DNA from: Gammaproteobacteria bacterium
Lineage (GTDB): Bacteria; Pseudomonadota; Gammaproteobacteria; JAABTG01
Assembly (NCBI GenBank): GCA_017999615.1
Contig: JAGNLM010000004.1
Location: 450 to 64,449, forward strand
Length of the DNA: 64,000 nucleotides
Direction: 5' to 3'
The number at the start of each line of letters is the position of its first letter. Positions within the stretch are counted from its first letter, which is position 1. Below, one piece after another: positions 1 through 64,000 of this stretch. Both the position numbers and the translations under genes were made by a program. A model generated the notes under the pieces. The model was given only the letters and a program-made list of their open reading frames with translations, was not told the origin of the DNA and ran no database searches.

Positions 1-258
1 CTGCCGCAGGCTTCGCAGGGACCGCCGGCTGGGCCGGGAACGCCGGCATCGCGGGCTGGCTCACCGCAGGGGCCGCGGGCTTGGCAGGGACCGCCGGCTG
101 GGCCGGGAACGCCGGCACCGCGGGCTGCGCTGCCGCAGGCTTCGCAGGGACCGCCGGCTGGGCCGGGAACGCCGGCATCGCGGGCTGGCTCACCGCAGGG
201 GCCGCGGGCTTGGCAGGGACCGCCGGCTGGGCCGGGAACGCCGGCACCGCGGGCTGGC
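1..258. repeat. 129-bp in-frame tandem repeat inside the Pro/Ala tail
   Basis: The sequence starting CTGCCGCAGGCTTCGCAGGG at base 1 returns at base 130, giving two nearly identical 129-bp units (43 residues each) and running off the left edge. Each unit is itself made of two related half-units ending in PAKPAA. The period is a multiple of three, so copy-number change would alter tail length without frameshift. Confidence 0.85.
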
Positions 259-685
259 TCACCGCGGGCGCCGCGGCAGGAGCCGGGGCCTGGCTCGCGG
301 GCGGAGCGAAGGCAGGGGCGCCATAGCCCTGGGGCCCGTATCCGGGGGCGCCGTAGCCGCGAAACGCCTGGCCTGGAGCACCGTAGGGGGGCGCGCCATA
401 GCCAGGGGCGGGAGGCGCATAGCCAGGAGCGCCATAGCCCTGGCCGCCGTAGGCTGCACCGCCATCCTGGCCACGCATCCCCTTGCGGCAGTCTTCGACC
501 TTCTTCTGGCACTCCTTCTTGCAATCACGGCCGCTCTCAGGGGTTACGGGTCCGTAGCGGCAGTAATCCAGGCAGCTCCGACGGATCTGCTCGCACTCCT
601 GCTGGGCCTGCGCCAAAGGCGCCGCGACCAGTATCACCGCCGCGCTCGCCGACAGGCACATCCGCACGACCTTCTCGACTCTCAT
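1..685 (-). CDS. Secreted Cys-rich protein with Pro/Ala repeat tail (3' end outside window)
   Basis: I do not recognise a named family. The frame starts at the ATG at 683-685, preceded by GGAGGAG, and stays open to the window edge (about 228 codons seen). Residues 1-27 look like a Sec signal peptide (MRVEKVVRMCLS..., hydrophobic core, then ALAQAQ-type end). A short region with six Cys follows, of the form CEQIRRSC-LDYC...DCKKEC...DC, mixed with basic residues. Then come Gly/Tyr-rich repeats (GYGAPG-like) and a Pro/Ala tail built of VPAFPAQPAVPAKPAA units. The tail is encoded by a 129-bp tandem repeat. The architecture suggests an exported or periplasmic protein whose tail spans the envelope or peptidoglycan; this is inference. 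The C-terminus lies beyond base 1. Confidence 0.75.
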   Translation of the reverse strand, partial: MRVEKVVRMCLSASAAVILVAAPLAQAQQECEQIRRSCLDYCRYGPVTPESGRDCKKECQKKVEDCRKGMRGQDGGAAYGGQGYGAPGYAPPAPGYGAPPYGAPGQAFRGYGAPGYGPQGYGAPAFAPPASQAPAPAAAPAVSQPAVPAFPAQPAVPAKPAAPAVSQPAMPAFPAQPAVPAKPAAAQPAVPAFPAQPAVPAKPAAPAVSQPAMPAFPAQPAVPAKPAA

Positions 686-855
686 TGGGAAACTCCTCCA
701 TCCCTGCGACGCGCAGGGCCGGCCTGAAGTATAGGCCCCGCGTCTCCAGACCCTCCAGCCGGGATTTTCCCTCCCTCTGACTTCCCGCATGGGGGCTGCG
801 AAGATTGGCCTCGGACCGTATGATGTGCCCTCGATTCTCGCCGGGAGGCTTCTCC

Positions 856-1341
856 ATGCAGGTCGCAAACAACATGGTCGTGACCATCGACTACACGCTC
901 ACCGACAACGACGGAACGGTGCTCGACTCCTCCGACGGCGGCGAGCCGCTCGCGTATCTGCACGGACAAGGCAACATCATCGTCGGCCTGGAAGAGGCGC
1001 TTGAGGGGCTCTCCGCCGGCGACGCCGTGGACGTGACCGTCCTTCCCGAGAAGGCCTACGGCGAGCGGCGCGACGACCTGATTCAGGTCGTTCCCCGGGA
1101 GCGTTTCGTGACCGACGGGGAGATCGAGGTGGGAATGACGTTCCACAGCCACGAATCCGACAATGGCGGGCGGGTCGTCCGAGTGGTAGAGGTCTCGCCC
1201 GAACAGGTCACGATCGACGGGAACCACCCGCTCGCGGGGGTCACCCTCAATTTCTCGGTCAGGATTCAGGACGTGCGCGAGGCCAGCGCCGAGGAGCTCG
1301 ACCACGGTCACGTCCACGGCCCGGGCACCCACCACCACTGA
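856..1341 (+). CDS. slyD: SlyD-type FKBP peptidyl-prolyl cis-trans isomerase
   Basis: 161 aa, an FKBP-domain isomerase/chaperone of the SlyD class, acting on proline bonds in folding proteins. The N-terminus MQVANNMVVTIDYTLTDNDG and the segment GLEEALEGLSAGDAVDVTVLP are typical of the FKBP core. The following stretch (KAYGERRDDLIQVVPRERF...) is the insert-in-flap region of SlyD proteins. The tail is short and His-rich (DHGHVHGPGTHHH), compatible with weak metal binding. The ATG at 856 is chosen over an upstream in-frame ATG at 805 because GGGAGG lies seven bases before it and it fits the family N-terminus. The peroxiredoxin gene follows after 18 bases, so they are probably co-transcribed. Family is sure; SlyD rather than another FKBP is likely. 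Confidence 0.88.
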   Translation: MQVANNMVVTIDYTLTDNDGTVLDSSDGGEPLAYLHGQGNIIVGLEEALEGLSAGDAVDVTVLPEKAYGERRDDLIQVVPRERFVTDGEIEVGMTFHSHESDNGGRVVRVVEVSPEQVTIDGNHPLAGVTLNFSVRIQDVREASAEELDHGHVHGPGTHHH

Positions 1342-1359
1342 TTGCGGGGGAGCGAGACG

Positions 1360-1827
1360 ATGGCGATCGAGGAAGGGAAACCGGCACCGGCGTTCACCCT
1401 GACGGACGCATCGGGCAGGAAGGTCTCGCTGAAGGACTTCCAGGGCAAGGACGTCATCGTCTACTTCTATCCCAAGGACGACACCCCCGGCTGCACCAAG
1501 GAGGCCTGCGGCTTCCGGGACCTCTGGGCGGACATCGAGGCCCTGGGGGCGACGGTGGTCGGCGTGTCGCCGGACGACGCCTCCCGGCACGGCAAGTTCG
1601 CAGGCAAGTACGGGCTCCCCTTCACCCTGCTCTCCGATCCAGACCACGCCGTGATGGAGCAGTACGGCGCGTGGGGCGAGAAGAGCATGTACGGCAAGAA
1701 GACGATGGGCGTGATCCGCTCCACCGTCTGGGTGGGGCCAGACGGCAGGGTGAAGAAACACTGGAAGAAGGTGACCAAGGCCGAGGCCCACCCTGCGCAG
1801 GTTCTCGAGGCCCTCCAGTCCGGTTGA
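1360..1827 (+). CDS. bcp: Thiol peroxidase, PrxQ/Bcp peroxiredoxin
   Basis: 155 aa, reduces hydroperoxides with a peroxidatic cysteine and thioredoxin as usual donor. The motif TPGCTKEACGF carries the peroxidatic Cys45 and the resolving Cys50 five residues later, the pattern of PrxQ/Bcp. FYPKDDTPGC and the GVSPDD and LLSDPD segments also match the family, and the length is normal. The ATG at 1360 is preceded by GCGGGGGAG. An upstream TTG in frame at 1342 is less likely. It follows the FKBP gene closely, and a short hairpin with a T run sits right after the stop, ending the pair as one transcription unit. Confidence 0.93.
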   Translation: MAIEEGKPAPAFTLTDASGRKVSLKDFQGKDVIVYFYPKDDTPGCTKEACGFRDLWADIEALGATVVGVSPDDASRHGKFAGKYGLPFTLLSDPDHAVMEQYGAWGEKSMYGKKTMGVIRSTVWVGPDGRVKKHWKKVTKAEAHPAQVLEALQSG

Positions 1828-1846
1828 CCGGTCTCGCCCGGTTTTT
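1827..1846 (+). terminator. Weak intrinsic terminator after bcp
   Basis: ACCGG, a six-base loop, then CCGGT run straight into five T residues. The stem is only five base pairs, so strength is doubtful, but the place right after the bcp stop is right. Confidence 0.45.
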
Positions 1847-1914
1847 CGCAGCGCCTCCGAGCGAGCTGCTTGTGGCGCAAAAGACCCAGTTTTGCCCCTC
1901 ACAACCGCGCAAGG

Positions 1915-1944
1915 TTGCAAAAAGGAAACAAAGTGTCGTAGTAT
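1915..1944 (+). promoter_or_regulatory. Possible sigma-70 promoter for the nucleotidyltransferase gene
   Basis: TTGCAA at 1915-1920 and TAGTAT at 1939-1944 are separated by 18 bases, in a locally AT-rich stretch just before the gene starting at 2060. The 232-base gap 1828-2059 holds only this and the bcp terminator as far as I can see. Confidence 0.35.
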
Positions 1945-2059
1945 TTAGACACTTCGAGACTCAGGCCCAGTGAGGCCAGCCGCCGGCAGGTGGTCCCGCG
2001 CAAGCGCAGGCACGGCCAGCGACACCTCGACAGGCCACAAGGGGCGAGACAGCGAAACC

Positions 2060-2830
2060 ATGAAGGCGATCATCCTCAGCGCTGGGCAGGGCACACGGCT
2101 TCTTCCGGCGACCGAGCGTGCTCCCAAGTGCACCGTGCCGCTGGCGGGGAAACCACTCATCGAGTGGCAGCTCGACCACCTGGCCCAGTGCGGGGTCGAG
2201 GACGTCACCGTGGTGGTGGGCTTCGGCGCGGAGTATGTGGACGCCCTGGTCGCCCGCCGTGCGGGCTCCGGTCGCGTGCGTACCCTGTTCAACCCGGACT
2301 TCGCGGTAGCGGACAATCTCTTCAGCTGCTGGATGGCGCGCGGGGAGATGACCGAGGATTTCGTGCTTCTCAACGGGGATACGGTGTTCGAGCCGGCGAT
2401 ACTCGAGCGCCTGCTCGCGTCCCCCGTTCAGCCCGTGACGCTCGCCATCAACCGCAAGGCACACTACGACGACGACGACATGAAGGTGGAGCGCTCGGGA
2501 GCGCGGCTCCTCAAGGTCGGCAAGGACCTGCCCCTGGACCAGGTGGACGGCGAGTCCATCGGCATGATGGTCTTCCGTGGCCAGGGGCCGGCGCTGTTCC
2601 GCGAGGCCCTCGGTCGCGCCGTGCAGCGCAAAGAGTCCAAGAAGCAGTACTACCTCTCGGTCATCGCCGAGCTGGCTCGCGAGGGGTACGTCTGGACGCA
2701 GGACATCTCCGGGCTCGAGTGGAGCGAGATCGACTATCCGCTCGACCTGGTTCGCGCCTCGAAGCTCGCAGCCGGCTGGAAGCACGCGGCGGGAGAGCGC
2801 ACCTCCCGGACGGCGGGCCCCGCCCGCTAG
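2060..2830 (+). CDS. Sugar/alcohol-phosphate nucleotidyltransferase (LicC/IPCT-like)
   Basis: 256 aa, Rossmann-type nucleotidyltransferase that would join a phospho-compound to CTP or another NTP. The pyrophosphorylase signature is intact: LSAGQGTRLLPATERAPKC at residues 6-24, with the GQGTR loop at 9-13 and the conserved Lys after it. LLNGDTVFE gives the metal-binding Asp. It is closest in feel to phosphocholine or inositol-1-phosphate cytidylyltransferases, but the substrate cannot be read. The ATG at 2060 is chosen because the signature then starts at residue 5. It ends tail-to-tail with the next gene, overlapping by four bases. Placed at the edge of the lipid island, it may make the activated head group; this is inference. 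Confidence 0.7.
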   Translation: MKAIILSAGQGTRLLPATERAPKCTVPLAGKPLIEWQLDHLAQCGVEDVTVVVGFGAEYVDALVARRAGSGRVRTLFNPDFAVADNLFSCWMARGEMTEDFVLLNGDTVFEPAILERLLASPVQPVTLAINRKAHYDDDDMKVERSGARLLKVGKDLPLDQVDGESIGMMVFRGQGPALFREALGRAVQRKESKKQYYLSVIAELAREGYVWTQDISGLEWSEIDYPLDLVRASKLAAGWKHAAGERTSRTAGPAR

Positions 2831-3651
2831 CGCGGGTCGACTCTACCGCGCAGGATCCGCTCGGCGTACTCCCGGTCGGAGACCTTGTCGACGTCCACCG
2901 CGGCCTCGGGATACGGCAAGAGCACGGTCCCGATCCGCACACCCAACTGGAGCGAAAGCCGCTCCAGGGCTTGGCCGAGGGTCAAGCGCCCCGTGAGGTA
3001 GCGCAGGACCGTTCCCCAGCCGAGCGCCCGCAGCATGCGCCAGGGCCGCTTGCGCTCCCCCTCGACGCGCCGCCAGAAGTCCGCCACACCCCGGGCCGCG
3101 GGTGAGAGGAAGGCGTAGAGATTGCACCCGCTGTAGACGTCGTCCCGAAAGCGCAGGCCCGTGCGGTGCATGCCGGGAAAGGCGGCCATGACCTCCTTGT
3201 AGCGGGCGAGCCCCACGACCAGTTCCGAGCCGGCCCTTCGCGCGTGGCCGCAGAAGTACTCCACCACCTCGGGGCGCAGCAGCGCGTGGTCCCCCGTGGT
3301 GAGGAGCACTGGCTCCGACTCGGGCAGGCTCTGCAGGGCCGCCAGCGCACTCGTGCTCGGGGTCGGACCAGGGGGCAGCCAGTCCCAGGCTCCCGTGGCC
3401 ACACCCGCGCGTAGCTCGCCGTCCTGCTCCAGGGCCTCCCGGGGTGGACCGCAGAGCACGCAGCGGCCCACCTGGGGACTGCCCGCGAGGGCGTCGAGGA
3501 CACGCAACAGCATGGCCCGCCCGCCGACCGGGACCAGGGACTTGTAGCGAACCCCGGCGGAGAGCGCCAGCGGGTCGTCGGGGGTGCGGTCGCCCGCGAG
3601 CACGACCGCCGTGAAACGCGGCGCTTCGTCCCGGACGCTAGCGGGGGACAC
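2827..3651 (-). CDS. MobA-like NTP-transferase family protein
   Basis: 274 aa with an N-terminal MobA-like nucleotidyltransferase fold. TAVVLAGDRTPDDPLALSAG followed by KSLVPVGGRAML near residues 14-48 is a variant of the GGxSxRxG...K loop, and LLTTGDHALL supplies the usual Asp pair region. The C-terminal half, with YSGCNLYAF and many basic residues, is not assigned to a domain. The start is GTG at 3651, with GAGGG eight bases upstream. It is divergent from the bCerS-like gene, 73 bases away, and convergent with the nucleotidyltransferase at 2060-2830. Because the Gly/Arg loop is unusual, catalytic activity is not certain. A role in head-group supply for the neighbouring lipid genes is only inferred. 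Confidence 0.62.
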   Translation of the reverse strand: MSPASVRDEAPRFTAVVLAGDRTPDDPLALSAGVRYKSLVPVGGRAMLLRVLDALAGSPQVGRCVLCGPPREALEQDGELRAGVATGAWDWLPPGPTPSTSALAALQSLPESEPVLLTTGDHALLRPEVVEYFCGHARRAGSELVVGLARYKEVMAAFPGMHRTGLRFRDDVYSGCNLYAFLSPAARGVADFWRRVEGERKRPWRMLRALGWGTVLRYLTGRLTLGQALERLSLQLGVRIGTVLLPYPEAAVDVDKVSDREYAERILRGRVDPR

Positions 3652-3724
3652 GGCAGTTGACCCTCGAGGCCGCCATAACCATCATTCGATCCTCCCTCAG
3701 CGACAGGCCTCTGGCACCTTCCCC

Positions 3725-4843
3725 ATGGCGATCAGCATACGCGAAGTCGAGACCCGGGCCGACCGCAAGGAATGGGTGCGCTTTGCCTTCGAGCTCTACC
3801 GGGACGACCCGCACTGGGTCCCGCCGATCATCTCCGACGACCACGCCTACTTCGACCCGGATCGAAACCCCGCCTTTGAAGTGAACCGGGCTCGGCGATT
3901 CCTCGCGCAGTCGGGAGGCCGCACCGTCGGCCGGGTCTGCGCCAGCGTCAACGAGCTCGAGGCCGGGAAGCTCGGCCACCTGCGGGGACGCTTCGGGTGG
4001 TTCGAGTCCATCGACGACCCGGAGGTCGCCGGACGTCTCCTGGAAGCCGCCCGCGATTGGCTGCGCGGGCAGCAGTGCACGGAGATGACGGGGCCCCAGG
4101 GGTTCACGGACCTCGATCCGGAGGGACTCCTGATCGAGGGATTCGAGCGCCTGCCCACCATCAGCGGAAGCTACAACCCGCCCTACTACCGGCAGCTCCT
4201 CGAGGGCTTCGGACTCACCCGGGACGCCGACTACATCGAGTATCGCCTGCGCGTCCCGGACGAATCGCCGCTGCTCGAGCGCCTGCGCAAGCGCTACGGT
4301 GGGAACGACCGGTACCGGGTCGTGACCTGCCGGAGCCGCCGCGAGCTGCTCGGACACGCGCCGGCCATCTGGGCGTTGCTGGAAGCCGCCTTCGCCCCGC
4401 TCTACGGGGTGGTACCGCTCACCGACACCCAGCGCGAGTACTACACCCGAAAGTACTTCAACTACCTCGACCCGGAGCTGGTGAAGCTGCCCTTCTCCCG
4501 CGAGGGCGAGCTGGTGGGATTCTTCATCGGCATGCCGGGGCTGAGCCGGGCCCTGCAGCGCGCCCGGGGCCGTCTGCTGCCCTTCGGTTTCCTGCCGATC
4601 CTGCGCGACTACCGCCGCCCGGAGACGGTGGAGTTCCTGCTGGCCGGGGTGAAACCGGGCGAGCCCTCCGCCATCGTCACAGCGGTCACGCTGATCGACA
4701 TGTACGACACGCTGCGCCGGCGGGGCGTGCGCTTCATGGAGACCAACCGCGAGCTCGAGGACAACACCACCGTCAACCGGATCTGGCTCAATTTCGAGCA
4801 GGACTACTTCCGCCGCTCGCGCGTGTACCGGATGCCGGTCTGA
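3725..4843 (+). CDS. GNAT-fold acyltransferase-like protein, candidate bacterial ceramide synthase
   Basis: 372 aa. The N-terminus shows the pattern FELYRDDPHWVPPIISDDHAYFDPDRNPAFE, then FLAQSGGRTVGRVCA, of a widespread proteobacterial family of GNAT-like proteins. To my recollection the ceramide synthase bCerS of Caulobacter belongs to this family; I could not check this. If so, it N-acylates a sphingoid base made by the Spt-like enzyme at 11011-12219. The C-terminal half has a second GNAT-like part ending MDTLRRRGVRFMETNRELEDN. The ATG at 3725 was chosen as the first good start, although its ribosome site is weak. A metallophosphatase and a HIT gene follow closely in the same direction. Family is likely; the ceramide assignment rests on gene context. 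Confidence 0.58.
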   Translation: MAISIREVETRADRKEWVRFAFELYRDDPHWVPPIISDDHAYFDPDRNPAFEVNRARRFLAQSGGRTVGRVCASVNELEAGKLGHLRGRFGWFESIDDPEVAGRLLEAARDWLRGQQCTEMTGPQGFTDLDPEGLLIEGFERLPTISGSYNPPYYRQLLEGFGLTRDADYIEYRLRVPDESPLLERLRKRYGGNDRYRVVTCRSRRELLGHAPAIWALLEAAFAPLYGVVPLTDTQREYYTRKYFNYLDPELVKLPFSREGELVGFFIGMPGLSRALQRARGRLLPFGFLPILRDYRRPETVEFLLAGVKPGEPSAIVTAVTLIDMYDTLRRRGVRFMETNRELEDNTTVNRIWLNFEQDYFRRSRVYRMPV

Positions 4844-4860
4844 GGTGGCGAGACCCTGAC

Positions 4861-5844
4861 GTGACGGAACTGGTGCTCGCCCACCTCTCCGACCCGCACC
4901 TCACCCATCTGGGGGAGGTGCGCGGCCGGGAGCTCCTGAGCAAGCGGGTTCTCGGGTACCTCTCCTGGCGCACGCACCGCCGGCACGTGCACCGCTCGGA
5001 GGTCCTGGACGCGCTCCTCACCGACCTGCGCGGCGTCGCCGCAGACCAGGTGGTCGTCACCGGGGACCTCACCCACATCGGTCTGCCCCAGGAGTTCCGC
5101 CAGGCAGCCGCCTGGCTGCCCCGCATCGGCGCACCGGACCGCGTGTTCGTCATCCCGGGAAACCACGACGCCTACCGGTGGGCCCCCTGGTCCGAGACCT
5201 TCGCGCTCTGGGCCCCGTACCTCGCCTCCGACCCAGGGGCTCCGGCGGCGTCCACCGACGGCCGGGCCCCCCTGCCGACCCTGCGCGTGCGCAACGGCGT
5301 GGCCTTGATCGGTCTCAGCACCGCGCGACCGTCCCCTCCCTTCATGGCCACCGGCCGGATCGGACGGGCGCAGCTCGAGGCCCTGGGGGACATGCTCCGC
5401 ACGACCGGGGAGCGAGGGCTCTTCCGGGTGCTGTTGATCCACCATCCCCCGGTGCCCGGCAGCATCCGCTGGCGCAAGCGGCTCACCGACGCGCCCGCGC
5501 TGGGTGCGGTGCTGGCCGAGCGGGGTGTCGAACTGGTGCTCCACGGTCACGCCCACCGCGACTCCCGTCTCTGGCTCCCGACCCCCGCCGGAAGGGCCCC
5601 GGTCATCGGCGTGCGGTCCGCATCAATGCACGGCCCGGACGCGGCGCGGCGCGCCCAGTACCATGTGTTCCGTATCTCGCGCCGGGGGCGAGGCTGGAAC
5701 GTGCGCCTCTCGGTGCGGGAATACGCGCCCGAGGAGCACCGCTTCACCCCGGTGGGCGCGTGGGAGGTGGACTCGCCCGGCCCCCGGGAGAGGGGCACAG
5801 ACAGCGACAGGGAGAAGGAGATGGAGACGGAGACGGAGACATGA
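4861..5844 (+). CDS. Calcineurin-like metallophosphoesterase
   Basis: 327 aa with all metallophosphoesterase motifs in order: LSDPHLTH near residue 9, VVTGDLTHIG, PGNHDAY, LLIHHPP and LHGHAHRD. These bind two metals and cleave phosphomonoesters or diesters. The start is GTG at 4861, 17 bases after the bCerS-like gene. The end overlaps the HIT gene by ATGA, so the two are translationally coupled. The C-terminal tail DSDREKEMETETET is low-complexity and encoded by GGAGAC hexamer repeats. Substrate unknown. In the lipid island it could act on a nucleotide-linked or phospholipid intermediate (like LpxH or a phosphatase of UDP/CDP-linked lipids), which is inference. Confidence 0.85.
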   Translation: MTELVLAHLSDPHLTHLGEVRGRELLSKRVLGYLSWRTHRRHVHRSEVLDALLTDLRGVAADQVVVTGDLTHIGLPQEFRQAAAWLPRIGAPDRVFVIPGNHDAYRWAPWSETFALWAPYLASDPGAPAASTDGRAPLPTLRVRNGVALIGLSTARPSPPFMATGRIGRAQLEALGDMLRTTGERGLFRVLLIHHPPVPGSIRWRKRLTDAPALGAVLAERGVELVLHGHAHRDSRLWLPTPAGRAPVIGVRSASMHGPDAARRAQYHVFRISRRGRGWNVRLSVREYAPEEHRFTPVGAWEVDSPGPRERGTDSDREKEMETETET

Positions 5845-6275
5845 ACGAGACCATTCGCCGGTTCGGCTACCCCGCGACCCTCATCCGGGAGTATCCCGAC
5901 TGGGTCGTCCTGCTGCGCCCCCGGCAGGCCACCCTGGGGACGCTCGTGGTCGCCTGCAAGGACGACGTCCTGCGGCTCTCCGACGTGTCCCTCGACGCCT
6001 TCGCCGCGCTGAAGCAGGTGGCGGTCGACGTGGAGACGACCCTGCGTGCCGAGTTCGACTGCCAGCGCATCAACTACCTGATGCTGATGATGGTCGACCC
6101 GCACGTCCACTGGCACGTCCTCCCCCGCTACCACAGCCCGAGGACCTTCGCCGGCATCACGTTCCCGGACCCCGGCTGGCCAGCCCTGCCGGACCTCTCC
6201 TTCGCGACCCCGACCGAGCCGGGCGTGCAGGCCGCGCTGGTGGAGCGTCTGCGGGCGGCGTGGCCGAAGAGCTGA
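5841..6275 (+). CDS. HIT family hydrolase/transferase
   Basis: 144 aa. The histidine triad is at residues 88-92 in DPHVHWHVLPRY (H-V-H-W-H-V), the signature of nucleotide hydrolases and transferases such as Hint, Fhit and GalT relatives. The length fits a single HIT domain. It overlaps the metallophosphoesterase stop (ATGA at 5841-5844), so it is coupled to it. A pyrophosphatase-type HIT enzyme such as Cdh (CDP-diacylglycerol hydrolase) would fit a lipid-nucleotide pathway, but the sequence does not prove substrate. Confidence 0.85.
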   Translation: MNETIRRFGYPATLIREYPDWVVLLRPRQATLGTLVVACKDDVLRLSDVSLDAFAALKQVAVDVETTLRAEFDCQRINYLMLMMVDPHVHWHVLPRYHSPRTFAGITFPDPGWPALPDLSFATPTEPGVQAALVERLRAAWPKS

Positions 6276-6329
6276 ACCGCCACCCTGACCCTCGACCCAC
6301 CCTCTCCCTTCTCGGTACCCCAGGGCCCC

Positions 6330-7601
6330 ATGTCACCGAACCCACTCAAAGTCTGCATTACCTCCTCGTCATCCTTCCCCACTCCTGGCGGCGTGGAGAT
6401 GCGCATCAGCAGATACCTCAAGGGGTTCACCGAACGCGGCGTAGAAGTCGAAGTGATCGCCGGGACACCGGCACTCGCCAAGCTCACGGAGCACGACACG
6501 ACCGCCGACTGGCGGAGCTTTCCCCTGGGCCACGTCTTCCCCCCAGAGTTCCTCGACAACGTGCCCATCCACCGCATCCGGCTGGGCGACAAAATGAACA
6601 AGGAGAGAATTCATTTTCTCGGGGAACAGATCATCAAGCTCTTGGACAGTGGTTTCGTCAACCCGCATATCTTCCACAGCCTTTCCACCAAGCCCAACTT
6701 CACCATCCCTCTTCTCAAGGCCTTGAAGGCCCGCGGCAAAGGGCTCGTCTTCTCCTACGCCATCGCCCACAACGCCCCCATTTGGCCACCCAAGAAACTG
6801 ATCTCAGGGCTCGCAAAGAGATATTTCCTGCGGCAGGCCTACAATCAGTTCGACACCATCATCGTGGCGACAGACGCCCTGAAGGGCCTTCTCAGGTCGC
6901 TAGGCGTCACCTCGCAGATAGCCGTCATCCCCAACGGGGTCAACATCGAAATCTACAGGCCTGCCGAAACACCTGCCGAAAAGGTCTCGCTGCGAAAGGA
7001 ACTCGGCCTGCCCCCCGACTGCCAGCTTGTTTGCGGCGTAGGCACCGTCTATCCCCGCAAAGGCTGCGACATACTCCTCGAGGCGTGGCATCGCCTGTCC
7101 GAGAAATACCCGAATCTACACGTCGTTTGGTTGGGTCGGCGGAGAGATCTCTTCGTCCCTGAGCTTGCGGACTACCGGAAGAGAATGGATGAGCTCCTCA
7201 CGCGTGGAGATGCCCCCGCCCGCATTCACATGATCGGACACTCGGACAGGGTCTCCTCCTATCTCAGGGCCGCCGATATTTTTGCCTTCCCGAGCGAGAG
7301 AGAGGGCATGCCGAACGCTGTTCTGGAAGCCATGGCATCGGGACTGCCAACAGTCATGACGTACTACCGAGGGTACTCCGAGGAAATAGGCCGCAACCAT
7401 CATGAATACATCATGACGGAACGAAACAGTGAACGGCTCGCTGCGTCACTCGAGTTATTGCTTTCTTCCGAGGAATTGAGGCGCAACCTGGGAAACAACG
7501 CGGTCAGCTTTATTCGCAAGACGATGCCATTGTCTCGGAGCATCGACCGACACGTTGACGTCTACCGTGCCGTTGCCGAGAAGACACATTACCCTCAATG
7601 A
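6330..7601 (+). CDS. GT4-family glycosyltransferase
   Basis: 423 aa, GT-B fold, retaining glycosyltransferase of family 4. The N-terminal SSFPTPGGVEMRISRYLKGF is the usual acceptor-side start. NGVNIEIYRP and YPRKGCDILLEAW start the donor domain, and SEREGMPNAVLEAMASGLPTV contains the E-x7-E donor-binding motif. Base and codon use are visibly more AT-rich than the flanking genes, as are the next two genes, suggesting an inserted segment. The donor sugar and acceptor are unknown. A glycolipid (sphingolipid head) or a lipopolysaccharide/polysaccharide sugar are both possible. Confidence 0.86.
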   Translation: MSPNPLKVCITSSSSFPTPGGVEMRISRYLKGFTERGVEVEVIAGTPALAKLTEHDTTADWRSFPLGHVFPPEFLDNVPIHRIRLGDKMNKERIHFLGEQIIKLLDSGFVNPHIFHSLSTKPNFTIPLLKALKARGKGLVFSYAIAHNAPIWPPKKLISGLAKRYFLRQAYNQFDTIIVATDALKGLLRSLGVTSQIAVIPNGVNIEIYRPAETPAEKVSLRKELGLPPDCQLVCGVGTVYPRKGCDILLEAWHRLSEKYPNLHVVWLGRRRDLFVPELADYRKRMDELLTRGDAPARIHMIGHSDRVSSYLRAADIFAFPSEREGMPNAVLEAMASGLPTVMTYYRGYSEEIGRNHHEYIMTERNSERLAASLELLLSSEELRRNLGNNAVSFIRKTMPLSRSIDRHVDVYRAVAEKTHYPQ

Positions 7602-7722
7602 CCTTTGCCAGGAACCGAAGTCCTGAGATGACTTCTGAGGCAATTATGTTCCCGACAGATCCTCGCCCCACGATTGCGTTTCCGACGCGACTGCTCGCGA
7701 CCCGCGGAGGCCCGGGACCCAA

Positions 7723-8490
7723 ATGACGCCAAACACTGTTCCATACGAGGATTACCGTCGATCACACCAAGGAAAAGGTTTGGATTACAACGAGAAGTTC
7801 TCCCACTATCCTCATCGCTCGGTAGCCTGGGGAATTGAGCAACGCATCCTCCTGGGAATTCTTCACGCCCGATTCCCCACCCCGGGAGCCGTGCGCCTGC
7901 TGGATTTTGCGTGCGGAACGGGACGGATACTTCGGCTCTTCGAAGACAGGGTCGGAACCTCCACCGGAGTCGACGTCGCCGACTCCATGCTGCAGGTGGC
8001 TCAGGCCACTCTCACGCGCTCGGAACTTCTCCTGGCCGACGTGACTCGGTCGAGCAGCTTCGACAATCGGCGGTTCGACCTGATCACGGCGTTTCGCTTC
8101 TTTCCTAACGCCGAACATGCCCTGCGCGACTCGGCAATGGCCAAGCTCGCGTCCTTGTTGGCGTCCGATGGATTGCTGATTTTTAACAACCATCTTCGCT
8201 GCACGGGAACAACCATGCGCGCGAGGCGAGTCCTACAGCGCCTTGGGCGCCCTCAGACCGAGCGCAGGCTTCATTGCATGAGTGACTCGGAGGTGGAGCA
8301 ACTGGTGGCCACCCACGGCCTGCATATCGTGGAGCGACATCATCTCGCCCTGATGCCCGTACTCAAGGAAAAACGCAGTTTCTTGCCGCAGGCCGTGCTC
8401 ACTCGCATCGAGGAATGGGCTGCGGACAACGCGCGTTTCGACCGCTTCTTCAACACGAAGATTTATGTCGTTCAATCCGGCACAGGGTGA
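7723..8490 (+). CDS. SAM-dependent class I methyltransferase
   Basis: 255 aa. The SAM-binding motif I is LLDFACGTGRI near residue 65, followed by GVDVADSMLQVA and a LLLADVTR motif. FDLITAFRFFPNAEHAL is the motif IV region. The C-terminal half has no marker I can assign. The 121 bases before it show no clear promoter. It belongs to the AT-richer block 6330-9244, and its 3' end overlaps the P-loop gene by 26 bases. The substrate may be a sugar or lipid made by the neighbouring glycosyltransferase, by context only. Confidence 0.8.
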   Translation: MTPNTVPYEDYRRSHQGKGLDYNEKFSHYPHRSVAWGIEQRILLGILHARFPTPGAVRLLDFACGTGRILRLFEDRVGTSTGVDVADSMLQVAQATLTRSELLLADVTRSSSFDNRRFDLITAFRFFPNAEHALRDSAMAKLASLLASDGLLIFNNHLRCTGTTMRARRVLQRLGRPQTERRLHCMSDSEVEQLVATHGLHIVERHHLALMPVLKEKRSFLPQAVLTRIEEWAADNARFDRFFNTKIYVVQSGTG

Positions 8491-9244
8491 GTTGGCTGCT
8501 GGCTTGCCACGGAAACGCCCGCTTCTGCTCATCGAGTTGATAGGGCCCGCCGGATCGGGCAAGACCACGGCAGCAGAACCGCTGACTCATGACCTCCAAG
8601 CCCGGGGGCTTTCGGTGCTTTCCTGCGAGAACCTGCGCAGGGGAGATTTGAGGCGGGGCGGCCGGCACGTCCAGAAATCCAGTCCCTTGTATCGGGCAGC
8701 CCGTTTATTGAGGCTCGCTGCGACTCACTGCGTATTCACCACGTCCGTGTTCCTTGCGGGCATTCTTCTCGGTCCTCCTTATCGCAAGCGTGCCTACTAC
8801 GCCACCCGCGCCTGTGGGCAATTGGACTTCCTCACCCACCTCCGGCGTGAGGCGTCATTCGACGTCGTGCTGGTGGACGAGGGTATTGTGAACGTGCTCT
8901 GGTCCATGACGTTGGGGGCCCCGCGGTGGCGTGGGTCAGGGCTGCTCCGAACTGCTCTGGCTGCCTATGTGCGCGAATCGAATGCCAGGGGCATCGTAAT
9001 GACGGCCGATGCGGACCTACTTGCCGCTCGTGCGTTCTCGCGCACCGGATCCTCCCGTTTCTCCGTGCGCGCCGATCCAGTGCAACGCGCAGAGTTCCGC
9101 AGATGGCTTGCCTATCACGAAAAACTGGTCGAATTGCTACCAGATGGGTTCGTCGTGGCCCAAGTGGATGCCAATCGCGACCCCGAGAGTGTGCGGGTGG
9201 AATTGCTAGCTGAGACGGAAGGCCTGTTCGACGCGAAGGTCTGA
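8465..9244 (+). CDS. P-loop NTPase, possible small-molecule or lipid-linked kinase
   Basis: 259 aa. A Walker A loop GPAGSGKTTAAEPL sits near residues 28-41, after LLLIEL, and a Walker B-like VVLVDEG follows near residue 140. This layout resembles thymidylate-kinase-like or gluconate-kinase-like P-loop kinases, but I cannot name one. The ATG at 8465 overlaps the methyltransferase gene by 26 bases. A TTG or GTG a little later could be used instead. Like its two upstream neighbours it is more AT-rich than the island average. It ends convergent with the ABC transporter gene, 29 bases away, with no terminator visible. Confidence 0.62.
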   Translation: MSFNPAQGELAAGLPRKRPLLLIELIGPAGSGKTTAAEPLTHDLQARGLSVLSCENLRRGDLRRGGRHVQKSSPLYRAARLLRLAATHCVFTTSVFLAGILLGPPYRKRAYYATRACGQLDFLTHLRREASFDVVLVDEGIVNVLWSMTLGAPRWRGSGLLRTALAAYVRESNARGIVMTADADLLAARAFSRTGSSRFSVRADPVQRAEFRRWLAYHEKLVELLPDGFVVAQVDANRDPESVRVELLAETEGLFDAKV

Positions 9245-9273
9245 CTGTCGGCCTGCTGGGTCAGTGTTCATCC

Positions 9274-10995
9274 TTACGCAAGAGGTCGCGCTCCGGAAGC
9301 CGCGAATTGTCCCACGGGCATGGGTACCAACGCCCCGTCTTCCAACCTCACCACCCGGTCCGCGATCTCGGCCAGCCCCGTCTGGTGCGATACGGCCAGC
9401 ATCGTCACCTCGCCCCTCAACCGGGCCAGCGTCTCGCACAACGCCGCCTCGCTCGCAGGGTCCAGCGCGCTGGTCGCCTCGTCGAGGATCAGGAGCTTCG
9501 GGCGGCGGACCAGCGCCCGGGCAATGGAAATGCGCTGGCGCTGACCACCCGAGAGCATGCTGCCCCGCTCACCGACGGTCGTCTGCATCCCTTCCGGCAT
9601 CGCACTCACGAACTCCCACGCCCCGGCTGCGCGCAACGCTCGCTCCGCGTCGCCCTCGGTGAGGTCGGGGTCACCCAGGATGACGTTGTGCAGCACGCTC
9701 TCGTGCAGCAGCAGGGTCTCCTGGGGAACGTAGCCGATCATCCGGCGCCACGCCTGGAGGTTGCACTCGCCCAGGGCAACCCCGTCCAGCGTCAGTCGGC
9801 CGGACGTGGGCTCGAGCAGACCGGTCACCAGGTCGAGGATGGTCGTCTTCCCCGCACCCGAAGGCCCCACGATCGTGGTGAAGGAGCTCGCTGGAAGCCT
9901 CAGGGTCAGGCCGCGCAGGATGGGCCGGTCGCCGAACGCGAAGTGCACGTCCTCGAGGGCCAGTTCGCGCTCGAACACCGGTGTACAGCCGTGGGGCTCG
10001 GCCTCAGGCGACCCCTCCGCTCGGTCGATGGTGCCCCGCAGCGACCAGTAGGCGCTCTCGTTGACCGACATCTTCTGATATTCGTGCTGCAGCTTGCCCG
10101 CGAGCTTCAGCACCCGCAGCAGGAGCAGCATCAGGACCACGACGCTCGCGAGAGGCAGGCCCCAGACGTTCACCACCAGGTAGGCGGCGCCAGCGACGAA
10201 GGCGATAGCCACGGGCTCGTGGATCGCCCGCAGGCCCTCGACGCTCAGGACCTCCTTGCGCATCGCCTTGTTCATGCGTCGCGTCTCCGCCTCCAGCACC
10301 ACGTTGGCCCCGCCCGCGAGCCCCATGGTCTTGAGCGCCTTCACCGACTGCAGCGTGTCCGCCATGCGCCGCAACAGCGACACGAGCACGTCCGTCTGCC
10401 GGCGCCCGGCGCGGCGGGCCTTGCGCACCAGCCGCCCCAGGGAGAGCGTGATGGCCGCCCCCCCCAGCACCGCCGCGAGCGTGGCCTGCCAGGACACGAA
10501 GAGGGCAGCGACCGTGTACACCAACGTCTCGACGGCGTGCGCGAGCGCCCGTGCGCCGCTCAGATAGGCGTTGGATGCGCGCACCGTCTCCGTGGCCATC
10601 GCGTTGGCGAGCGAGCCCACCGGCTGATGCAGGAAGAACTCCCAGCGGGCGCGCAGCAAGGCACGCAGCAGCCGCAGGCGCAGGTCGGTGCCGATCTGCG
10701 CCACCGTGTACCCGACGTGGCGATTGGCCAGCAGCACCATCGCGGCCTTCAGGCTGACGCCGACGACGATGATCAGCAGCAGCGGCCCGAGGGATGGGTC
10801 GATGCCGAGGCCGTGGAGGAACTTCCCCAACCCACGCTCGCTCTGCCCCCCACTCTCGGCGTTGGCCGCAAGGTCCAGGATGGGGAACAGCGCCGACAGG
10901 CTGATCCCCTCGAACACACCCGCCACCAGAAGGGCGACCAGGGTGACCAGCGTGCGCCGGGGGTAGGCCCGGGCGATCTCACGGAGGAATCTCAT
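9274..10995 (-). CDS. ABC exporter, fused membrane and ATPase domains (MsbA-like)
   Basis: 573 aa half-transporter. The N-terminal ~310 residues hold about six hydrophobic helices (LVALLVAGVFEGISLSALFPIL is the first). The ATPase domain follows with Walker A GPSGAGKTT, the signature LSGGQRQRISIARAL and Walker B LLILDEATSALD. The last residues contain the His switch (LAVSHQTGLAE). This is the architecture of exporters of lipids, peptides or drugs. It lies 15 bases downstream of the Spt-like gene on the same strand, so it is probably in its operon. Flipping a sphingolipid or glycolipid product is a reasonable guess but unproven. Confidence 0.85.
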   Translation of the reverse strand: MRFLREIARAYPRRTLVTLVALLVAGVFEGISLSALFPILDLAANAESGGQSERGLGKFLHGLGIDPSLGPLLLIIVVGVSLKAAMVLLANRHVGYTVAQIGTDLRLRLLRALLRARWEFFLHQPVGSLANAMATETVRASNAYLSGARALAHAVETLVYTVAALFVSWQATLAAVLGGAAITLSLGRLVRKARRAGRRQTDVLVSLLRRMADTLQSVKALKTMGLAGGANVVLEAETRRMNKAMRKEVLSVEGLRAIHEPVAIAFVAGAAYLVVNVWGLPLASVVVLMLLLLRVLKLAGKLQHEYQKMSVNESAYWSLRGTIDRAEGSPEAEPHGCTPVFERELALEDVHFAFGDRPILRGLTLRLPASSFTTIVGPSGAGKTTILDLVTGLLEPTSGRLTLDGVALGECNLQAWRRMIGYVPQETLLLHESVLHNVILGDPDLTEGDAERALRAAGAWEFVSAMPEGMQTTVGERGSMLSGGQRQRISIARALVRRPKLLILDEATSALDPASEAALCETLARLRGEVTMLAVSHQTGLAEIADRVVRLEDGALVPMPVGQFAASGARPLA

Positions 10996-11010
10996 GGTGG
11001 CCGGGTGGGT

Positions 11011-12219
11011 CTAGGGAGCCCCCGTCCCCCCCGCCTCCCCCGCGATCGGCCGCAGGGCGAGGAAGGCCGCGAGGATGGCGTCGACCTGCTCCGGCGTGTG
11101 GGCCGCGCTCAGGCTGCAGCGCAGCAGGCAGGCCCCCGAGGGCGTGGCGGGCGGAAGGATCAGGTTGACGTAGACACCGCGCGCCAGCAGGTCGTGCCAC
11201 CAGACCAGCGCCTGCTCCTGGCTTCCCACCTCCACCGCCACCACCGGGCTCGGCTGGGGCCCCAGCCGGAAACCGGCGCCCGCGAGCCCGTCGTAGAGGT
11301 GATGGACGTTGCGCCAGAGGTGCTCGCGCAGTTCCTCGCGCTCGCGCAGGATGCGCAGGGCGACGCGGGTCGAGGCGATGACCGAGGGCGCGGGCGAGGC
11401 GGTGAAGATGTAGGAGCGCACCGCGTTGCGCATCAGGTCGAGCTCCGGGTGGCGGCTGACGCAGAACCCCCCGACCGAGCCGAGGCTCTTGCTGAAGGTG
11501 CCGACCACGAGGTCGACGTCGTCCTCCACGCCTGCCTCCTGGCAGAGGCCCCGCCCGGTCGCCCCGAGCACGCCAAGCGAGTGCGCCTCGTCCACGAGCA
11601 GACAGCCTCCCAGCTCCCGCTTGACCGCCGCCATCTCGGCGAGCGGGGCGCGGTCGCCGAGCATGCTGTAGATGCCCTCCACCACGATGAGGGTGCGCTC
11701 CGCCCTCTCGCCCAGCCGGCGCAAGCGCTTCTCGAGGTCGGCCGCCTCGTTGTGCCGGAAACGGACCACGTCGGCCCCGCTCAGGCGCGTGCCCTCGTAG
11801 ATGCTCGCGTGGCAGTCGGCGTCGAGGAGGATCGTGTCGCCCTGTCCTGCCAGGGTGCTGACGACCCCCATCGTCGCCAGGAAGCCGGTGGAGAACACGA
11901 CGGCGGAGGGTACCCCGTAGAATTCCGCGAGCTCGCGCTCGAGCGCCAGGTGGCTGCCATACGTGCCGTTCGCCATGCGCGAGCCGGTGGTTCCGGTGCC
12001 CTGCTCCGCCACGGCCCGCTGGGCGGCCTCGATGCATTCGCGCTCGAAGGTCAATCCGAGGTAGTTGTTGGTGCCGGCCAGGATCACCCGCCGGCCCTCG
12101 ATGAGGCCCTCGGTGGCCGAGACGATCCGCTCGGTCACCACGCCGATGGGCAGGGTACCGAACGCCGCGAGCTGGGCCCGGGTGGCCGCGAGCGGCTGGA
12201 ATTTCTCGAATAGCTTCAT
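11011..12219 (-). CDS. spt: Serine palmitoyltransferase-like alpha-oxoamine synthase
   Basis: 402 aa PLP enzyme of the alpha-oxoamine synthase family (AONS, KBL, HemA, SPT). Conserved residues: GTGTTGSRMANGTYGSH at 74-90, VDEAHSLGVLG with Asp210 and His213, and TFSKSLGSVGG with the Schiff-base Lys244. Alone, sequence cannot separate SPT from BioF. No other biotin genes are nearby, while the neighbourhood is acyl-ligase, ACP, reductase and lipid kinase, so serine palmitoyltransferase (first step of ceramide synthesis) is favoured. The ATG at 12219 has GAAGGGG about 10 bases upstream. The gene is divergent from the LptF-like gene and precedes the ABC exporter. Confidence 0.7.
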   Translation of the reverse strand: MKLFEKFQPLAATRAQLAAFGTLPIGVVTERIVSATEGLIEGRRVILAGTNNYLGLTFERECIEAAQRAVAEQGTGTTGSRMANGTYGSHLALERELAEFYGVPSAVVFSTGFLATMGVVSTLAGQGDTILLDADCHASIYEGTRLSGADVVRFRHNEAADLEKRLRRLGERAERTLIVVEGIYSMLGDRAPLAEMAAVKRELGGCLLVDEAHSLGVLGATGRGLCQEAGVEDDVDLVVGTFSKSLGSVGGFCVSRHPELDLMRNAVRSYIFTASPAPSVIASTRVALRILREREELREHLWRNVHHLYDGLAGAGFRLGPQPSPVVAVEVGSQEQALVWWHDLLARGVYVNLILPPATPSGACLLRCSLSAAHTPEQVDAILAAFLALRPIAGEAGGTGAP

Positions 12220-12297
12220 GGCAGGGGCCCCTTCACCGCGTCGGTGGCGGTAGCATACCGTATCCCTGACACCCCACCACGTACTCCTGAGCCTGCG

Positions 12298-13395
12298 TTG
12301 ATCGCGACCCGGTACATCGCCCGCGAGATCTATCAGCCCTTCCTGGCGGTGGTGACGGTGCTGCTGGTGGTCTTCGCCGTGTACACCACGGCCATCGTCC
12401 TGAACGACGTGGTGGCGGGCGCGCTTCCCGCCCACGTCGTCCTGCGCCTGGTGCTGATCAAGTCGCTCATCGCGCTGGAGGTCCTGCTGCCCGTGGCGTT
12501 CTACTTCAGCGCCGTCATCGGGCTGGGGCGCCTGCACGCCAGCTCGGAGATGCTGGCGCTCGCCGCCTGCGGGATGGGGGAGCCCCGGGTACTCAGGACC
12601 GTCCTGCTACCCGCCTTCGCCGTCGCCTTGCTGTCAGCCGTACTCTCGGTGAGCGTGCGGCCCTGGGCCTTCCAGCAACTCTATGTGCTGAGGGCCGTGG
12701 CCGACGCCGAGTTCGACATCGAGGACCTGGAGGCAAAGCAACTCTTCGTCAGCCCGGACTCGCGCTATGCCGTCTATGCGGTGTCGGTGGACCACGCGGC
12801 GCGCAGCGCCCACGACGTGGTCGCCCAGATGCGCAACGGGGAACGGCTGCTCGTGATCGAGGCCGAGAGCCTCCATCAACCTCCGCAGCGTCTCGAGGAC
12901 AGCCCGGTCTTCGAATTCTCGCGGGGCCGGGCCTTCCGCATCGACCGCCGGGGGACGCGCGACACGACGATGGACTTCGGGGTGCTGACGGTGCGGCTCG
13001 AGGCACCGGAACCCCCGGAGATCGGCTACAAGATCAAGATGCAGAGCACGGCGGCCCTGAGTCACGCCACGGCAGGCAAAGGACTCGCGGAGTTCCAGTG
13101 GCGCCTCTCCACGCCGGTGTTGACGCTCCTCCTCGCCGCGCTCTCGGTACCCCTCAGCCGCGCACCCCCGCGCCGAGGCCGGTTCCTTGGCCTGGTGATC
13201 GCGATGCTCGCCTTTGCCCTCTTCTACGCCCTGCTCCTCAGCGCCAAGAACCTGGTCCACGACCGGCTGGTGGGCCCGGTGCCCGGCCTGTGGTGGCCCA
13301 TCGCGCTCCTCGCGCTGACGGTCCTCGCCCTGCTAGCCTGGCCCTGGGTCCGGCGCCGCTGGCACCCGCGATCTGCCTCACCCGCCTATGGCTGA
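12298..13395 (+). CDS. LptF-like permease
   Basis: 365 aa, LptF/LptG (YjgP/YjgQ) family. It has N-terminal membrane helices starting at IATRYIAREIYQPFLAVVTVLLVVFAVY, a periplasmic beta-rich domain in the middle (about residues 130-260) and C-terminal helices from LSTPVLTLLLAALSVPL. In the Lpt machine such pairs extract lipid A from the inner membrane. A TTG start at 12298 is chosen because it gives the usual LptF opening (MIxxRYIxREI); a GTG at 12244 is the alternative. It overlaps the next gene by eight bases. Adjacent spt suggests it may extract a sphingolipid rather than LPS, but it could be the organism's general lptF. Confidence 0.8.
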   Translation: MIATRYIAREIYQPFLAVVTVLLVVFAVYTTAIVLNDVVAGALPAHVVLRLVLIKSLIALEVLLPVAFYFSAVIGLGRLHASSEMLALAACGMGEPRVLRTVLLPAFAVALLSAVLSVSVRPWAFQQLYVLRAVADAEFDIEDLEAKQLFVSPDSRYAVYAVSVDHAARSAHDVVAQMRNGERLLVIEAESLHQPPQRLEDSPVFEFSRGRAFRIDRRGTRDTTMDFGVLTVRLEAPEPPEIGYKIKMQSTAALSHATAGKGLAEFQWRLSTPVLTLLLAALSVPLSRAPPRRGRFLGLVIAMLAFALFYALLLSAKNLVHDRLVGPVPGLWWPIALLALTVLALLAWPWVRRRWHPRSASPAYG

Positions 13396-14485
13396 CGGGC
13401 GCGGGTCCACGCCGCGCGTCACTCTGATCGACCGCTACGTCGGCCGTACGGTCCTCGGCGCCCTCGTGCTCGTGCTGCTCGCGCTCCTCCCGCTGTTCAC
13501 CATCCTCGACCTGGTCCAGCAGCTCGACGAGGTGGGCAAGGGCAACTACGGCTTTCTCGACGCGGTTCGCTACGAGCTGATGGTGCTCCCGCGCCGGGCG
13601 CTCGACCTGCTGCCGTTCCTCGTCCTCACGTCCACCACCATCGGGCTCGCGATCCTCTCTCACTTCGGCGAAACCATGGCCATGCGCTCCTGCGGCGTCT
13701 CGCGGCGCCGGCTCGGGCTCGCGGTGGTCAAGGTCGGGCTCGCGCTGATGGTGCTGGCAGCCCTCTCCGACGAATTCGTCGCCTCGCCCCTGAATCGGCA
13801 GGCCACCCGGGAGCGGGCCGTTGCGCTGGAGGGTCGGGAGGTGCTGCTCAGCGAGGACGGCTTCTGGATGCACGCCGGCTCCCGGTTCGTCAGCATCGGC
13901 CAGGTGCTCCACGGCCGCCTGCCCCAGGAGATCGACATTCTCGAGGAGGCCGAGGACGGCCACCTGCAGCGATTCGTCCACGCGCGCGAGGCCGACATCG
14001 CGAACCCCAGGTGCTGGCTGCTGCGGGACGTCATGGTCAAGCACCTCGGCCCGGGGGCGCCCCTCTCCGAACGGATGGAGGAGCTCCCGTGGGACTCCTA
14101 CCTGTCGCTGAAGCAGGTCGAGATGCTGCAGCTGGAGCCCCATGTGATGTCGCCGGCGCAGCTCTTCGGCTATGCGAGGTATCTGGAAAAGACCGGTCAG
14201 AACCCGGCCCGTTACGAGATGGCGTTCTGGCAGAGGGCCACCTTGCCGCTCGTGACCAGCGCCATGGTCCTGCTCGCCCTGCCCGCGGGCTTCGGCCGGC
14301 CTCGGTCGTCGGACACCGGCAAGCTTGTCCTGTTGGCGGTTGCCGTGGGTCTGGCCTTCCAGGTCGTCAGCCAGCTCGCGGCAAACGCCGGGCTGGTGTT
14401 CTCCATCCCGGCGCCGGTGGTGACCCTCGGGCCGCTGCTGCTCGTCTTCGCGGGGGCCTTCTGGCTGTTGCGCAGGGCCGGCTGA
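13388..14485 (+). CDS. LptG-like permease
   Basis: 365 aa partner of the LptF-like protein, YjgP/YjgQ family. It opens with TLIDRYVGRTVLGALVLVLLALLPLFTILDLVQQLDEV, the usual LptG start. A periplasmic domain follows (about residues 120-255) and final helices (LPLVTSAMVLLALPAGFG; VGLAFQVVSQLAANAGLVF). It overlaps the LptF-like stop by eight bases, so the pair is coupled. LptB, LptC and LptA are not nearby. It is convergent with the Tam41-like gene across a 35-base gap that carries a tRNA-like sequence. Confidence 0.82.
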   Translation: MADGRGSTPRVTLIDRYVGRTVLGALVLVLLALLPLFTILDLVQQLDEVGKGNYGFLDAVRYELMVLPRRALDLLPFLVLTSTTIGLAILSHFGETMAMRSCGVSRRRLGLAVVKVGLALMVLAALSDEFVASPLNRQATRERAVALEGREVLLSEDGFWMHAGSRFVSIGQVLHGRLPQEIDILEEAEDGHLQRFVHAREADIANPRCWLLRDVMVKHLGPGAPLSERMEELPWDSYLSLKQVEMLQLEPHVMSPAQLFGYARYLEKTGQNPARYEMAFWQRATLPLVTSAMVLLALPAGFGRPRSSDTGKLVLLAVAVGLAFQVVSQLAANAGLVFSIPAPVVTLGPLLLVFAGAFWLLRRAG

Positions 14486-14520
14486 ATCGGGAGGGCGCTC
14501 CCCCACCCGCTGAGCTACCC

Positions 14521-15531
14521 CTACCGGAAGGCACCGCGCCGATACAGGCGCCAGGCGAGCCCCCAACCGTAGATCAGCGGGTGACGGCGCTCGCGCTCCG
14601 AGGCCTCGACCCGCACGCCCGAGTGGCGCTCGAGCTTCCATAGGAGGTAGTCGACCCCACCCTGGAAGGTGAATGCCGACTTCGCAAGGCGCAGCGCCGA
14701 CAGGGTCTTGCCCTGGACCCGCCGCGCGGACCAGGCCAGCCGGCTCCGCCGCCGGGTCCGCGGCGGTATGCTGGCCTCGTGCAGGGGAATGCTGGCCTCG
14801 CCCATCGAGCCCCCCTCTCCGGCGACGCTGCGCACGGGCCAGGCCAGCACGCCCAGGGCGGGCGCGGTGACCTCCCGGTAATACTCCGGGTCGCTCTCGA
14901 CGATCAGGGCACTGCGCTGGCTCTTCTCGGCCCGCAGCTCCGTGGCGTAGCTGAGGGCGAGTGCCCGTTCCCAGAGGTCCGCCTCCGTGAAGCGCTCGGG
15001 CAACGCCGGCAGGGCCCGCCAGAGCAGGGTGACCACCGCCTGCCCCAGGGCCTGCAGGAGCTCTCCCCTCACCCGCTCGTCCGCAGCGTAGAGGATCGCC
15101 GTCGGCTGGGCCAACCGGCCCCACAGGTACGACTGGAACCAGCGTGCGGAAGTCCCCCGGAGCAGGTGGCGCATGGAGAACACGGCGTACTTGCACCGCA
15201 CCCGCCCGGCCGGGACTGGCACTTCGAGGTAGAACACGTTCGGGGGCAGCAGCGCGTTCGCGAGGGCCGTGAGGGGATCGCGGTACGCCGAGCGGTAGCG
15301 GTCCACCACCACGTACAGGTCCACGAGCCCGTCCAGGGCGTTGCCCGAGCGCAGGCAGGAGCCGTAGAAGAGGATGCCGCGCAGCGCCGGGCCATACCTG
15401 CGCCGAAGCGCCTCGCGCAGGGCACCGAGCTCCGTCCCGGGCACGTGGCGCGAGGCCAGCCGAACGAGCGCGGCGACGAGGCCCGTTCCCGGCGCCGGCG
15501 GGCTAGAAGCGGAGGAAAGCGACCCTTCCAC
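14521..15531 (-). CDS. Tam41-like nucleotidyltransferase (putative CDP-lipid synthase)
   Basis: 336 aa. Residues 54-77 hold a polymerase-beta-type active site: FYGSCLRSG (G57-S58) followed by Asp71 and Asp77. Further on, Lys114 in KYAVFS and SYLWGRLAQP at 134-143 match the segments that mark the Tam41 family, the mitochondrial CDP-diacylglycerol synthases. This is my reading by eye. In the family the reaction is CTP + phosphatidic acid giving CDP-diacylglycerol. Here the gene follows a lipid kinase and a CDP-alcohol phosphotransferase in one operon, so a ceramide phosphate could be the acceptor instead. The start is GTG at 15531, overlapping the kinase gene by 29 bases. Protein class is likely; substrate is inferred. 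Confidence 0.6.
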   Translation of the reverse strand: MEGSLSSASSPPAPGTGLVAALVRLASRHVPGTELGALREALRRRYGPALRGILFYGSCLRSGNALDGLVDLYVVVDRYRSAYRDPLTALANALLPPNVFYLEVPVPAGRVRCKYAVFSMRHLLRGTSARWFQSYLWGRLAQPTAILYAADERVRGELLQALGQAVVTLLWRALPALPERFTEADLWERALALSYATELRAEKSQRSALIVESDPEYYREVTAPALGVLAWPVRSVAGEGGSMGEASIPLHEASIPPRTRRRSRLAWSARRVQGKTLSALRLAKSAFTFQGGVDYLLWKLERHSGVRVEASERERRHPLIYGWGLAWRLYRRGAFR

Positions 15532-16510
15532 CCACCGACACCCGCACCGGTCCCGCCTTCCGCGACGCCTGGTAGACCTCCCCGTCCACGGTCACGGGAC
15601 CGTCCATCTCCAGGCTGAGACTGTCGAGCTTCCCGCTGTGGTAACCGTGCTCCGGCGTGGCGAACCGCCCTGCACGCCCCCAGAAGAGAGGGAGCAGCGT
15701 GCGCGCCGCGTGGCCAGCACGCGCCCTCAGCCGGCTGTGGTAGAAGGCACCCTCGGCGTCTCCCCAGTAGGGGCGAAGCCCTGCGAACAGTCGCTCGAGC
15801 GAACTGGCCAGCACCAGGAGATAATCCTGTTCCTGGTCTTCCTCCTCGCCGCCCGCCTGTTCCCTGGCCACGCGTCCCGCGACCGTCATCGGCCGGGGCG
15901 AGGCGTACCGCTCGTCACCGCGGGCCATCGCCCAGAGAACCCGCAGGGTGCAGAGGGCCGGGGCAAGGCTGTCCCGCAGACCCCGGCTGTGAACCCTCCG
16001 GTGGCAGAACTCGATCCCCCGGACGATGGCGCCGGTCCCGAAGAACATCCCGAACTGGGCTGGGCCCTCGGGGCTCACGTCGACCCGGAGCACGGGCCGC
16101 TCGACGAGCGTGCCCTCCAGCTCGCCCGACGGGTCCAGGAGCCGGCGCAGCGACGGCAGCAGGGCCTCCCTCGACCCGACGTCTCCCGCCGTCATGTTGG
16201 TCGTACCCCCGCGCAGCAGTACGAGCAGGGGCAGCCGGGGAAACGGCCCCTCGAGCAGGAGCGTGGTGAGCACTGCCGCCACGGTCCCGTCGCCGCCGTT
16301 GACCACAAGCAGGTCCGGCGGGTCGGCTCGCATCTCCCTCAGCGCCTCGGAGACGGCCCGCTGGCCCCGGGCCTCCCGGTACACGACGCCCGATCGCGCC
16401 GACAGCAGCGCCCGCACCTCTGCCAGGTGTCGACGGTTACGGCCGCTCTCGGGATTGGTGACGCAGGCGAGGCGCAGCGGCCGGCGCAGTCGGATGGGCT
16501 GGTCGGCCAC
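15503..16510 (-). CDS. Diacylglycerol/ceramide kinase-like lipid kinase
   Basis: 335 aa with a DAGK catalytic domain. The NGGDGT motif at residues 71-76 after LLVV binds ATP, and the C-terminal beta sandwich ends with a TVDGE-like segment (MDGPVTVDGEVYQ). Members phosphorylate lipid alcohols, diacylglycerol or ceramide. The ceramide kinase CpgB of Caulobacter is of this type by recollection. The start is GTG at 16510, 15 bases after the CDP-alcohol phosphotransferase stop. Between spt-associated genes, ceramide is the favoured substrate but diacylglycerol or undecaprenol cannot be excluded. Confidence 0.7.
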   Translation of the reverse strand: MADQPIRLRRPLRLACVTNPESGRNRRHLAEVRALLSARSGVVYREARGQRAVSEALREMRADPPDLLVVNGGDGTVAAVLTTLLLEGPFPRLPLLVLLRGGTTNMTAGDVGSREALLPSLRRLLDPSGELEGTLVERPVLRVDVSPEGPAQFGMFFGTGAIVRGIEFCHRRVHSRGLRDSLAPALCTLRVLWAMARGDERYASPRPMTVAGRVAREQAGGEEEDQEQDYLLVLASSLERLFAGLRPYWGDAEGAFYHSRLRARAGHAARTLLPLFWGRAGRFATPEHGYHSGKLDSLSLEMDGPVTVDGEVYQASRKAGPVRVSVGGRVAFLRF

Positions 16511-16525
16511 GGCCGGGCGGCGGCG

Positions 16526-17755
16526 TCAGCTCCGGCCCCCGTTCGGGGACCGGGCCCCCCCGCCAGCGAACCAGCGCACCGCCAGGGAGCGGTCGGTCGG
16601 GTCCTTTCCGGCGCCTTCGAGCCAGGAGACCAGCGGCCCCACGGAGGCGCGCTCGCGGTAGGCCATCGCCAGACGAGCCAGAAGGAACGCCGCGGACAGC
16701 AGGGTCCAGAGGGTCACCGCCTCGAGCCCCAGGTCGGGCCGGCCCGCCAGGGCGCCCAGGGTGAGCAGGATGAGCGAAGGGTTGCGGCGCGCGGTGACGA
16801 GGCGCGAGTAGGAGTCGACCTTGCGCCAGCAGAAGATCCCGAAGCGCCCGAGCCACTGCTTGAAGGCCCCCTCCGTCAACCGCCCGAGGATGTAGCCCAC
16901 GAAGAGCAGCCAGACCGTTACCTTGACGGACGCCGGCAGCAGCAGCGGCTGGTAAGAGGACAGGCCAACGGCCCAGGCGAGATACCAGAAGGGGGGAGAG
17001 ATCAGGTCCAGGATGTGGTCGAAGAAGTGACCGAACGTGCTGGAGGTCACGGTGACCCGCGCGAGCTTACCGTCCACGGTGTCCAGATAGGTCATCAGCC
17101 AGGCGAGCGCCAGCCCCCACCCGAAGTGGCCGTACCCGAACAGGAACAGGACCACAGTCGCGAGGGCCCAGTTGAGCGCCGTGACCTGATTGGGCGTGAT
17201 GCCCCAGTGGGCGCAGAGGCGCACACCCCACTGGGCAGGCACTGGCCAGACGAAGCGCGTCACCAGGTCCGTGATGCCCTTGTAGGCGGCGCCAAAGAGG
17301 AGCCGCTCCAGTTCGGCCCGCGACCCCTCCGTGATGGGGAGCACGAACGGCGGGTCCGCCTTGCGCAGACGCTCCTGGAAGGCAGGCGTCAGATCGTCCG
17401 CGGAGACCGTGCGCAGACCCCCCGGAAGGGGCTCCCCGGCGCCCCGGGCCTGCAGGCGCGCCGCCACCTCCCGGGCCAGGGCGCCCGGCACGTGCGCGGC
17501 CACGGGGATCGCCTCTTCTCCCACGCCCGCCCGCAGCACGGTGCCGGGGGCGTCGGTCAGCGCCCACAGCGTCCGGGCGTCCATCAGATAGTCGCCCCGC
17601 AGCAGGAGAACCGTGTCGCCGGCCGGAACCTGGGCCAGGCTGTCCACGAGGGCGAGGCTGCCCTTTCGGCGCATGAGCCGGCGCACCCGCTCGCGCAGGG
17701 ACAGGTCCCAGAGGCGGACCGGCGTCTCGTCGAGGATGTGAATGACGGTGGCCAT
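16526..17755 (-). CDS. CDP-alcohol phosphotransferase with N-terminal degenerate nucleotidyltransferase-like domain
   Basis: 409 aa. The CDP-alcohol phosphotransferase signature D-x2-DG-x2-AR-x8-G-x3-D-x3-D is complete: Asp225, Asp228, Gly229, Ala232-Arg233, Gly242, Asp246, Asp250. Several membrane helices follow. It would move a phosphoalcohol from a CDP-linked donor to an acceptor alcohol. Residues 1-165 form an extra soluble domain (MATVIHILDETPVRLWDLSLRER..., LLLRGDYLMDARTLWAL). It recalls nucleotidyltransferases such as those fused in IPCT-DIPPS enzymes, but the GxGTR loop is absent, so it is probably not catalytic. ATG at 17755 is one base after the ACP stop. Head group unknown. Confidence 0.72.
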   Translation of the reverse strand: MATVIHILDETPVRLWDLSLRERVRRLMRRKGSLALVDSLAQVPAGDTVLLLRGDYLMDARTLWALTDAPGTVLRAGVGEEAIPVAAHVPGALAREVAARLQARGAGEPLPGGLRTVSADDLTPAFQERLRKADPPFVLPITEGSRAELERLLFGAAYKGITDLVTRFVWPVPAQWGVRLCAHWGITPNQVTALNWALATVVLFLFGYGHFGWGLALAWLMTYLDTVDGKLARVTVTSSTFGHFFDHILDLISPPFWYLAWAVGLSSYQPLLLPASVKVTVWLLFVGYILGRLTEGAFKQWLGRFGIFCWRKVDSYSRLVTARRNPSLILLTLGALAGRPDLGLEAVTLWTLLSAAFLLARLAMAYRERASVGPLVSWLEGAGKDPTDRSLAVRWFAGGGARSPNGGRS

Positions 17756-17756
17756 G

Positions 17757-18008
17757 TCAGCCCGCCCCTTCGACCAGCCGGTCGATCTGCAGGGCCAGGT
17801 CCCGGACCGTGCGCACGTCCGGCAGCACGTTCAGCGGCACCGTGATGTCATAGCGGTCCTCGACGTCCATCAGCAGCTCCATGATCTTCAGGGAACTGAG
17901 GTCCAGGTCCGCCGTGAGGTCGGTGTTCTCGTCGATGACCTGGCCTTCCGGGGCGAAGGGCCGCAGGATTTCGAAAAGGGCCGAGCAGACTTCCGCGTGC
18001 GTGGGCAT
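17757..18008 (-). CDS. Acyl carrier protein, atypical DSL motif
   Basis: 83 aa acyl carrier protein. The phosphopantetheine site is LTADLDLSSLKIMELLMDVE, with Ser39 as attachment residue. The usual Asp before it is Ser38 (SSL instead of DSL), which sets it apart from fatty-acid-synthase ACP. The start ATG at 18006-18008 follows AAGGAG closely. An ATG at 18032 is possible but has no ribosome site. It is followed directly by the CDP-alcohol phosphotransferase. In the ceramide locus it would carry the acyl chain loaded by the ligase at 19074-20885 to the acyltransferase. Confidence 0.85.
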   Translation of the reverse strand: MPTHAEVCSALFEILRPFAPEGQVIDENTDLTADLDLSSLKIMELLMDVEDRYDITVPLNVLPDVRTVRDLALQIDRLVEGAG

Positions 18009-18097
18009 GGCTCCTTGACCGCCTGTGTCCATACGAATGTGATGTTAGCGGGTTTCGCGCGAACCGCCCCGCGCCAGCGCGCGCGGGCCCTGCGGGC

Positions 18098-19108
18098 TCA
18101 CGCCCCACCCTCCGGGGTTCCCGGGGCCAGGGTACGTTGCAGCCCCTCGGAGAACTCGACCTCCGGCCGCCAGCCCGTTGCTGCGCTGAAGGGCGCGTTG
18201 TCGCAGACCCAGTCGGGGTGGCCCAGCTCCCGGACCTTGCCGGGCGTCAGCATGGGCACCGCCCCGAAGAGCCGGGCCCGCGCGGCGTTCACGCGGGCCG
18301 CCCAGGCGAGCAGCGCGGTCGGCACGCTCAGAAGGCGCACAGGGCGACCCCTGAGACGGGCGGCGATCCCGGCGGCCTCGGGCCACGAGTAGCCTCCGGG
18401 ACGGCCGTCGTGGAGCTCGAAGGGCCCCTCCGGCGCGGCATCCAGGTGCAGCAGACGCTCGACCGCCGCGACGAGGTCGTCCACGAAGAGCAGCGAAAAT
18501 CGCCCGCTCCCGTTCCCCGGTGCCAGGGCGAGGCCGCGCATCATCATGCGCAGCAGCGGGCGCATCTCCCGGTCGCCCGGCCCGTACACGGCCGACGGAC
18601 GAAGCACGACGCGCCGCAGCCCTGCGCCCGCCGAGGCCAGGGCCTCCTCCCCCGCGCGCTTGCTCGCCGCGTACGGGGAGAGCCCCGGCTCCCGCGCGGC
18701 CAGCGACGACAGCTGAACGAAGAGCGGTGCGGGATGGGCATTCGCCGCCGCCCGCGCGAGGTGGAACACCCCTTCGACGTTGGCGGTCCGGAAATCGGAA
18801 TCGTCGAGCCCCCGCACGGCACCGGCGCAGTGGACCACGGCCCGGGCGCCGTCCACCAGGCGGGCGAGGCTCTCGGGCTGGGCCAGGTCGCCAGGCACCC
18901 ACTCGATACCGGCCCGGCGCAGCCCCTCCGGGCGGGACTCCCCGCGCACGAGGGCCCTGACGAGCCAACCGCGGGCGGCGAGACGGCGCGCCGCCGCACC
19001 GCCGATGAAACCGGTCGCGCCGGTGATGGCGACGACCGACGCCTCCGGGGCCACCTCGCTCAAAGCGAAGGGATCAGGCGACGCGCAGGGCGCCCGCCGC
19101 CCCTTCAC
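18098..19108 (-). CDS. NAD-dependent epimerase/reductase, CerR-like
   Basis: 336 aa extended SDR. The Rossmann loop is GATGFIG at residues 30-36 and the catalytic pair is Tyr146/Lys150 in YAASK. In ceramide loci such an SDR reduces the 3-keto group of ceramide or the sphingoid base (CerR). The GTG at 19108 overlaps the preceding gene by 35 bases and has GAAGG upstream. A GTG at 19054 would leave the usual short N-terminus and cannot be excluded. The role is inferred from neighbours; sequence alone also fits sugar epimerases or hydroxysteroid-type reductases. Confidence 0.68.
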   Translation of the reverse strand: MKGRRAPCASPDPFALSEVAPEASVVAITGATGFIGGAAARRLAARGWLVRALVRGESRPEGLRRAGIEWVPGDLAQPESLARLVDGARAVVHCAGAVRGLDDSDFRTANVEGVFHLARAAANAHPAPLFVQLSSLAAREPGLSPYAASKRAGEEALASAGAGLRRVVLRPSAVYGPGDREMRPLLRMMMRGLALAPGNGSGRFSLLFVDDLVAAVERLLHLDAAPEGPFELHDGRPGGYSWPEAAGIAARLRGRPVRLLSVPTALLAWAARVNAARARLFGAVPMLTPGKVRELGHPDWVCDNAPFSAATGWRPEVEFSEGLQRTLAPGTPEGGA

Positions 19109-20885
19109 CGGCCTTCGCGTCCCCGGTCCGGGGAGCCGCGGCGGCCTGCTGGCCGCGCGAATCGATGAAGTTCTGGCGGGCCTTGGAGCGCGAGAGCTTG
19201 CCCGAGGAAGTCCGTGGCAGCGTCTGGGGCGGCACCAGCTCCACGTGACACTCGATGCCGAACTCCGAGCGCACGAGACCCTCGAGCCGCTTGACCAGGT
19301 CCGCCCGGACCGCGGGGTCCGTGTCGCGGTTCTGCACCACCATCATGACCCGCTCTTCGTCGTCGGACCAGGGCACCGAGAACGCCAGGCAATCGCCCGG
19401 ACGCACCTCCGGCTGCTGGTGGGCCAGGTACTCGAGGTCCTGGGGCCAGACGTTGCGTCCATTGACGATCATCAGGTCCTTGCTGCGACCCGTCAGGAAC
19501 AGGTTCCCTTCCGCGCGGTAACCGATGTCGCCGGTGTTGAGCCAGCCGTCCGGCGACAGGGTTTCGCTCGTCGACTGGGGGTCCCGGAAATAGCCCGACA
19601 TCACGCTGGGGCCCCGCAGGAAGATCGTGCCGGTCGTCCGGTCACCGAGGGGCTGCCCGCTCTCGTCCCGGACCTCCACCTCGAAGTCCGGTATGGGCGC
19701 ACCGCAGTTTACGAACGTGCTGATGCGCGCGGGGGACGCGTCCTCGTCGGAACCGGCTGCGACCGCCTTCCCTTCAACGGCGAGCCGCTCGCTGTCCACG
19801 CGGTCCACGGACACCCCGGTGCCCAGGGGCGAGAAACTCACCGCCAGGGCGCACTCGGCCATTCCGTAACACGGCAGGAAGGCGCCCGGATCAAAGCCGC
19901 TGGGTGCCACGGCCTCGGCGAAACGCTGGAGCACCTCCGGGTGGATCATCTCCGCGCCGACGCCGGCGACTCGCCACGCGCTCAAGTCGTAGTCCGCTGC
20001 CTCGCCCGGACGCAGGCGCCGGGCACAGAGCTCGAAGCCGAAGGGCGGGCTGAAGGAAATCGTGGCCTTCGACCGGGACAGCAGGCTGAGCCACTGGCGG
20101 GGACGCATGGCGAAGTCCCGTGTCGCGAGGTAATCGACCGAGACCTGCCCCGCCACGGGAGTCAGCACGAGACCGACCAGGCCCATGTCGTGATAGAACG
20201 GGAGCCAGGAGACCGCCCGGTCGCCGGGGCGCAGTTTCACGCCGTGGCGGATGATTCCCGCCAGGTTGCTGAGGACCGTTTCCTCGGTGATGGCGACACC
20301 GCGGGGGAACCGCGTGCTCCCGGAGGTGTATTGCAGGTAGGCGAGCTCACCGGGCCCCGATGGGACCAGCTCGTCCGTGCTCTCCGGCAAGGCGTCGAAC
20401 ACCGACGGCTCGCCCACGAGCCGCAGGTCCAGGTCCTGCGCCGCCTCCTTGAGGTATTCGAGGAATCCTGCAGGCGACATGGCCAGCGCCGCGGCCGAGC
20501 TCTCGAGCATGCCCCGCAGCAACTGCACGTAGGCGTTGTGGCTGCCGAGGCTGACATGCACCGGCACCGGCACCGGCACCAGGCCCACGTACTGGCACGC
20601 GAAGAAGAAACGCAGGAAATCCGGGGAGGTGTCCGCGACCAGGACGAGCCGGGACCCGCGCTCCAACCCGAGGCTCGCCAGCCGGCGTGCCAGCAGGAGC
20701 GCCTCCTCGCGCAAGCGCGAATAGGGCAGAACCGCCGTCAGTTCGCCGCGGGCCGAGTAGAAATTGCACCCCGTCTCGCCCAGCGCTGCGTAATCCAGCG
20801 CCTCCGCGAGATTCGTGAAGTCGGCAGCCCGAAAGGGCAACCGATTCATGGTCGGCGTGGGTCTCTGATCCGAGGATGCGCCCAT
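19074..20885 (-). CDS. Fatty acyl-AMP ligase / acyl-ACP synthetase (AasR-like)
   Basis: 603 aa, adenylate-forming enzyme of the FAAL/acyl-ACP synthetase class. Motifs: YTSGST at residues 186-191, YGMAECALAVSF, NTGDIGYRAEGN, and GRNVWPQDLEYLA (with the invariant hinge region). These activate a fatty acid as acyl-AMP and transfer it to CoA or a carrier protein. The neighbouring unusual ACP suggests acyl-ACP as product. The gene is first in a minus-strand operon of six. ATG at 20885 is used; the ATG at 20849 is alternative. A CACCGG run around 20560 encodes VPVPVPVHV. Assignment to ceramide synthesis is contextual. Confidence 0.78.
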   Translation of the reverse strand: MGASSDQRPTPTMNRLPFRAADFTNLAEALDYAALGETGCNFYSARGELTAVLPYSRLREEALLLARRLASLGLERGSRLVLVADTSPDFLRFFFACQYVGLVPVPVPVHVSLGSHNAYVQLLRGMLESSAAALAMSPAGFLEYLKEAAQDLDLRLVGEPSVFDALPESTDELVPSGPGELAYLQYTSGSTRFPRGVAITEETVLSNLAGIIRHGVKLRPGDRAVSWLPFYHDMGLVGLVLTPVAGQVSVDYLATRDFAMRPRQWLSLLSRSKATISFSPPFGFELCARRLRPGEAADYDLSAWRVAGVGAEMIHPEVLQRFAEAVAPSGFDPGAFLPCYGMAECALAVSFSPLGTGVSVDRVDSERLAVEGKAVAAGSDEDASPARISTFVNCGAPIPDFEVEVRDESGQPLGDRTTGTIFLRGPSVMSGYFRDPQSTSETLSPDGWLNTGDIGYRAEGNLFLTGRSKDLMIVNGRNVWPQDLEYLAHQQPEVRPGDCLAFSVPWSDDEERVMMVVQNRDTDPAVRADLVKRLEGLVRSEFGIECHVELVPPQTLPRTSSGKLSRSKARQNFIDSRGQQAAAAPRTGDAKAGEGAAGALRVA

Positions 20886-21061
20886 TCTCGCTCTCTGTCC
20901 TCCGACACCCCTTGGTGCTACCCGCCCGCTTCGAGGCCCGTATCAGCCATGCGCCAAAGAGACCCACTCGGCGCGACCTCTGGCCACCGGTCAGACACTC
21001 GGTAAAAGTACCCCTCGCCAGGGGCATCGCCCCGGGCTGTCCTGTTGATGCAACACCTGTA

Positions 21062-21089
21062 TTATTACAGCAACACGAGCGTTTGACAA
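21062..21089 (-). promoter_or_regulatory. Likely sigma-70 promoter for the aasR-acp-CDP-AP operon
   Basis: On the minus strand TTGTCA (21084-21089) and TAATAA (21062-21067) are spaced 16 bases. The region is strikingly AT-rich against its surroundings and lies between two genes, upstream of the 20885 start. The leader would be about 170 bases long. The rest of the gap 20886-21097 shows nothing else clear. Confidence 0.5.
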
Positions 21090-21097
21090 TATGACGT

Positions 21098-22420
21098 TCA
21101 AGCCGGATTCGCCTCGAAATCGACAGATACCTCGTGGATACCCTTTCGCCCGAGGAGGGAATTATAGTCGGTCGGGGCCAGCCGCAACGCCAGGATGAGG
21201 TCCATCACGTTGGTGCCGGTCATGCCCGTGTGGATCAGGTCACCGCTCGCCTCCAGGAAGTTTCCGGCATCGGCCCGGTCGAGGCAGTCCTCCGGTGAAA
21301 GGCCGGCGAGGGTTCCCCGCGCCACCGTGCCGCCGTCCACCACCGCCCCCGCGTCCTCGCTCGACCCATCGCGCCCGTCGGTTCCTGCGGCGAGCAGCAC
21401 GACGTCGGGTGACCCCGCGAGGACCATCGCCGCGGCGAGAGCCAGGGTCTGGCAACGCCCCCCCCGCCCGGGCGTGGGGGGCAGGCGCACGGTGGTCTCA
21501 CTGCTCCAGATCTGCAGCCCGGGAGGGCTCGCGAGGATCCGCTCCGCGATCCGCACACCGGCCTGGCGGGCATCGCCCACCAGTGGCTCTGCGTGCCGCT
21601 GCACCGCGTAGCCGAGCCGGCGGCCCCGGTGGGCGGCGACGAACCGGGCGTGGGCCCCTGAGGCGACCACGGCGTGGCGCAAACCCCTGAAGGACTCCTC
21701 CGGTGCCGGGGGTAGCGACCCTGCCACCAGGTTCTCCAGCCACTGCGGGAGGACGATCCCGCGACCGTCAAGGTCCGCTGCCCCATGGGGGACGACCAGG
21801 CCGGAGCCGATGCTTGCGAGCTCGTCACCGGGGACGTCCGCCATCACCAGATGAAGCGCGGGCCTCCCGCGCAGCCCGGCCGCGAGGCGCCCCCCTTTGA
21901 TGGCGGACAACGCCTTGCGCACTCGGTTGACCGCGTGGATCGGCAGGCCCGAGGCCAGCAGCCAGCGGGTGGCTTCCCGCAGGGCATCGAGGGATACGCC
22001 GGGGGCCGGAAGCTACACCAGGCTCGAGGCACCGCCCGAGGTGAGGAACAGCAGGCTGCCCTCCGGGGGGATCTGGGCCAGTGCCTGCACCACGGCCTTG
22101 CCTGCCGCGACACTGCGCTCGTCCGGTACGGGGTGCGGGGCCTCGAGGCACCGCAGGCCGGGAAGCCCGGAGGGATGCTCCGCGCACGCGCCTTCAGGGG
22201 CCACCGCGAGCGCACCGGCGACCGCGGGGCCCAGGGCGTCCAGGGCCCCCTCGAGCATGGGGACCGCCGCCTTGCCCACCGCGACCACGTGGACCGGCGG
22301 CACCAGGTGCGCCTGGCGAAGGTATTCACGGACCCGGCGCCGGCCATCCACGGCCGCGAGCGCGGCGCGATAGAGCCCCAGCAACTGCCGGCGGGCCGTC
22401 TGTAGCGCTGCAGCGGCCAT
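21098..22420 (-). pseudogene. Glycerate 2-kinase (MOFRL family) interrupted by an in-frame TAG
   Basis: The frame from ATG 22418-22420 to 21098 would encode about 440 aa, typical of the MOFRL-type glycerate kinases that phosphorylate D-glycerate to 2-phosphoglycerate. Residues before the break include HVVAVGKAAVPMLEGALDAL and LLFLTSGGASSLV. A TAG at 22013-22015 follows, and then LPAPGVSLDALREATRWLL continues in the same frame up to VDGGTVARGTLAG, TGTNVMDL and the end. Glu (GAG) is expected at this place, so a single base change is probable. Start and purF stop share TGATG, so it is coupled to purF. A GTG restart at 21922 could give the C-terminal half. Inactivation, or a sequencing error, cannot be told apart here. 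Confidence 0.75.
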
Positions 22421-23934
22421 CACGCGGAGTTGTGCAACTCGATGTTGTCGCCCTCGATGCGCCGCCGGGTGTGCTCCTTCGCCTCGTCGTTGCGCGAGCG
22501 CTCGAGCCGCTGGAGGTAAGCGACGCTGACGTCGCCCGTCACGTACTCGCCGGTGAAGATCGAGGTGTCGAAACGCTGCAGTCTGGGGTTGTGCCGGTTC
22601 ACGGCGCGGATCAGGTCCTCGAGGTCCTGGTAGAACAGGCGATCCGCACCGATGAAGGCCGCCACCTCCTCCACCGTACGCCCGTGGGCCACGAGCTCGT
22701 GGGCCGCCGGCATGTCGATGCCGTAGACGTTCGGGTAGCGCACGGGCGGGGCGGCGGAGGCGAAATACACCTTGCGCGCGCCCGCCTCCCGGGCCATCTG
22801 GATGATCTGCGCCGAGGTCGTCCCGCGGACGATCGAGTCGTCCACCAGCAGAACGTTCTTGCCGCGGAATTCGAGGTCGATGGCGTTCAGCTTCTGGCGC
22901 ACCGAGCGCTTGCGCTCCTTCTGGCCCGGCATGATGAACGTGCGCCCGATGTAGCGGTTCTTGACGAACCCCTCGCGGAATTTCACCCCGAGCCGGTTCG
23001 CCAGAGGCAGCGCCGCCGTCCGGCTGGTGTCCGGCACCGGGATCACCACGTCGATGTCGTGGGCAGGCCACTCACGCAGGATGTGCTCGGCAAGCTTCTC
23101 GCCCATGCGCAGGCGCGCCTTGTACACGGAGACGTTGTCGATGATCGAGTCCGGGCGGGCCAGGTAGACGTATTCGAACAGGCAGGGCGCGTACTCAGCG
23201 TGCTCGGCACACTGGCGCGTGTGCACCCGGCCCTGGAGGTCCACGCACAGGGCCTCGCCAGGCTCCACGTCGCGAGACCGCTCGAAGCCCAGGGCGTCGA
23301 GCGCGACACTCTCCGAGGCCGCCATCACCTCCGGACCACCCGCCGTCGCACGCTCCCCGAACACCAGGGGACGGATCCCGAAGGGGTCGCGGAAGGCCAC
23401 CAACCCGTAGCCGACGATGAGCGCGACCACGGCGTAACCACCCCGGCAACGGCGGTGTACCCCAGCCACCGCGCGGAAGATGGACTCCTCGGTGGGCCGG
23501 CGCTCACCCTGCTTGGAGAGCTCGTGCGCCAGCACGTTCAGGAGGATCTCGGAGTCCGAATCGGTGTTGATGTGCCGCAGGTCCTCCACGAAGAGGTCGC
23601 GCTTGAGGTCCGCAGCGTTGGTCAGGTTGCCGTTGTGAGCCAGCGCGATCCCGAAGGGCGAGTTGACGTAGAAGGGCTGAGCCTCGGCGGAGCTGACGCA
23701 CCCGGCCGTGGGATAGCGCACGTGTCCGATCCCCGTGCGGCCGAGAAGGTTCAGCATGTGGCTCTGCTGGAAGACGTCCCGGGCAAGCCCGCGGTCCTTG
23801 CGCAGGTAGAGCCGGTCGTCGTCGCACGTCACGATGCCGGCCGCGTCCTGGCCCCGGTGCTGCAGGACCATCAGGGCGTCGTAGATCGACTGATTGACGG
23901 CGTCCCGGCCGACGATTCCGACTATCCCACACAT
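22420..23934 (-). CDS. purF: Amidophosphoribosyltransferase
   Basis: 504 aa, first committed step of purine synthesis: PRPP + glutamine to phosphoribosylamine. It starts MCGIVGIVG with the nucleophilic Cys2 exposed after Met removal, and no propeptide. HRGQDAAGI is the glutaminase core. [14 protein letters not shown] is the PRPP loop. The length fits the Gammaproteobacterial enzyme. It lies 42 bases after cvpA in the conserved folC-dedD-cvpA-purF string and overlaps the downstream glycerate kinase start. Confidence 0.97.
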
Positions 23935-23976
23935 GGCTTCACCTCGTGGCGCCCGGGCGGGGCTCGGTCCGCCGGT

Positions 23977-24465
23977 TCAGTAGCGGATCTGGGCGGCAAT
24001 GTCAGGAGGGAGAAAGCCGCGTATCCACAGGGCAATCTGCTGAAACTGAGGCAGTAGCGACGAACCGCCCCACCAGGGGTCCCGCGGCAGCGCGGTGAAC
24101 CCGGCAAGGAGCACCAGTATAGCGACGATCACCACGCCCCGGGCAACGCCGAACAGCACACCGAGCGTACGGTCCGTGCCCGACAGGCCCGTCTTCTCCA
24201 CCAGGTGCACGGCGAGGAAGTTGACCAGGGCAGTGAGCAGCAGGGCCGCGAGGAACAGTCCGAGGAACGCCACGGCAAGGCGCAGGGAGGGAACGGTGAT
24301 GCCGGCGGGAAGCCAGCGGGCCAGCTCGCGGGTGAAGGTCAGAGCGACCCAGAGGGCCAGAACCCAGCCAGCGAGAGACAGGGCCTCACGCACGAACCCG
24401 CGCAGCAGGCTCATGAGCGCCGACAGGCCGATGACACCGAGGATGCCGTAATCGACCGCGGTCAC
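23977..24465 (-). CDS. cvpA: CvpA family membrane protein
   Basis: 162 aa, inner-membrane protein with about four helices, starting MTAVDYGILGVIGLSALMSLLRGFVREALSLAGWVLALWVA. It contains the usual LRGFVREALSL signature of CvpA, needed for colicin V export and envelope stress in other bacteria; the molecular activity is unsettled. It starts at GTG 24465, overlapping the dedD stop by GTGA, and is followed by purF as in most Gammaproteobacteria. Confidence 0.92.
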   Translation of the reverse strand: MTAVDYGILGVIGLSALMSLLRGFVREALSLAGWVLALWVALTFTRELARWLPAGITVPSLRLAVAFLGLFLAALLLTALVNFLAVHLVEKTGLSGTDRTLGVLFGVARGVVIVAILVLLAGFTALPRDPWWGGSSLLPQFQQIALWIRGFLPPDIAAQIRY

Positions 24466-25178
24466 GGTCGGGGCGGTCCCCCGGCCGATTCACCGGCAGG
24501 AGCCTCGGTGCGGGCGGCGCCCGGATAGGGCACCACCACACCCTTGATCCCGAGGTCCCGCGCCAGCCGCTGCTGGGCCGAGACCGCGTTGGCCTTCTGC
24601 AGCTCCGGCCCCAGGTAGACCCGCGTCGTCTTGTCCGGCGCGGTCTCCACGAATGCCACGAAGCCCCGCCCGCGCAGGGCGTCCCGCAGGGCAACGGCAT
24701 TCGCGGCGTTGGCGAACGACGACAACTGCACCGCCCAGGCCGCGAGACCCACACGGGCCTCTGCGGGCGGCACGGCCTCGGTCGCCTCGGGGCCAGCGCC
24801 CTTGCCGGGCGCCGCAACCTCAGGCGCGGCGGCCCTGGCTGCCTTGCCGGGAGGTGCAGCCTCCGGCGCGGCAGGCTTCGCACCTTTGCCGGGCGGAGGG
24901 AGGTCCGGGAGGGTGTCCGGTGGCGGGAGCGGCTCGGTGGGCTCCTCGAACGGAGCGCCGGCCTCGGGCGGTGCCGGCGGTGGCGTCAGGGGGGGCGAGA
25001 CCTCGTCGAGACGCAGGAGGCGCCCGGGAAATGCCTGGGTCGGCGCAGGCGGGATCGGCGAGGCCCCCTTCCCGGCAGGCTCCAGCCGGCTGGGGTCCAG
25101 TACCATGGGCGTCACGATCACGAAGAGGCTGACCAGGATCGCCGCCCCGACCAGCCGCTTCTTCATGCGGTCATCCAT
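24462..25178 (-). CDS. dedD: SPOR-domain protein DedD
   Basis: 238 aa. Residues 5-30 are a single membrane segment (KKRLVGAAILVSLFVIVTPMVL). A long Pro/Ala/Gly-rich linker follows (TEPLPPPDTLPDLPPPGKGAK). The last 75 residues are a SPOR domain (AWAVQLSSFANAANAVALRDALRGRGFVAF...), which binds denuded glycan strands at the division site. The chosen ATG at 25178 overlaps the folC stop at 25171-25173. Met at 25166 is an alternative. It sits in the folC-dedD-cvpA-purF string. Confidence 0.9.
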   Translation of the reverse strand: MDDRMKKRLVGAAILVSLFVIVTPMVLDPSRLEPAGKGASPIPPAPTQAFPGRLLRLDEVSPPLTPPPAPPEAGAPFEEPTEPLPPPDTLPDLPPPGKGAKPAAPEAAPPGKAARAAAPEVAAPGKGAGPEATEAVPPAEARVGLAAWAVQLSSFANAANAVALRDALRGRGFVAFVETAPDKTTRVYLGPELQKANAVSAQQRLARDLGIKGVVVPYPGAARTEAPAGESAGGPPRP

Positions 25179-26520
25179 GTACGAGAGTTTCCGAGCTTGC
25201 CCGGGAAGATTCAACGCGCAGGGCCGGTCCGACCGCGAGGAAGGAGCCGAACACGACGATCCGGTCCGGTGGGCGGACATCCTCGAGGACTGTCCGGTAG
25301 GCCGTCTCGATGTCCGGGTAAAGCGTAACCCCCCCCACGACGCCAAGACCCTCGAGGATAGCCCGGACCGCTTCGGCCCGCTCACCCCGGGGTCCCGGCA
25401 GGTCGGCGACGTGCCAGCGGTCCACCACCGGGGCCGCGGCCCGCAGCGCCGCGTCGAGGTCCTTGTCCCGGAGCATCCCGAACACCGCGTGCGTCACTCC
25501 TTCACAAGGGCGTTCCGCGAGGAACGCGGCCAGTTCGCGCACCCCTTGAGGGTTGTGGGCGACGTCGAGGATGCGCTCCACGGGCCCCTGGAGGATCTGC
25601 AAGCGCCCTGCGACGCTCGCCGTCCGCAGACCCCGCTCCACCGCGGCCCGGTCCACCGGCAACCGGCGGTCCACCGCCTCGAGGGCCGCGAGGGCCGTCG
25701 CGGCGTTCTGCAACTGGAATCGCCCGGGCAGGGAAGGCGGCGGCAGGTCTTCAAGCCGCTGGTGGAGTCCCGACCAGTCCCATCCGCCAGACCCTGCCTC
25801 GTAGCCGTACTCCCGGCCCAACCGGCGCAGGTCGACCCCGTGCTGACGGGCGGCCTCGAGCAGGCTTCGGGGCGGATCCCAGTCACCACAGACCGCGGGG
25901 CGCCCGGCGCGGAAGATGCCGGCCTTTTCACGTCCGATGGACTCGCGGTCGGAACCGAGCCAGTCCATGTGGTCGAGGTCGACGGTCGTCACCACCGCCA
26001 CGTCGGGGTCGAAGGCGTTCACCGCGTCGAGCCTGCCTCCCAGGCCGACCTCCAGAACCACGGCGTCGAGTCCCGCCCTGCGAAACAGGTCCATCGCCCC
26101 CAGGGTGCCAAACTCGAAGTAGGTGAGCGAGGTCTCGCCCCGGGCGTGGTCCACCCGCGCGAAGGCCTCGCAGAGCGCGTCGTCGCCGACGGGCTGCCGG
26201 CGCAGGCGCACGCGCTCGTTGTACCGCAGCAGATGGGGGGAGGTGTAGGCACCGGTGCGGTAACCCGCCTCCTCCAGGATGGCCTCCAGGAACGCGACCG
26301 TGGAGCCCTTGCCGTTCGTGCCCCCGACGGTGAGGACGCTGCAACCGCACGCCGGCCACCCCATCCGTCCCGCCACCGCGTGCACCCGCTCGAGCCCGAG
26401 CGCGATGCTCTGGGGATGCAGGGTCTCCTGCCAGCGGAGCCAGTCGTCCAGGGTGCGAAAGCGCACGAGCGAGCCCCCCTTGCCCGCGGCAGGCACCTCG
26501 CCCCCCTGCCCTCTTCCCAT
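25171..26520 (-). CDS. folC: Dihydrofolate/folylpolyglutamate synthase
   Basis: About 449 aa. The Mur-ligase P-loop is VGGTNGKGST, the lid and later segments include HDxNPQGV-like LDVAHNPQGVREL, and GMLRDKD near the end. It adds glutamate to dihydropteroate and to folates. The ATG at 26520 lies three bases after the accD stop. A GTG at 26466 would give MRFRTLDDWLRW..., closer to family N-termini. Its order after accD and before dedD is the Gammaproteobacterial standard. Confidence 0.94.
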   Translation of the reverse strand: MGRGQGGEVPAAGKGGSLVRFRTLDDWLRWQETLHPQSIALGLERVHAVAGRMGWPACGCSVLTVGGTNGKGSTVAFLEAILEEAGYRTGAYTSPHLLRYNERVRLRRQPVGDDALCEAFARVDHARGETSLTYFEFGTLGAMDLFRRAGLDAVVLEVGLGGRLDAVNAFDPDVAVVTTVDLDHMDWLGSDRESIGREKAGIFRAGRPAVCGDWDPPRSLLEAARQHGVDLRRLGREYGYEAGSGGWDWSGLHQRLEDLPPPSLPGRFQLQNAATALAALEAVDRRLPVDRAAVERGLRTASVAGRLQILQGPVERILDVAHNPQGVRELAAFLAERPCEGVTHAVFGMLRDKDLDAALRAAAPVVDRWHVADLPGPRGERAEAVRAILEGLGVVGGVTLYPDIETAYRTVLEDVRPPDRIVVFGSFLAVGPALRVESSRASSETLVHG

Positions 26521-26522
26521 CC

Positions 26523-27461
26523 TCAAGCTGCCGGCGCGGCAGCCTCTCCGGCGGGCGGCGGCGGGGATTCGCCCGCGGGGCCATTGGCGGCGGGCGGCAG
26601 CACCGGCGACGGGCGGCCGGTGAGGATCGCGATCAGCGAGGCGAGCGTCGCGCGCATCTTCCGGCGGTCCACGATCAGGTCGATGGCCCCGTGGTCCACC
26701 AGGAACTCGCTGCGCTGGAAGCCCTCGGGCAGGGTCTCGCGGACCGTCTGCTCGATCACTCGCGGCCCGGCGAAACCGATGAGGGCCTGCGGCTCGGCCA
26801 CATTGATGTCGCCCAGCATCGCCAGGCTCGCGGAGACGCCGCCCATGGTGGGGTCGGTCAGCACGGAGATGAAAGGGATCCCGCGCTTGCTGAGCCGCGC
26901 CAGGGCGGCGCTGGTCTTCGCCATCTGCAGCAGCGAGTAGAGCGCCTCCTGCATGCGGGCACCGCCGCTGGCCGAGAAACAGACGAGGGGGGCGCCACTC
27001 TCCAGGCTTGCGTCCACACCCCGCACGAACCGCTCCCCGACCACCGAGCCCATCGACCCGCCCATGAACCGGAACTCGAAGGCCGCCGCCACGACCGGCA
27101 TCCCCGCGAGCTGACCCTTGAGCACGACCAGCGCGTCCTTCTCGGACGTCGCCTTCTGGGCCTGGACGATGCGGTCCTTGTAGCGCTTGCTGTCCCGAAA
27201 CTTCAGGACGTCCACCGGCGCCAACTCCTCCCCCAACTCCTCCCTCGGCTCGGCGTCGAGAAAGGCCTCGAGGCGGCGCCGGGCGTCGATGCGCATGTGG
27301 TAGCCGCACTTGGGGCAGACCTCGAGGTTGCGCTCGAGCTCGTTGCGGTACAGCACCGCGTTGCAGCCCGAGCACTTGGTCCACAGACCCTCGGGCACGG
27401 TGTGCTTGCTTCCGCCTTCGGTGCGGATCCGGGAGGGCAGCAACTTTTCGAACCAGCTCAT
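26523..27461 (-). CDS. accD: Acetyl-CoA carboxylase carboxyltransferase subunit beta
   Basis: 312 aa, transfers the carboxyl group from biotin to acetyl-CoA together with AccA, for fatty acid synthesis. The N-terminal zinc finger has four Cys in CSGC...CPKCGYH (around residues 32-54). The crotonase-like carboxyltransferase domain includes [25 protein letters not shown]. The start ATG overlaps the trpA stop (ATGA). The last ~30 residues are a Pro/Ala-rich extension. Neighbours trpA and folC match other Gammaproteobacteria. Confidence 0.97.
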
Positions 27462-28264
27462 AGTTTGTCCATCGCCCGTCGCATCTCCGCGAGCAAACTA
27501 CCCAGCTCTTCCGGGACCCGTCGGGGCTCGCGAGCGAGCTGCTCCACGCGTCCCACCAGGGCACTGCCGACCACCACGGCGTCGGCGACCCGGGCCACCG
27601 CCGCGGCCGAGTCCGCGTCGCGCACCCCGAAGCCCACCGCGACGGGCAGAGTGGTGCAGGCCCGGATCCGGTCCAGCTGGCGCCCCACGTCCGCCACGTC
27701 CAACCGCGCGGCGCCCGTGACTCCCTTCAGGGACACGTAATAGACGAATCCCCGCGCACGCCCGCAGATGAGCGCGACCCGCTCGGGCGGGCTCGTGGGC
27801 GCCAGGAGAAAGATCGGGTCGACCTCGTGGCGCTCGAGACAGGACACCAGCTCGTCGGCCTCCTCCGGGGGCAGGTCGACGGTGAGCACCCCGTCCACGC
27901 CGGCCTCCTGCGCCGCGCTGGAGAAGGACTCGTAGCCCATGGCCTCGATGGGGTTCAGGTAGCCCATCAGCACGACGGGTGTCTCGGGGTCATCCCGCCG
28001 GAAGTCCCGCACCATTTCCAGGACCTTCCGCAGCGTCACGCCGTTCGCCAGCGCCCGCTCGCTCGCCCGCTGGATGACCGGGCCGTCGGCCATCGGGTCG
28101 GAGAAGGGAACGCCGAGCTCGAGCACGTCGGCGCCCGCCGCGACCAGGGCGTGGAGCAACGGGACCGTCACCCCGACCTGCGGGTCGCCCGCGGTGACGA
28201 AGGGGACGAGCGCCTTGCGGCGCCGCGCCGCGAGCTCCCCGAAGCGCCTGCCAATCCGGCTCAT
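27458..28264 (-). CDS. trpA: Tryptophan synthase alpha chain
   Basis: 268 aa TIM barrel that cleaves indole-glycerol phosphate to indole, passed by tunnel to TrpB. The catalytic Glu and Asp are in [20 protein letters not shown]. Phosphate-binding loops GFGVRD and VVVGSALV are at the end. ATG at 28264 overlaps the trpB stop by four bases, so production of both chains is coupled. Confidence 0.97.
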
Positions 28265-29493
28265 ACGCGGATCCCCTCGCGCACCGCCACGGTGTGGATG
28301 TCCTTGTCCCCACGCCCCGAGAGGTTCACGACGACGACGCGGTCGCGGCCGAGGGTCGGCGCGAGGCGCGCGGCGTAGGCCAGGGCGTGGGCCGACTCGA
28401 GTGCAGGGATGATGCCTTCGGTGCGCGTGAGGTCGTGGAACGCGGCGAGGGCCTCCTCGTCCGTCACGCTGACATAGGTCGCCCGCCCGATGTCCTTCAG
28501 CCATGCGTGCTCCGGCCCCACGCCGGGATAGTCGAGGCCGGCCGAGATCGAGTGCGTCTCGATGATCTGGCCGGCGGCGTCCTCCATGAGATAGGTCCGG
28601 TTGCCGTGCAGGACACCCGGACGACCGGCCGACAGGGGCGCCGCGTGGCGCCCCGTCGCGAGTCCGTCACCACCGGCCTCGACCCCGTAGAGGGCCACCC
28701 CCGCGTCGTCCAGGAACGGGTGGAAGAGCCCGATCGCGTTGGAGCCCCCGCCGACGCAGGCCACCAGCGCGTCGGGCAGTCGCCCTGTGCGCTCGAGACA
28801 CTGCTGGCGAGCCTCCCGCCCGATGACCGCCTGGAAATCCCGCACCATCGCCGGGTAGGGATGCGGACCCGCCACGGTGCCGATGATGTAGAAGGTGTCG
28901 TCCACGTTGGTGACCCAGTCCCGCATCGCCTCGTTCAGGGCGTCCTTCAGGGTGCGCGAGCCCGACGTGACGGGGACGACCTCCGCACCGAGCAGCTTCA
29001 TGCGATAGACGTTGACCGTCTGGCGCTGGATGTCCTCCGCCCCCATATACACGACGCACGGCATGCCGTAGCGCGCCGCGACCGTGGCGGTCGCCACGCC
29101 GTGCTGCCCCGCGCCCGTCTCGGCGATGACCCGGCGTTTGCCCATCCGCCGCGCGAGCATGGCCTGCCCGACGGTGTTGTTCACTTTGTGCGCGCCGGTG
29201 TGGTTCAGGTCCTCGCGCTTCAGGTAGATCCGGGCCCCGCCCAGGCGGTCGGACCAGCGGGAGGCCAGATAGAGCGGTGAAGGCCGGCCCACGAAGTCCC
29301 GCAGGTCCGCGTCCAGTTCAGCCAGGAAATCCGGGTTCTCACGGTAACGCTCCCACGCGAGCCGCAACTCCTCGAGGGGCTGCATCAGGGTCTCGGCCAC
29401 GAAGCGCCCACCGTACGGGCCGAAGTGGCCCCGAGCGTCGGGAAAGGCCCCGATCAGGCTGCCCACGGTCCTGTCATTCACCGACTGATGCAC
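28261..29493 (-). CDS. trpB: Tryptophan synthase beta chain
   Basis: About 410 aa, PLP enzyme joining indole and serine. The PLP Lys is in [10 protein letters not shown], the glycine loop is [12 protein letters not shown] and the phosphate region matches the family. The family N-terminus [26 protein letters not shown] begins a few residues from the start. Possible starts are GTG at 29493 (GAGG upstream, chosen) and GTG at 29481, which overlaps the trpF TGA. trpF and trpA flank it on the same strand. Confidence 0.96.
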
Positions 29494-30121
29494 CGAGCAC
29501 CTCACGCATGAACGCCTCGACCCGAGCCGGGTCCTTGACACCCTTCGAGGCCTCGACCCCACCGCTCACGTCGACCCCGTAGGGCCGCACCGTGCGCACG
29601 GCTCGGGCGACGTTCCCGGGGTCCAGGCCGCCGGCCAGCACCACGGGCAGGTCCAGATCCCCCGGCACGCGTGACCAGTCGAAGGTCGTGCCCGTTCCAC
29701 CCCGGACACCCTCCCGGAAGCCGTCGAGCAGCAGCGCCCGGGCCGAGCGGTAACGCCGGGCCACCCCGCGCGGGTCGACACCCTCCCCCATGGACAGGGC
29801 CTTCATGTAGGGCCTGCCATAGGCCTCGCACGCCTCGGGGGGCTCGTCCCCGTGGAACTGCAGGAGGTCCACCGGCACCGCCCCCAGCACGCGCCGGACC
29901 CACTCCGGCTCAGGGTCCACGAAGAGCGCCACGACGCTCACGAAGGGCGGCAGGGCGGCCACCACCCCTCGGGCCTGTTCCACCTCCGCCGACCTCGGGC
30001 TGGGGGGGTAGAAAACCAGGCCGATGGCGTCGGCACCGCAGGCACCCGCCCAGGCCCCGTCCTCGGGACGGGTGATTCCGCAGACCTTGACCCGGGTACG
30101 TACCGGTCTTCCCGCCGCCAC
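29474..30121 (-). CDS. trpF: Phosphoribosylanthranilate isomerase
   Basis: 215 aa TIM barrel, Amadori rearrangement in tryptophan synthesis. It has the N-terminal [13 protein letters not shown] with the catalytic Cys, and [20 protein letters not shown] with the catalytic Asp near the C-terminus. GTG start at 30121 with GGCGAGG upstream. It precedes trpB, which overlaps its 3' end. A separate TrpF (not fused to TrpC) is usual in Gammaproteobacteria with this gene order. Confidence 0.96.
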
Positions 30122-30190
30122 CCTCGCCCCGCGCCTCCCCTGCCCCCGGTCCTTGCGTGGCCTGCGCCGCGCCGCCAGGAGGGAAAGGTA

Positions 30191-30967
30191 TCAGAGCCAG
30201 GGCAGGGGCGGAACCGCCGGCACTCCGAAGTGCCCGGGATACTCGACACGCGCCAGGTAGAGGCCCTGGGGCTCCGCAGTCACCCCGCCGAGGCGCCTGT
30301 CGCGTCCCTCGAGCACCTGGCGGGCCCAATCGGGCGGACTCTTGCCGAGGCCGATCGAGATCAGGACGCCCGCAATGTTCCGCACCATGTGGTGGAGGAA
30401 GGCGTTGGCCACCACGTCGATGCTGATCAGCCGGTCACGGCGGGACACCTCGAGGCGCTCGATCCGGCGCACCGGGCTACGGGCCTGGCAGGCCGAGGCG
30501 CGAAAGGCGGAGAAGTCGTGCTCGCCCAGCAGGAGGTCGCCACCCGCCTGCATGCGCTCCTCGTCGAGCGGCCGGCACTCCCAGCACACCCGGTCACGCA
30601 GCAGCGCGGGCCGCAGGGGATGGCAATAGATGAGGTAGCGGTAGTGCCGGCGGACCGCCGAGCGGCGGGCGTCGAAGTCCCCCGCCACAGGCCTCGCCCA
30701 CGTGAAGCCCACGTCCGGGGGCAGATTGGCGTTACCCCCCAGGAGCCACGCCCTCTCGGCCCGTCGCACGGGAACCTCGCAGTGGACCACCTGCCCCCAG
30801 GCGTGGACCCCTGCGTCCGTGCGCCCTGCGCAGACCACACGCACGGGCCCATCCGCGACCTGCGACAAAGCGGTCTCGACGCTCTCCTGCACCGTGCGCC
30901 GGCCGGGCTGGGCCTCCCAGCCCGCGAACTGGCTCCCGTCGTACTCGACGCCGAGCGCTAGACGCAA
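30191..30967 (-). CDS. truA: tRNA pseudouridine(38-40) synthase
   Basis: 258 aa. The catalytic Asp is in CAGRTDAGVHAWGQ. LGVEYDGSQFAGW opens the protein and FLHHMVRNIAGVL is the classical late motif. It makes pseudouridine at positions 38-40 of the anticodon stem. The TTG start at 30967 has GGGGA upstream and the expected first residues. It lies between fimV and trpF, the usual arrangement. Confidence 0.95.
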   Translation of the reverse strand: MRLALGVEYDGSQFAGWEAQPGRRTVQESVETALSQVADGPVRVVCAGRTDAGVHAWGQVVHCEVPVRRAERAWLLGGNANLPPDVGFTWARPVAGDFDARRSAVRRHYRYLIYCHPLRPALLRDRVCWECRPLDEERMQAGGDLLLGEHDFSAFRASACQARSPVRRIERLEVSRRDRLISIDVVANAFLHHMVRNIAGVLISIGLGKSPPDWARQVLEGRDRRLGGVTAEPQGLYLARVEYPGHFGVPAVPPLPWL

Positions 30968-30984
30968 GGCGTCCCCAGGACGCG

Positions 30985-33900
30985 TCAGGAGGCGAGGCGG
31001 GCGAGCAACTCTCGGGCCTCCCCCTGCTGGGTGTCGTTGCCCTCACTCAGGACCTCGCCCAGGATGCCCCGCGCGCCCTCGGTGTCGCCCATGTCGATGT
31101 AGGCCCGCGCCAGATCGAGCTTGGTGCCCACCTCGTCCAGGGACCCGAGCGCCTCCCCGTCGAGGAAGAAGCTCGCCTCGTCCGGCTCACCCCCCGAAAC
31201 GTCGAGGTCGAGCTCGAAATCGACCTCCGGGGCCCCCTGCCCAGCACCCGGGGCCGCCTGGCGGCCTGCGCCAACGGCGGTACCCGAATCCCGCGGGGTC
31301 AGGCTCTGCAAGACCTCGTCCGGCACGCCTACCGACGACCGCACCGGGGCAGCGGGCAGATCGAGCGGTTCCAGGGCGAGGTCCAGGCTCGGCGGCTCGG
31401 CCGGCCCGGAGACCGCCGGCGGTGCGGCCCGCACCCCGGCCGCCAGCGGCGTGCCACGGGCGCTCACGGACAACGGCTCCAGGCGCAGGTCGACCGACGG
31501 CTCGGCCGCCACCGGGACGGCAGGCGACGGCTCGGCGAGTCTCTGCGTCGGCGCGAGCGTCGGGGAAGGCGCCTCCAACTCGAAATCGAGGAGGCTGCTC
31601 TCGGGCTCCGCATCCGCGGCCTCGGATCCCTCGCTCAGGTCCAGGTCCAAAGCCTCCGTCGCCTCCGCCAGCGCCGCGGCGATCGCGCTGTCGTCCGCCT
31701 CGAAGGCTGGCCGACCGACACCGGATTGCGCCGCGACCTTTTCCGTCGCCTCGTCGGGGAGGCCGAGGTCGAGGTCGAAGTCGATGGACTCGGAGGAAGG
31801 CTCTTCGGCGCCCATCAGACCCAGGTCGAAGTCCACGGCCCCGCCGCCCAGGTCCAGACCCTCCGCGACAGGCTCGCCCGCAGCGGCTTCGCTCTCCAGC
31901 CCCAGGTCGAGGGCCGACTGCATGTCTTCCGCAGACAGCTTCAGCGTGCGCTCGAAGTCAGGTCCACCCACTGCGGGGGCCATGGCGGGGGCCATCGCCG
32001 GCGCCACCGCGGCGGCAGCCGCGGCCACCGCCGCCGGCGCGAACAGGGCACGCCCCGGAGAGAGGTCGGCCCACCACTTGCGCGCGCGGCCCAGCAGCGG
32101 GCTGTCCTCACCGAAGGCGTCACGCAGCGCAGCGGCGTCGCGCTCGAACGCGGCGGGGTTCTTCGCTGCGTGTTGAACCTCGAGCAACTTCAGGCGGTAC
32201 TCGGGACGTTCCGGGTGCGCCGCAATCGCCTCGCGGACCAACTCCTCGGCCTGGGAGAACCGCTCGTAGGCCAGGTAGACGTTGACCTCCGCCATCGGGT
32301 CCTCAGCCCTGGAGTCCTCCGCTTGCACCTCGGCGGTGGGCGACTCGATCACCGGCTCCTCGACCGGTTCCACGAAGGTCGGTTGGGCGACTGTCGCGAC
32401 CGAGGGAGCGGCGGCGCGAGGCACCGCGCTCACGACCGCCGTCGACGGCTCGTCCGGGCGGGTTGCGGCGGCGGGACCGGGCGATTCCTCCGCGGGCCTG
32501 CGGCGACGCACCGAGAACAGGCCACCGACCAACGCCAGCAGGCCTGCGAGACCGCCCCAGAACACGCTGGGGTTCTCACTGACCGATTTCACAACGGACT
32601 GGGCCTTCTGGGAGGCCACCTCGCTCAGCGTGGGAGCCGGGGCCGAGGCCGGCGCAGCGTCCAAAGGAGCGGCTGGGGGAGCGGCCGGTTTCGAGACGGC
32701 CGGTTCAGGAGCAGTGGGCGCGGAAGCGGCCGGTGCCGGAGCGGCTGCGGTGGTCATCGGTTCCGCCGGAGCAGAGGGCGCAGGTGCGGTCGGGGTCGCG
32801 GGGACGGGCTTCGGCTCGGGCTCCGCGGCATTCACCCCGGCTTCCGGGGCCGTGGTCAAGCCGGCCTCCCCTGCGGGAGTCCCGGCAGGCAGGGGCTCGA
32901 CCGCCGGCACAGGCGCCGGCTCCGTCACCACAGGCTCCTCCGCTCTGGCCTGGGCGACCAGGGCCTGCTGCTGCAACGCGGAGAGCGTCTCGTCCTTCAG
33001 CTTGATGAGCCGCTGAAGGTCCTGAATGAGGGCCTCCGCCTCGGCGAGCCGGGACTGCAGCTCCGCAATCTCCCGGCGGCGTCCGTCCAGATCCTCCTGA
33101 AGCACTGTCAACTCCCTCTTGAGTGCGGTGGTTCCACCACCCCGGCGGGTTCCCGATCCCTCCTCGGTACCAGCGGCGACGAGCTCGAGCCGCGACTGGG
33201 GCGCAACCGCCACAGGTGCCGGTGCCGGCTCCGCCGCGGGCTTGCGCGCCGGCCCTGCCACTGCCGCGGCCGTGGGGGCCGGGCGAGCGGTCCGCGCCGC
33301 ACCCTGGCGGTAGTCCTCCCACGCCGTCTGCTGGCGCCGGAGGTCCGCAAGCGCCTGGGCGTGGGTCACGGCGTCCAGGGACTCCCGGTCCGGGACCCTG
33401 AGGACGTAGCCGCTCTTCAACGCGTTCACGTTGCCCATGGCGAAGGCCTCGGGATTCGCCTGCAGCAACGCCACCATCATCTGTTGAGTACTGACGGACG
33501 CATCCGGCCGGACCCGGTTCGCGATGCTCCAGAGCGTGTCGCCCGAGCGGACCGGACCATAGCTCTCCGCGCCGCCGACCTTCGGCTCCGGTGCCGGCGC
33601 TGCAGCCTTCGCGCCCTCGGAGGCAGCCTTGGGCTCGGCCGCGACGGCCGCCGGCGGCGGCTGAACCTCCACCGGCTTCACGGGCTCGGGGCGGGCAGGC
33701 CCTTCCGCAACCGGCATCTCCAACGGCGGCGGCAGGGGCTCGGGCTTCGCCCGAACCACGGGGCCCTGGACCCGGGCGGTGGCAGCGGCACCGTACACGG
33801 GCGGGTCGAGCAGGGCGGTGTACTCCCTCACCAACCGGCCCTGGGGCCAGTTCATCTCGAGCAAGAAATTCAGGAACGGTTCCTTGACCGGCTGGCGGGT

Positions 33901-34188
33901 CGAGACCTTCAGAACGGCCTTGCCCCCGGGGCGCTCCTCCACCTTGAAGCGCAGCCTGGAGAGGACGTAGGGACGGTCCACGCCGGCCCGCAGGAACTCC
34001 TCCGGCGAGGCGAGCTTGGCCCTGAGGTCGGCGAGGTCGTCGCCCCGGACCGAGAGCAGATCGATCTCCGCTTCGAACGGCTCGTTCAGCGAAGAACGGA
34101 CCTTCAGGTCGCCGAGGGCCAGCGCGGATGCCCCCTGGGGGTACCCGAGGGCCAGCGCAACCAGGATCGGGATGATTTTTCTCGTCAT
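30985..34188 (-). CDS. fimV: FimV-like peptidoglycan-associated polarity protein
   Basis: About 1067 aa. The N-terminus has a signal peptide (MTRKIIPILVALALGYPQGASA) and the conserved FimV domain LALGDLKVRSSLNEPFEAEIDLLSV. A LysM segment lies around residues 210-265 (YGPVRSGDTLWSIANRV...NVNALKSGYVLRVPD). It is followed by a coiled coil (ELTVLQEDLDGRRREIAELQ), a long Ala/Pro-rich acidic stretch, one transmembrane helix (NPSVFWGGLAGLLALVGGLFSV) and a C-terminal FimV-C/TPR segment (KLDLARAYIDMGDTEGARGILGEVLSEGN). It organises polar type IV pili, secretion and chemoreceptors in Pseudomonas. The ATG at 34188 is preceded by CTTGGAG. asd follows upstream and truA downstream, the standard order. Confidence 0.93.
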   Translation of the reverse strand: MTRKIIPILVALALGYPQGASALALGDLKVRSSLNEPFEAEIDLLSVRGDDLADLRAKLASPEEFLRAGVDRPYVLSRLRFKVEERPGGKAVLKVSTRQPVKEPFLNFLLEMNWPQGRLVREYTALLDPPVYGAAATARVQGPVVRAKPEPLPPPLEMPVAEGPARPEPVKPVEVQPPPAAVAAEPKAASEGAKAAAPAPEPKVGGAESYGPVRSGDTLWSIANRVRPDASVSTQQMMVALLQANPEAFAMGNVNALKSGYVLRVPDRESLDAVTHAQALADLRRQQTAWEDYRQGAARTARPAPTAAAVAGPARKPAAEPAPAPVAVAPQSRLELVAAGTEEGSGTRRGGGTTALKRELTVLQEDLDGRRREIAELQSRLAEAEALIQDLQRLIKLKDETLSALQQQALVAQARAEEPVVTEPAPVPAVEPLPAGTPAGEAGLTTAPEAGVNAAEPEPKPVPATPTAPAPSAPAEPMTTAAAPAPAASAPTAPEPAVSKPAAPPAAPLDAAPASAPAPTLSEVASQKAQSVVKSVSENPSVFWGGLAGLLALVGGLFSVRRRRPAEESPGPAAATRPDEPSTAVVSAVPRAAAPSVATVAQPTFVEPVEEPVIESPTAEVQAEDSRAEDPMAEVNVYLAYERFSQAEELVREAIAAHPERPEYRLKLLEVQHAAKNPAAFERDAAALRDAFGEDSPLLGRARKWWADLSPGRALFAPAAVAAAAAAVAPAMAPAMAPAVGGPDFERTLKLSAEDMQSALDLGLESEAAAGEPVAEGLDLGGGAVDFDLGLMGAEEPSSESIDFDLDLGLPDEATEKVAAQSGVGRPAFEADDSAIAAALAEATEALDLDLSEGSEAADAEPESSLLDFELEAPSPTLAPTQRLAEPSPAVPVAAEPSVDLRLEPLSVSARGTPLAAGVRAAPPAVSGPAEPPSLDLALEPLDLPAAPVRSSVGVPDEVLQSLTPRDSGTAVGAGRQAAPGAGQGAPEVDFELDLDVSGGEPDEASFFLDGEALGSLDEVGTKLDLARAYIDMGDTEGARGILGEVLSEGNDTQQGEARELLARLAS

Positions 34189-34219
34189 CTCCAAGTCCCT
34201 ACCATCCGAGGTTCCACAG

Positions 34220-35242
<1,023 letters not shown>

Positions 35243-35270
35243 TGCGTTCGAGCCCCTGTTCAGGTTCGGT

Positions 35271-36344
35271 CTAGAGTGCCGCGATGACGGCGTCGCCCAT
35301 TTCGACGGTGCCGACCCGGCGCGTGCCCGACGACGCGATGTCGGCGGTGCGCAGCCCCTGGTCCAGCACGCGGCCAACGGCCGTTTCAATGCGCTCCGCC
35401 AGGTCCGCTCGGGCGAAACTGTGGCGCAGCATCATGGCCACGGAGAGGATGGTGGCGAGCGGGTTGGCCACACCCTTGCCGGCGATGTCCGGCGCCGAAC
35501 CGTGGATGGGCTCGTACAGGCCCTTCCCGTGGGCGTCCAGCGAGGCCGAGGGCAGCATGCCGATGGAGCCCGTGAGCATCGAGGCCTGGTCGGAGAGGAT
35601 GTCGCCGAACAGGTTCCCGGTCACGATGACGTCGAACTGCTTCGGCGCCCGCACCAGCTGCATCGCGGCGTTGTCCACGTACATGTGGGAGAGCTCGACG
35701 TCCGGGTAGTCGCGGCCCACCCGCGTGACCACCTCGCGCCAGAACGCGGTGGTCTCGAGCACGTTGGCCTTGTCGACCGAGCAGAGCCGGCGCTTGCGTC
35801 CACGGGCCAGCTCGAAGGCGACGCGCGCGATCCTCTCGATCTCGCTCTCCCGGTAGACCATCGTGTTGTAGCCCTGGCGCTCCCCGCTCGGCAGGGTACG
35901 GACCCCCCGCGGCTCGCCGAAGTACACGTCGCCGGTCAGCTCCCGCACGATCAGGACGTCGAGCCCGGAGACGACCTCCGGCTTGAGCGTCGAGGCGTCG
36001 GCGAGCTGCGGGTAGAGCAGCGCGGGCCGCAGGTTCGCGAAGGCCTCGAGCCCCTTGCGCAGGCCGAGCAGTCCCCTCTCGGGCCGGCGGGACGTCTCGA
36101 GGGAGTCCCACTTCGGCCCGCCCACCGCGCCGAGCAGGACGGCGTCCGCCGCCTGGGCACGGGCGAGCACCTCGTCCGGAAGGGGACTGCCGGTCGCGTC
36201 GATGGCGGCCCCACCCACCTGGGCGAATTCGAGCCGCACGTCGAGCCCCGCCGTCGCCCGCAGGGCCTCGAGGACCTTCACCGCCTCGGCGACGATCTCC
36301 GGCCCGATGCCGTCACCGGGGAGAATTAGAACGGTCTTGCTCAT
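35271..36344 (-). CDS. leuB: 3-isopropylmalate dehydrogenase
   Basis: About 357 aa, oxidative decarboxylation in leucine synthesis. Starts [22 protein letters not shown]. The substrate loop [14 protein letters not shown] and the Asp cluster in [20 protein letters not shown] match LeuB. NAD-specific segment [15 protein letters not shown] is present. ATG at 36344 has GGGGGGG seven bases upstream; the ATG at 36350 overlaps the leuD stop and is an alternative. Confidence 0.95.
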
Positions 36345-36346
36345 GG

Positions 36347-37012
36347 TCATGCCCCCCCACCCTGCGCCTTCACGTCCGCGAACAGCCACGGGGCCTCCTG
36401 GCGCCGGCGCACCTCGTAGCCGCGGATGGCCTCCGCGTGCTGCAGCGTCAGGCCAATCTCGTCGAGGCCGTTCAGCAGGCAGTGCTTGCGGTAGGAATCG
36501 ACCTCGAAGTGCAGCACCGCCCCCGCCGGCGTCGCCACGGTCTGCTCCGGAAGGCTCACCGTGAGACGGTACCCCGGCGTCGCCTGCACTTCACGGAACA
36601 GGCGGTCCACCTCGTCCTCGGGCAACACGATGGGAAGGATGCCGTTCTTGAAGCAGTTGTTGTAGAAGATGTCGGCGAAGCTCGGGGCGATGAGCGCCCG
36701 GAAACCGTAGTCGAGCAGGGCCCAGGGGGCGTGCTCGCGGCTCGACCCGCAACCGAAGTTGGTGCGGGCGAGCAACACCGTGGCCCCCTGGTAGCGCTCC
36801 TGGTTCAGCACGAAGGCCGGGTTGAGGGGCCGGGTCGAGCAGTCCTGGCCCGGCTCGCCCCGGTCGAGGTAGCGCCACTCGTCGAAGAGATAGGGGCCGA
36901 AGCCGGTGCGGCGGATGGACTTCAGGAACTGCTTGGGAATGATCGCGTCGGTGTCGACGTTGGCGCGGTCGAGAGGAGCGACCAGGCCGGTGTGCTCGGT
37001 GAAGGGTTGCAT
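36347..37012 (-). CDS. leuD: 3-isopropylmalate dehydratase small subunit
   Basis: 221 aa swivelling domain of isopropylmalate isomerase; the partner is the Fe-S subunit LeuC. Typical stretches: [36 protein letters not shown], and [19 protein letters not shown]. Start ATG at 37012. It is the first gene of the leuD-leuB-asd run, but leuC, which usually comes just before it, is missing here and queG stands divergent instead. Confidence 0.95.
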
Positions 37013-37057
37013 GCGTGGTGTCCGGATGCCTCGAGGGCGCGCTCGCGCGCGCTATCG

Positions 37058-37071
37058 CTTGAATGTTCAAG
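37058..37071. promoter_or_regulatory. Perfect palindrome in the leuD/queG divergent gap
   Basis: CTTGAATGTTCAAG is a perfect 6-2-6 inverted repeat between the divergent leuD (start 37012) and queG (start 37145). It could bind a dimeric regulator, but no protein is indicated. The gap 37013-37144 also contains a GCGC-rich stretch and no convincing promoter boxes. Confidence 0.3.
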
Positions 37072-37144
37072 GATACCGGAAACCCCAGGGGCCGGCGACT
37101 GCGCCACGCCGGGAGGGTGAGCCGGCACGCTGGATGCGCAAGGC

Positions 37145-38248
37145 ATGAGGCCCGCTCCACCCCCCGGGCCCGAGCCCGGCGGCCCGCCCGAGGGAGGGTC
37201 CGAGCTGGCCGCCCGCATCCGGGCCTGGGGCCGCGCCCTCGGGCTGCAGGCCATCGGATTCACGGGGGTCGACCCCGGCCCCGCCGAGGCCCACCTCCTG
37301 GAGTGGCTCGCGCGGGGCCACCAGGGCGGGATGGACTGGATGGCCCGTCACGGCACCCGCCGCAGCCGGCCCTCGGAGCTCGTCCCGGGCACCCGGACGG
37401 TCATCTCCGCGCGCATGGGCTACCTTTCCGCCGTCGCCGCCCCCTCGGCCAAGGTCCTGGCGGACCCGCTGCTCGGCCACGTCTCGCGCTACGCGCTGGG
37501 GCGCGATTACCACGAGGTCCTGCGAAGGCGCCTGGGGCAGCTCGCCCTGCGCATCGCCGAGGCCACCGGTCCCTTCGCCCACCGGGTATTCGTGGACAGC
37601 GCCCCGGTGCTCGAGAAGCCCCTGGCCGCGCAGGCCGGCCTCGGGTGGGTGGGCAAGCACACCAGTCTGCTGAGCCGGGACGCCGGCTCCTGGTTCTTCC
37701 TCGGGGAGATCTACACGGACCTCGAGCTCCCCCACGACGCACCCGGCGGAAGCCACTGCGGCCGCTGCACCGCCTGCATCGACGCCTGCCCGACGGGTGC
37801 CATCGTGGCTCCCTACCGCCTGGACGCGCGACGGTGCATCGCCTACCTCACCATCGAGCTGCAGGGCCCCATCCCCGTCGAGATGCGCCCCGGGATGGGC
37901 AACCGTATCTTCGGCTGCGACGACTGTCAGCTCGCCTGCCCCTGGAACCGATTCGCGCGGCCCACCCCGGAGGCCGACTTCCTTCCGCGCCACGGCCTGG
38001 ATGCTCCCCGCCTGTTGGAGCTCTTCGCGTGGACCGAGGAGCAGTTCCGGGAGCGCACCGCCGGAAGCCCCCTGCGCCGCACCGGCTACGAGCGCTGGCT
38101 GCGCAACCTCGCGGTCGCTCTCGGCAACGCCCCGACCCGGCCCGAGGTCGTCGAGGCGCTGCGCTGGCGCCAGGGGCACCCCTCGGCCCTCGTCCGGGAG
38201 CACGTGCTCTGGGCGCTCGGCCGGCACGAGTCGGCGCACGGCGAATGA
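37145..38248 (+). CDS. queG: Epoxyqueuosine reductase
   Basis: 367 aa, last step of queuosine synthesis in tRNA, using cobalamin and two 4Fe-4S clusters. Two Fe-S motifs: CGRCTACIDACPTGAI and FGCDDCQLACPWN. The N-terminal half binds cobalamin (GWVGKHTSLLSRDAGSWFFLGEI with the conserved region). The C-terminal part, LVREHVLWALGRH, is a short HEAT-like end. The first ~20 residues are Pro/Gly rich and poorly conserved. Divergent from leuD. Confidence 0.95.
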   Translation: MRPAPPPGPEPGGPPEGGSELAARIRAWGRALGLQAIGFTGVDPGPAEAHLLEWLARGHQGGMDWMARHGTRRSRPSELVPGTRTVISARMGYLSAVAAPSAKVLADPLLGHVSRYALGRDYHEVLRRRLGQLALRIAEATGPFAHRVFVDSAPVLEKPLAAQAGLGWVGKHTSLLSRDAGSWFFLGEIYTDLELPHDAPGGSHCGRCTACIDACPTGAIVAPYRLDARRCIAYLTIELQGPIPVEMRPGMGNRIFGCDDCQLACPWNRFARPTPEADFLPRHGLDAPRLLELFAWTEEQFRERTAGSPLRRTGYERWLRNLAVALGNAPTRPEVVEALRWRQGHPSALVREHVLWALGRHESAHGE

Positions 38249-38324
38249 CCGCCCCCTATCCCCGCTGGCCCATGGAGCGGCCCCCGCCCGTTCCCTATAC
38301 TGGACTCATTGAGGAGGGTCCGCG

Positions 38325-39146
38325 ATGCAAAAACTGAAGAAGGTCATCGAGAATGCTTACGAGCGGCGGGCCGAGATCACGCCGCGCAACGTGGAGAGCG
38401 CCCTCCGGGACGCGGTCGACGCGGTCATCGATCAGCTCGACCGCGGAGAGCTGCGCGTCGCCGAGAAGAAATCGCGGGACTGGGTCCTCAACGAGTGGGT
38501 GAAGAAGGCCGTGCTGCTGGCGTTCCGCATCCAGGACAACAATTTCCTGAAGGGCGGCTTCACCAACTACTTCGACAAGTTCCCCTCGAAGTACGCCGCC
38601 TTCAACGTGCGGGACTTCCGGGATTCCGGGGTGCGCGTCGTGCCGCCGGCCTCCGCCCGCAAGGGCGCCTACATCGCTCCCGGCATCGTGTTGATGCCCT
38701 CCTACGTGAACCTCGGGGCCTACGTCGACAGCGGCACCACGATCGAGACCTGGGCGACGGTCGGCGCGTGCGCCCAGATCGGGAAGAACGTGACACTGTC
38801 CCCCGGCGTCGGCATCGGCGGGGTGCTGGAGCCCGCCTCCGCCCGGCCCACCATCGTCGAGGACAACTGCTTCATCGGGGCGCGCTCCGAGGTCGCCGAA
38901 GGGGTCATCGTCGGCGAGGGCTCGGTGCTCGCGATGGGTGTGTTCCTCGGCCAGAGCACGCGCATCTACAACCGGGAGACGGGCGAGGTCACCTTCGGAC
39001 GGGTGCCCCCCGGCTCGGTCGTGGTCCCGGGCAGCCTGCCTTCGGCGGACGGCCGCTACAGCCTGTACGCGGCGGTGATCGTCAAGCAGGTGGACGAGAA
39101 GACGCGCGCCAGGGTCGGCGTCCACGAGTTGCTGCAGACGCTCTGA
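38325..39146 (+). CDS. dapD: 2,3,4,5-tetrahydropyridine-2,6-dicarboxylate N-succinyltransferase
   Basis: 273 aa, lysine/diaminopimelate pathway enzyme transferring succinyl from succinyl-CoA. Left-handed beta helix repeats from about residue 105 ([40 protein letters not shown]). The N-terminus has the usual NLGKVI-like opening [23 protein letters not shown] precedes the ATG, and TATACT (38296-38301) lies upstream without a clear -35 box. Convergent with the lipoprotein gene. Confidence 0.96.
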
Positions 39147-39264
39147 GGCGAGAGGCGGGCGCGCCGCACGAGGCGGCGTCCCGGCGGGCCGCGGCGCACC
39201 GGGCAGCGGCTCCCCGGACAGCGGCTCCCGGGGTAGTTGCGCGGCCGGCGCCCGACCCGCCGCC

Positions 39265-39714
39265 TCAGGGCCGCGGCGCGGCGGGCTTCCGGGTCGTGTC
39301 GGCCCCGGCCTGGCAGAGCACGCGCGGGATCCCCTGGGCAACGTACCAGCGCTTGGCCTTCTCGTCGTACCACCACGTCTGGGGCTCGCTCGCCTCGCGC
39401 ACGACGCCGGTGTCGAGCTCCACGTACGCCAGCGCCGCCCGCACCTGGGCCTCGTCGAGGTTCGGCCCGAACTGCACGTCGCGGGGCTGGAAACTGCTCA
39501 CCCGCACGTCGGTGCGCGGCACGCAGGGCTGGGGAGGCGGATCCCCCGGGCGCGGCCGGATCGCGCTGGCCGCGGTGTCGAAATAGGCCCAGCGCAGGGC
39601 AGAGCCGTAGTTGCGGAGCGTGAGGTCGAAATCCATCGTCCGCGCCGTCTCGTGGACCGCGCAGCCTGCGAGGCCGAGCGGCACCAGCAGAAGCCCGAGC
39701 ATGCGGTTCGTCAT
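39265..39714 (-). CDS. Small lipoprotein of unknown function
   Basis: 149 aa. MTNRMLGLLLVPLGLAGC gives a lipobox (LAGC) at residues 15-18, so the mature protein would be lipid-anchored at Cys18, probably in the outer membrane. The rest (AVHETARTMDFDLTLRNYGSALRWAYF...) is not a family I can name. Many proteobacterial small lipoproteins start this way with a YxxALRWGxW segment. ATG at 39714 is chosen because it gives a complete signal. It is isolated between dapD (convergent) and dnaE2. Confidence 0.72.
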   Translation of the reverse strand: MTNRMLGLLLVPLGLAGCAVHETARTMDFDLTLRNYGSALRWAYFDTAASAIRPRPGDPPPQPCVPRTDVRVSSFQPRDVQFGPNLDEAQVRAALAYVELDTGVVREASEPQTWWYDEKAKRWYVAQGIPRVLCQAGADTTRKPAAPRP

Positions 39715-39791
39715 GGGTGAGAGCACCTGAAGTCACGAACGCGTGAAGAACGCGGTGGCCATCTTAACCGGCGGGGAGGCCCTGCCGCGAA

Positions 39792-42700
39792 TCACCCGAA
39801 GTCCCGCGAGCGCGCCTGCAAGGTGCCGATGAGCGCACTCAGGTCCTCCAGCCGGCTCGCCACCACGTGCACCACCGCCCCCTCGCGCTCCACCGTCCCC
39901 GTGACGGCCAGCAGGCGGGACGCCAGCAGGGCCTGGCGCTGACGCTCGGCGAGGCGCGGCCACACCACCAGGCTCAGGGTGCCGGTCTCGTCCTCCAGCG
40001 TCACGAAGGTGACCCCCGAGGCCGTCACCGGGCGCTGGCGACAGGTGACCAACCCCGCGGTCCGCACGCGCGCGCCCGGTGCCAGCCCGTTCACCACCGA
40101 GGCCGGGAGCAGGCGCCTCCTCCCCAGGGAGGGGCGCAGGAGGGCCATGGGATGCCGGCCCAGGGTGAGCCCGAGGCTCGCGTAGTCGGCCAGCAGGTCG
40201 TCGGCCTCCCCCGGCACCGGCAGGTCGGGCTCGACTTCCTTCTCGGGCAGCCCCGCCAGGAGCGGCGGCGGCTCCGCCACGCCGAGGACCGCCCAGCGCG
40301 CCCGGTGCCGGTCGCCCGCGAGACCCGCGAGCGCACCCGCGGCAGCCAGGGCCTCCAGGTCCCTGCGCTCGAGCCCCGCCCGCCGGGCCAGGTCCGACAC
40401 GCCCTGGAGCGACGCCCGTTGGCGCGCCTCGACGACCCTCTGGGCGCCCACCCGCGAGAGCCCCTTCACCATCCGCAGGCCGAGCCGCACGGCCGGCCCC
40501 TTCGATGCCGTCGGCCCTTCGAGGGTGCAGTCCCAGTCGCTCACGGTCGCGTCCACCCCGCGCACCTCGACCCCGTGGCGGCGCACGTCCTGGACGACCT
40601 GGGACGGGCCATAGAAGCCCATGGGCTGGCTGTTCAACAGGGCTGCGGCGAAGGCCGCCGGCTCGTGGCACTTGAGCCAGGCCGAGACGTAGACCAGCAG
40701 CGCGAAGCTCGCGGCGTGGGATTCCGGGAAGCCGTATTCGCCGAACCCCAGGATCTGCTGGAAGATGCGCTCGGCAAACTCCTCCGCATAGCCGCGCGCG
40801 CGCATCCCCTCGACGAGGCGGACCCGGAAGGGCTCGAGTCCGCCCTTGCGGCGCCACGCCGCCATGGAGCGGCGCAGGCCATCGGCCTCCCCTGGCGTGA
40901 ACCCCGCCGCGACCACCGCGAGCTTCATCACCTGCTCCTGGAAGATGGGCACGCCCAGGGTGCGCTCGAGCACCCCGCGCACCGCCGGGCTCGGGTAGGT
41001 CACCGGCTCGGCCCCCTGCCGGCGGCGCAGGTAGGGGTGGACCATCCCGCCCTGGATCGGCCCGGGGCGCACGATCGCGACCTCGATCACCAGGTCGTAG
41101 AACGTGGCGGGCCGCAGGCGCGGCAGCATCGCCATCTGGGCCCGGGACTCGATCTGGAACACGCCCACCGTGTCGGCCCGCTGGATCATCGCGTAGACCC
41201 GCGGGTCCTCGGCCGGAATGTTGTCCAGGCCGAGGGGGTGCGGCACCCCGCTCCCGGCGGGCGGTGCGCCGCCCCAGGCGGAGCGATAGCCGTTCACCAG
41301 GTCGAGGGCGCGGCGGATCGCCGAGAGCATGCCCAGGGCCAGCAGGTCGACCTTGAGCAGGCCCAGGGCGTCGAGGTCGTCCTTGTCCCACTGGATGACC
41401 GTTCGCCCCGGCATGGCCGCGTTCTCGATCGGGACCAGCCGCGAGAGCGGGCCCCGCGAGACCACGAAGCCGCCCACGTGCTGGGAGAGGTGGCGGGGAA
41501 AGCCCACGAGGTCGCGGACCACGCGGGCCAGACGGTCCAGCACGGGACTTCGTGGGTCGAGACCCACCTCGGCGAGCCGCTCGTCCGCCAACGGCTTGCC
41601 GTCCCACCAGTGCAGGGACTTCGCCAGGCGGTCGACCTGCTCGGGGGCCAGCCCGAGCGCCTTGCCCGCGTCGCGCACCGCGCTGCGGGGCCGGTAGGTG
41701 GTGACCGAGCCCGTGAGCGCGGCCCGGTCCCGGCCGTACTTGCCGTACACGTACTGGATCACCTCTTCGCGCCGCTCGTGCTCGAAATCCACGTCGATGT
41801 CGGGCGGCTCGCCGCGCTCGCGCGAGATGAAGCGCTCGAAAAGCATCTGCGATCGCGCGGGGTCGACCTCGGTGATCCCGAGGCAGAAGCAGACCGCGGA
41901 GTTGGCCGCCGAGCCCCGGCCCTGGCACAGGATCCCCCGGCCCCGGGCGAAGCGGACGATGTCGTGCACGGTGAGGAAATAGGGCTCGTAGGCGAGCTCG
42001 GCGATGAGGGCGAGCTCGTGCTCCACGAGCCCCCACACCCTCCGGGGCGCACCGTCCGGCCACCGGGCGCGCATCCCCTCCTCCGTCAGCCGGCGCAGGT
42101 GACTCGTCGGTGTCTCGCCCGGCGGCACCAGCTCCTCCGGGTACTCGTAGCGCAGGCACTCGAGGGAGAGCTCGCAACGCCCGGCCACGGCGACGGACTC
42201 GGCCAGGAGCGCGGGCGGGTAGAGGCGCTCGAGCACCTCCCGCGGGCGCAGGTGGCGCTCCCCGTTGGGGTACAGGGCGTATCCCGCCTCGGCCAGCGGC
42301 ACCCCCAGACGGATGGCCGTGAGCGTGTCCTGCAGTTCCCGGCGTCCCCGCTCGTGCATGTGCACGTCGCCCGCGGCGACCGCCGGCAGACCGGCCGCCC
42401 CGGCGAGGGCCTGGCAGTGCGCGAGCCATCGGCGGTCGCCGGGACCCCGGGAGAGCTCGACCGCGAGCCAGGCGCGGCCGGCAAAGCACTCGGCCACCCG
42501 CCGGGCCTCGGCCGCGGTCGTGCCCGAGCTGGGAAGCAGCAGCGCGAGGCAGCCCGGAAGCCCCCCGCCGAGGTCCGCCCACTCCAGTCGATAGCCCCCC
42601 TTCACGGACTGCCGCCGGCCGAGGGTGACGAGCTGCGACAGGTTGCCGTAGCCGTCCCGATCGGTCGCGAGCAGGACGAGCGCCGGTCCGTCGGCGAGCC

Positions 42701-42908
42701 GCACCTCGCTGCCGATCAGGAGCTTCAGCCCCCTCGCCTTCGCCGCTCCGTGGGCACGCACCACACCGGCGAGCGAGCATTCGTCGGTCAGGGCCAGGGC
42801 CTCGTAACCGAGCTCGGCCGCCCGTTCCACCAGTTCCTCGGGGTGCGAGGCCCCCCGCAGGAAGGTGAAGTTGCTGAGACAATGCAGCTCGGCGTAGGGC
42901 AGTGTCAT
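39792..42908 (-). CDS. dnaE2: Error-prone DNA polymerase III alpha-type, ImuC/DnaE2
   Basis: 1038 aa, C-family polymerase. The N-terminus is a PHP domain ([26 protein letters not shown]). The catalytic Asp pair is in [23 protein letters not shown], after SAAN...[11 protein letters not shown]. The length of about 1040 and the operon with imuA and imuB identify DnaE2 rather than DnaE. It bypasses DNA lesions in the SOS response. The start ATG lies 63 bases after imuB, and that gap contains an 8-base tandem repeat. Confidence 0.95.
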
Positions 42909-42923
42909 CGAAGCCGTTTACCT

Positions 42924-42954
42924 CTCCGCGCCTCCGCGCCTCCGCGCCTCTGCG
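42924..42954. repeat. Octamer tandem repeat between imuB and dnaE2
   Basis: CTCCGCGC occurs at 42924, 42932 and 42940, with a partial fourth copy at 42948. The repeat lies in the short imuB-dnaE2 spacer. Copy-number change would vary the distance from imuB to dnaE2 and the local RNA structure. Confidence 0.8.
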
Positions 42955-42971
42955 GTAGACCCGGCAACCGC

Positions 42972-44408
42972 TCAACCGAACAGGCCGTGCAGGAACCAGC
43001 CGTGGGGCGGGGACCGGTCACGGTAGACCCAGAGACGCTCGCCGGCCTCGCTCTCGGCCACGTAGTAATCTCGGGCGACGTCCTCGCCGTCCCACCACCC
43101 CCCCTCGATGCGCTCCGGTCCCTCCCGCAGCGCGAGCGCCCCACCCCAGCGGGGCCGGCCCTCCGAGGTTTCGAGGGCCCGCGGCGCGTCCAGGAGCCAG
43201 AGGGGCCGCCGTCCGGGGCGGGGTCCCCCCGTTCCCCCTTCCCCCGCGCGGGGACACCAGGCCCGCTCCGGACGGTGGTCCGGGAGCGCGGACAGGCCGT
43301 GGACGGCCTCGGGGCCCAGGCGCACCCGGAGACGGTCGATCAGCTGCTGCCAACCCTCCTCGGAGCGCTCGGCCGCATCGAACAGGTCGAGGCTGCGCCC
43401 CGCCAGGTGAACGACGCGGTCCGCCTTCAGGGCAAGGCCCTCCACCGGGGAGGGCAAGAGCACCTGCCGCACGCGCTCGCGCAGGAGCAGCTGCAGATGG
43501 GGGGCGCTCCGGGAGGGACCCGCCAGGCCGATGTCCAGGCAAGTGGCGGGACCCCTGGCGTGCTCGAGCACGACGGTCACCCGCTCGACCGCCCCCGCCA
43601 CTGCCCGCAGGTAGCCCGCGAGGTCCAGGATCAGCCGGTTCAGCGGGAAGAGGAGCTCCTCGGCGTCAACCGCCTCGCCCGGCAAGCGCAGGCGGGCCGA
43701 GAAGGTACGCGGGGGCACCCAGGACTCGCGCGGGTCGGGCACCGTGCCGAGCGCCCGGTCCAGGAGGCCGAGCACCTCGTTTCCCAGGCGGCGCCCGAGA
43801 CCGTCCCGGGGCAAGCGCAGGAGGTCCCCGAGGGACAGGACCCCCAGACCGGCAAGGGTCTCCAGGGTTTCGGCAGCCAGCTCCGTACAGGTCAGGGGGA
43901 GCGGCGCCAGGCGTTCCCGCAGACGGCCTTCGTCCACCTGCACTTCCGGCCTGCCTGCGCGCGCCAGCAGCCAGGCACCGCCCGGCGTGGGGGCCACCGC
44001 CAGGACGGACCGATACCCCATCCCCGCCAGACCCGCCGCCACCGCGCCCCGAAGCGCATCGATCCCGCCGAAGAGGTCCAGGCTGCCCCCCACTTCCAGG
44101 AGGAGTCCGCGAGCGGGCATCAAGCTTACAAACGACGTGAACTGTACAGCCCAACTACCTATATTACTTACCGCTTCTTCTTCCGCTCCCCGGTCCCGCT
44201 CCAGCACCCGCAGGTGCGGCGCCAGGGCCCAGGCCGCCGGCAGGCTCAGTCCGGGGCGGACCCCGAGGGAGCGGGCGCCCTCGTTGACGGCGACGAGGCG
44301 CCGGCGCCCTCCCCGGCCTTCCACCACGGCGAGGGACGACCCCGGCGCAGAGACCCGGCCGAGCAGGTCCAGCGACAGGTCCGGCAGATAGGCCGCGAGC
44401 CAGAGCAC
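42972..44408 (-). CDS. imuB: ImuB, inactive Y-family polymerase-like SOS protein
   Basis: 478 aa. It resembles a Y-family polymerase (LWLAAYLPDLSLDLLGRVS..., LGVRPGLSLPAAWALAPHL) but the acidic residues expected at the catalytic site near the N-terminus (DxD-type) are not seen. This is the rule for ImuB, which links ImuC/DnaE2 to the beta clamp. The helix-hairpin-helix zone (LGVLSLGDLLRLPRDGLGRRLG) is visible. Starts GTG at 44408, 13 bases after imuA. It acts with ImuA and DnaE2 in mutagenic repair. Confidence 0.93.
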   Translation of the reverse strand: MLWLAAYLPDLSLDLLGRVSAPGSSLAVVEGRGGRRRLVAVNEGARSLGVRPGLSLPAAWALAPHLRVLERDRGAEEEAVSNIGSWAVQFTSFVSLMPARGLLLEVGGSLDLFGGIDALRGAVAAGLAGMGYRSVLAVAPTPGGAWLLARAGRPEVQVDEGRLRERLAPLPLTCTELAAETLETLAGLGVLSLGDLLRLPRDGLGRRLGNEVLGLLDRALGTVPDPRESWVPPRTFSARLRLPGEAVDAEELLFPLNRLILDLAGYLRAVAGAVERVTVVLEHARGPATCLDIGLAGPSRSAPHLQLLLRERVRQVLLPSPVEGLALKADRVVHLAGRSLDLFDAAERSEEGWQQLIDRLRVRLGPEAVHGLSALPDHRPERAWCPRAGEGGTGGPRPGRRPLWLLDAPRALETSEGRPRWGGALALREGPERIEGGWWDGEDVARDYYVAESEAGERLWVYRDRSPPHGWFLHGLFG

Positions 44409-44421
44409 CGGTGGTACACCC

Positions 44422-45039
44422 TCACTCGACGGGCACCAGCAGGCTGCCGGAGGGACCCCGCCCCCGGCATTTGAGCAAGCGAACGGCCAACCCCTGCCCC
44501 GAAGGCTCCAGCAACAGGCGCAGGCGCGCCGGCGAGGGCACGTCCGCGTGGCGGTGGGAGCGGAACACGATCCCCAGGGTCCGGCCTTCCTCGGCGGCGA
44601 GTTGCAGGCGACGCAGGGTCCGGTCGTCTGCCGGCCGCTCCCGCGGCCAGGCCAGAACCGCCCCGCACAACCCCGAGCGCAGGACCTGCTCGGCCGCCCA
44701 GAAGACGTCCCCCGCCGCCCGCACCACCAGCAGGCGCGAGAGATCGAGACCCCCGCCCATCAGCGCGGGCGCATAGGGGACGTGGGGGGGATCGACCCAG
44801 GCGGTGCGCCGGCCCTGCCCGACGAGCCGCGCCAGCGCGGGGAGCAGGAGACTCACCTCCCCGATCCCGGCGTGTCTCGCCAGGACCTCCACCAGCCCCT
44901 CCTGCGGCCACCCCCCGCCCGGCAAGGCCCGGTCGAGTCCCGGCCACCCCGTCGGCACCGCCGCGCCGGACACCGCAGGCCCCTGGCGGCCGCGCCACAG
45001 GTCGGGACGCTGGAGAAGGCTGTCGAGGGCGCCCGTCAT
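44422..45039 (-). CDS. imuA: ImuA, RecA-like SOS mutagenesis protein
   Basis: 205 aa, SulA/RecA-like ImuA of the lexA-imuA-imuB-dnaE2 operon. It has the family layout VPTGWPGLDRALPGGGWPQEGLVEVL followed by LARHAGIGEVSLLLPALARL. A true Walker A is not evident, as is usual for ImuA. It starts at ATG 45039, 50 bases after the lexA stop. It partners with ImuB in damage-induced mutagenesis. Confidence 0.9.
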   Translation of the reverse strand: MTGALDSLLQRPDLWRGRQGPAVSGAAVPTGWPGLDRALPGGGWPQEGLVEVLARHAGIGEVSLLLPALARLVGQGRRTAWVDPPHVPYAPALMGGGLDLSRLLVVRAAGDVFWAAEQVLRSGLCGAVLAWPRERPADDRTLRRLQLAAEEGRTLGIVFRSHRHADVPSPARLRLLLEPSGQGLAVRLLKCRGRGPSGSLLVPVE

Positions 45040-45089
45040 CGGCAGTCCGGAACCGGCGAACGGCGATCTCCCTGGGGGATGCCCCGCAT

Positions 45090-45692
45090 CTACGGCGCCT
45101 CACCGTTGCGGATGAGCCCCACCCCCAATCCCTCGAGGACGAGCGGCTGGCGCTCCAGATCCACCTCGATGGGGGAGAAATCGGGATTGGCGGGCAACAA
45201 CCAGACCCGCCGCCCCTCCCGCCGCAGGCGTTTGACGGTGACCTCGTCGCCGAGGCGGGCCACCACGACACTCCCGTCCCCCGCCTCCGGCGTGCGGTGC
45301 ACGGCCAGCAGGTCGCCGTCCAGGATGCCGGCATCCCGCATGCTCATCCCCCTCACCCGCAGGAGGTAATCCGCGCGCGGCCGGAACAGCCTGGGGTCGA
45401 TCTGGTAGCGGGCCTCGATGTGCTCCTGGGCCAGGATGGGGCTGCCCGCCGCGACCCGCCCGACCACCGGCAGCCCCGTCCCCCCGCGCAGGCGGATGCC
45501 GCGGGAGGCGCCTGCCAGGACCTCCAGGACGCCCTTGCGCGCCAGGGCGCGCAGGTGCTCTTCCGCGGCGTTCACCGATCGATAGCCCATGGCCGAGGCA
45601 ATCTCGGACCGGGTGGGCGGCAAGCCGTGCTCCCGGACGAAGTCCTGGATGAACTGGAACACGGCTTGCTGCCTTGGCGTCAGGTCGGACAT
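45090..45692 (-). CDS. lexA: SOS repressor LexA
   Basis: 200 aa. N-terminal winged helix ([19 protein letters not shown]...[23 protein letters not shown]). Self-cleavage site Ala82-Gly83 in VAAGSP, and catalytic Ser117 (RGMSM) with Lys154 (VTVKRL). RecA-ssDNA triggers cleavage, releasing the operon it heads. Its ATG is just downstream of a perfect LexA box, so it represses itself together with imuA, imuB and dnaE2. Confidence 0.96.
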
Positions 45693-45706
45693 GGCCTCTC
45701 CGGAGA

Positions 45707-45722
45707 CTGTAAATATATACAG
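45707..45722. promoter_or_regulatory. LexA operator
   Basis: CTGTAAATATATACAG fits the CTGT-N8-ACAG SOS box, symmetric out to ACTGT...ACAGT. It lies 15 bases before the lexA ATG and overlaps the predicted -10 region, so binding would block lexA-imuA-imuB-dnaE2 transcription. Confidence 0.93.
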
Positions 45723-45739
45723 TCATCCCAAGAACGCAA
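45712..45739 (-). promoter_or_regulatory. lexA operon promoter
   Basis: On the minus strand TTGCGT (45734-45739) and TATATT (45712-45717) are 16 bases apart. The -10 lies inside the LexA box, which agrees with self-repression. Confidence 0.55.
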
Positions 45740-45835
45740 GACTGGCAGGGACGCGTTCCCGGGCCGGCGATGCCCCTCGTTCCAGGGAAGCTTGTTCCGA
45801 GAGCCCAGGTCCATTAGAATTCCCTTATATGTCAA

Positions 45836-45938
45836 GCGGAGGACTGCCCTCCGCGCGCACCGACCAGGGAGATGGCAGCAAGCAGCGGGGCAAGGATGCC
45901 CACTTTGCCCGGGAGGCAATCGCCTCCCGTTTTTTTTT
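45836..45938 (+). ncRNA. Candidate small RNA with CsrA/RsmA-type hairpin
   Basis: A likely transcript of about 100 bases lies in the gap between lexA and dusA. It begins near the hairpin GCGGAGG/CCTCCGC (45836-45854), carries an AGGGA, and has GGGCA-AGGA-TGCCC (45888-45901), with the GGA in the loop as in CsrA/RsmA sites. It ends in a strong terminator. A TTATAT (45825-45830) sits about seven bases before the supposed start, though no good -35 was seen. RsmZ/RsmY-type RNAs have this layout. No matching to a known family could be done. It could also be only a leader of dusA. Confidence 0.4.
45910..45938 (+). terminator. Strong intrinsic terminator
   Basis: CGGGAGGC, loop AATC, GCCTCCCG, then nine T residues (45930-45938). 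The eight-pair GC-rich stem with a long T run is a textbook terminator on the plus strand. No gene ends just before it, which implies an RNA or leader transcript. Confidence 0.9.
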
Positions 45939-45991
45939 GCCCGTGCCACGACTATCCTGGCCAGCGAATGGAGAGGAGCCCCTCCCCCGCG

Positions 45992-47062
45992 ATGCCCGGC
46001 ACCCCCGCCCAACCGCTGCCGGCCACGCCCCCCGCGCCCCCTGACCACCGGCTCTCCGTGGCGCCGATGCTGGACCTCACGGATCGGCACGCCCGCTATC
46101 TGATGCGCCTGCTGACGCGCCGCACCCTGCTCTACACCGAGATGGTCACGACGGGGGCGCTCCTGCGAGGGGATGCGGCCCGCCACCTGGACCACGATCC
46201 GGCGGAGCACCCCCTGGCGCTCCAGCTCGGGGGCAGCGAGCCCGCGGACCTCGCGGCCTGTGCCCGCCTCGGCGCCCGCTGGGGGTACGACGAGATCAAC
46301 CTCAACGTCGGCTGCCCGAGCCCGCGCGTGCGCTCGGGCGCCTTCGGGGCCTGCCTGATGAACGAACCGGGGACCGTGGCGGATTGCGTGCGCGCCATGG
46401 CCGACGCCTCGCCGGTGCCGGTGACGGTCAAGACCCGCGTGGGCGTGGACCACCGGGACTCCTACGAGGAGCTCGCCGAGCTCGTGGCCACCGTTGCCGA
46501 GGCCGGCTGCCGGACGTTCATCGTGCACGCCCGCAAGGCCTGGCTCTCCGGGCTGAGCCCGGCGGAGAATCGCAGCGTCCCGCCGCTGCGATACGACCTG
46601 GTCTACCGGCTGAAACGCGATTTCCCGGACCTGCGGGTGGTCCTGAACGGCGGAGTCACCAGCCTCGCCTCGGCCCTGGGGCACCTCGAGCACGTGGACG
46701 GCGTGATGATTGGCCGGGCCGCCTACGAGGACTGCTACCTGCTCTCCGAGGCGGACCAGGTCATCTTCGGCGAGCCGGGGCCCGGCCCGAGCCGCGAAGA
46801 GGTCGTGCAGGCCTACCTCCCCTACGTGGAGCGAGAGCTCGCCCGGGGCGTTCCCCTTGCGAGGATGACCCGCCACCTCTTCGGCCTCTTCCACGCCCAG
46901 CCAGGCGCCCGGGCCTGGCGCAGGCACCTGACGGAAGGGGCGGCACACCCGGAGGCCGGGGCCGAGGTGGTCCACGAGGCGGTCCGCCGCCAGGGTGGGC
47001 TGGACGCGCCCCCCCGGCGCCAGAACCCAGCGACCGACACCGGGTCGAACCCACGAGACTGA
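45992..47062 (+). CDS. dusA: tRNA-dihydrouridine synthase A
   Basis: About 356 aa. FMN-dependent reduction of uridine 20/20a in tRNA. LSVAPMLDLTDRHARYLMRLLTRRTLLYTEMV opens the core. The catalytic Cys is in NLNVGCPSPRVRSGAFGACLM. VKTRVGVDHRDSYEEL and IVHARKAWLSGLSPAENR are DusA-type signatures. ATG at 45992 is chosen, with GAGGAG some distance upstream; an ATG at 45968 is possible. The C-terminal tail after residue 330 is Pro/Arg rich and variable. Confidence 0.93.
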   Translation: MPGTPAQPLPATPPAPPDHRLSVAPMLDLTDRHARYLMRLLTRRTLLYTEMVTTGALLRGDAARHLDHDPAEHPLALQLGGSEPADLAACARLGARWGYDEINLNVGCPSPRVRSGAFGACLMNEPGTVADCVRAMADASPVPVTVKTRVGVDHRDSYEELAELVATVAEAGCRTFIVHARKAWLSGLSPAENRSVPPLRYDLVYRLKRDFPDLRVVLNGGVTSLASALGHLEHVDGVMIGRAAYEDCYLLSEADQVIFGEPGPGPSREEVVQAYLPYVERELARGVPLARMTRHLFGLFHAQPGARAWRRHLTEGAAHPEAGAEVVHEAVRRQGGLDAPPRRQNPATDTGSNPRD

Positions 47063-47077
47063 ACTGGAAGCCCTGCC

Positions 47078-49723
47078 ATGCGCGACGCCACTCCCCGCAC
47101 CACCCACCTGCAGGATTACGCACCCCCGCCCTACCGCGTGGAGACCGTCGAGCTGCGCTTCGAGCTCGGCGAGGGGACGACCCGGGTGGGCTCCACGCTG
47201 AGGCTCCGGCGCGACCCGTCGGCCGCGCCCGGCACGCCACTGGTGCTCGACGGGCAGGACCTGGAGCTGCTCGCCCTCGCCCTCGACGGCGTGCCCCTCG
47301 AGCCGGGCCGCTACCGGACGGACCCCGGGTCGCTCACCGTCGAGGACGTCCCCGAGAGCTTCACGCTCACGGTCGAGACCCGCATCCGCCCCGAGGAGAA
47401 CACGGCGCTCGAGGGGCTCTACCGGGTGGGAGGCCTGTACTGCACCCAGTGCGAGGCGGAGGGGTTCCGCAAGATCACCTATTTCCCCGACCGGCCGGAC
47501 GTGATGGCCCGCTACACGACCACCCTCGTGGCCAACCGTGAGGCCTGCCCCGTGCTGCTCTCGAACGGCAACCCCGTCGAGCGCGGGGAGCTCGGCGACG
47601 GGCGCTACTGGGTGCGGTGGGAGGACCCGTTCCCCAAGCCCTCCTACCTCTTCGCCCTGGTCGCCGGCAGGCTGGTCGAGGTGTCCGGCAGCTTCGTCAC
47701 CCGCTCGGGGCGCGAGGTGGCGCTGCGCATCTACGTCGAGCCCCGGAACGCCGACCAGTGTGCCCACGCCCTGCGCTCCCTGCAGGAAGCGATGCGCTGG
47801 GACGAGGAGGTCTTCGGGCGCGAGTACGACCTGGACATCTACATGATCGTCGCGGTCGACAGCTTCAACATGGGGGCGATGGAGAACAAGGGCCTGAACG
47901 TCTTCAACTCGAAGTACGTGCTGGCCCGGCCGGACACCGCCACCGACGCGGATTATTCCGGGATCCAGGGTGTCATCGCCCACGAGTACTTCCACAACTG
48001 GACCGGGAACCGCGTCACCTGCCGGGACTGGTTCCAGCTGAGCCTGAAGGAGGGACTCACGGTCTTCCGCGACCAGGAGTTCTCGGCCGACAGGAACAGC
48101 CGCCCGGTGAAGCGGATCGCCGACGTGCGCCGCCTGCGCACCCACCAGTTCGCCGAGGACGCGGGCCCCATGGCGCACCCGGTGCGCCCGGAGTCCTACA
48201 TCGAGATCAACAACTTCTACACCTCCACGGTCTACGAGAAGGGGGCCGAGGTGGTCCGCATGGCCCACACCCTGCTCGGGCGCGAGCGCTTCCGCCGAGG
48301 CATGGATCTCTACTTCGCGCGCCACGACGGCCAGGCGGTGACCATCGAGGATTTCCTCGGTGCCCTGGAGGACGCCAACGGCGCGGACCTGGGCCAGTTC
48401 CGGCTCTGGTACAGCCAGGCCGGCACGCCGGAGGTGGGCGTGCGCGAGGCCTACGACCCGGCGGCGCACACCTTCGAGCTGACCCTCTCCCAGCGCTGTC
48501 CGCCCACGCCGGGACAGCCCGCCAAACGGCCGATGCACATCCCGGTCGCCCTGGGGCTCCTCGGGGCGCGCGGTGAGGACCTTCCCCTGCGGCTCGAGGG
48601 CGAGCCCAGCGCGGGCGGGACCACCAGGGTCCTCTCCTTGCGGGAGGCCGAGCAGACCTTCCGCTTCGTCGACGTTCCCGCGCGTCCCGTGCCCTCGCTG
48701 TTCCGGGGCTTCTCGTCCCCGGTGCGCCTGCGCGCCGAGCAGGGCGACGAGGACCTCGCCTTCCTGATGACGCACGACTCGGACGCCTTCAACCGCTGGG
48801 ACGCGGGCCAGCGGCTGGCCACGCGCGTGCTCCTCGCGCTCAGCGCGGACGCCCGGGCCGGGCGCCCGCTCCACTGCCCCGAGCACCTGGTGCGCGCCTT
48901 TCGCCGGGTGCTCGAGGGGAGCGCCGCCGACCCCGCCTTCGCCGCCGAGGCCCTGACCCTGCCCGGCGAGTCCTATCTGATGGACGAGATGGCGGTGGCC
49001 GACCCGGAAGCCGCCCACGGCGCGCGGGAGTTCCTGCGGGGCGCACTGGCCACCGGGCTCGCGGAACCGCTCGCGGTGACCTACCACGTCCACCGGGGCG
49101 GCGGACCCTATCGGGTCGAGCCCCGGGAGATGGGGCGAAGAGCGCTTCGGAATCTCTGCCTCGCCTACCTCGCGGAGGTCCCGGGGCCGGCCCGCGCGGC
49201 GCTCGCCGTGGAGCAGTTGCGGCAGGCCGACAACATGACCGACACCGTGGGCGCCCTCGGGGTGCTCGCGAACCTGGACGTCCCCGAGCGGGCCGAGGCC
49301 CTCGACGCCTTCTACCGGCGCTGGCACCCGGACCCCCTGGTCGTCGACAAGTGGTTCAGCCTGCAGGCCACCTCGCGCCTGCCCGGCACCCTCGCCGAGG
49401 TCCAGCGCCTGCTCGGGCACCCGGCCTTCGAGCTCCGCAACCCCAACCGTGTGCGGGCGCTCGTGGGCGCCTTCGCCCAGGGCAACCCCGTCCGCTTCCA
49501 CGCCGCCTCGGGCGAGGGCTATGCCTTCCTCGCCGACCGGGTGCTGGAGCTCGACCCCCTGAACCCCCAGGTGGCGGCGCGGATGCTGGGCCCCATGACC
49601 CGCTGGAGGCGCTTCGACCCGGCCCGCCAGGCGCTCCTGCGCACCCAGCTCGAGCGCGTGCTCGGGCGCCCCGGCCTGTCCAGGGACGTGTTCGAGGTGG
49701 CCTCGAAGAGCCTGGCTGAATGA
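47078..49723 (+). CDS. pepN: Aminopeptidase N
   Basis: 881 aa, M1 zinc aminopeptidase that removes N-terminal residues from peptides in the cytoplasm. The substrate motif GAMENKGLNVFN and the zinc motif IAHEYFHNWTGNR...LKEGLTVFRDQEF (HEYFH-x18-E) are intact. Length fits the Gammaproteobacterial enzyme. It follows dusA by 15 bases. No terminator is seen before the minus-strand mobB, which ends 22 bases later. Confidence 0.96.
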   Translation: MRDATPRTTHLQDYAPPPYRVETVELRFELGEGTTRVGSTLRLRRDPSAAPGTPLVLDGQDLELLALALDGVPLEPGRYRTDPGSLTVEDVPESFTLTVETRIRPEENTALEGLYRVGGLYCTQCEAEGFRKITYFPDRPDVMARYTTTLVANREACPVLLSNGNPVERGELGDGRYWVRWEDPFPKPSYLFALVAGRLVEVSGSFVTRSGREVALRIYVEPRNADQCAHALRSLQEAMRWDEEVFGREYDLDIYMIVAVDSFNMGAMENKGLNVFNSKYVLARPDTATDADYSGIQGVIAHEYFHNWTGNRVTCRDWFQLSLKEGLTVFRDQEFSADRNSRPVKRIADVRRLRTHQFAEDAGPMAHPVRPESYIEINNFYTSTVYEKGAEVVRMAHTLLGRERFRRGMDLYFARHDGQAVTIEDFLGALEDANGADLGQFRLWYSQAGTPEVGVREAYDPAAHTFELTLSQRCPPTPGQPAKRPMHIPVALGLLGARGEDLPLRLEGEPSAGGTTRVLSLREAEQTFRFVDVPARPVPSLFRGFSSPVRLRAEQGDEDLAFLMTHDSDAFNRWDAGQRLATRVLLALSADARAGRPLHCPEHLVRAFRRVLEGSAADPAFAAEALTLPGESYLMDEMAVADPEAAHGAREFLRGALATGLAEPLAVTYHVHRGGGPYRVEPREMGRRALRNLCLAYLAEVPGPARAALAVEQLRQADNMTDTVGALGVLANLDVPERAEALDAFYRRWHPDPLVVDKWFSLQATSRLPGTLAEVQRLLGHPAFELRNPNRVRALVGAFAQGNPVRFHAASGEGYAFLADRVLELDPLNPQVAARMLGPMTRWRRFDPARQALLRTQLERVLGRPGLSRDVFEVASKSLAE

Positions 49724-49745
49724 AGAGGAGCCTGGCCGACCGGGT

Positions 49746-50285
49746 CTAGGGCCGGTGACCGGCCGCGTAGGTGGCGATGAAGTCCGCCACCTCCTCCGGT
49801 CGCCCCAGGTCCAGGACCGGAACCTGGGGGCGCGGGTCGAGGGGGCCGTCGGTCGCCACCGCGATCACGTGGGGGTCCTGGGGGTAGAGCGGCGGCCGAC
49901 CCAGGGCGGACCGATAGAGCTCGATCTTGGGAAAGGCCTCGTGCTTGAAGCCCTCGACCAGGATCAGGTCGACCTCGCCCGGGTCGAAGCGGGCCAGCAG
50001 GTCTGCGAGCGCAGGGTCTGCCCCGGCGGGGGTCTCGCCCATCATCGCCCAGCGCATGCTTGAGGCCACCAGGACCGGTGAGGCGCCCGCGGCGCGGAGC
50101 TCGTAGCTGTCCTTGCCGGGGGTGTCCACCTCGATGGCGTGGTGGCTCTGCTTGAGGAGCCCGACCCGCAGGCCGCGCTGGCTCAGCATGGGCAGGACCG
50201 CCACGAGCAGAGTGGTCTTGCCGGTGCCGCTCCAGGCCGCGACGCCCAGCACGGGCACACCGATGTCCAACGGGCCGCTTGACAC
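49746..50285 (-). CDS. mobB: Molybdopterin-guanine dinucleotide biosynthesis adaptor MobB
   Basis: 179 aa, P-loop GTPase-like protein that helps MobA and loads cofactor into molybdoenzymes. Walker A is WSGTGKTTL near residue 18, with KQSHHAIEVDTPGKDSYELRAAGA and ILVEGFKHEAFPKIELYR, both MobB landmarks. GTG start at 50285 with a GGGAGGGAG ribosome site. It lies next to mobA and serves the formate dehydrogenase encoded at 60304-63351. Confidence 0.93.
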   Translation of the reverse strand: MSSGPLDIGVPVLGVAAWSGTGKTTLLVAVLPMLSQRGLRVGLLKQSHHAIEVDTPGKDSYELRAAGASPVLVASSMRWAMMGETPAGADPALADLLARFDPGEVDLILVEGFKHEAFPKIELYRSALGRPPLYPQDPHVIAVATDGPLDPRPQVPVLDLGRPEEVADFIATYAAGHRP

Positions 50286-50339
50286 TTCCGCTCCCTCCCG
50301 ATTCGTCTTACGCCCGCGGGCCCCGGCGCCGTACCGCGC

Positions 50340-50978
50340 TCAGCCCGAAAGCCCCGACAGGCGCCGCTCGATCGCCGCCCGCTCCTCGGGCGTGTTGACG
50401 TTCGCGAAGACCTCTCCCCGTGCGGAGAAGTCGGCAGTCACCAGGCGGTGCCGGGCGTACCAGACCTGGACCTTGCGCTCCCCCGCGGCCAGGTACTCCC
50501 CCAGGTCGCCGAGGAGCCGGCAGGACAGCAGGGCGAAGGCCTGCTGCATCCGCTCGCCGTCGTGGGCCACGGCGATGTCGGCGCCCTCGCCCCTCAGCGC
50601 CCGGTACAGCACCGCGGCCAGGTCGCCGGGGACCAGCGGGGCGTCGCAAGGCACGGTGAGCAGGTAGGGGGAGCGCGCGACGCGCATCGCGCTGGCCACT
50701 CCCGCGAGCGGCCCCCAGAAGTCCCCCACCGCGTCCGCGACCACCGGGTATCCCAGCGCCTCGTAGCGCTCCCGATTGCGGTTGGCACTCAGCACCACCG
50801 CGCCGACCTGGGGCTGCACCGCCTGGAGCACGTGCTCCACCATCGGACGACCCGCCAGCGGGACGAGGCCCTTGTCCTCCCCCCCCATGCGGCGGCCCCG
50901 TCCACCCGCGAGCACGACGGCCGTGACCTGGCCACGCACCTCGGCGAAGGGGGGGGGTTGGGGCAGTGCAGGTCCCAT
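50340..50978 (-). CDS. mobA: Molybdenum cofactor guanylyltransferase MobA
   Basis: 212 aa. Nucleotidyltransferase loop AVVLAGGRGRRMGGEDKGLVPLAGRPM at residues 20-46, and TVPCDAPLVPGDL with the metal Asp. It attaches GMP to molybdopterin. The first 18 residues (MGPALPQPPPFAEVRGQ) extend the usual N-terminus, and a GTG in this stretch could be used. It precedes mobB in the minus-strand string. Confidence 0.93.
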   Translation of the reverse strand: MGPALPQPPPFAEVRGQVTAVVLAGGRGRRMGGEDKGLVPLAGRPMVEHVLQAVQPQVGAVVLSANRNRERYEALGYPVVADAVGDFWGPLAGVASAMRVARSPYLLTVPCDAPLVPGDLAAVLYRALRGEGADIAVAHDGERMQQAFALLSCRLLGDLGEYLAAGERKVQVWYARHRLVTADFSARGEVFANVNTPEERAAIERRLSGLSG

Positions 50979-50997
50979 GGAGGTGCCGAGTCCCGGG

Positions 50998-51225
50998 TCA
51001 GACCGGAACGATCCCCTGGATCTCGATCCCGCTCGCGGCCACCACCTCGTGCGCGGTCTCGGCGTGCTCGCGCGCGACCTGCACGCAGGCCCCGCAGTCC
51101 GAGCTCAGGTGCCGCGGCACGGGGATCATCCGGCAGGGCACGCCCCGGGCGGTCAGCAGCCTCTCGATGCGCACGGCATGGCTCGTCGAGTGAACCAGGA
51201 TGACGACGTGGCCACTATCGCTCAT
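50998..51225 (-). CDS. DUF3343 putative selenium/sulfur carrier protein
   Basis: 75 aa. MSDSGHVVILVHSTSHAVRIERLLTARGVPCRMIPVPRHLSSDCGACVQV matches the DUF3343 pattern, found almost only beside selenium genes; the SSDCG pair of Cys probably carries Se or S. ATG start overlaps the class-V aminotransferase stop (ATGA at 51222-51225), so it is coupled to it. The function is inferred from occurrence next to selA/selB and YedE; no mechanism is established. Confidence 0.8.
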   Translation of the reverse strand: MSDSGHVVILVHSTSHAVRIERLLTARGVPCRMIPVPRHLSSDCGACVQVAREHAETAHEVVAASGIEIQGIVPV

Positions 51226-52376
51226 CGCACCCCCGCCGCCAATCTCCCGACCGCCTCCAGCGCGTCAGCCACCTCCGCGGACGTATTGAAGGTCCCCAGT
51301 CCGAAGCGCACCGTCCCCCCGGGGAAGGTCCCGAGCGTGCGGTGCGCCGCCGGCGAGCAGTGCAGCCCCACACGGCAGAGCACTCCGTGCTCCTCGTCCA
51401 GCCGGAGCCCCACCTCCGATGGTGCGAGCCCTGCGATGTTGAGCGAGACGGTAGCGGTCTGCCGCCCCGCGTCCCGAGGACCGTACACCACCACCCCGGG
51501 AATCGCGGAGAGTCCGGCCAGCAGTTCGGCCGTGAGCCCCCGCTCGTGGTCGCGGATCGCCCCCACCCCCCGCGCCAGGACCCAGCGCACCGCCGCAGCG
51601 AGTCCGGCGAGCCCCACCGCGTTCGGGGTACCGCTCTCGCACCGGTCCGGGAGGAACTCCGGCTGCTCCTCCCGCTCCGAGCGGCTGCCGGTGCCCCCGT
51701 ACTTGAGCGGCGTGAGCGCGGCGGCGTCCACCCGCTCCCCGACCACGAGCCCACCCGTCCCCATCGGGCCGCAGAGGGACTTGTGTCCCGAGAAGGCCAA
51801 CAGGTCGATCGCCTGCGCCTCGACGTCGATCGGCACGGCACCCGCCGTCTGGGCCGCGTCCAGCAGGAACAAGACCCCGCGCCGGCGGGCGAGCCGGCCA
51901 ACCTCCTCGACCGGCAGGAGCGTGCCGCAGACGTTCGAGGCGTGCGTGAGGACGATCATCCGCGTGGCGGGAGCGAGCGCGGCCTCCAGGGCCGCCACGT
52001 CGAGCTCACCCGCCGCCGAACAGGGCACCACCGTCACCGCCACACCCTGCGCCTCGAGCGCGCGCAGGGGGCGCATCACGGAGTTGTGCTCCAGGCTGGA
52101 CGTGACCACGTGGTCGCCGGGGCGCAACAGCCCCAGGAGGGCCAGATTGAGCGCCTCGGTCGCGTTGGCCCCGAACACCACCCGCAGGGGGTCGGCGGCG
52201 TGGAAGAGCTCTGCCACCGCCTCGCGCGCCCCGTACACGACCCGGGCCGCCTCCACCGCCAGGCGGTGCCCCGCGCGCCCCGGGTTGGCGCCTACCTCCG
52301 CCAGGAACCGGGCCATCGCCTCGGCGACACAGGGCGGCTTCGGCCAGGAGGTGGCTGCGTTGTCGAAGTAGACCAT
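51222..52376 (-). CDS. Class-V aminotransferase, cysteine desulfurase/selenocysteine lyase type
   Basis: 384 aa PLP enzyme. The Schiff-base Lys is in FSGHKSLCGPMGTGGL. Nucleotide-like landmarks of the family: YFDNAATSWPKP near the start, SLEHNSVMRPL, and CRVGLHCSPAAHRTLGTFPGG near the end, with Cys in the catalytic position. The subgroup next to DUF3343 and YedE in other bacteria is thought to free selenium or sulfur for SelD. ATG at 52376 lies eight bases downstream of a very strong hairpin (52385-52422), an uncommon start context. Substrate is inferred. Confidence 0.85.
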   Translation of the reverse strand: MVYFDNAATSWPKPPCVAEAMARFLAEVGANPGRAGHRLAVEAARVVYGAREAVAELFHAADPLRVVFGANATEALNLALLGLLRPGDHVVTSSLEHNSVMRPLRALEAQGVAVTVVPCSAAGELDVAALEAALAPATRMIVLTHASNVCGTLLPVEEVGRLARRRGVLFLLDAAQTAGAVPIDVEAQAIDLLAFSGHKSLCGPMGTGGLVVGERVDAAALTPLKYGGTGSRSEREEQPEFLPDRCESGTPNAVGLAGLAAAVRWVLARGVGAIRDHERGLTAELLAGLSAIPGVVVYGPRDAGRQTATVSLNIAGLAPSEVGLRLDEEHGVLCRVGLHCSPAAHRTLGTFPGGTVRFGLGTFNTSAEVADALEAVGRLAAGVR

Positions 52377-52384
52377 GGCGAGCG

Positions 52385-52422
52385 GGGCGCCGGGCCGCCA
52401 GGTGTCCCGCGGCCCGGCGCCC
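52385..52422 (-). promoter_or_regulatory. Very strong inverted repeat before the class-V aminotransferase gene
   Basis: Perfect 14-base arms GGGCGCCGGGCCGC and GCGGCCCGGCGCCC with a 10-base loop. No T run follows on the minus strand, so it is not a usual terminator. It ends eight bases before the ATG at 52376 and would mask or position the ribosome site, or stabilise the 3' end of the TusA-like/yedE message. Confidence 0.6.
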
Positions 52423-52437
52423 TCTCCTCCTGTTTCC

Positions 52438-52650
52438 CTATTTCCGGATCGTGAGCTTGAACCCGTCCCCTGCCGGTTCCACGTCGACCGAGCAGCCCGC
52501 CATGCGCGCGATGCGGCGCACGTTCTCGCGCGAGGTCACCGTGTCCACCACCACCTCGATTGGAAACTGGCCCGCCTGGATCGCCTCGCGGGCCATCATC
52601 GCCGGCTGCGGACAGGAGAGCCCCCGGGCATCCACTTCGATGAAGTTCAT
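52438..52650 (-). CDS. TusA/SirA-like sulfur carrier protein
   Basis: 70 aa. MNFIEVDARGLSCPQPAMMAREAI carries the invariant CPxP motif (Cys13) of TusA-like sulfur and selenium carriers. It starts at the stop of yedE (ATGA overlap at 52647-52650). The pair YedE + TusA-like is common in selenium and thiosulfate loci. The likely role is passing Se or S from the transporter and lyase to SelD or other acceptors; this is inference. Confidence 0.9.
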   Translation of the reverse strand: MNFIEVDARGLSCPQPAMMAREAIQAGQFPIEVVVDTVTSRENVRRIARMAGCSVDVEPAGDGFKLTIRK

Positions 52651-53777
52651 CGCGCACCTCCCCTGGACACCTTCTCGCGCATGGTGAAGCCCATCAGGAC
52701 GGTGGCCACCAGACCCAGGACCACCGCCCCCATGCCGTAGACGGTCAGGCCGCCCACTTTCACGACCCCCTCCACGACCGTGTCGGGGGTGCCGGCCAAT
52801 CCGAAATTGTGCGCAATCCCGGCCCCGACGATCATCCCCAGCACGAACACGGCCGCGTCACCGTCCCCCTCCCCTGCGAGGAAGAGTTGCCGCCCGGGGC
52901 AGCCGCCAGCGAGCGCGAACGCGAGGCCAGCGAGCACCATCCCGAGGAAATTCCAGAAGTAATCGCTGTGGGCCACCGGCTGGGGCGAGAACCCGAAACT
53001 CACCTGGCCGAGGTACAGGTTGGTGGCGAACGCGACCACCAGCAGCGCGACGAGGCCGCTCAGCAGGTGCGTGTCGCGCATCAGCATGACGTCGCGCACC
53101 GCACCCATGGTGCAGAAACGGGTGCGCTGGGCCAGGATGCCGATGAAGAGCCCCGCACCCAGCGCGATCCACAACGGCGCGTGCATCGAGCCCGGCCCAC
53201 TCTTGCTGAAGAAGATCGGCCCGTCCTTCGTGAACGTCGGCTCGAAGACGAGGAGCGCCAGCAAGCCAACCATGAGAAGGGGCAGGACCCAACCGACGGC
53301 CGTGTGGGTCTTCTGGGCGCGGCCGAGGTTGAAGCCCGCCTTGAGGAACTGCACGCCGACCGCGATGCCGGTCACGAGCCCCGCGAGGCCGAGGACCGCG
53401 TTCAGGTCACCGCCGGCGAGGCGCAGCACCGCCCGCCAGGGGCAACCGAGGAAGGCGAGCGCCCCGATCATGGCGAACACGCCGAGCACGAAGCGGACGA
53501 TCGGCGCCGACCCGGCGCGGGCCCGGAACTCGCGGAAAAGATAGGCCGCGACCAGCGCCCCGAGCACGAATCCGATGATCTCGGGACGGATGTACTGCAC
53601 GACGGCGGCGCGATGGAGCCCGAGCGCGCCGGCGATGTCGCGCTCGAAGCAGGCCACACAGATCCCCATGTTCTTCGGGTTTCCCAGGTACTGAAGCAGT
53701 GGGGCCAGAACGCCAATGGCCGTCCCGGCCAGGATGATGCCCCACCCCGACGCAAAGAACCGCGTCATTGCGGACAT
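52647..53777 (-). CDS. yedE: YedE-family transporter, putative selenium or sulfur importer
   Basis: 376 aa membrane protein with about 10 helices, two YeeE/YedE repeats. Characteristic Gly/Cys stretches: LGCPWRAVLRLAGGDL and AGGCPGRQLFLAGEGDGDAAVFVLGMI, plus RTRFCTMGAVRDVML. The subgroup with selenium genes is thought to import selenium compounds. ATG at 53777 is chosen over an upstream start at 53813 because GAGAGG lies six bases before it. It is transcribed away from selA, which starts 352 bases to the right. Confidence 0.88.
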   Translation of the reverse strand: MSAMTRFFASGWGIILAGTAIGVLAPLLQYLGNPKNMGICVACFERDIAGALGLHRAAVVQYIRPEIIGFVLGALVAAYLFREFRARAGSAPIVRFVLGVFAMIGALAFLGCPWRAVLRLAGGDLNAVLGLAGLVTGIAVGVQFLKAGFNLGRAQKTHTAVGWVLPLLMVGLLALLVFEPTFTKDGPIFFSKSGPGSMHAPLWIALGAGLFIGILAQRTRFCTMGAVRDVMLMRDTHLLSGLVALLVVAFATNLYLGQVSFGFSPQPVAHSDYFWNFLGMVLAGLAFALAGGCPGRQLFLAGEGDGDAAVFVLGMIVGAGIAHNFGLAGTPDTVVEGVVKVGGLTVYGMGAVVLGLVATVLMGFTMREKVSRGGAR

Positions 53778-54128
53778 GACTTGCCTCTCTTCGGTCGTTT
53801 CATTGCGCGGCACGCGCGCCGGGTTCCGCCGTCACGCGGCGGATGGGGTCACCCACGGGGGCGCCATGGGGTGCGGACCGGAACAGCCCGCCGGAGTGTC
53901 GGCGGCAGGGTCGCGGGGCGCCCAGGGGCTCGAGTGCGAACCGTAGTCCATCGCCTGCAGCGGGGTCAATCGAAAGTTGTCATGCCAGCACGCGGGGTCC
54001 CCGCGGAACGCCCCGCGCTGGGCCCGCAGGGCGGGGGCGCCGGCAAGCCGTTGGCCGTGCGAATGGCACGAAGCCCTCCCTGGCGCTAGCATCTGCGCCT
54101 GGGCCCCTCGCGGGCGAGAATCCAGTCC
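53778..54128. other. Non-coding stretch between yedE and selA
   Basis: 351 bases between divergent yedE and selA. I see two small inverted repeats, CCGCCG-TCACG-CGGCGG (53826-53842) and CGCGGGG-T-CCCCGCG (53990-54004), but no clear promoter boxes. A minus-strand open frame exists but lacks protein character. This gap should hold promoters for both selA and the yedE operon. Confidence 0.6.
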
Positions 54129-55559
54129 ATGTGCCCCGCATCCCCCGTATCCCCCCTGCCGGCAGTCCACCGGGTCCTCGCGCTGCCGGAGGCCGGTCCC
54201 CTCACCGAGCGCTTCGGCCACACGGCGGTGACCGAGTCGGTGCGCGCCGTCCTCGCGGAGGCCCGGCGCCAGCTGACGGGCGGAGCAGACCACCCGAGGC
54301 ACGACGTCGATGCCGCCTCAGTCCTCGCCCGGGCGCGGGAGAGCCTCGAGGCGGGGGCCCAACCGTCGCTGCGGCGGGTGTTCAACCTGACGGGCACCGT
54401 GCTCCACACCAATCTCGGGCGGGCCCTCCTCCCGGCCGAGGCGGTCGAGGCAGTCGCTGCCGTGCTCGCCCGCCCCTCGAACCTGGAGTACGACCTGGAG
54501 CGGGGACGCCGGGGTGACCGGGACGACCACGTGGAGGGCCTGCTGCGCGAGATCACGGGGGCCGAGGCCGCCACCGTGGTCAACAACAACGCCGCGGCGG
54601 TGTTCCTCTGCCTGAACACCCTGGGCCTGCGCCGGGAGGTGTTGGTATCGCGAGGCGAGCTGGTGGAGATCGGCGGCTCGTTCCGGGTGCCCGACATCAT
54701 GGCCCGGGCTGGCTGCCGGCTGCGGGAGGTGGGAACGACGAATCGGACCCACCGCCGGGATTTCGAGGAGGCGCTCGGGCCCCGCACCGCGCTCGTCATG
54801 AAGGTCCACACGAGCAACTACGAGGTGCAGGGCTTCACCGCCTCCGTCCCTGAGCCAGAGCTGGCCGCCCTGGCCCACGAGCACGGAATCCCGTTCGTCG
54901 TGGACCTGGGGAGCGGCAGCCTCCTGCACCTCGAGGACTGGGGCCTGCCGGCCGAGCCGACCCCTCGGGACACCCTCGCCCACGGGGCGGACCTCGTCAC
55001 CTTCAGCGGGGACAAGCTGCTCGGTGGACTGCAGGCCGGTCTCGTCGTGGGGCGCAGGGACCTGGTGGCCCGGGTGAAGAGGAACCCGCTCAAGCGGGTC
55101 CTGCGGGTCGGGAAGGAGACGCTGGCCGCCCTCGAGGCCATCCTGCGCCTCTACCGGGACCCGGACCGGCTCACCGAGCGCCTGCCCACGCTGCGCCTGC
55201 TGACGCGCCCCGAGGCCGACATCCGCGGCGCGGCCGAGCGCCTTCGCCCCGCACTCGCCCGGGCGCTCGAGGGCATCGCGGTGGTGGAGGTCGCGCCCTG
55301 CTCGAGCCAGGTGGGCAGCGGGTCGCTTCCGGTCGACCGCCTGCCGAGCGCCTGCCTCGCCCTGACACCGGCGCGCCGGCGCCAGGGCGAAGGCACGGCG
55401 TTGAAGCGCCTGGAGAAGGCCCTGCGAGCGCTGCCCGTTCCGGTCGTGGGGCGCGTCGGCGACGGCGCCCTGCGCCTCGACCTCCGTTGCCTCGAGCCGG
55501 CCGACGAGCCGGCGTTCATCGGCCAGCTCGGGCAGCTCGCCCAGGCCCTCGCGGGGTGA
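54129..55559 (+). CDS. selA: L-seryl-tRNA(Sec) selenium transferase
   Basis: 476 aa PLP enzyme converting Ser-tRNA(Sec) to Sec-tRNA(Sec) with selenophosphate. The PLP Lys is in [15 protein letters not shown]. Landmarks: [30 protein letters not shown] and [17 protein letters not shown] at 54129. The next gene, selB, starts seven bases after the stop, so they form a selAB unit. selD is not in the window. Confidence 0.96.
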
Positions 55560-55566
55560 GCGCCCC

Positions 55567-57477
<1,911 letters not shown>

Positions 57478-57816
57478 GGACGAGGGCCGGCTCCCTTAGC
57501 CCGCTTAGCCCGGCGAAAGCCCGGCGGCTTACCTCCAGAAAAAATGGCCCGGGCGAGCCCGGGCCAAGCCATTGGAGTAAGGAGTCGGAGGTCACTCGCC
57601 CACGGTATCCCGGCGCGATCTCCGCCGCAGACTATAGAGTCGCGGGACGTTGGACCGGGGCGGCCCATTGATCCATTTCGTGTAATTTATGATGGGTCCC
57701 GCGTCCGATTCCTGAGCACGGGGACCGCCGCGCCGGGGACCCCCGCCCACTCGCGCCCGGAGGTCGCCTCGGGGTATGCTCGCGTCCTCACAGCGCCACC
57801 TTCGCGAAGAAAAGAA
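57478..57816. other. Non-coding stretch between selB and tRNA-Sec
   Basis: 339 bases with no plausible gene. It contains a terminator pointing leftward (57539-57566) and a possible -10 box TATGAT (57688-57693) upstream of tRNA-Sec, without a convincing -35 box at the right spacing. Confidence 0.6.
57539..57566 (-). terminator. Leftward intrinsic terminator
   Basis: TGGCCCGGG, loop, CCCGGGCCA (57545-57566), with six A residues on the plus strand before it, i.e. six T after the stem on the minus strand. It would end minus-strand transcripts that run past fdhE and across tRNA-Sec. Confidence 0.75.
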
Positions 57817-57910
57817 GGAAGAGATCGCTCCCGGTGGGGCGGCCGGGCTTCAAACCCGGTAGGGGCCGCAGGCGGTCCCTGGTGGGTTCGACTCCCACTC
57901 TCTTCCGCCA
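57817..57910 (+). tRNA. selC: tRNA-Sec (anticodon TCA)
   Basis: The 94-base sequence folds as tRNA-Sec. It has an eight-base acceptor stem (GGAAGAGA with TCTCTTCC, 57899-57906), discriminator G, and an encoded CCA at 57908-57910. The anticodon stem is CCGGG/CCCGG with loop CTTCAAA, placing TCA at 57850-57852. A long variable arm is present. T arm GTGGG-TTCGACT-CCCAC. It is 339 bases downstream of selB and matches the Sec codon in fdhA. Confidence 0.95.
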
Positions 57911-57948
57911 ACCCCCAAAGGCCCGCCCTCGGGCCAACCCGAAAAAGA

Positions 57949-58743
57949 TCAGAAGCCGAAAAGGTTCGGCGAGATCTTGTGGAACCCCTTCTGCTGGATC
58001 CACAGGTCCAGGGTCATGGTCGCCACGTCCTCGAGCTCCGGCGTGCGGGAGCCTTGCCGGGCGTCGACCATCTTGATGTAGCCCCCGCAAGCCGAGCAGG
58101 CCTGAACCGTCACGACCGAGGGCACACCCTCGGACATGTAGTAGTGCAGCTCGTGGTCGTTCGTGGTACCGCAGGACAGACAGCTCGCCCGGCCGTAATA
58201 CCAGTCCGAGTGGCACACACCGCAGCGGGCGAAGCGCCCGCCTTCGAGGTCGTCCTCGTCCGCCAGATAGGAGACGACCGGGGGAAAGCCGCAGACCGGG
58301 CAGACCGGCTTCAGCCACTGCTGACGGTCATACCCTGAGAACGAGGCCGGGATCACGAGCGCTCCGCCGAGAAAACCCATCAAGGCAAATCGCTCCACCG
58401 GCGGGGCCTGCTTGTCCCGGAGGAACGACTGCACGAGCCGCTCGAGCCCGTCGTCGTCCGTCTCCAGAAGACGCCGGGAGCCTGCCGCAAGCTCGGCGGC
58501 CGGCGCACCCGAGCAGAGATCCAGGAAGGCCCGCAGTGACCCCACGTGCTCCTTCCAGGGGATCTCCGCGACCGGCCTGGCGTCCGGCCTCCCCTCCTGC
58601 ACCATACCGAGTTGACGCTCGAGCACCTGCCCATAGAAATCGAGGATCGACTCGACCTCTGGGTGTTGTTGCTTGAGCGACGGGAGCCGCCCGAGGGCGG
58701 CCCCCGTCTCGGCACGAAACCTCTCGATGCCGTTCAGCTCCAT
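57949..58743 (-). CDS. fdhE: Formate dehydrogenase accessory protein FdhE
   Basis: 264 aa rubredoxin-like assembly protein, needed to make active formate dehydrogenase. Four CxxC pairs: CPVCGF, CGVCHS, CLSCGT and CSACGG, binding iron. SGYDRQQWLKPVCPVCG and ELEDVATMTLDLWIQQKGF are typical. ATG at 58743 lies five bases after fdhC. It is last in the fdhA-B-C-E unit. A short hairpin GGCCCG-AGGG-CGGGCC-TTT follows on the same strand at 57920-57935. Confidence 0.95.
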   Translation of the reverse strand: MELNGIERFRAETGAALGRLPSLKQQHPEVESILDFYGQVLERQLGMVQEGRPDARPVAEIPWKEHVGSLRAFLDLCSGAPAAELAAGSRRLLETDDDGLERLVQSFLRDKQAPPVERFALMGFLGGALVIPASFSGYDRQQWLKPVCPVCGFPPVVSYLADEDDLEGGRFARCGVCHSDWYYGRASCLSCGTTNDHELHYYMSEGVPSVVTVQACSACGGYIKMVDARQGSRTPELEDVATMTLDLWIQQKGFHKISPNLFGF

Positions 58744-58748
58744 GCCGC

Positions 58749-59411
58749 TTACGCCTTCCTGACCATCTCACGGTACCACTTGGGATGGTGGGCCTTCGCC
58801 CAGTCCGCCGTCACCTTGCCCGTCGCCAACGCCGACAGGGTCCCTGGCATGCCCAGGGTGCCCATGTAGATGTGGACGATGAAGAAGGCGCCCGCGGCGA
58901 TGAACATCACCTCGTGCACCACAGTGGCCAGCAGCACCAGGTCACGGACCCCGAAACCGGGCAGCCATGGACCCACCTGCGCGGCGAAGGCGTCCGGGAA
59001 CCACATGGCCAACCCCGAGACGAGGAAGACGATCGTCCCCCAGAACACCGTGACCCAGAAGTACATCTTCTGGCCCGCGTTGTACTTCCGGGTCTCGGGA
59101 AGCTTCTCCTCGTGATTGGTCATGTAGTGGACGATCCCCACCATCCACTTGATGTCGTCCGTGTCGAAGAACATGTCCTTGATGTAGGCGAGGATCATCA
59201 GGAGCCCGAAGACGCTGAAGACGACTCCCGCCCAGGGGTGCAGCCAGCGAGCGAACTCGCCACCCCCCAGGACAGTGAGCAGCCAGTGCATTTTCGGGAA
59301 GGCGATCCCGATACCGGAGAGGAACGCATACAGGAAGCTCACCGCGGTACCGAGGTGGACCAGCCGGTCGAAGGCCGTCAGACGCGTGATCATCACGTTG
59401 GCCATGGTCAT
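58749..59411 (-). CDS. fdhC: Formate dehydrogenase cytochrome b556 (gamma) subunit
   Basis: 220 aa with four membrane helices. The FdnI/FdoI-type family starts RLTAFDRLVHLGTAVSFLYAFLSGIGI, with His residues for two hemes (RWLHPWAG, VHEVMF). It anchors the periplasm-facing FdhAB and passes electrons to quinone. ATG overlaps the fdhB stop (ATGA at 59408-59411). The family is clear; the specific symbol is by analogy. Confidence 0.92.
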   Translation of the reverse strand: MTMANVMITRLTAFDRLVHLGTAVSFLYAFLSGIGIAFPKMHWLLTVLGGGEFARWLHPWAGVVFSVFGLLMILAYIKDMFFDTDDIKWMVGIVHYMTNHEEKLPETRKYNAGQKMYFWVTVFWGTIVFLVSGLAMWFPDAFAAQVGPWLPGFGVRDLVLLATVVHEVMFIAAGAFFIVHIYMGTLGMPGTLSALATGKVTADWAKAHHPKWYREMVRKA

Positions 59412-60307
59412 TCCTCCTTCCCGTGCGATTCAACGGTCTTCGGTCCGGCCGTGACCAGGTGCATGAACATCGCGGCGATCGAGCCGAGAATGGCCGCGCC
59501 ACCGATCCACTTCAACGGCCCCTTCCAGAGGTGGACCAGGGACGAGATGGCCGGGTCTTTCGGCAGGTCGCCGTAGTGCTCGACCTTGTCCCCGTGCGGC
59601 AGGGCGTAGACGTAGCCCGCGCCGCCGACCCCCGCGGAGTCGTAGAGCGCCGCATTGGGGAAGCCCCGATCCTTGAGGCCCGCCACGACCTTGTGGCCCA
59701 GTTCCACCATGTCGGCGCGGGTGCCGAAGTGCAGCGCGTTGGTCGGACAGGCCTTCGCACATGCCGGCGTCATCCCGTTGCCGACCCGGTCCAGGCAGAA
59801 GTTGCACTTGAACGGATGGTCGTTGGCATCGTAGCGGGGGATGTCGAACGGGCATCCCGTCCGGCACATCCCGCAGCCGATGCACTTGGACTGGTCGAAG
59901 TCCACCACGCCGTTGGCGTACTGCACAATCGCGCCCGGCGACGGGCAGGCCGTGAGGCAGCCCGGGTCGTCGCAGTGCATGCACTGACGCTTGGTGATGA
60001 ACCAGGTCCAGCCGCGATCCGTCTCCGCCTCCTGGTACTTCATCAGCATGAACAGGTTGGCGGCGAGGTCCGGTGCCGACTGGTAGCTGAATCCGTTCTC
60101 CCGCAACTCCTCCTCGGTTGCGATGGCCGGGTTGAGGTCGTGCCACTGGATGCACGCGACCTCGCAGGCCTTGCAGCCCGTGCAGGCGGAGATGTCCACG
60201 AGGATCCCCAGCTGCTCCTGCTCCTTGATGTCGAGCACCGGCTCCTTGGTGGCACTCATCCTGCGGATGGCGAGCCCCGTCGTACTGCCGCTGGTCAGGT
60301 AGCTCAT
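59408..60307 (-). CDS. fdhB: Formate dehydrogenase iron-sulfur (beta) subunit
   Basis: 299 aa. Four ferredoxin-type cluster motifs: CTGCKACEVACIQWHD, CMHCDDPGCLTACP, CIGCGMCRTGCPFDIP and CNFCLDRVGNGMTPACAKACPT. A single C-terminal helix (WIGGAAILGSIAAMFMHLV) anchors it in the membrane. ATG overlaps the fdhA stop. It passes electrons from FdhA to FdhC. Confidence 0.95.
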   Translation of the reverse strand: MSYLTSGSTTGLAIRRMSATKEPVLDIKEQEQLGILVDISACTGCKACEVACIQWHDLNPAIATEEELRENGFSYQSAPDLAANLFMLMKYQEAETDRGWTWFITKRQCMHCDDPGCLTACPSPGAIVQYANGVVDFDQSKCIGCGMCRTGCPFDIPRYDANDHPFKCNFCLDRVGNGMTPACAKACPTNALHFGTRADMVELGHKVVAGLKDRGFPNAALYDSAGVGGAGYVYALPHGDKVEHYGDLPKDPAISSLVHLWKGPLKWIGGAAILGSIAAMFMHLVTAGPKTVESHGKEE

Positions 60308-63300
60308 GCCGCACCTCCCGTCGCCTTCTCGACGTTGACGAGGAACCCCTTGTACTCAGGAGTGAGCGCGTTGGGGTCCCAGACGAACGGCGTCAGAAGG
60401 TTCACCAGGCCACCCTTCGCCAGCCCCTGGAAGCCCCAGTGGATGGGAATGCCGACCTGATAGACCGCCTTCCCGTCACAGGTCAGCGGCTTGATGCGTC
60501 GGGTCACCATGGCCAACGCCTCGAGCGAGCCCCGGGCGGAACTGACCCGCACGCGGTCGCCGTTGGCGATTCCCTTCTCCTTCGCAAGCTCCACCGGCAT
60601 CTCGATGAACATGTGCGGGAACGCCCGAGCGGGCCCCTTCATGAACTTCGTGTAGAAGTGGTAGTGCTCGGTGACCCGGTAGGTCAGGGCGACGTACGGG
60701 AACTTGTCCGGCGTTCCGAGGACGTCGTGCTCCGACTTGTAGACCTTCACCACCGGATTGGTCGGGTTCGCCGGATGCAGCGCATTGGCGATGGGCGACT
60801 CGTACGGCTCGTAGTACTCCGGGAACGGGCCCTCGACGAGCGCGGGTGCGAACAGCCGTCCGACGCCCTCCGCGTTCATGATGAACGGCCCCGTCGCGGG
60901 GGGCAGCGTCGGGCCGATGTCGGGCACGTCGTGGCCGACCCAGCTCTTCGTCCCCTCGTTCCACCACAGGTACTTATTCTTGTCGCTCCAGGGCTTGCCG
61001 GAAGCGTCCGCCGAGGCACGGTTGTAGAGGATCCGGCGGTTGGCGGGCCAACTGAAGGCGTAGTTGGGGAACACACCGAGCCCCGAGGGGTCCTCGGTTC
61101 CCACCGCCGCGGAGCGGTTGCCAGAGGGCGGATAGACGCCACCGTAGATCCACATGCCGCAGGAGGTGGTGCCGTCGTCCTTCAGCTGCCCGAAGGTCGA
61201 CAACCGATCACCCTTCTTCACCACGACGTTGCCCTTGTCGTCGACCAGGTTCTCCAGGGCGAATCCGTTCATCTCCTGGAGGATCTCGTCGGCGCTCGGG
61301 CTCTCCGGGTTCTTGTAATTCCAGGTGAGGTTCACGATCGGGTCGGGGAAGGGACCCCCTTCCTTCTGGTACAGGGCCTTCAGGCGCCGGTAGAGCTGCG
61401 AGAAGATCCATTTCTCGTCGCGGCAGTCACCCTGGGCATCCGGCCCCTTGTAGCGCCACTTGATGGTCCGGCCGCTGTTGACGAAGGTGCCGTCCTTCTC
61501 GGCGAAACCGAGGCCGGGCAGCAGGAAGCACTCCGTCTGGATCTTGGCCGGGTCGAGGTCCTTCGAGGTCTTCCAGAAGTACGCCGTGTCGATCGGGAAG
61601 AGATCGACGTTGACCATCCACTTCAGCTTCGACATGCCAATCGCGGACTTGTTCGCGTTCGGGCTGCTGGTCAGGATGTTCGCGCCCAGCACGAACAACC
61701 CGTCCATCTTGCCGTTGTACATGTCGTCCAGGATGGAGTTGTACGCCTTCGGCGTCTCGTACTTCGGCAGGTAGTCGTAGGCGAATTCGTTCTCCTTCGT
61801 CGCCGCCGAGCCCCACCAGGCCTTCATCAGGCTCACGAAGAACTTCGGGGTGTTCCCCCAGTAGTTCATCGAGTTCTCACGGTTCGCCTTGGGGGTGAAC
61901 GCGTCCAGGTACTGCTGCAGCGTCTTGTGCTCCGCTTTCGGCGCCTTCAGGTAGCCGGGCAGCGCCGCGGTGAGCGCGCCGAGGTCGGTCGTCCCCTGCA
62001 CGTTGCCGTGGCCGCGAAGCGCACCGATCTGCCCGCCGGGCACACCGATGTTGCCGAGCAGAAGCTGCAGCACCGCCATGGAGCCGATGAGCTGGGTGCC
62101 GAAGGAGTGCTCCGTCCAGCCCAGCGCGTAGAGGTGGGTCATCGCCTTGTCGGGCGCACCCGTCTCGCCAATCATCTTGGCGACCTCGAGGAACTCCTCC
62201 TTCTTGACGCCGCAGACCCTCTCCACCAGCTCCGGCGTGTAGCGCTCGTAGTGCTTCTTCGTCAACTGGAAGGCGCACCGCGGGTCGCTCAGCGTCGGGT
62301 CCTGCTTCGCCATCTTGTTCTCTTCGACCTCGTAGCCCCAGAGCGACTGGTCGTACTTGCGCGCCTTGGGGTCATAGCCCGAGAACAGTCCGGTGGCAGC
62401 GTCGAAGGAATACGTGTCCTTGACGATGAAGGGTGCGTTGGTGAAGGCCTTCACGTAGGCCTCGTGGTACATCTTGTTCTGGAGGACGTGGTTGATGACG
62501 GCCCCCATGAACACGAGGTCGGACCCGCAGCGGATGGCGACGTGCTTGTCCGCCACCGCAGCGGTGCGGTTCAACCTCGGATCGACCACGACGATCTTCG
62601 CGCCCTTCTTCTGCCGCGCCTTGATCGCCCACTTGAACCCGCAGGGGTGAGCCTCCGCGGGGTTGCCGCCCATGACCAGGATCAGGTCGGCGTTCTGGAT
62701 GTCCATCCAGCCATTCGTCATCGCACCACGACCAAACCGCGGGGCCAGACTGGCCACCGTGGGGGAGTGTCAGATGCGCGCCGGTGTTTCGAGTGGTACC
62801 AGCCCCAGGGCGCGGTTGAGCTTGACGCCCAGGTACCCCTCCTCGTTGCCGGTCTGGCTCCCGATCACGGTCGCCATGTTCACGACGCGGTTGACCGTCT
62901 GACCCTTGTCATCGGTCGCCTGGAAGCCCCGGTCGCGGGTCTCCTTGATCAGCTTCGCGATGCGGTCGAGCGCGAAATCCCAGGTCGTCTCCTCGTACTC
63001 CGAGGAACCGGCCTTGCGGTGCATCGGCTTCGTGACCCGCATGGGGTTGTTGATCTGGTCGATAAGCGAGGCGCCCTTCGGGCAGAGCGTCCCACGGTTG
63101 ACGGGGTCGTCCGGGTTCCCCTCCACGTGGATGGCCCGCGCCTTGGCGTTCATCGACCCATCGGTCTGGGAGTAGACCAGAACGCCGCAGCTCACCGAGC
63201 AGTACACGCAGACGTTCTTCGAAACCTTCGCGGCGCTGACCTTCAGTGCCGGCACCGCTGCCTCGGCCGATCGGGTGTCGAAGCCAAGGGCTCCGGCCCC

Positions 63301-63351
63301 GACCGCCGTACCGGCGGTCAACTTCAGAAAACCTCGCCGTGTCAAATCCAT
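60304..63351 (-). CDS. fdhA: Selenocysteine-containing formate dehydrogenase catalytic (alpha) subunit
   Basis: 1015 aa including Sec, encoded by an in-frame TGA at 62770-62772 (codon 194). The reading frame continues as ARI-U-HSPTVASLAPRFGRGAMTNGW, the canonical formate dehydrogenase site. The start ATG at 63351 has GGGGGAG upstream. The N-terminus MDLTRRGFLKLTAGTAVGAG is a twin-arginine signal. CVYCSVSCGVLVYS binds 4Fe-4S, and the molybdopterin domains follow (ADLILVMGGNPAEAHP). FdhB and FdhC are next in the operon. The enzyme oxidises formate in the periplasm. Standard ORF calling would break it at the TGA. Confidence 0.97.
62740..62772 (-). promoter_or_regulatory. SECIS-like element after the Sec TGA
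   Basis: Right after the TGA the minus strand reads CACTCCCCCACGGT then GGCCAGTCTGGCC. The stem is CGG (62757-62759) with CCG (62740-62742), then a bulged U at 62756, then GGCC/GGCC closing an AGUCU loop with GU. A three-pair stem, bulged U and GU loop is the pattern of the E. coli fdhF SECIS that SelB binds. Confidence 0.75.
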
Positions 63352-63481
63352 CGAGTGCTCCCCCTGTCGGGTTGCCCTGCTTCCTGGCCGACCCAAGCGT
63401 CGGCCGTTGACTCCCCGGTCCCGGCCCGTCCCCACAGCGAGGTCCGGTCCGATTCCCGGGGGGACACCAGAGTTTACGTGG

Positions 63482-63511
63482 ATCTATTTCTGATGAAATG
63501 CGTTGGGTCAA
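63482..63511 (-). promoter_or_regulatory. Possible fdhA promoter
   Basis: On the minus strand TTGACC (63506-63511) and ATAGAT (63482-63487) are 18 bases apart, in the AT-richest part of the gap. The leader would be about 125 bases. The match to consensus is modest. Confidence 0.35.
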
Positions 63512-63540
63512 TTCCACCCACCGCCTCATGCGCATCATGC

Positions 63541-63558
63541 ATATCCCGTGAGGGATAT
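63541..63558. promoter_or_regulatory. 18-base perfect inverted repeat upstream of fdhA
   Basis: ATATCCCGTGAGGGATAT is a perfect 7-4-7 inverted repeat between the fdhA promoter region and the terminator of the neighbouring gene. It may be an operator or an activator site for the fdh operon; no regulator is indicated. Confidence 0.4.
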
Positions 63559-63593
63559 CCCGGCTAAACATTGGGGGCACTCCGGGGGACCTC

Positions 63594-63630
63594 AAAAAAG
63601 CGGCCGGCCACGGAAACCGCGGCCGGCCGT
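63594..63630 (-). terminator. Intrinsic terminator of the heptad-repeat protein gene
   Basis: On the minus strand the stem CGGCCGGCC with inner CGG/CCG (63601-63629) runs into a T6 tract (complement of A6 at 63594-63599). It lies 80 bases after the stop at 63710. Confidence 0.85.
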
Positions 63631-63709
63631 TTCTCTCAGAGCGGTCGCATCCCCCCGGGGAGCGGACGGCCGAGACCCGGCCGCACCACCCTGCCCGGCG
63701 GGGCAGAAT

Positions 63710-64000
63710 CTAGCGGAACGGGGTCATGATGCTCTCGGGACGAGTGAACTTGTTGATGTCGAAGGCCATCTGATTCATCGTCCCGGTCATCACGCCGATC
63801 GACCCGTTCATCGTCGCCATCGAGCCGTTCATCTGGTTCATGGCCTTCGTCATGTTCCCGATGTTGCCGGTCATGGCGCCGATGTTCTCGTTCAGGGCGT
63901 GCATGTCCTTGCTCATGCTGCCGATGTTGGAGGCGATGTAGTCCATGCCCCCGCGCATCGCGTTCAGGTCACCCCCCATCGCCGCCTGCCCATCCACCAT
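63710..64000 (-). CDS. Met-rich heptad-repeat (coiled-coil) protein, 5' end outside window
   Basis: At least 96 C-terminal residues. They are almost pure heptads: MDYIASN-IGSMSKD-MHALNEN-IGAMTGN-IGNMTKA-MNQMNGS and on, with I/M at position 1 and M at 4. This forms a long coiled coil. It ends INKFTRPESIMTPFR. A Met at 64000 could be a start but the frame is open to the edge, so the true start is unseen. No family recognised. Similar Met-rich heptads occur in proteins of unknown role in other Proteobacteria. Confidence 0.72.
   Translation of the reverse strand: MVDGQAAMGGDLNAMRGGMDYIASNIGSMSKDMHALNENIGAMTGNIGNMTKAMNQMNGSMATMNGSIGVMTGTMNQMAFDINKFTRPESIMTPFR

Follow-up and report, generated by a model that had tools for sequence, protein, structure and literature searches.

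Gene content of the locus

The window, a stretch of 64,000 nucleotides from a gammaproteobacterial genome, carries a set of sphingolipid genes that spans positions 2060 to 20885 (Table 1). A first-pass annotation had described a ceramide-type locus at 11011-20885, and every gene that it named was found there by Pfam or NCBIfam matches, all on one strand. It had overlooked the lptF and lptG genes, which lie on the plus strand between spt and the rest. The locus is also wider than first given, as it begins at the CpgD-like gene and takes in a second nucleotidyltransferase gene, both omitted earlier, as well as the gene at the ceramide synthase (CerS) position and an ABC exporter gene. The LptF/LptG, CpgD, and second nucleotidyltransferase genes are the more interesting part of the locus.

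Table 1. Features of the sphingolipid locus (positions in the window).
Feature	Position	Strand	Evidence
CpgD-like CTP:phosphoglycerate cytidylyltransferase (predicted)	2060..2830	+	NTP_transf_3 / NTP_transferase; start ATG at 2060
Second nucleotidyltransferase, CC_1153-like (predicted)	2827..3651	-	NTP_transf_3 50.5 bits
N-acyltransferase at the ceramide synthase position, divergent CerS (predicted)	3725..4843	+	tandem GNAT fold (model)
Calcineurin-like phosphoesterase, recurs in cluster	4918..5844	+	Metallophos 48 bits
HIT-family protein, recurs in cluster	5847..6275	+	HIT 28.8 bits
ABC exporter adjoining spt, candidate flippase	9274..10995	-	ABC_tran 110.5 bits
spt, serine palmitoyltransferase	11011..12219	-	NF047599 621 bits
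lptF, sphingolipid-cluster type, the genome's only LptF	12244..13395	+	TIGR04407 244.8 (cut-off 230)
lptG, sphingolipid-cluster type, the genome's only LptG	13388..14485	+	TIGR04408 297.9 (cut-off 240)
Tam41-like cytidylyltransferase, CpgC / CC_1161-like	14521..15531	-	PF09139 43 bits (cut-off 24)
Diacylglycerol-kinase-like lipid kinase, CpgB-like ceramide kinase (predicted)	15503..16510	-	DAGK_cat 43 bits
CDP-alcohol phosphotransferase with N-terminal extension, CpgA-like (predicted)	16526..17755	-	PF01066 51 bits, residues 187-287
Specialised acyl carrier protein, AcpR-like	17757..18032	-	PF00550 (PP-binding) 35 bits
CerR-like SDR reductase	18098..19108	-	Epimerase 96 bits
Acyl-ACP ligase, AasR-like	19074..20885	-	AMP-binding 181 bits; NF006624 fatty acyl-AMP ligase 806 bits (cut-off 600)

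The NF047599 score of the Spt protein lies above the equivalog cut-off of 500, while the protein stays below the cut-offs for bioF (338 of 426 bits) and glycine C-acetyltransferase (296 of 460 bits). In the PDB it matches serine palmitoyltransferases best (425 bits), ahead of KBL (208 bits) and BioF (175 bits). A grouping with BioF or KBL, which the first-pass annotation had named as the outcome that would speak against its assignment, was thus not found. These enzymes belong to the same superfamily, but a BioF- or KBL-like origin of the alpha-oxoamine synthase, in a locus not meant for sphingolipids, was rejected on the profile scores and PDB matches and is very improbable.

Alongside Spt, AasR, AcpR, and CerR are encoded at 17757-20885. 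The AcpR-like protein scores under every NCBIfam ACP cut-off shown. The PDB matches of the CerR-like protein are NDUFA9-type complex I subunits, a likeness already published for CerR (PMC11087976, accessible part). ARAGORN placed a tRNA-Gln inside aasR (20379-20464), which Rfam did not report and which was taken as a false positive. A glycerate 2-kinase gene adjoining aasR was considered as a supplier of the CpgD substrate, but it has an in-frame stop and its C-terminal part has no counterpart in the related regions, so it was left out of the mechanism.

The protein at the CerS position has no match in Pfam or NCBIfam. AlphaFold modelled it with a pLDDT of 85.7, and the model resembles tandem GNAT acyltransferases with E values down to 3e-14. 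Its identity to 31 other proteins from the CerS position is 24-31%; the majority of those 31 have a median identity of 42-54% to the rest. The protein keeps 30 of 59 near-invariant CerS residues. The earlier call of a bCerS-like gene holds for homology, place, and fold, but the protein is an outlier among CerS. It is a predicted CerS and the weak point of the gene set.

Head-group genes

The genes for CpgA, CpgB, and CpgC counterparts were recognised by Pfam matches over the gathering scores and by the Tam41 fold. The model of the Tam41-like protein matches best the Tam41 CDP-DAG synthases 6ig4, 6ig2, and 7ecd in the PDB (E 3e-10 to 3e-6), and its YGS..R and D...D.YV residues are invariant in seven aligned rows. 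By PF09139 and this modelled fold it belongs to Tam41, with a substrate that is predicted. The DAGK-like kinase scores far under the cut-offs of the NCBIfam lipid kinase models, and the CDP-alcohol phosphotransferase matches the archaeal AF2299 and PIPS in the PDB. CpgD and the CC_1153 nucleotidyltransferase have counterparts at the family level; the best PDB match of the CpgD-like protein is the CTP:phosphocholine cytidylyltransferase 1jyk (66.6 bits).

This is the same gene set as the published CPG/CPG2 set, which, according to the accessible part of PMC11324152, genetic experiments showed to be responsible for CPG and CPG2. Thus, the earlier proposal that the cell makes ceramide and a phosphorylated head-group derivative is the right one at the gene level. 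The Tam41-like enzyme, the phosphotransferase, and the nucleotidyltransferases might instead build another head group than phosphoglycerate, such as inositol phosphate. The phosphotransferase comes closest, though far under every cut-off, to the NCBIfam models for synthases of archaetidylinositol phosphate and phosphatidylinositol phosphate, and CpgD-like enzymes are similar to cytidylyltransferases that act on phosphocholine and inositol phosphate. However, the entire set with its two nucleotidyltransferases fits the CPG/CPG2 set, and CpgD forms CDP-glycerate in vitro (PMC12275187, accessible part), so that another head group is rather unlikely. An NDP-activated ceramide was proposed in PMC11324152, in the part accessible, while the phrase "CDP-ceramide" was not found in the literature searched.

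Comparison with known and related clusters

The cluster was compared, via published descriptions, with the CPG/CPG2 cluster of Caulobacter crescentus (CC_1168-CC_1152). The window has family-level counterparts of spt, acpR, aasR, cerR, CpgA, CpgB, CpgC, and CpgD. It also shares counterparts of CC_1153, LptF2, and LptG2, and an acyltransferase at the cerS position. In contrast to C. crescentus, no LptC2 (CC_1168) was noticed in the window, the CerS is divergent, an ABC exporter adjoins spt, and the LptFG pair is the only one of the cell. The accessible text of PMC11324152 describes a likewise contiguous CPG2 gene set in the gammaproteobacteria Azotobacter vinelandii and Pseudomonas luteola, for which it reports no orthologs of CC_1166 or CC_1158. 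The window encodes a metallophosphoesterase, a possible CC_1158 ortholog, and that text gives no CC_1158 ortholog in the gammaproteobacteria it examined. Clusters like this one have been described before in other gammaproteobacteria, so the locus itself is of a known kind; the surprise lies in transport.

Is the gene set found in related genomes? I compared regions of up to 20 kb around the spt or the lptFG, cerS, and tam41 genes in 23 other genomes, namely 22 Spt-positive ones and G001, which was added as a member of the same genus and in which Spt was also seen. The lptF and lptG genes are present in 20 of the 23 regions, as are cerR and acp, followed by cerS (19), aasR (18), and the CC_1153-like gene (17, mostly adjoining cerS). 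The tam41 gene was found in 14 regions, the metallophosphoesterase in 13, the cpgD-like gene in 11, cerK in 10, cdpAP in 10 (with a weak 32-bit match in G114 counted), the ABC exporter in 9, and the HIT gene in 7. The co-occurrence of the cluster genes exceeds chance.

A single LptF/LptG pair of the cluster type

The window genome, a 98.98% complete draft in 21 contigs, has one LptF/LptG pair, and it lies inside the sphingolipid cluster. Both proteins are over the equivalog cut-offs and belong to the same families as the housekeeping, pepA-linked LptFG of the LPS machine. However, they fall in another clade. In a tree of 40 rows, the window pair groups in a clade of 21 cluster pairs (LptF2/G2 type), and joining it with the housekeeping pairs of its own family was rejected (AU p 0.00018). 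In the AU test, all cluster pairs as a single clade came near rejection (p 0.061). A 19.4-bit LptFG fragment (G266:C105) was left out of the tree, while two partial rows were kept: the second pair of G124, split over two contigs, and the second copy of G269, which is a truncated LptG. A third pair of G003 lies inside the cluster clade though outside the cluster, and non-cluster pairs of G159 and G269 are sister to the clade. Membership of the clade is thus an imperfect guide to function. Four positions cleanly separate housekeeping from cluster-type LptFG, and the single-pair proteins look cluster-type there, with no sign of convergence on the housekeeping type at these four.

In G001, the pair stands between dcd and pepA, in the order dcd-[lptG-lptF]-pepA. 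In the window genome the order is dcd-pepA: 2.26 kb are cleanly absent, both flanks are about 94% identical to those of G001, and there is no pepA-linked pair. Since pepA adjoining lptF-lptG is the usual arrangement among relatives, the pair was lost in the window genome and not gained in G001. LpxC, LpxD, LpxB, a WaaA-type transferase, and LptD are present in the window genome.

The same state, a single cluster-type pair with the LPS genes, was found in the closed genome G264, which belongs to another family, and in a congener, G153. In contrast, the closed genome G325 is without LpxC, LpxD, LpxB, and WaaA; it retains LptD and the cluster-type pair only. This is the gene state that a sphingolipid exporter would need. 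G131 and G339 keep LpxC, lack LpxD and LpxB, and have WaaA-family matches of only 26.8 and 26.6 bits. Of the 21 genomes that carry a cluster pair, four of the seven with a single pair lack LpxB, against none of the 14 with two pairs (Fisher p 0.0058); counted by genus, three of five lack it against none of 10 (p 0.022). The search for LpxD covered 10 of 24 genomes. In G281, the sphingolipid cluster is accompanied only by an LptFG pair of the housekeeping type that lies outside the cluster, so that some cluster-bearing genomes do without cluster-type LptFG.

Proposed synthesis and export

I put a probability of roughly 0.68 on the reading that the locus serves to synthesise an anionic CPG/CPG2-type phosphosphingolipid and to export it, and that the cluster LptFG, replacing the housekeeping pair, most likely exports LPS too. 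The reactions, the head group, and the dual transport are all what I infer from the genes. AasR would load a fatty acid onto AcpR, and Spt would condense the loaded chain with serine. The CerS-position N-acyltransferase, with its GNAT fold, may add the second chain, and CerR may reduce the ketone. The DAGK-like kinase would then yield ceramide 1-phosphate, which the Tam41-fold enzyme may activate or extend with CTP. CpgD would supply CDP-glycerate, and the CDP-alcohol phosphotransferase would attach the head group. The ABC exporter adjoining spt is the likely flippase; it was rejected as MsbA, with 234 bits against TIGR02203 where 602 are required. LptF/LptG would move the lipid from the inner membrane onto the Lpt bridge and to the single LptD of the cell. 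As the only LptFG of the genome, the cluster pair most likely carries LPS as well.

The single pair could also mark an ongoing loss of LPS from the cell. In that case the housekeeping LptFG would have gone first, the Lpx genes would be relics or make only a precursor, and the outer leaflet would already be mainly sphingolipid. Such a path exists, given the loss of all four tested LPS genes in G325 and the partial loss in G131 and G339, but the window genome, G153, and G264 keep all four as strong matches along with LptD, which makes this explanation unlikely. Slightly less likely again, the cluster LptF/LptG may be unrelated to sphingolipid and form a second LPS exporter placed there by linkage. 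The equivalog scores of the pair would agree with this, and the transport role published so far has the standing of a proposal in the accessible part of PMC11324152. On the other hand, 21 of 21 cluster pairs fall in one clade, starred in the tree (with one non-cluster pair inside), lptFG stand alongside sphingolipid genes in 20 of the 23 related regions, G325 retains its pair without the four LPS genes tested, and 17 of 21 Spt-negative genomes have exactly two LptF/G genes.

PMC11324152 and PMC11087976 state, in the accessible parts, that it is unknown what carries bacterial sphingolipids to the outer membrane. The genomes that combine LPS and sphingolipid genes with a single cluster-type LptFG, together with the closed G325, point to the Lpt bridge. 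The odds are about even for a more general reading: sphingolipid-type LptF2/LptG2 can run the whole Lpt machine, with ceramide phospholipid and LPS on one bridge and one LptD; it has taken the place of the housekeeping pair at least twice in Gammaproteobacteria and remains when LPS is abandoned; and the Lpt bridge is the sphingolipid route. No report of LptFG replacement or of Lpt transport of sphingolipids was found in the literature searched, which included few subscription papers. The genomes with a single cluster-type LptFG, G325 among them, let the sphingolipid route to the outer membrane be tested through a simple exchange of genes, and they raise the question of how one transporter could take two very different lipids.

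Between the window genome and G001, dN/dS is 0.11-0.39 for eight locus genes, with 0.20 for lptF and 0.12 for lptG, indicating purifying selection.

The sphingolipid locus

All sphingolipid genes named in the first-pass annotation were found in the window by gene calls, Pfam, and NCBIfam. The window genome is a 2.47-Mb draft of 21 contigs (98.98% complete). The genes aasR, cerR, acp, cdpAP, cerK, and tam41 follow one another in this order, neighbours overlapping or nearly abutting, and spt and then an ABC exporter gene lie further along the same strand. The lptF and lptG genes, on the opposite strand, are flanked by tam41 and spt.

Features in the window
Feature	Position	Strand	Remark
CpgD-like cytidylyltransferase (predicted)	2060-2830		left end of locus
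Second nucleotidyltransferase (predicted)	2827-3651		left end of locus
Protein at CerS position	3725-4843
ABC exporter	9274-10995	-	beside spt in several lineages; MsbA cut-off not reached
spt	11011-12219	-
lptF	12244-13395	+
lptG	13388-14485	+
tam41	14521-15531	-	Pfam 43 bits; predicted model pLDDT 79.6
cerK	15503-16510	-
cdpAP	16526-17755	-
acp	17757-18032	-
cerR	18098-19108	-
aasR	19074-20885	-
MOFRL glycerate 2-kinase	21098-22420	-	immediately upstream of aasR
Selenocysteine tRNA	57817-57906
SECIS_3 element	62717-62775

The synthase had been proposed to be of the serine palmitoyltransferase type rather than BioF or KBL, and this held. With 621 bits it exceeds the cut-off of 500 set for the NCBIfam model of proteobacterial serine palmitoyltransferases, and it stays below those of the BioF (338 bits, cut-off 426) and glycine C-acetyltransferase (296 bits, cut-off 460) models. 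Serine palmitoyltransferases were also its top PDB matches (425 bits, versus 208 for KBL and 175 for BioF). Spt is uncommon in the class: of 369 genomes, 23 have a match to this model at E <= 1e-120, and 21 of these score above its cut-off. The nearest named record to the window Spt is an uncultured Ectothiorhodospiraceae MAG contig, CALMKJ010000170.1 (94% identity).

According to excerpts of PMC11324152, Caulobacter has five genes for ceramide and six for the head group, together with second copies LptC2/F2/G2, and Azotobacter vinelandii and Pseudomonas luteola have contiguous sphingolipid clusters. The window gene set appears to agree by family with the Caulobacter CPG/CPG2 set, as known through published descriptions. 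CerR resembles the NDUFA9 subunits of complex I, a likeness published for Caulobacter CerR (excerpt of PMC11087976). The top PDB matches of the Tam41-like model are Tam41 structures (mitochondrial 6ig4, E 3e-10; bacterial 7ecd, E 2.6e-6). The ABC exporter is a candidate sphingolipid flippase. In an excerpt of PMC12275187, CDP-glycerate is the product of CpgD, and the activities of CpgA and CpgC are left unassigned. The glycerate 2-kinase would be expected to make 2-phosphoglycerate, the substrate that CpgD prefers. Its gene is interrupted by one in-frame TAG, and no counterpart of its C-terminal part was found in the related cluster regions.

In regions of up to 20 kb from 23 related genomes (22 Spt-positive ones and the same-genus relative G001), genes further away being uncounted, lptF with lptG, cerR, and acp were each found in 20, cerS in 19, aasR in 18, a CC_1153-like gene in 17, tam41 in 14, a metallophosphoesterase gene in 13, a cpgD-like gene in 11, cerK and cdpAP in 10 each (one cdpAP weak), the ABC exporter in 9, and HIT in 7. 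Eight locus genes compared with G001 have dN/dS of 0.11-0.39.

The protein at the CerS position

The first-pass annotation had called this gene bCerS-like. Its product matches nothing in Pfam or NCBIfam; the predicted model (pLDDT 85.7) resembles tandem GNAT acyltransferases (7q3a, E 3e-14). The protein is an outlier, with 24-31% identity to 31 other CerS-position proteins in a set where some genomes appear twice (e.g. L081 and L123); for most of the others, the median identity to the remaining proteins is 42-54%, and for two WOR-3 proteins it is 34 and 37%. It retains 30 of 59 near-invariant columns, while the WOR-3 proteins retain 45 and 48. Thus, judging from sequence, a different GNAT N-acyltransferase may have replaced CerS in the window genus. 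In the WOR-3 records L137 and L138, a CerS-like gene directly follows spt, which is about 41% identical to the window spt.

Loss of the housekeeping LptFG pair

The window genome has one LptF and one LptG only, both within the cluster. In G001 (contig C204), the gene order is metG, apbC, dcd, [lptG, lptF], pepA. The corresponding window-genome contig, C12, is 92.7-94.8% identical on both sides of the site and unbroken there, and lacks the 2.26 kb comprising lptG and lptF. Among non-cluster regions of the Spt-positive genomes compared, pepA adjoins the pair (once lptG alone) in 12 of 15; the pairs at L091, L098, and L099 have no adjoining pepA. Since a pepA-linked pair is present in G001 and in these regions and missing here, the housekeeping LptFG is, on gene order, lost in the window lineage. 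The remaining dcd, pepA, apbC, and metG are still under purifying selection (dN/dS 0.07-0.18).

The cluster pair was found in 21 of 24 genomes searched, 14 of them with further LptF/LptG genes elsewhere; it is the only pair in seven (the window genome, G002, G131, G153, G264, G325, and G339), and G114, G230, and G281 have a non-cluster pair only. Exactly two LptF/G genes were found in 17 of 21 Spt-negative genomes, three in G008 and G013 (one a 19.8-bit fragment in the latter), and none in G009 (62% complete) and G022 (0.4 Mb). G008 also gave no LpxC match.

In a joined LptF and LptG tree of 40 rows, all 21 cluster pairs fall in one starred clade (100/100), with the non-cluster pairs of G159 and G269 as sister and the remaining ones outside, except a third pair of G003 (L091, G003:C2:1306315-1308422), nested in the clade yet outside any sphingolipid cluster. 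By the AU test, a topology that places the window pair among its family's housekeeping pairs was rejected (p 0.00018), and one that keeps all 21 cluster pairs together as a single clade was not, though it came close (p 0.061).

LPS genes and the transported lipid

LptD was found in all 24 genomes, as a single match except for a second weak one in G017. Of the same 24 genomes, 23 have LpxC (missing in G325), 21 the WaaA-type family (missing in G002, G325, and G335), and 20 LpxB (missing in G002, G131, G325, and G339); LpxD, among 10 genomes searched, is missing in G131, G325, and G339. The G002 absences are weak because that genome is 85% complete. Within the 21 genomes that have a cluster pair, 4 of the 7 with this pair only lack LpxB, versus 0 of the 14 with two pairs (Fisher p 0.0058); counted by genus, 3 of 5 lack it versus 0 of 10 (p 0.022), a count handling relatedness only roughly.

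What does the cluster pair carry? Excerpts of PMC11324152 and PMC11087976 call the carrier of sphingolipids unknown. If the cluster LptFG carries sphingolipid, an LPS-less genome should retain it with LptD. This fits Spt-positive G325 (one contig, 3.74 Mb), which has LptD and one cluster-type LptFG (L084, L085); LpxC, LpxD, LpxB, and the WaaA-type family were all searched for there and not found. G325 is thus a candidate LPS-free, sphingolipid-based gammaproteobacterium. If the cluster pair also carries LPS, the housekeeping pair becomes dispensable with LPS genes kept, a pattern seen in two families: the window genome, G153, and closed (one-contig) G264 have LpxC, LpxD, LpxB, the WaaA-type family, and LptD, with cluster-type LptFG only. 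From this gene content, I infer that the cluster LptFG probably carries sphingolipid and, in the window genome, LPS too. G281 is the reverse case, having a sphingolipid cluster with only a housekeeping-type pair.

G131 and G339 (L072, L088) keep LpxC and a single cluster-type LptFG, with LpxD and LpxB missing and weak WaaA-type matches (26.8 and 26.6 bits). Is their LPS pathway down to one gene?

Since the window has a selenocysteine tRNA and a SECIS_3 element, its genome probably uses selenocysteine.

Follow-up and report, generated by a model that had tools for sequence, protein, structure and literature searches.

The ceramide (di)phosphoglycerate (CPG/CPG2) pathway, the source of an unusual charged sphingolipid, is already known from Caulobacter crescentus (cpgA-D, CC_1152-CC_1168), in which CPG2 allows survival without LPS. 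Loss of CC_1161 (CpgC) abolishes CPG in this organism, CPG is made when cpgB alone is given back to a CC_1159/CC_1160 (cpgA-cpgB) mutant, CPG still accumulates in a CC_1153 mutant, and CpgD has been shown to make CDP-glycerate; enzymological work exists for CpgB as well. It has been suggested in print, as a proposal, that CC_1161 produces an NDP-activated ceramide (PMC11324152), and the published scheme assigns the CofC-like protein (CC_1153) solely to the CPG2 step. The characterised enzymes of the Tam41 family act on phosphatidic acid (PMC7018664). A literature search of limited coverage retrieved no paper with the phrase 'CDP-ceramide'.

In this study I compare with these systems a locus from a gammaproteobacterium (contig JAGNLM010000004.1), contained in a window of 64,000 nucleotides, by which the whole analysed stretch of DNA is meant. 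The preliminary description had placed a lipid kinase, a Tam41-like cytidylyltransferase and a CDP-alcohol phosphotransferase side by side on one strand, in a setting of ceramide genes, and both observations stand. An ORF check of the window finds all three on the minus strand between 14521 and 17755, and their Pfam matches (E values from 2e-13 to 5e-11) agree with these identities; genes of the AasR, CerR and AcpR types lie directly upstream of cpgA-cpgB-cpgC, and Spt, with 618 bits, clears the 500-bit cut-off of the NCBIfam equivalog for serine palmitoyltransferase. The suggested homology with the Caulobacter cpgABC set is likewise borne out, as the three genes match CpgA, CpgB and CpgC. Two other parts of that description do not survive: the genes were said to follow the order of the reaction route, while the transcript reads CDP-alcohol transferase, kinase, Tam41-like enzyme, and the supposed new branch belongs to a known pathway for which activation of ceramide by CpgC had been proposed. 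The spacing is tight, with the AcpR stop codon 1 bp ahead of the CpgA-type gene, 15 bp between the CpgA and CpgB ORFs, and a 29-bp overlap of the CpgB and CpgC ORFs (Table 1).

Table 1. Ceramide and head-group genes of the window, with coordinates counted from its first nucleotide.
Feature	Coordinates	Strand	Evidence or remark
CpgD-type CTP:phosphoglycerate cytidylyltransferase	2060..2830	+	NTP_transf_3/NTP_transferase
CofC-like (CC_1153-type) nucleotidyltransferase	2827..3651	-	PF12804 E 3.4e-13
CerS-type GNAT-like protein, bacterial ceramide synthase candidate	3725..4843	+	position and recurrence with CofC-like gene, 30 loci
Metallophosphoesterase, possible CC_1158 counterpart	4861..5844	+	PF00149 E 5.7e-14; near CpgC in 37/80 loci
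HIT-domain protein, occasional cluster member	5841..6275	+	PF01230 E 2e-6; near CpgC in 6/80 loci
ABC transporter, candidate sphingolipid flippase	9274..10995	-	PF00005/PF00664; near CpgC in 21/80 loci
Spt, serine palmitoyltransferase	11011..12213	-	NF047599 618 bits, cut-off 500
LptF2-type permease	12244..13395	+	PF03739 E 8e-55
LptG2-type permease	13388..14485	+	PF03739 E 1.4e-63
CpgC-type Tam41-fold nucleotidyltransferase, 336 aa, GTG start inside cpgB end	14521..15531	-	PF09139 E 4.9e-11
CpgB-type lipid (predicted ceramide) kinase, 335 aa, VNGGDGT motif	15503..16510	-	PF00781 E 4e-11
CpgA-type CDP-alcohol phosphotransferase, 409 aa	16526..17755	-	PF01066 E 2.1e-13
AcpR-type acyl carrier protein	17757..18032	-	PF00550 E 1.5e-8
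CerR-type SDR/epimerase (ceramide reductase)	18098..19108	-	PF01370 E 2.9e-27
AasR-type fatty acyl-AMP ligase	19074..20885	-	PF00501 E 6e-53; NF006624 806 bits, cut-off 600

The ceramide genes spt, cerR, aasR, acpR and cerS are all found in the window, cerS by position and recurrence alone, as a profile search returned no Pfam or NCBIfam match for the candidate. The head-group set is represented as well, with CpgA, B, C and D and a CC_1153-like protein; this CofC-like nucleotidyltransferase had been left out of the gene set of the preliminary description, and it is a strict genomic partner of CpgC. A glycerate 2-kinase gene beside aasR was considered as a dedicated source of 2-phosphoglycerate and rejected, since no relative has it near CpgC, and its reading frame contains an in-frame stop.

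CpgC matches Tam41_Mmp37 (PF09139) with 43 bits against a cut-off of 24, and in a structure search its AlphaFold2 model (pLDDT 90.4) has as best PDB matches Tam41 (6ig4, E 7.7e-12) and a bacterial Tam41 (7ecd, E 5e-8). The Tam41 active-site positions are kept, with the residues YGS...D, K114, R139, Y195, E198, R200 and E202 conserved across 23 homologues. A point against the assignment is that only one Asp, D71, is conserved, whereas a pair is found in many NTases. CpgB (DAGK_cat, 43 bits vs a cut-off of 23.6) has the GGDG motif, and a role as ceramide kinase, as the preliminary description had it, is predicted from its domain and supported by homology and context. CpgA (CDP-OH_P_transf, 51.4 bits vs 22) consists of an N-terminal cytidylyltransferase-like domain (about residues 1-160) and a CDP-OH domain. 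It has every residue of the CDP-alcohol motif D(x)2DG(x)2AR(x)8G(x)3D(x)3D (DTVDGKLARVTVTSSTFGHFFDHILD), and the D, G, A and R positions of this motif do not vary among 21 homologues. The CpgA model (pLDDT 86.7) gives AF2299 (E 6.5e-10) and IPCT-DIPPS (E 2.6e-8) as best full-length fold matches. The nearest solved relative of CpgD by sequence is CTP:phosphocholine cytidylyltransferase (1jyk), and the CofC-like protein has one close solved relative, TTHA0179 from Thermus thermophilus HB8 (2dpw, E 3.6e-20).

Across 398 genomes, sampled evenly from the phylum, CpgC is present in 27, and the CofC-like gene is found in the identical 27. Of the 26 other CpgC genomes in this sample, 25 have CpgB within 1.5 kb of CpgC, and 67 of 80 loci have it directly upstream on the strand of CpgC. 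CpgA accompanies CpgC in 10 of the 27 genomes and is absent from 17, and CpgD is present in all 10 CpgA-bearing CpgC genomes and in none of the 17 CpgA-less ones (Fisher, 1.2e-7), with 11/12 vs 0/22 for the named genomes. CpgA thus tracks CpgD, the maker of CDP-glycerate. The orthologue cut-offs for CpgA and CpgD are post hoc, chosen after the gap to the paralogues was visible (for the best CpgA of each genome, 352 bits or more, with paralogues reaching 63 at most; for CpgD, 191 bits or more, with paralogues reaching 131 at most), and a weak CpgC match (G543, 23 bits) was counted as false. Plasmids of Pseudomonas sp. JS425 and of Roseomonas also carry the same gene set. The genome profiles offer a testable division: CpgB, CpgC and the CofC-like enzyme would form the core, to which CpgA and CpgD may be added as a pair for a second phosphoglycerate.

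The preliminary description had joined the three genes into one chain, in which the kinase is followed by formation of CDP-ceramide by the Tam41-like enzyme and then by head-group transfer from CDP-ceramide by CpgA. The middle of this route can be retained, as the Tam41-like enzyme is placed to make CDP-ceramide. The genes are adjacent, CDP-lipids are often used by CDP-OH enzymes, and two Nitrospirales loci (L049 and L050) carry two CpgA copies around CpgB-CpgC, one of which could act first. However, a CpgA-grade match is missing from those 17 of the 27 CpgC genomes of the even sample and from 22 of 25 selected named genomes, the occurrence of CpgA exactly mirrors that of CpgD, and CpgA is dispensable for CPG in Caulobacter, which makes it improbable that CpgA takes the step next after CpgC. 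The genome comparison rather suggests that CpgA, thought to use CDP-ceramide, belongs to a later step.

Alternatively, CpgC could join ceramide-1-phosphate to glycerate by other NTase-fold chemistry, with a different nucleotide or with glycerate that the CofC-like enzyme has activated. The shared distribution of the two nucleotidyltransferases would fit, published schemes leave the mechanism of CpgC open, and a separate transferase that consumes CDP-ceramide has no assigned gene. A conserved extra gene for the attachment of glycerate was sought among the unassigned neighbours of CpgC, and none occurs in all lineages; those that recur are ELM1-type glycosyltransferases, a family without Pfam match and a beta-hydroxylase. 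However, in fold and conserved residues CpgC corresponds to a CTP-dependent lipid-phosphate cytidylyltransferase, and the CC_1153 mutant still makes CPG, so that I regard this chemistry as rather unlikely. Far less probable still is the reading of the Tam41-like enzyme as a second CDP-diacylglycerol synthase, in this operon by location alone. The substrate of its characterised relatives would favour this, but the genome encodes its own CdsA elsewhere and therefore has no need of Tam41 for CDP-diacylglycerol, which renders exclusive use of phosphatidic acid by CpgC unlikely; moreover, across lineages CpgC goes together with CpgB and ceramide genes, and the Caulobacter CC_1161 phenotype concerns CPG.

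The three genes are therefore probably cpgA, cpgB and cpgC of a complete CPG/CPG2 cluster, with a CDP-ceramide route and a CpgD/CpgA extension. Their orthology to the Caulobacter proteins is predicted from family, fold and the named clusters of Pseudomonas luteola and Nitrosomonas, with the P. luteola locus (L062) as a stand-in for the Caulobacter cluster. CpgB would phosphorylate ceramide to ceramide-1-phosphate, and CpgC is likely the CTP:ceramide-1-phosphate cytidylyltransferase that would transfer CMP from CTP to give CDP-ceramide, with both its substrate and its nucleotide predicted. In the next step glycerate would displace CMP and CPG would be formed, with an enzyme other than CpgA as the catalyst. 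From the Caulobacter genetics and the exact co-occurrence I infer that CpgA is not needed for the CpgC step and adds the second phosphoglycerate from soluble CDP-glycerate, supplied by CpgD, and not from CDP-ceramide. The CofC-like nucleotidyltransferase would serve a step common to all organisms found with CpgC. If true, a CDP-ceramide intermediate would be the sphingolipid counterpart of CDP-diacylglycerol. The genome profiles make a target for experiments of the CofC-like protein, which accompanies CpgC in every case, also in the 17 sample genomes that lack CpgA-CpgD.

The likeness to Thermus gives rise to a more tentative proposal. Thermus thermophilus HB8 makes a lipid with D-glycerate on the lipid phosphate, and its TTHA0179 is a full-length homologue of the CofC-like protein. 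CpgC could make CDP-ceramide from CTP and ceramide-1-phosphate, as a genuine liponucleotide alongside CDP-diacylglycerol, with the CofC-like enzyme as the dedicated partner of CpgC in attaching glycerate to the lipid phosphate, following a logic common to the glyceroyl phosphoglycolipids of Thermus and Deinococcus; this combination is possible, though I would not expect it. The Thermus lipid is built on diacylglycerol, whereas that of the cpg pathway is built on ceramide, and a search of the Thermus control genome for Tam41 gave no match.

With Tam41/TAMM41, the mitochondrial CDP-diacylglycerol synthase, and bacterial Tam41 (7ecd), CpgC shares the fold, the GS...D, K, GR and SYxx[DE][IL]R motifs and a basic C-terminal helix, at 12-19% identity in structure alignments; CpgC is set among ceramide genes, whereas Tam41/TAMM41 acts on phosphatidic acid. 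CpgA resembles the CDP-alcohol phosphotransferases AF2299 and IPCT-DIPPS in its N-terminal cytidylyltransferase-like domain, CDP-OH membrane domain and complete motif. The substrate of IPCT-DIPPS is a soluble CDP-alcohol. However, the N-terminal domain of CpgA is without the glycine-rich nucleotide loop, and cytidylyltransferase activity resides in a protein of its own, CpgD. The named P. luteola and Nitrosomonas clusters contain the same genes as this cluster, and the Caulobacter crescentus pathway has the same families, namely AasR, CerR, AcpR, Spt, the CerS candidate, CpgA-D, the CC_1153- and CC_1158-like proteins and a second LptF/LptG; it differs in gene order, as spt in the window is split off beyond lptFG, and the host here is a gammaproteobacterium.

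Reading frames and gene groups in the window (empty cells: not given)
Feature	Position	Strand	Remarks
CDP-alcohol phosphotransferase (CpgA)	17755-16526	-	above Pfam cut-off
DAGK-family lipid kinase (CpgB)	16510-15503	-	above Pfam cut-off
Tam41-family protein (CpgC)	15531-14521	-	above Pfam cut-off
Acyl carrier protein, SDR, fatty acyl-AMP ligase		-	upstream of the three genes
LptF/LptG permeases, two			convergent; between three-gene set and serine palmitoyltransferase
Serine palmitoyltransferase			beyond the permeases; passes NCBI equivalog cut-off
CpgD-type cytidylyltransferase, CofC-like nucleotidyltransferase, CerS candidate	2060-4843
Glycosyltransferase family 4, methyltransferase-like ORF, P-loop kinase-like ORF	6330-9244	+	between cluster halves
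Glycerate 2-kinase (MOFRL/DUF4147)	22405-21098	-	between purF and aasR; in-frame stop SGGASSLV*LPAPGV

The preliminary description placed the first three genes exactly; a 15-bp gap separates CpgA from CpgB, which overlaps CpgC by 29 bp. In Caulobacter, which produces ceramide phosphoglycerate (CPG) and ceramide diphosphoglycerate (CPG2), CPG formation genetically involves CpgB and CpgC, and CPG2 formation CpgA, CpgD and CC_1153; CC_1159 (CpgA) has a CDP-alcohol domain and CC_1161 (CpgC) a CDP-DAG synthase domain signature (PMC11324152). Ceramide kinase activity is proven for CpgB (PMC10331486), and CTP:phosphoglycerate cytidylyltransferase activity for CpgD (PMC12275187). From these roles and domains the three genes are cpgA, cpgB and cpgC, as the suspected homology to the Caulobacter set had it, and the gene set is real and of a known kind. 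The genome (2.47 Mb, completeness 99%) has an Ectothiorhodospiraceae MAG as its nearest named relative (CpgC identity 87%), and the methyltransferase-like and P-loop kinase-like ORFs are common to the window and this relative's locus, L039, only. The interrupted glycerate 2-kinase is either a pseudogene or a sequence error.

Since a CpgA missing near CpgC could still be encoded elsewhere, I searched whole genomes, and among 25 without CpgA at the CpgC locus, a clear CpgA turned up at another site in two, and a third gave a weak partial match. Within the selected named genomes, CpgD was found by whole-genome search in none of the 22 without a CpgA-grade match, and in 11 of the 12 bearing CpgA. 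As this first set was chosen, I turned to 398 genomes sampled evenly across the phylum. CpgC occurs in 27 of these (one 23-bit match discounted), the CofC-like gene in exactly the same 27 and in none of the 371 without CpgC, and CpgA in 10, all among the 27; CpgD, searched in the CpgC genomes, is present in exactly those 10 (Fisher p 1.7e-42 for CpgC with the CofC-like gene and 1.2e-7 for CpgA with CpgD, both too small because the genomes are related). Even so, one family, f204, includes genomes with and without the CpgA-CpgD pair. Of the 26 other CpgC genomes of this sample, 25 have CpgB no more than 1.5 kb away from CpgC.

The 80 named loci obtained along with the CpgC alignment, including that of Pseudomonas luteola, whose contiguous cluster was described in a 2024 paper, show CpgB immediately 5' of CpgC in 67 cases. 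Of these loci, 57 span 14 kb or more; CpgD is present in 19 of the 57, accompanied by CpgA in all 19, and 31 have neither. An aspartyl/asparaginyl beta-hydroxylase family gene, possibly a lipid hydroxylase, repeatedly adjoins CpgC (L007:317-1018 and others). An ELM1-type protein and a Pfam-less family recur mostly at CpgB-CpgC loci without CpgA (L062:12664-14952, L076:11082-12032), and may be sugar head-group enzymes. The cluster is also present in a record titled Klebsiella pneumoniae MAG (L082), a doubtful name.

CpgA tracks CpgD (10/10 in the even sample) and not CpgC; it behaves as the consumer of the CpgD product rather than of that of the Tam41-like enzyme. The proposed third step, in which CpgA would act on CDP-ceramide, therefore fails, and the linear chain is wrong at this point; joining glycerate to CDP-ceramide would fall to another enzyme. 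The best full-length fold matches of CpgA are AF2299 and IPCT-DIPPS, an inositol-phosphate enzyme that transfers from a soluble CDP-alcohol; CpgA shares their arrangement of two domains, while the active cytidylyltransferase is a separate protein, CpgD. The fold would thus agree with use of the CpgD product, an argument that is only supportive, as PIP synthases have the same membrane fold yet use CDP-diacylglycerol. In two Nitrospirales (NPIRA04/NPIRA01; L049, L050) CpgB-CpgC is flanked by two CpgA paralogues, and another genome (G279) has three CpgA-like copies; two transfer steps may be divided among such paralogues.

For CpgC itself, fission-yeast Tam41 gave the only structure matches in a single-sequence phmmer search. 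With a model built on a 23-sequence alignment (pLDDT 90.4), Foldseek ranked Tam41 6ig4 at the top (E 7.7e-12); after the yeast chains, and before other NTases, came the complex of a Firmicutes Tam41 with CTP, 7ecd (E 5e-8). The residues invariant in this alignment (YGS, D71, K114, R139, Y195, E198, R200, E202) coincide with the Tam41 positions YGS, D, K, GR and SYxxDIR, and the last 26 residues, whose net charge ranges from +5 to +7 across the 12 homologues examined, resemble the membrane helix of Tam41, which is basic and amphipathic (PMC7018664). CdsA is encoded separately in this genome. Fold, site and setting favour CTP and ceramide-1-phosphate as the predicted substrates. This putative CDP-ceramide step is plausible, though it is not the new branch first supposed: an NDP-activated ceramide via CC_1161 had been proposed in general form (PMC11324152). 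Papers of 2025-2026 still give the CpgC mechanism as 'unidentified'.

Near-complete clusters are found on plasmids pPNP1 of Pseudomonas sp. JS425 (L139) and p546-2 of Roseomonas haemaphysalidis (L140), where CpgC is annotated 'hypothetical protein'; these clusters are potentially mobile. The CofC-like protein matched 16 plasmid records and CpgC 17, from the same organisms plus Qipengyuania.

The strict pairing of CpgC with the CofC-like gene is the new lead. A direct role of the latter in the first step is counted against by the CC_1153 mutant of Caulobacter, which still makes CPG (PMC11324152); 6 of the 27 CpgC genomes have two CofC-like copies, so that redundancy is possible and might apply in Caulobacter. 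The profile of the CofC-like protein has one strong match of known structure, the T. thermophilus protein TTHA0179 (2dpw), with an E-value of 1.3e-37, compared with 3.6e-20 in a single-sequence search. CdsA is present in the Thermus control genome, and Tam41 was not found in it. By analogy, the CofC-like enzyme may act on a lipid-phosphoglycerate, as the host of TTHA0179 makes a glycerate-phosphate lipid: T. thermophilus HB8 has an acidic glycolipid, the glycerolipid counterpart of CPG, in which D-glycerate is bonded via its 2-OH to the phosphate group of diacylglycerol-phosphate (PMC3398001).
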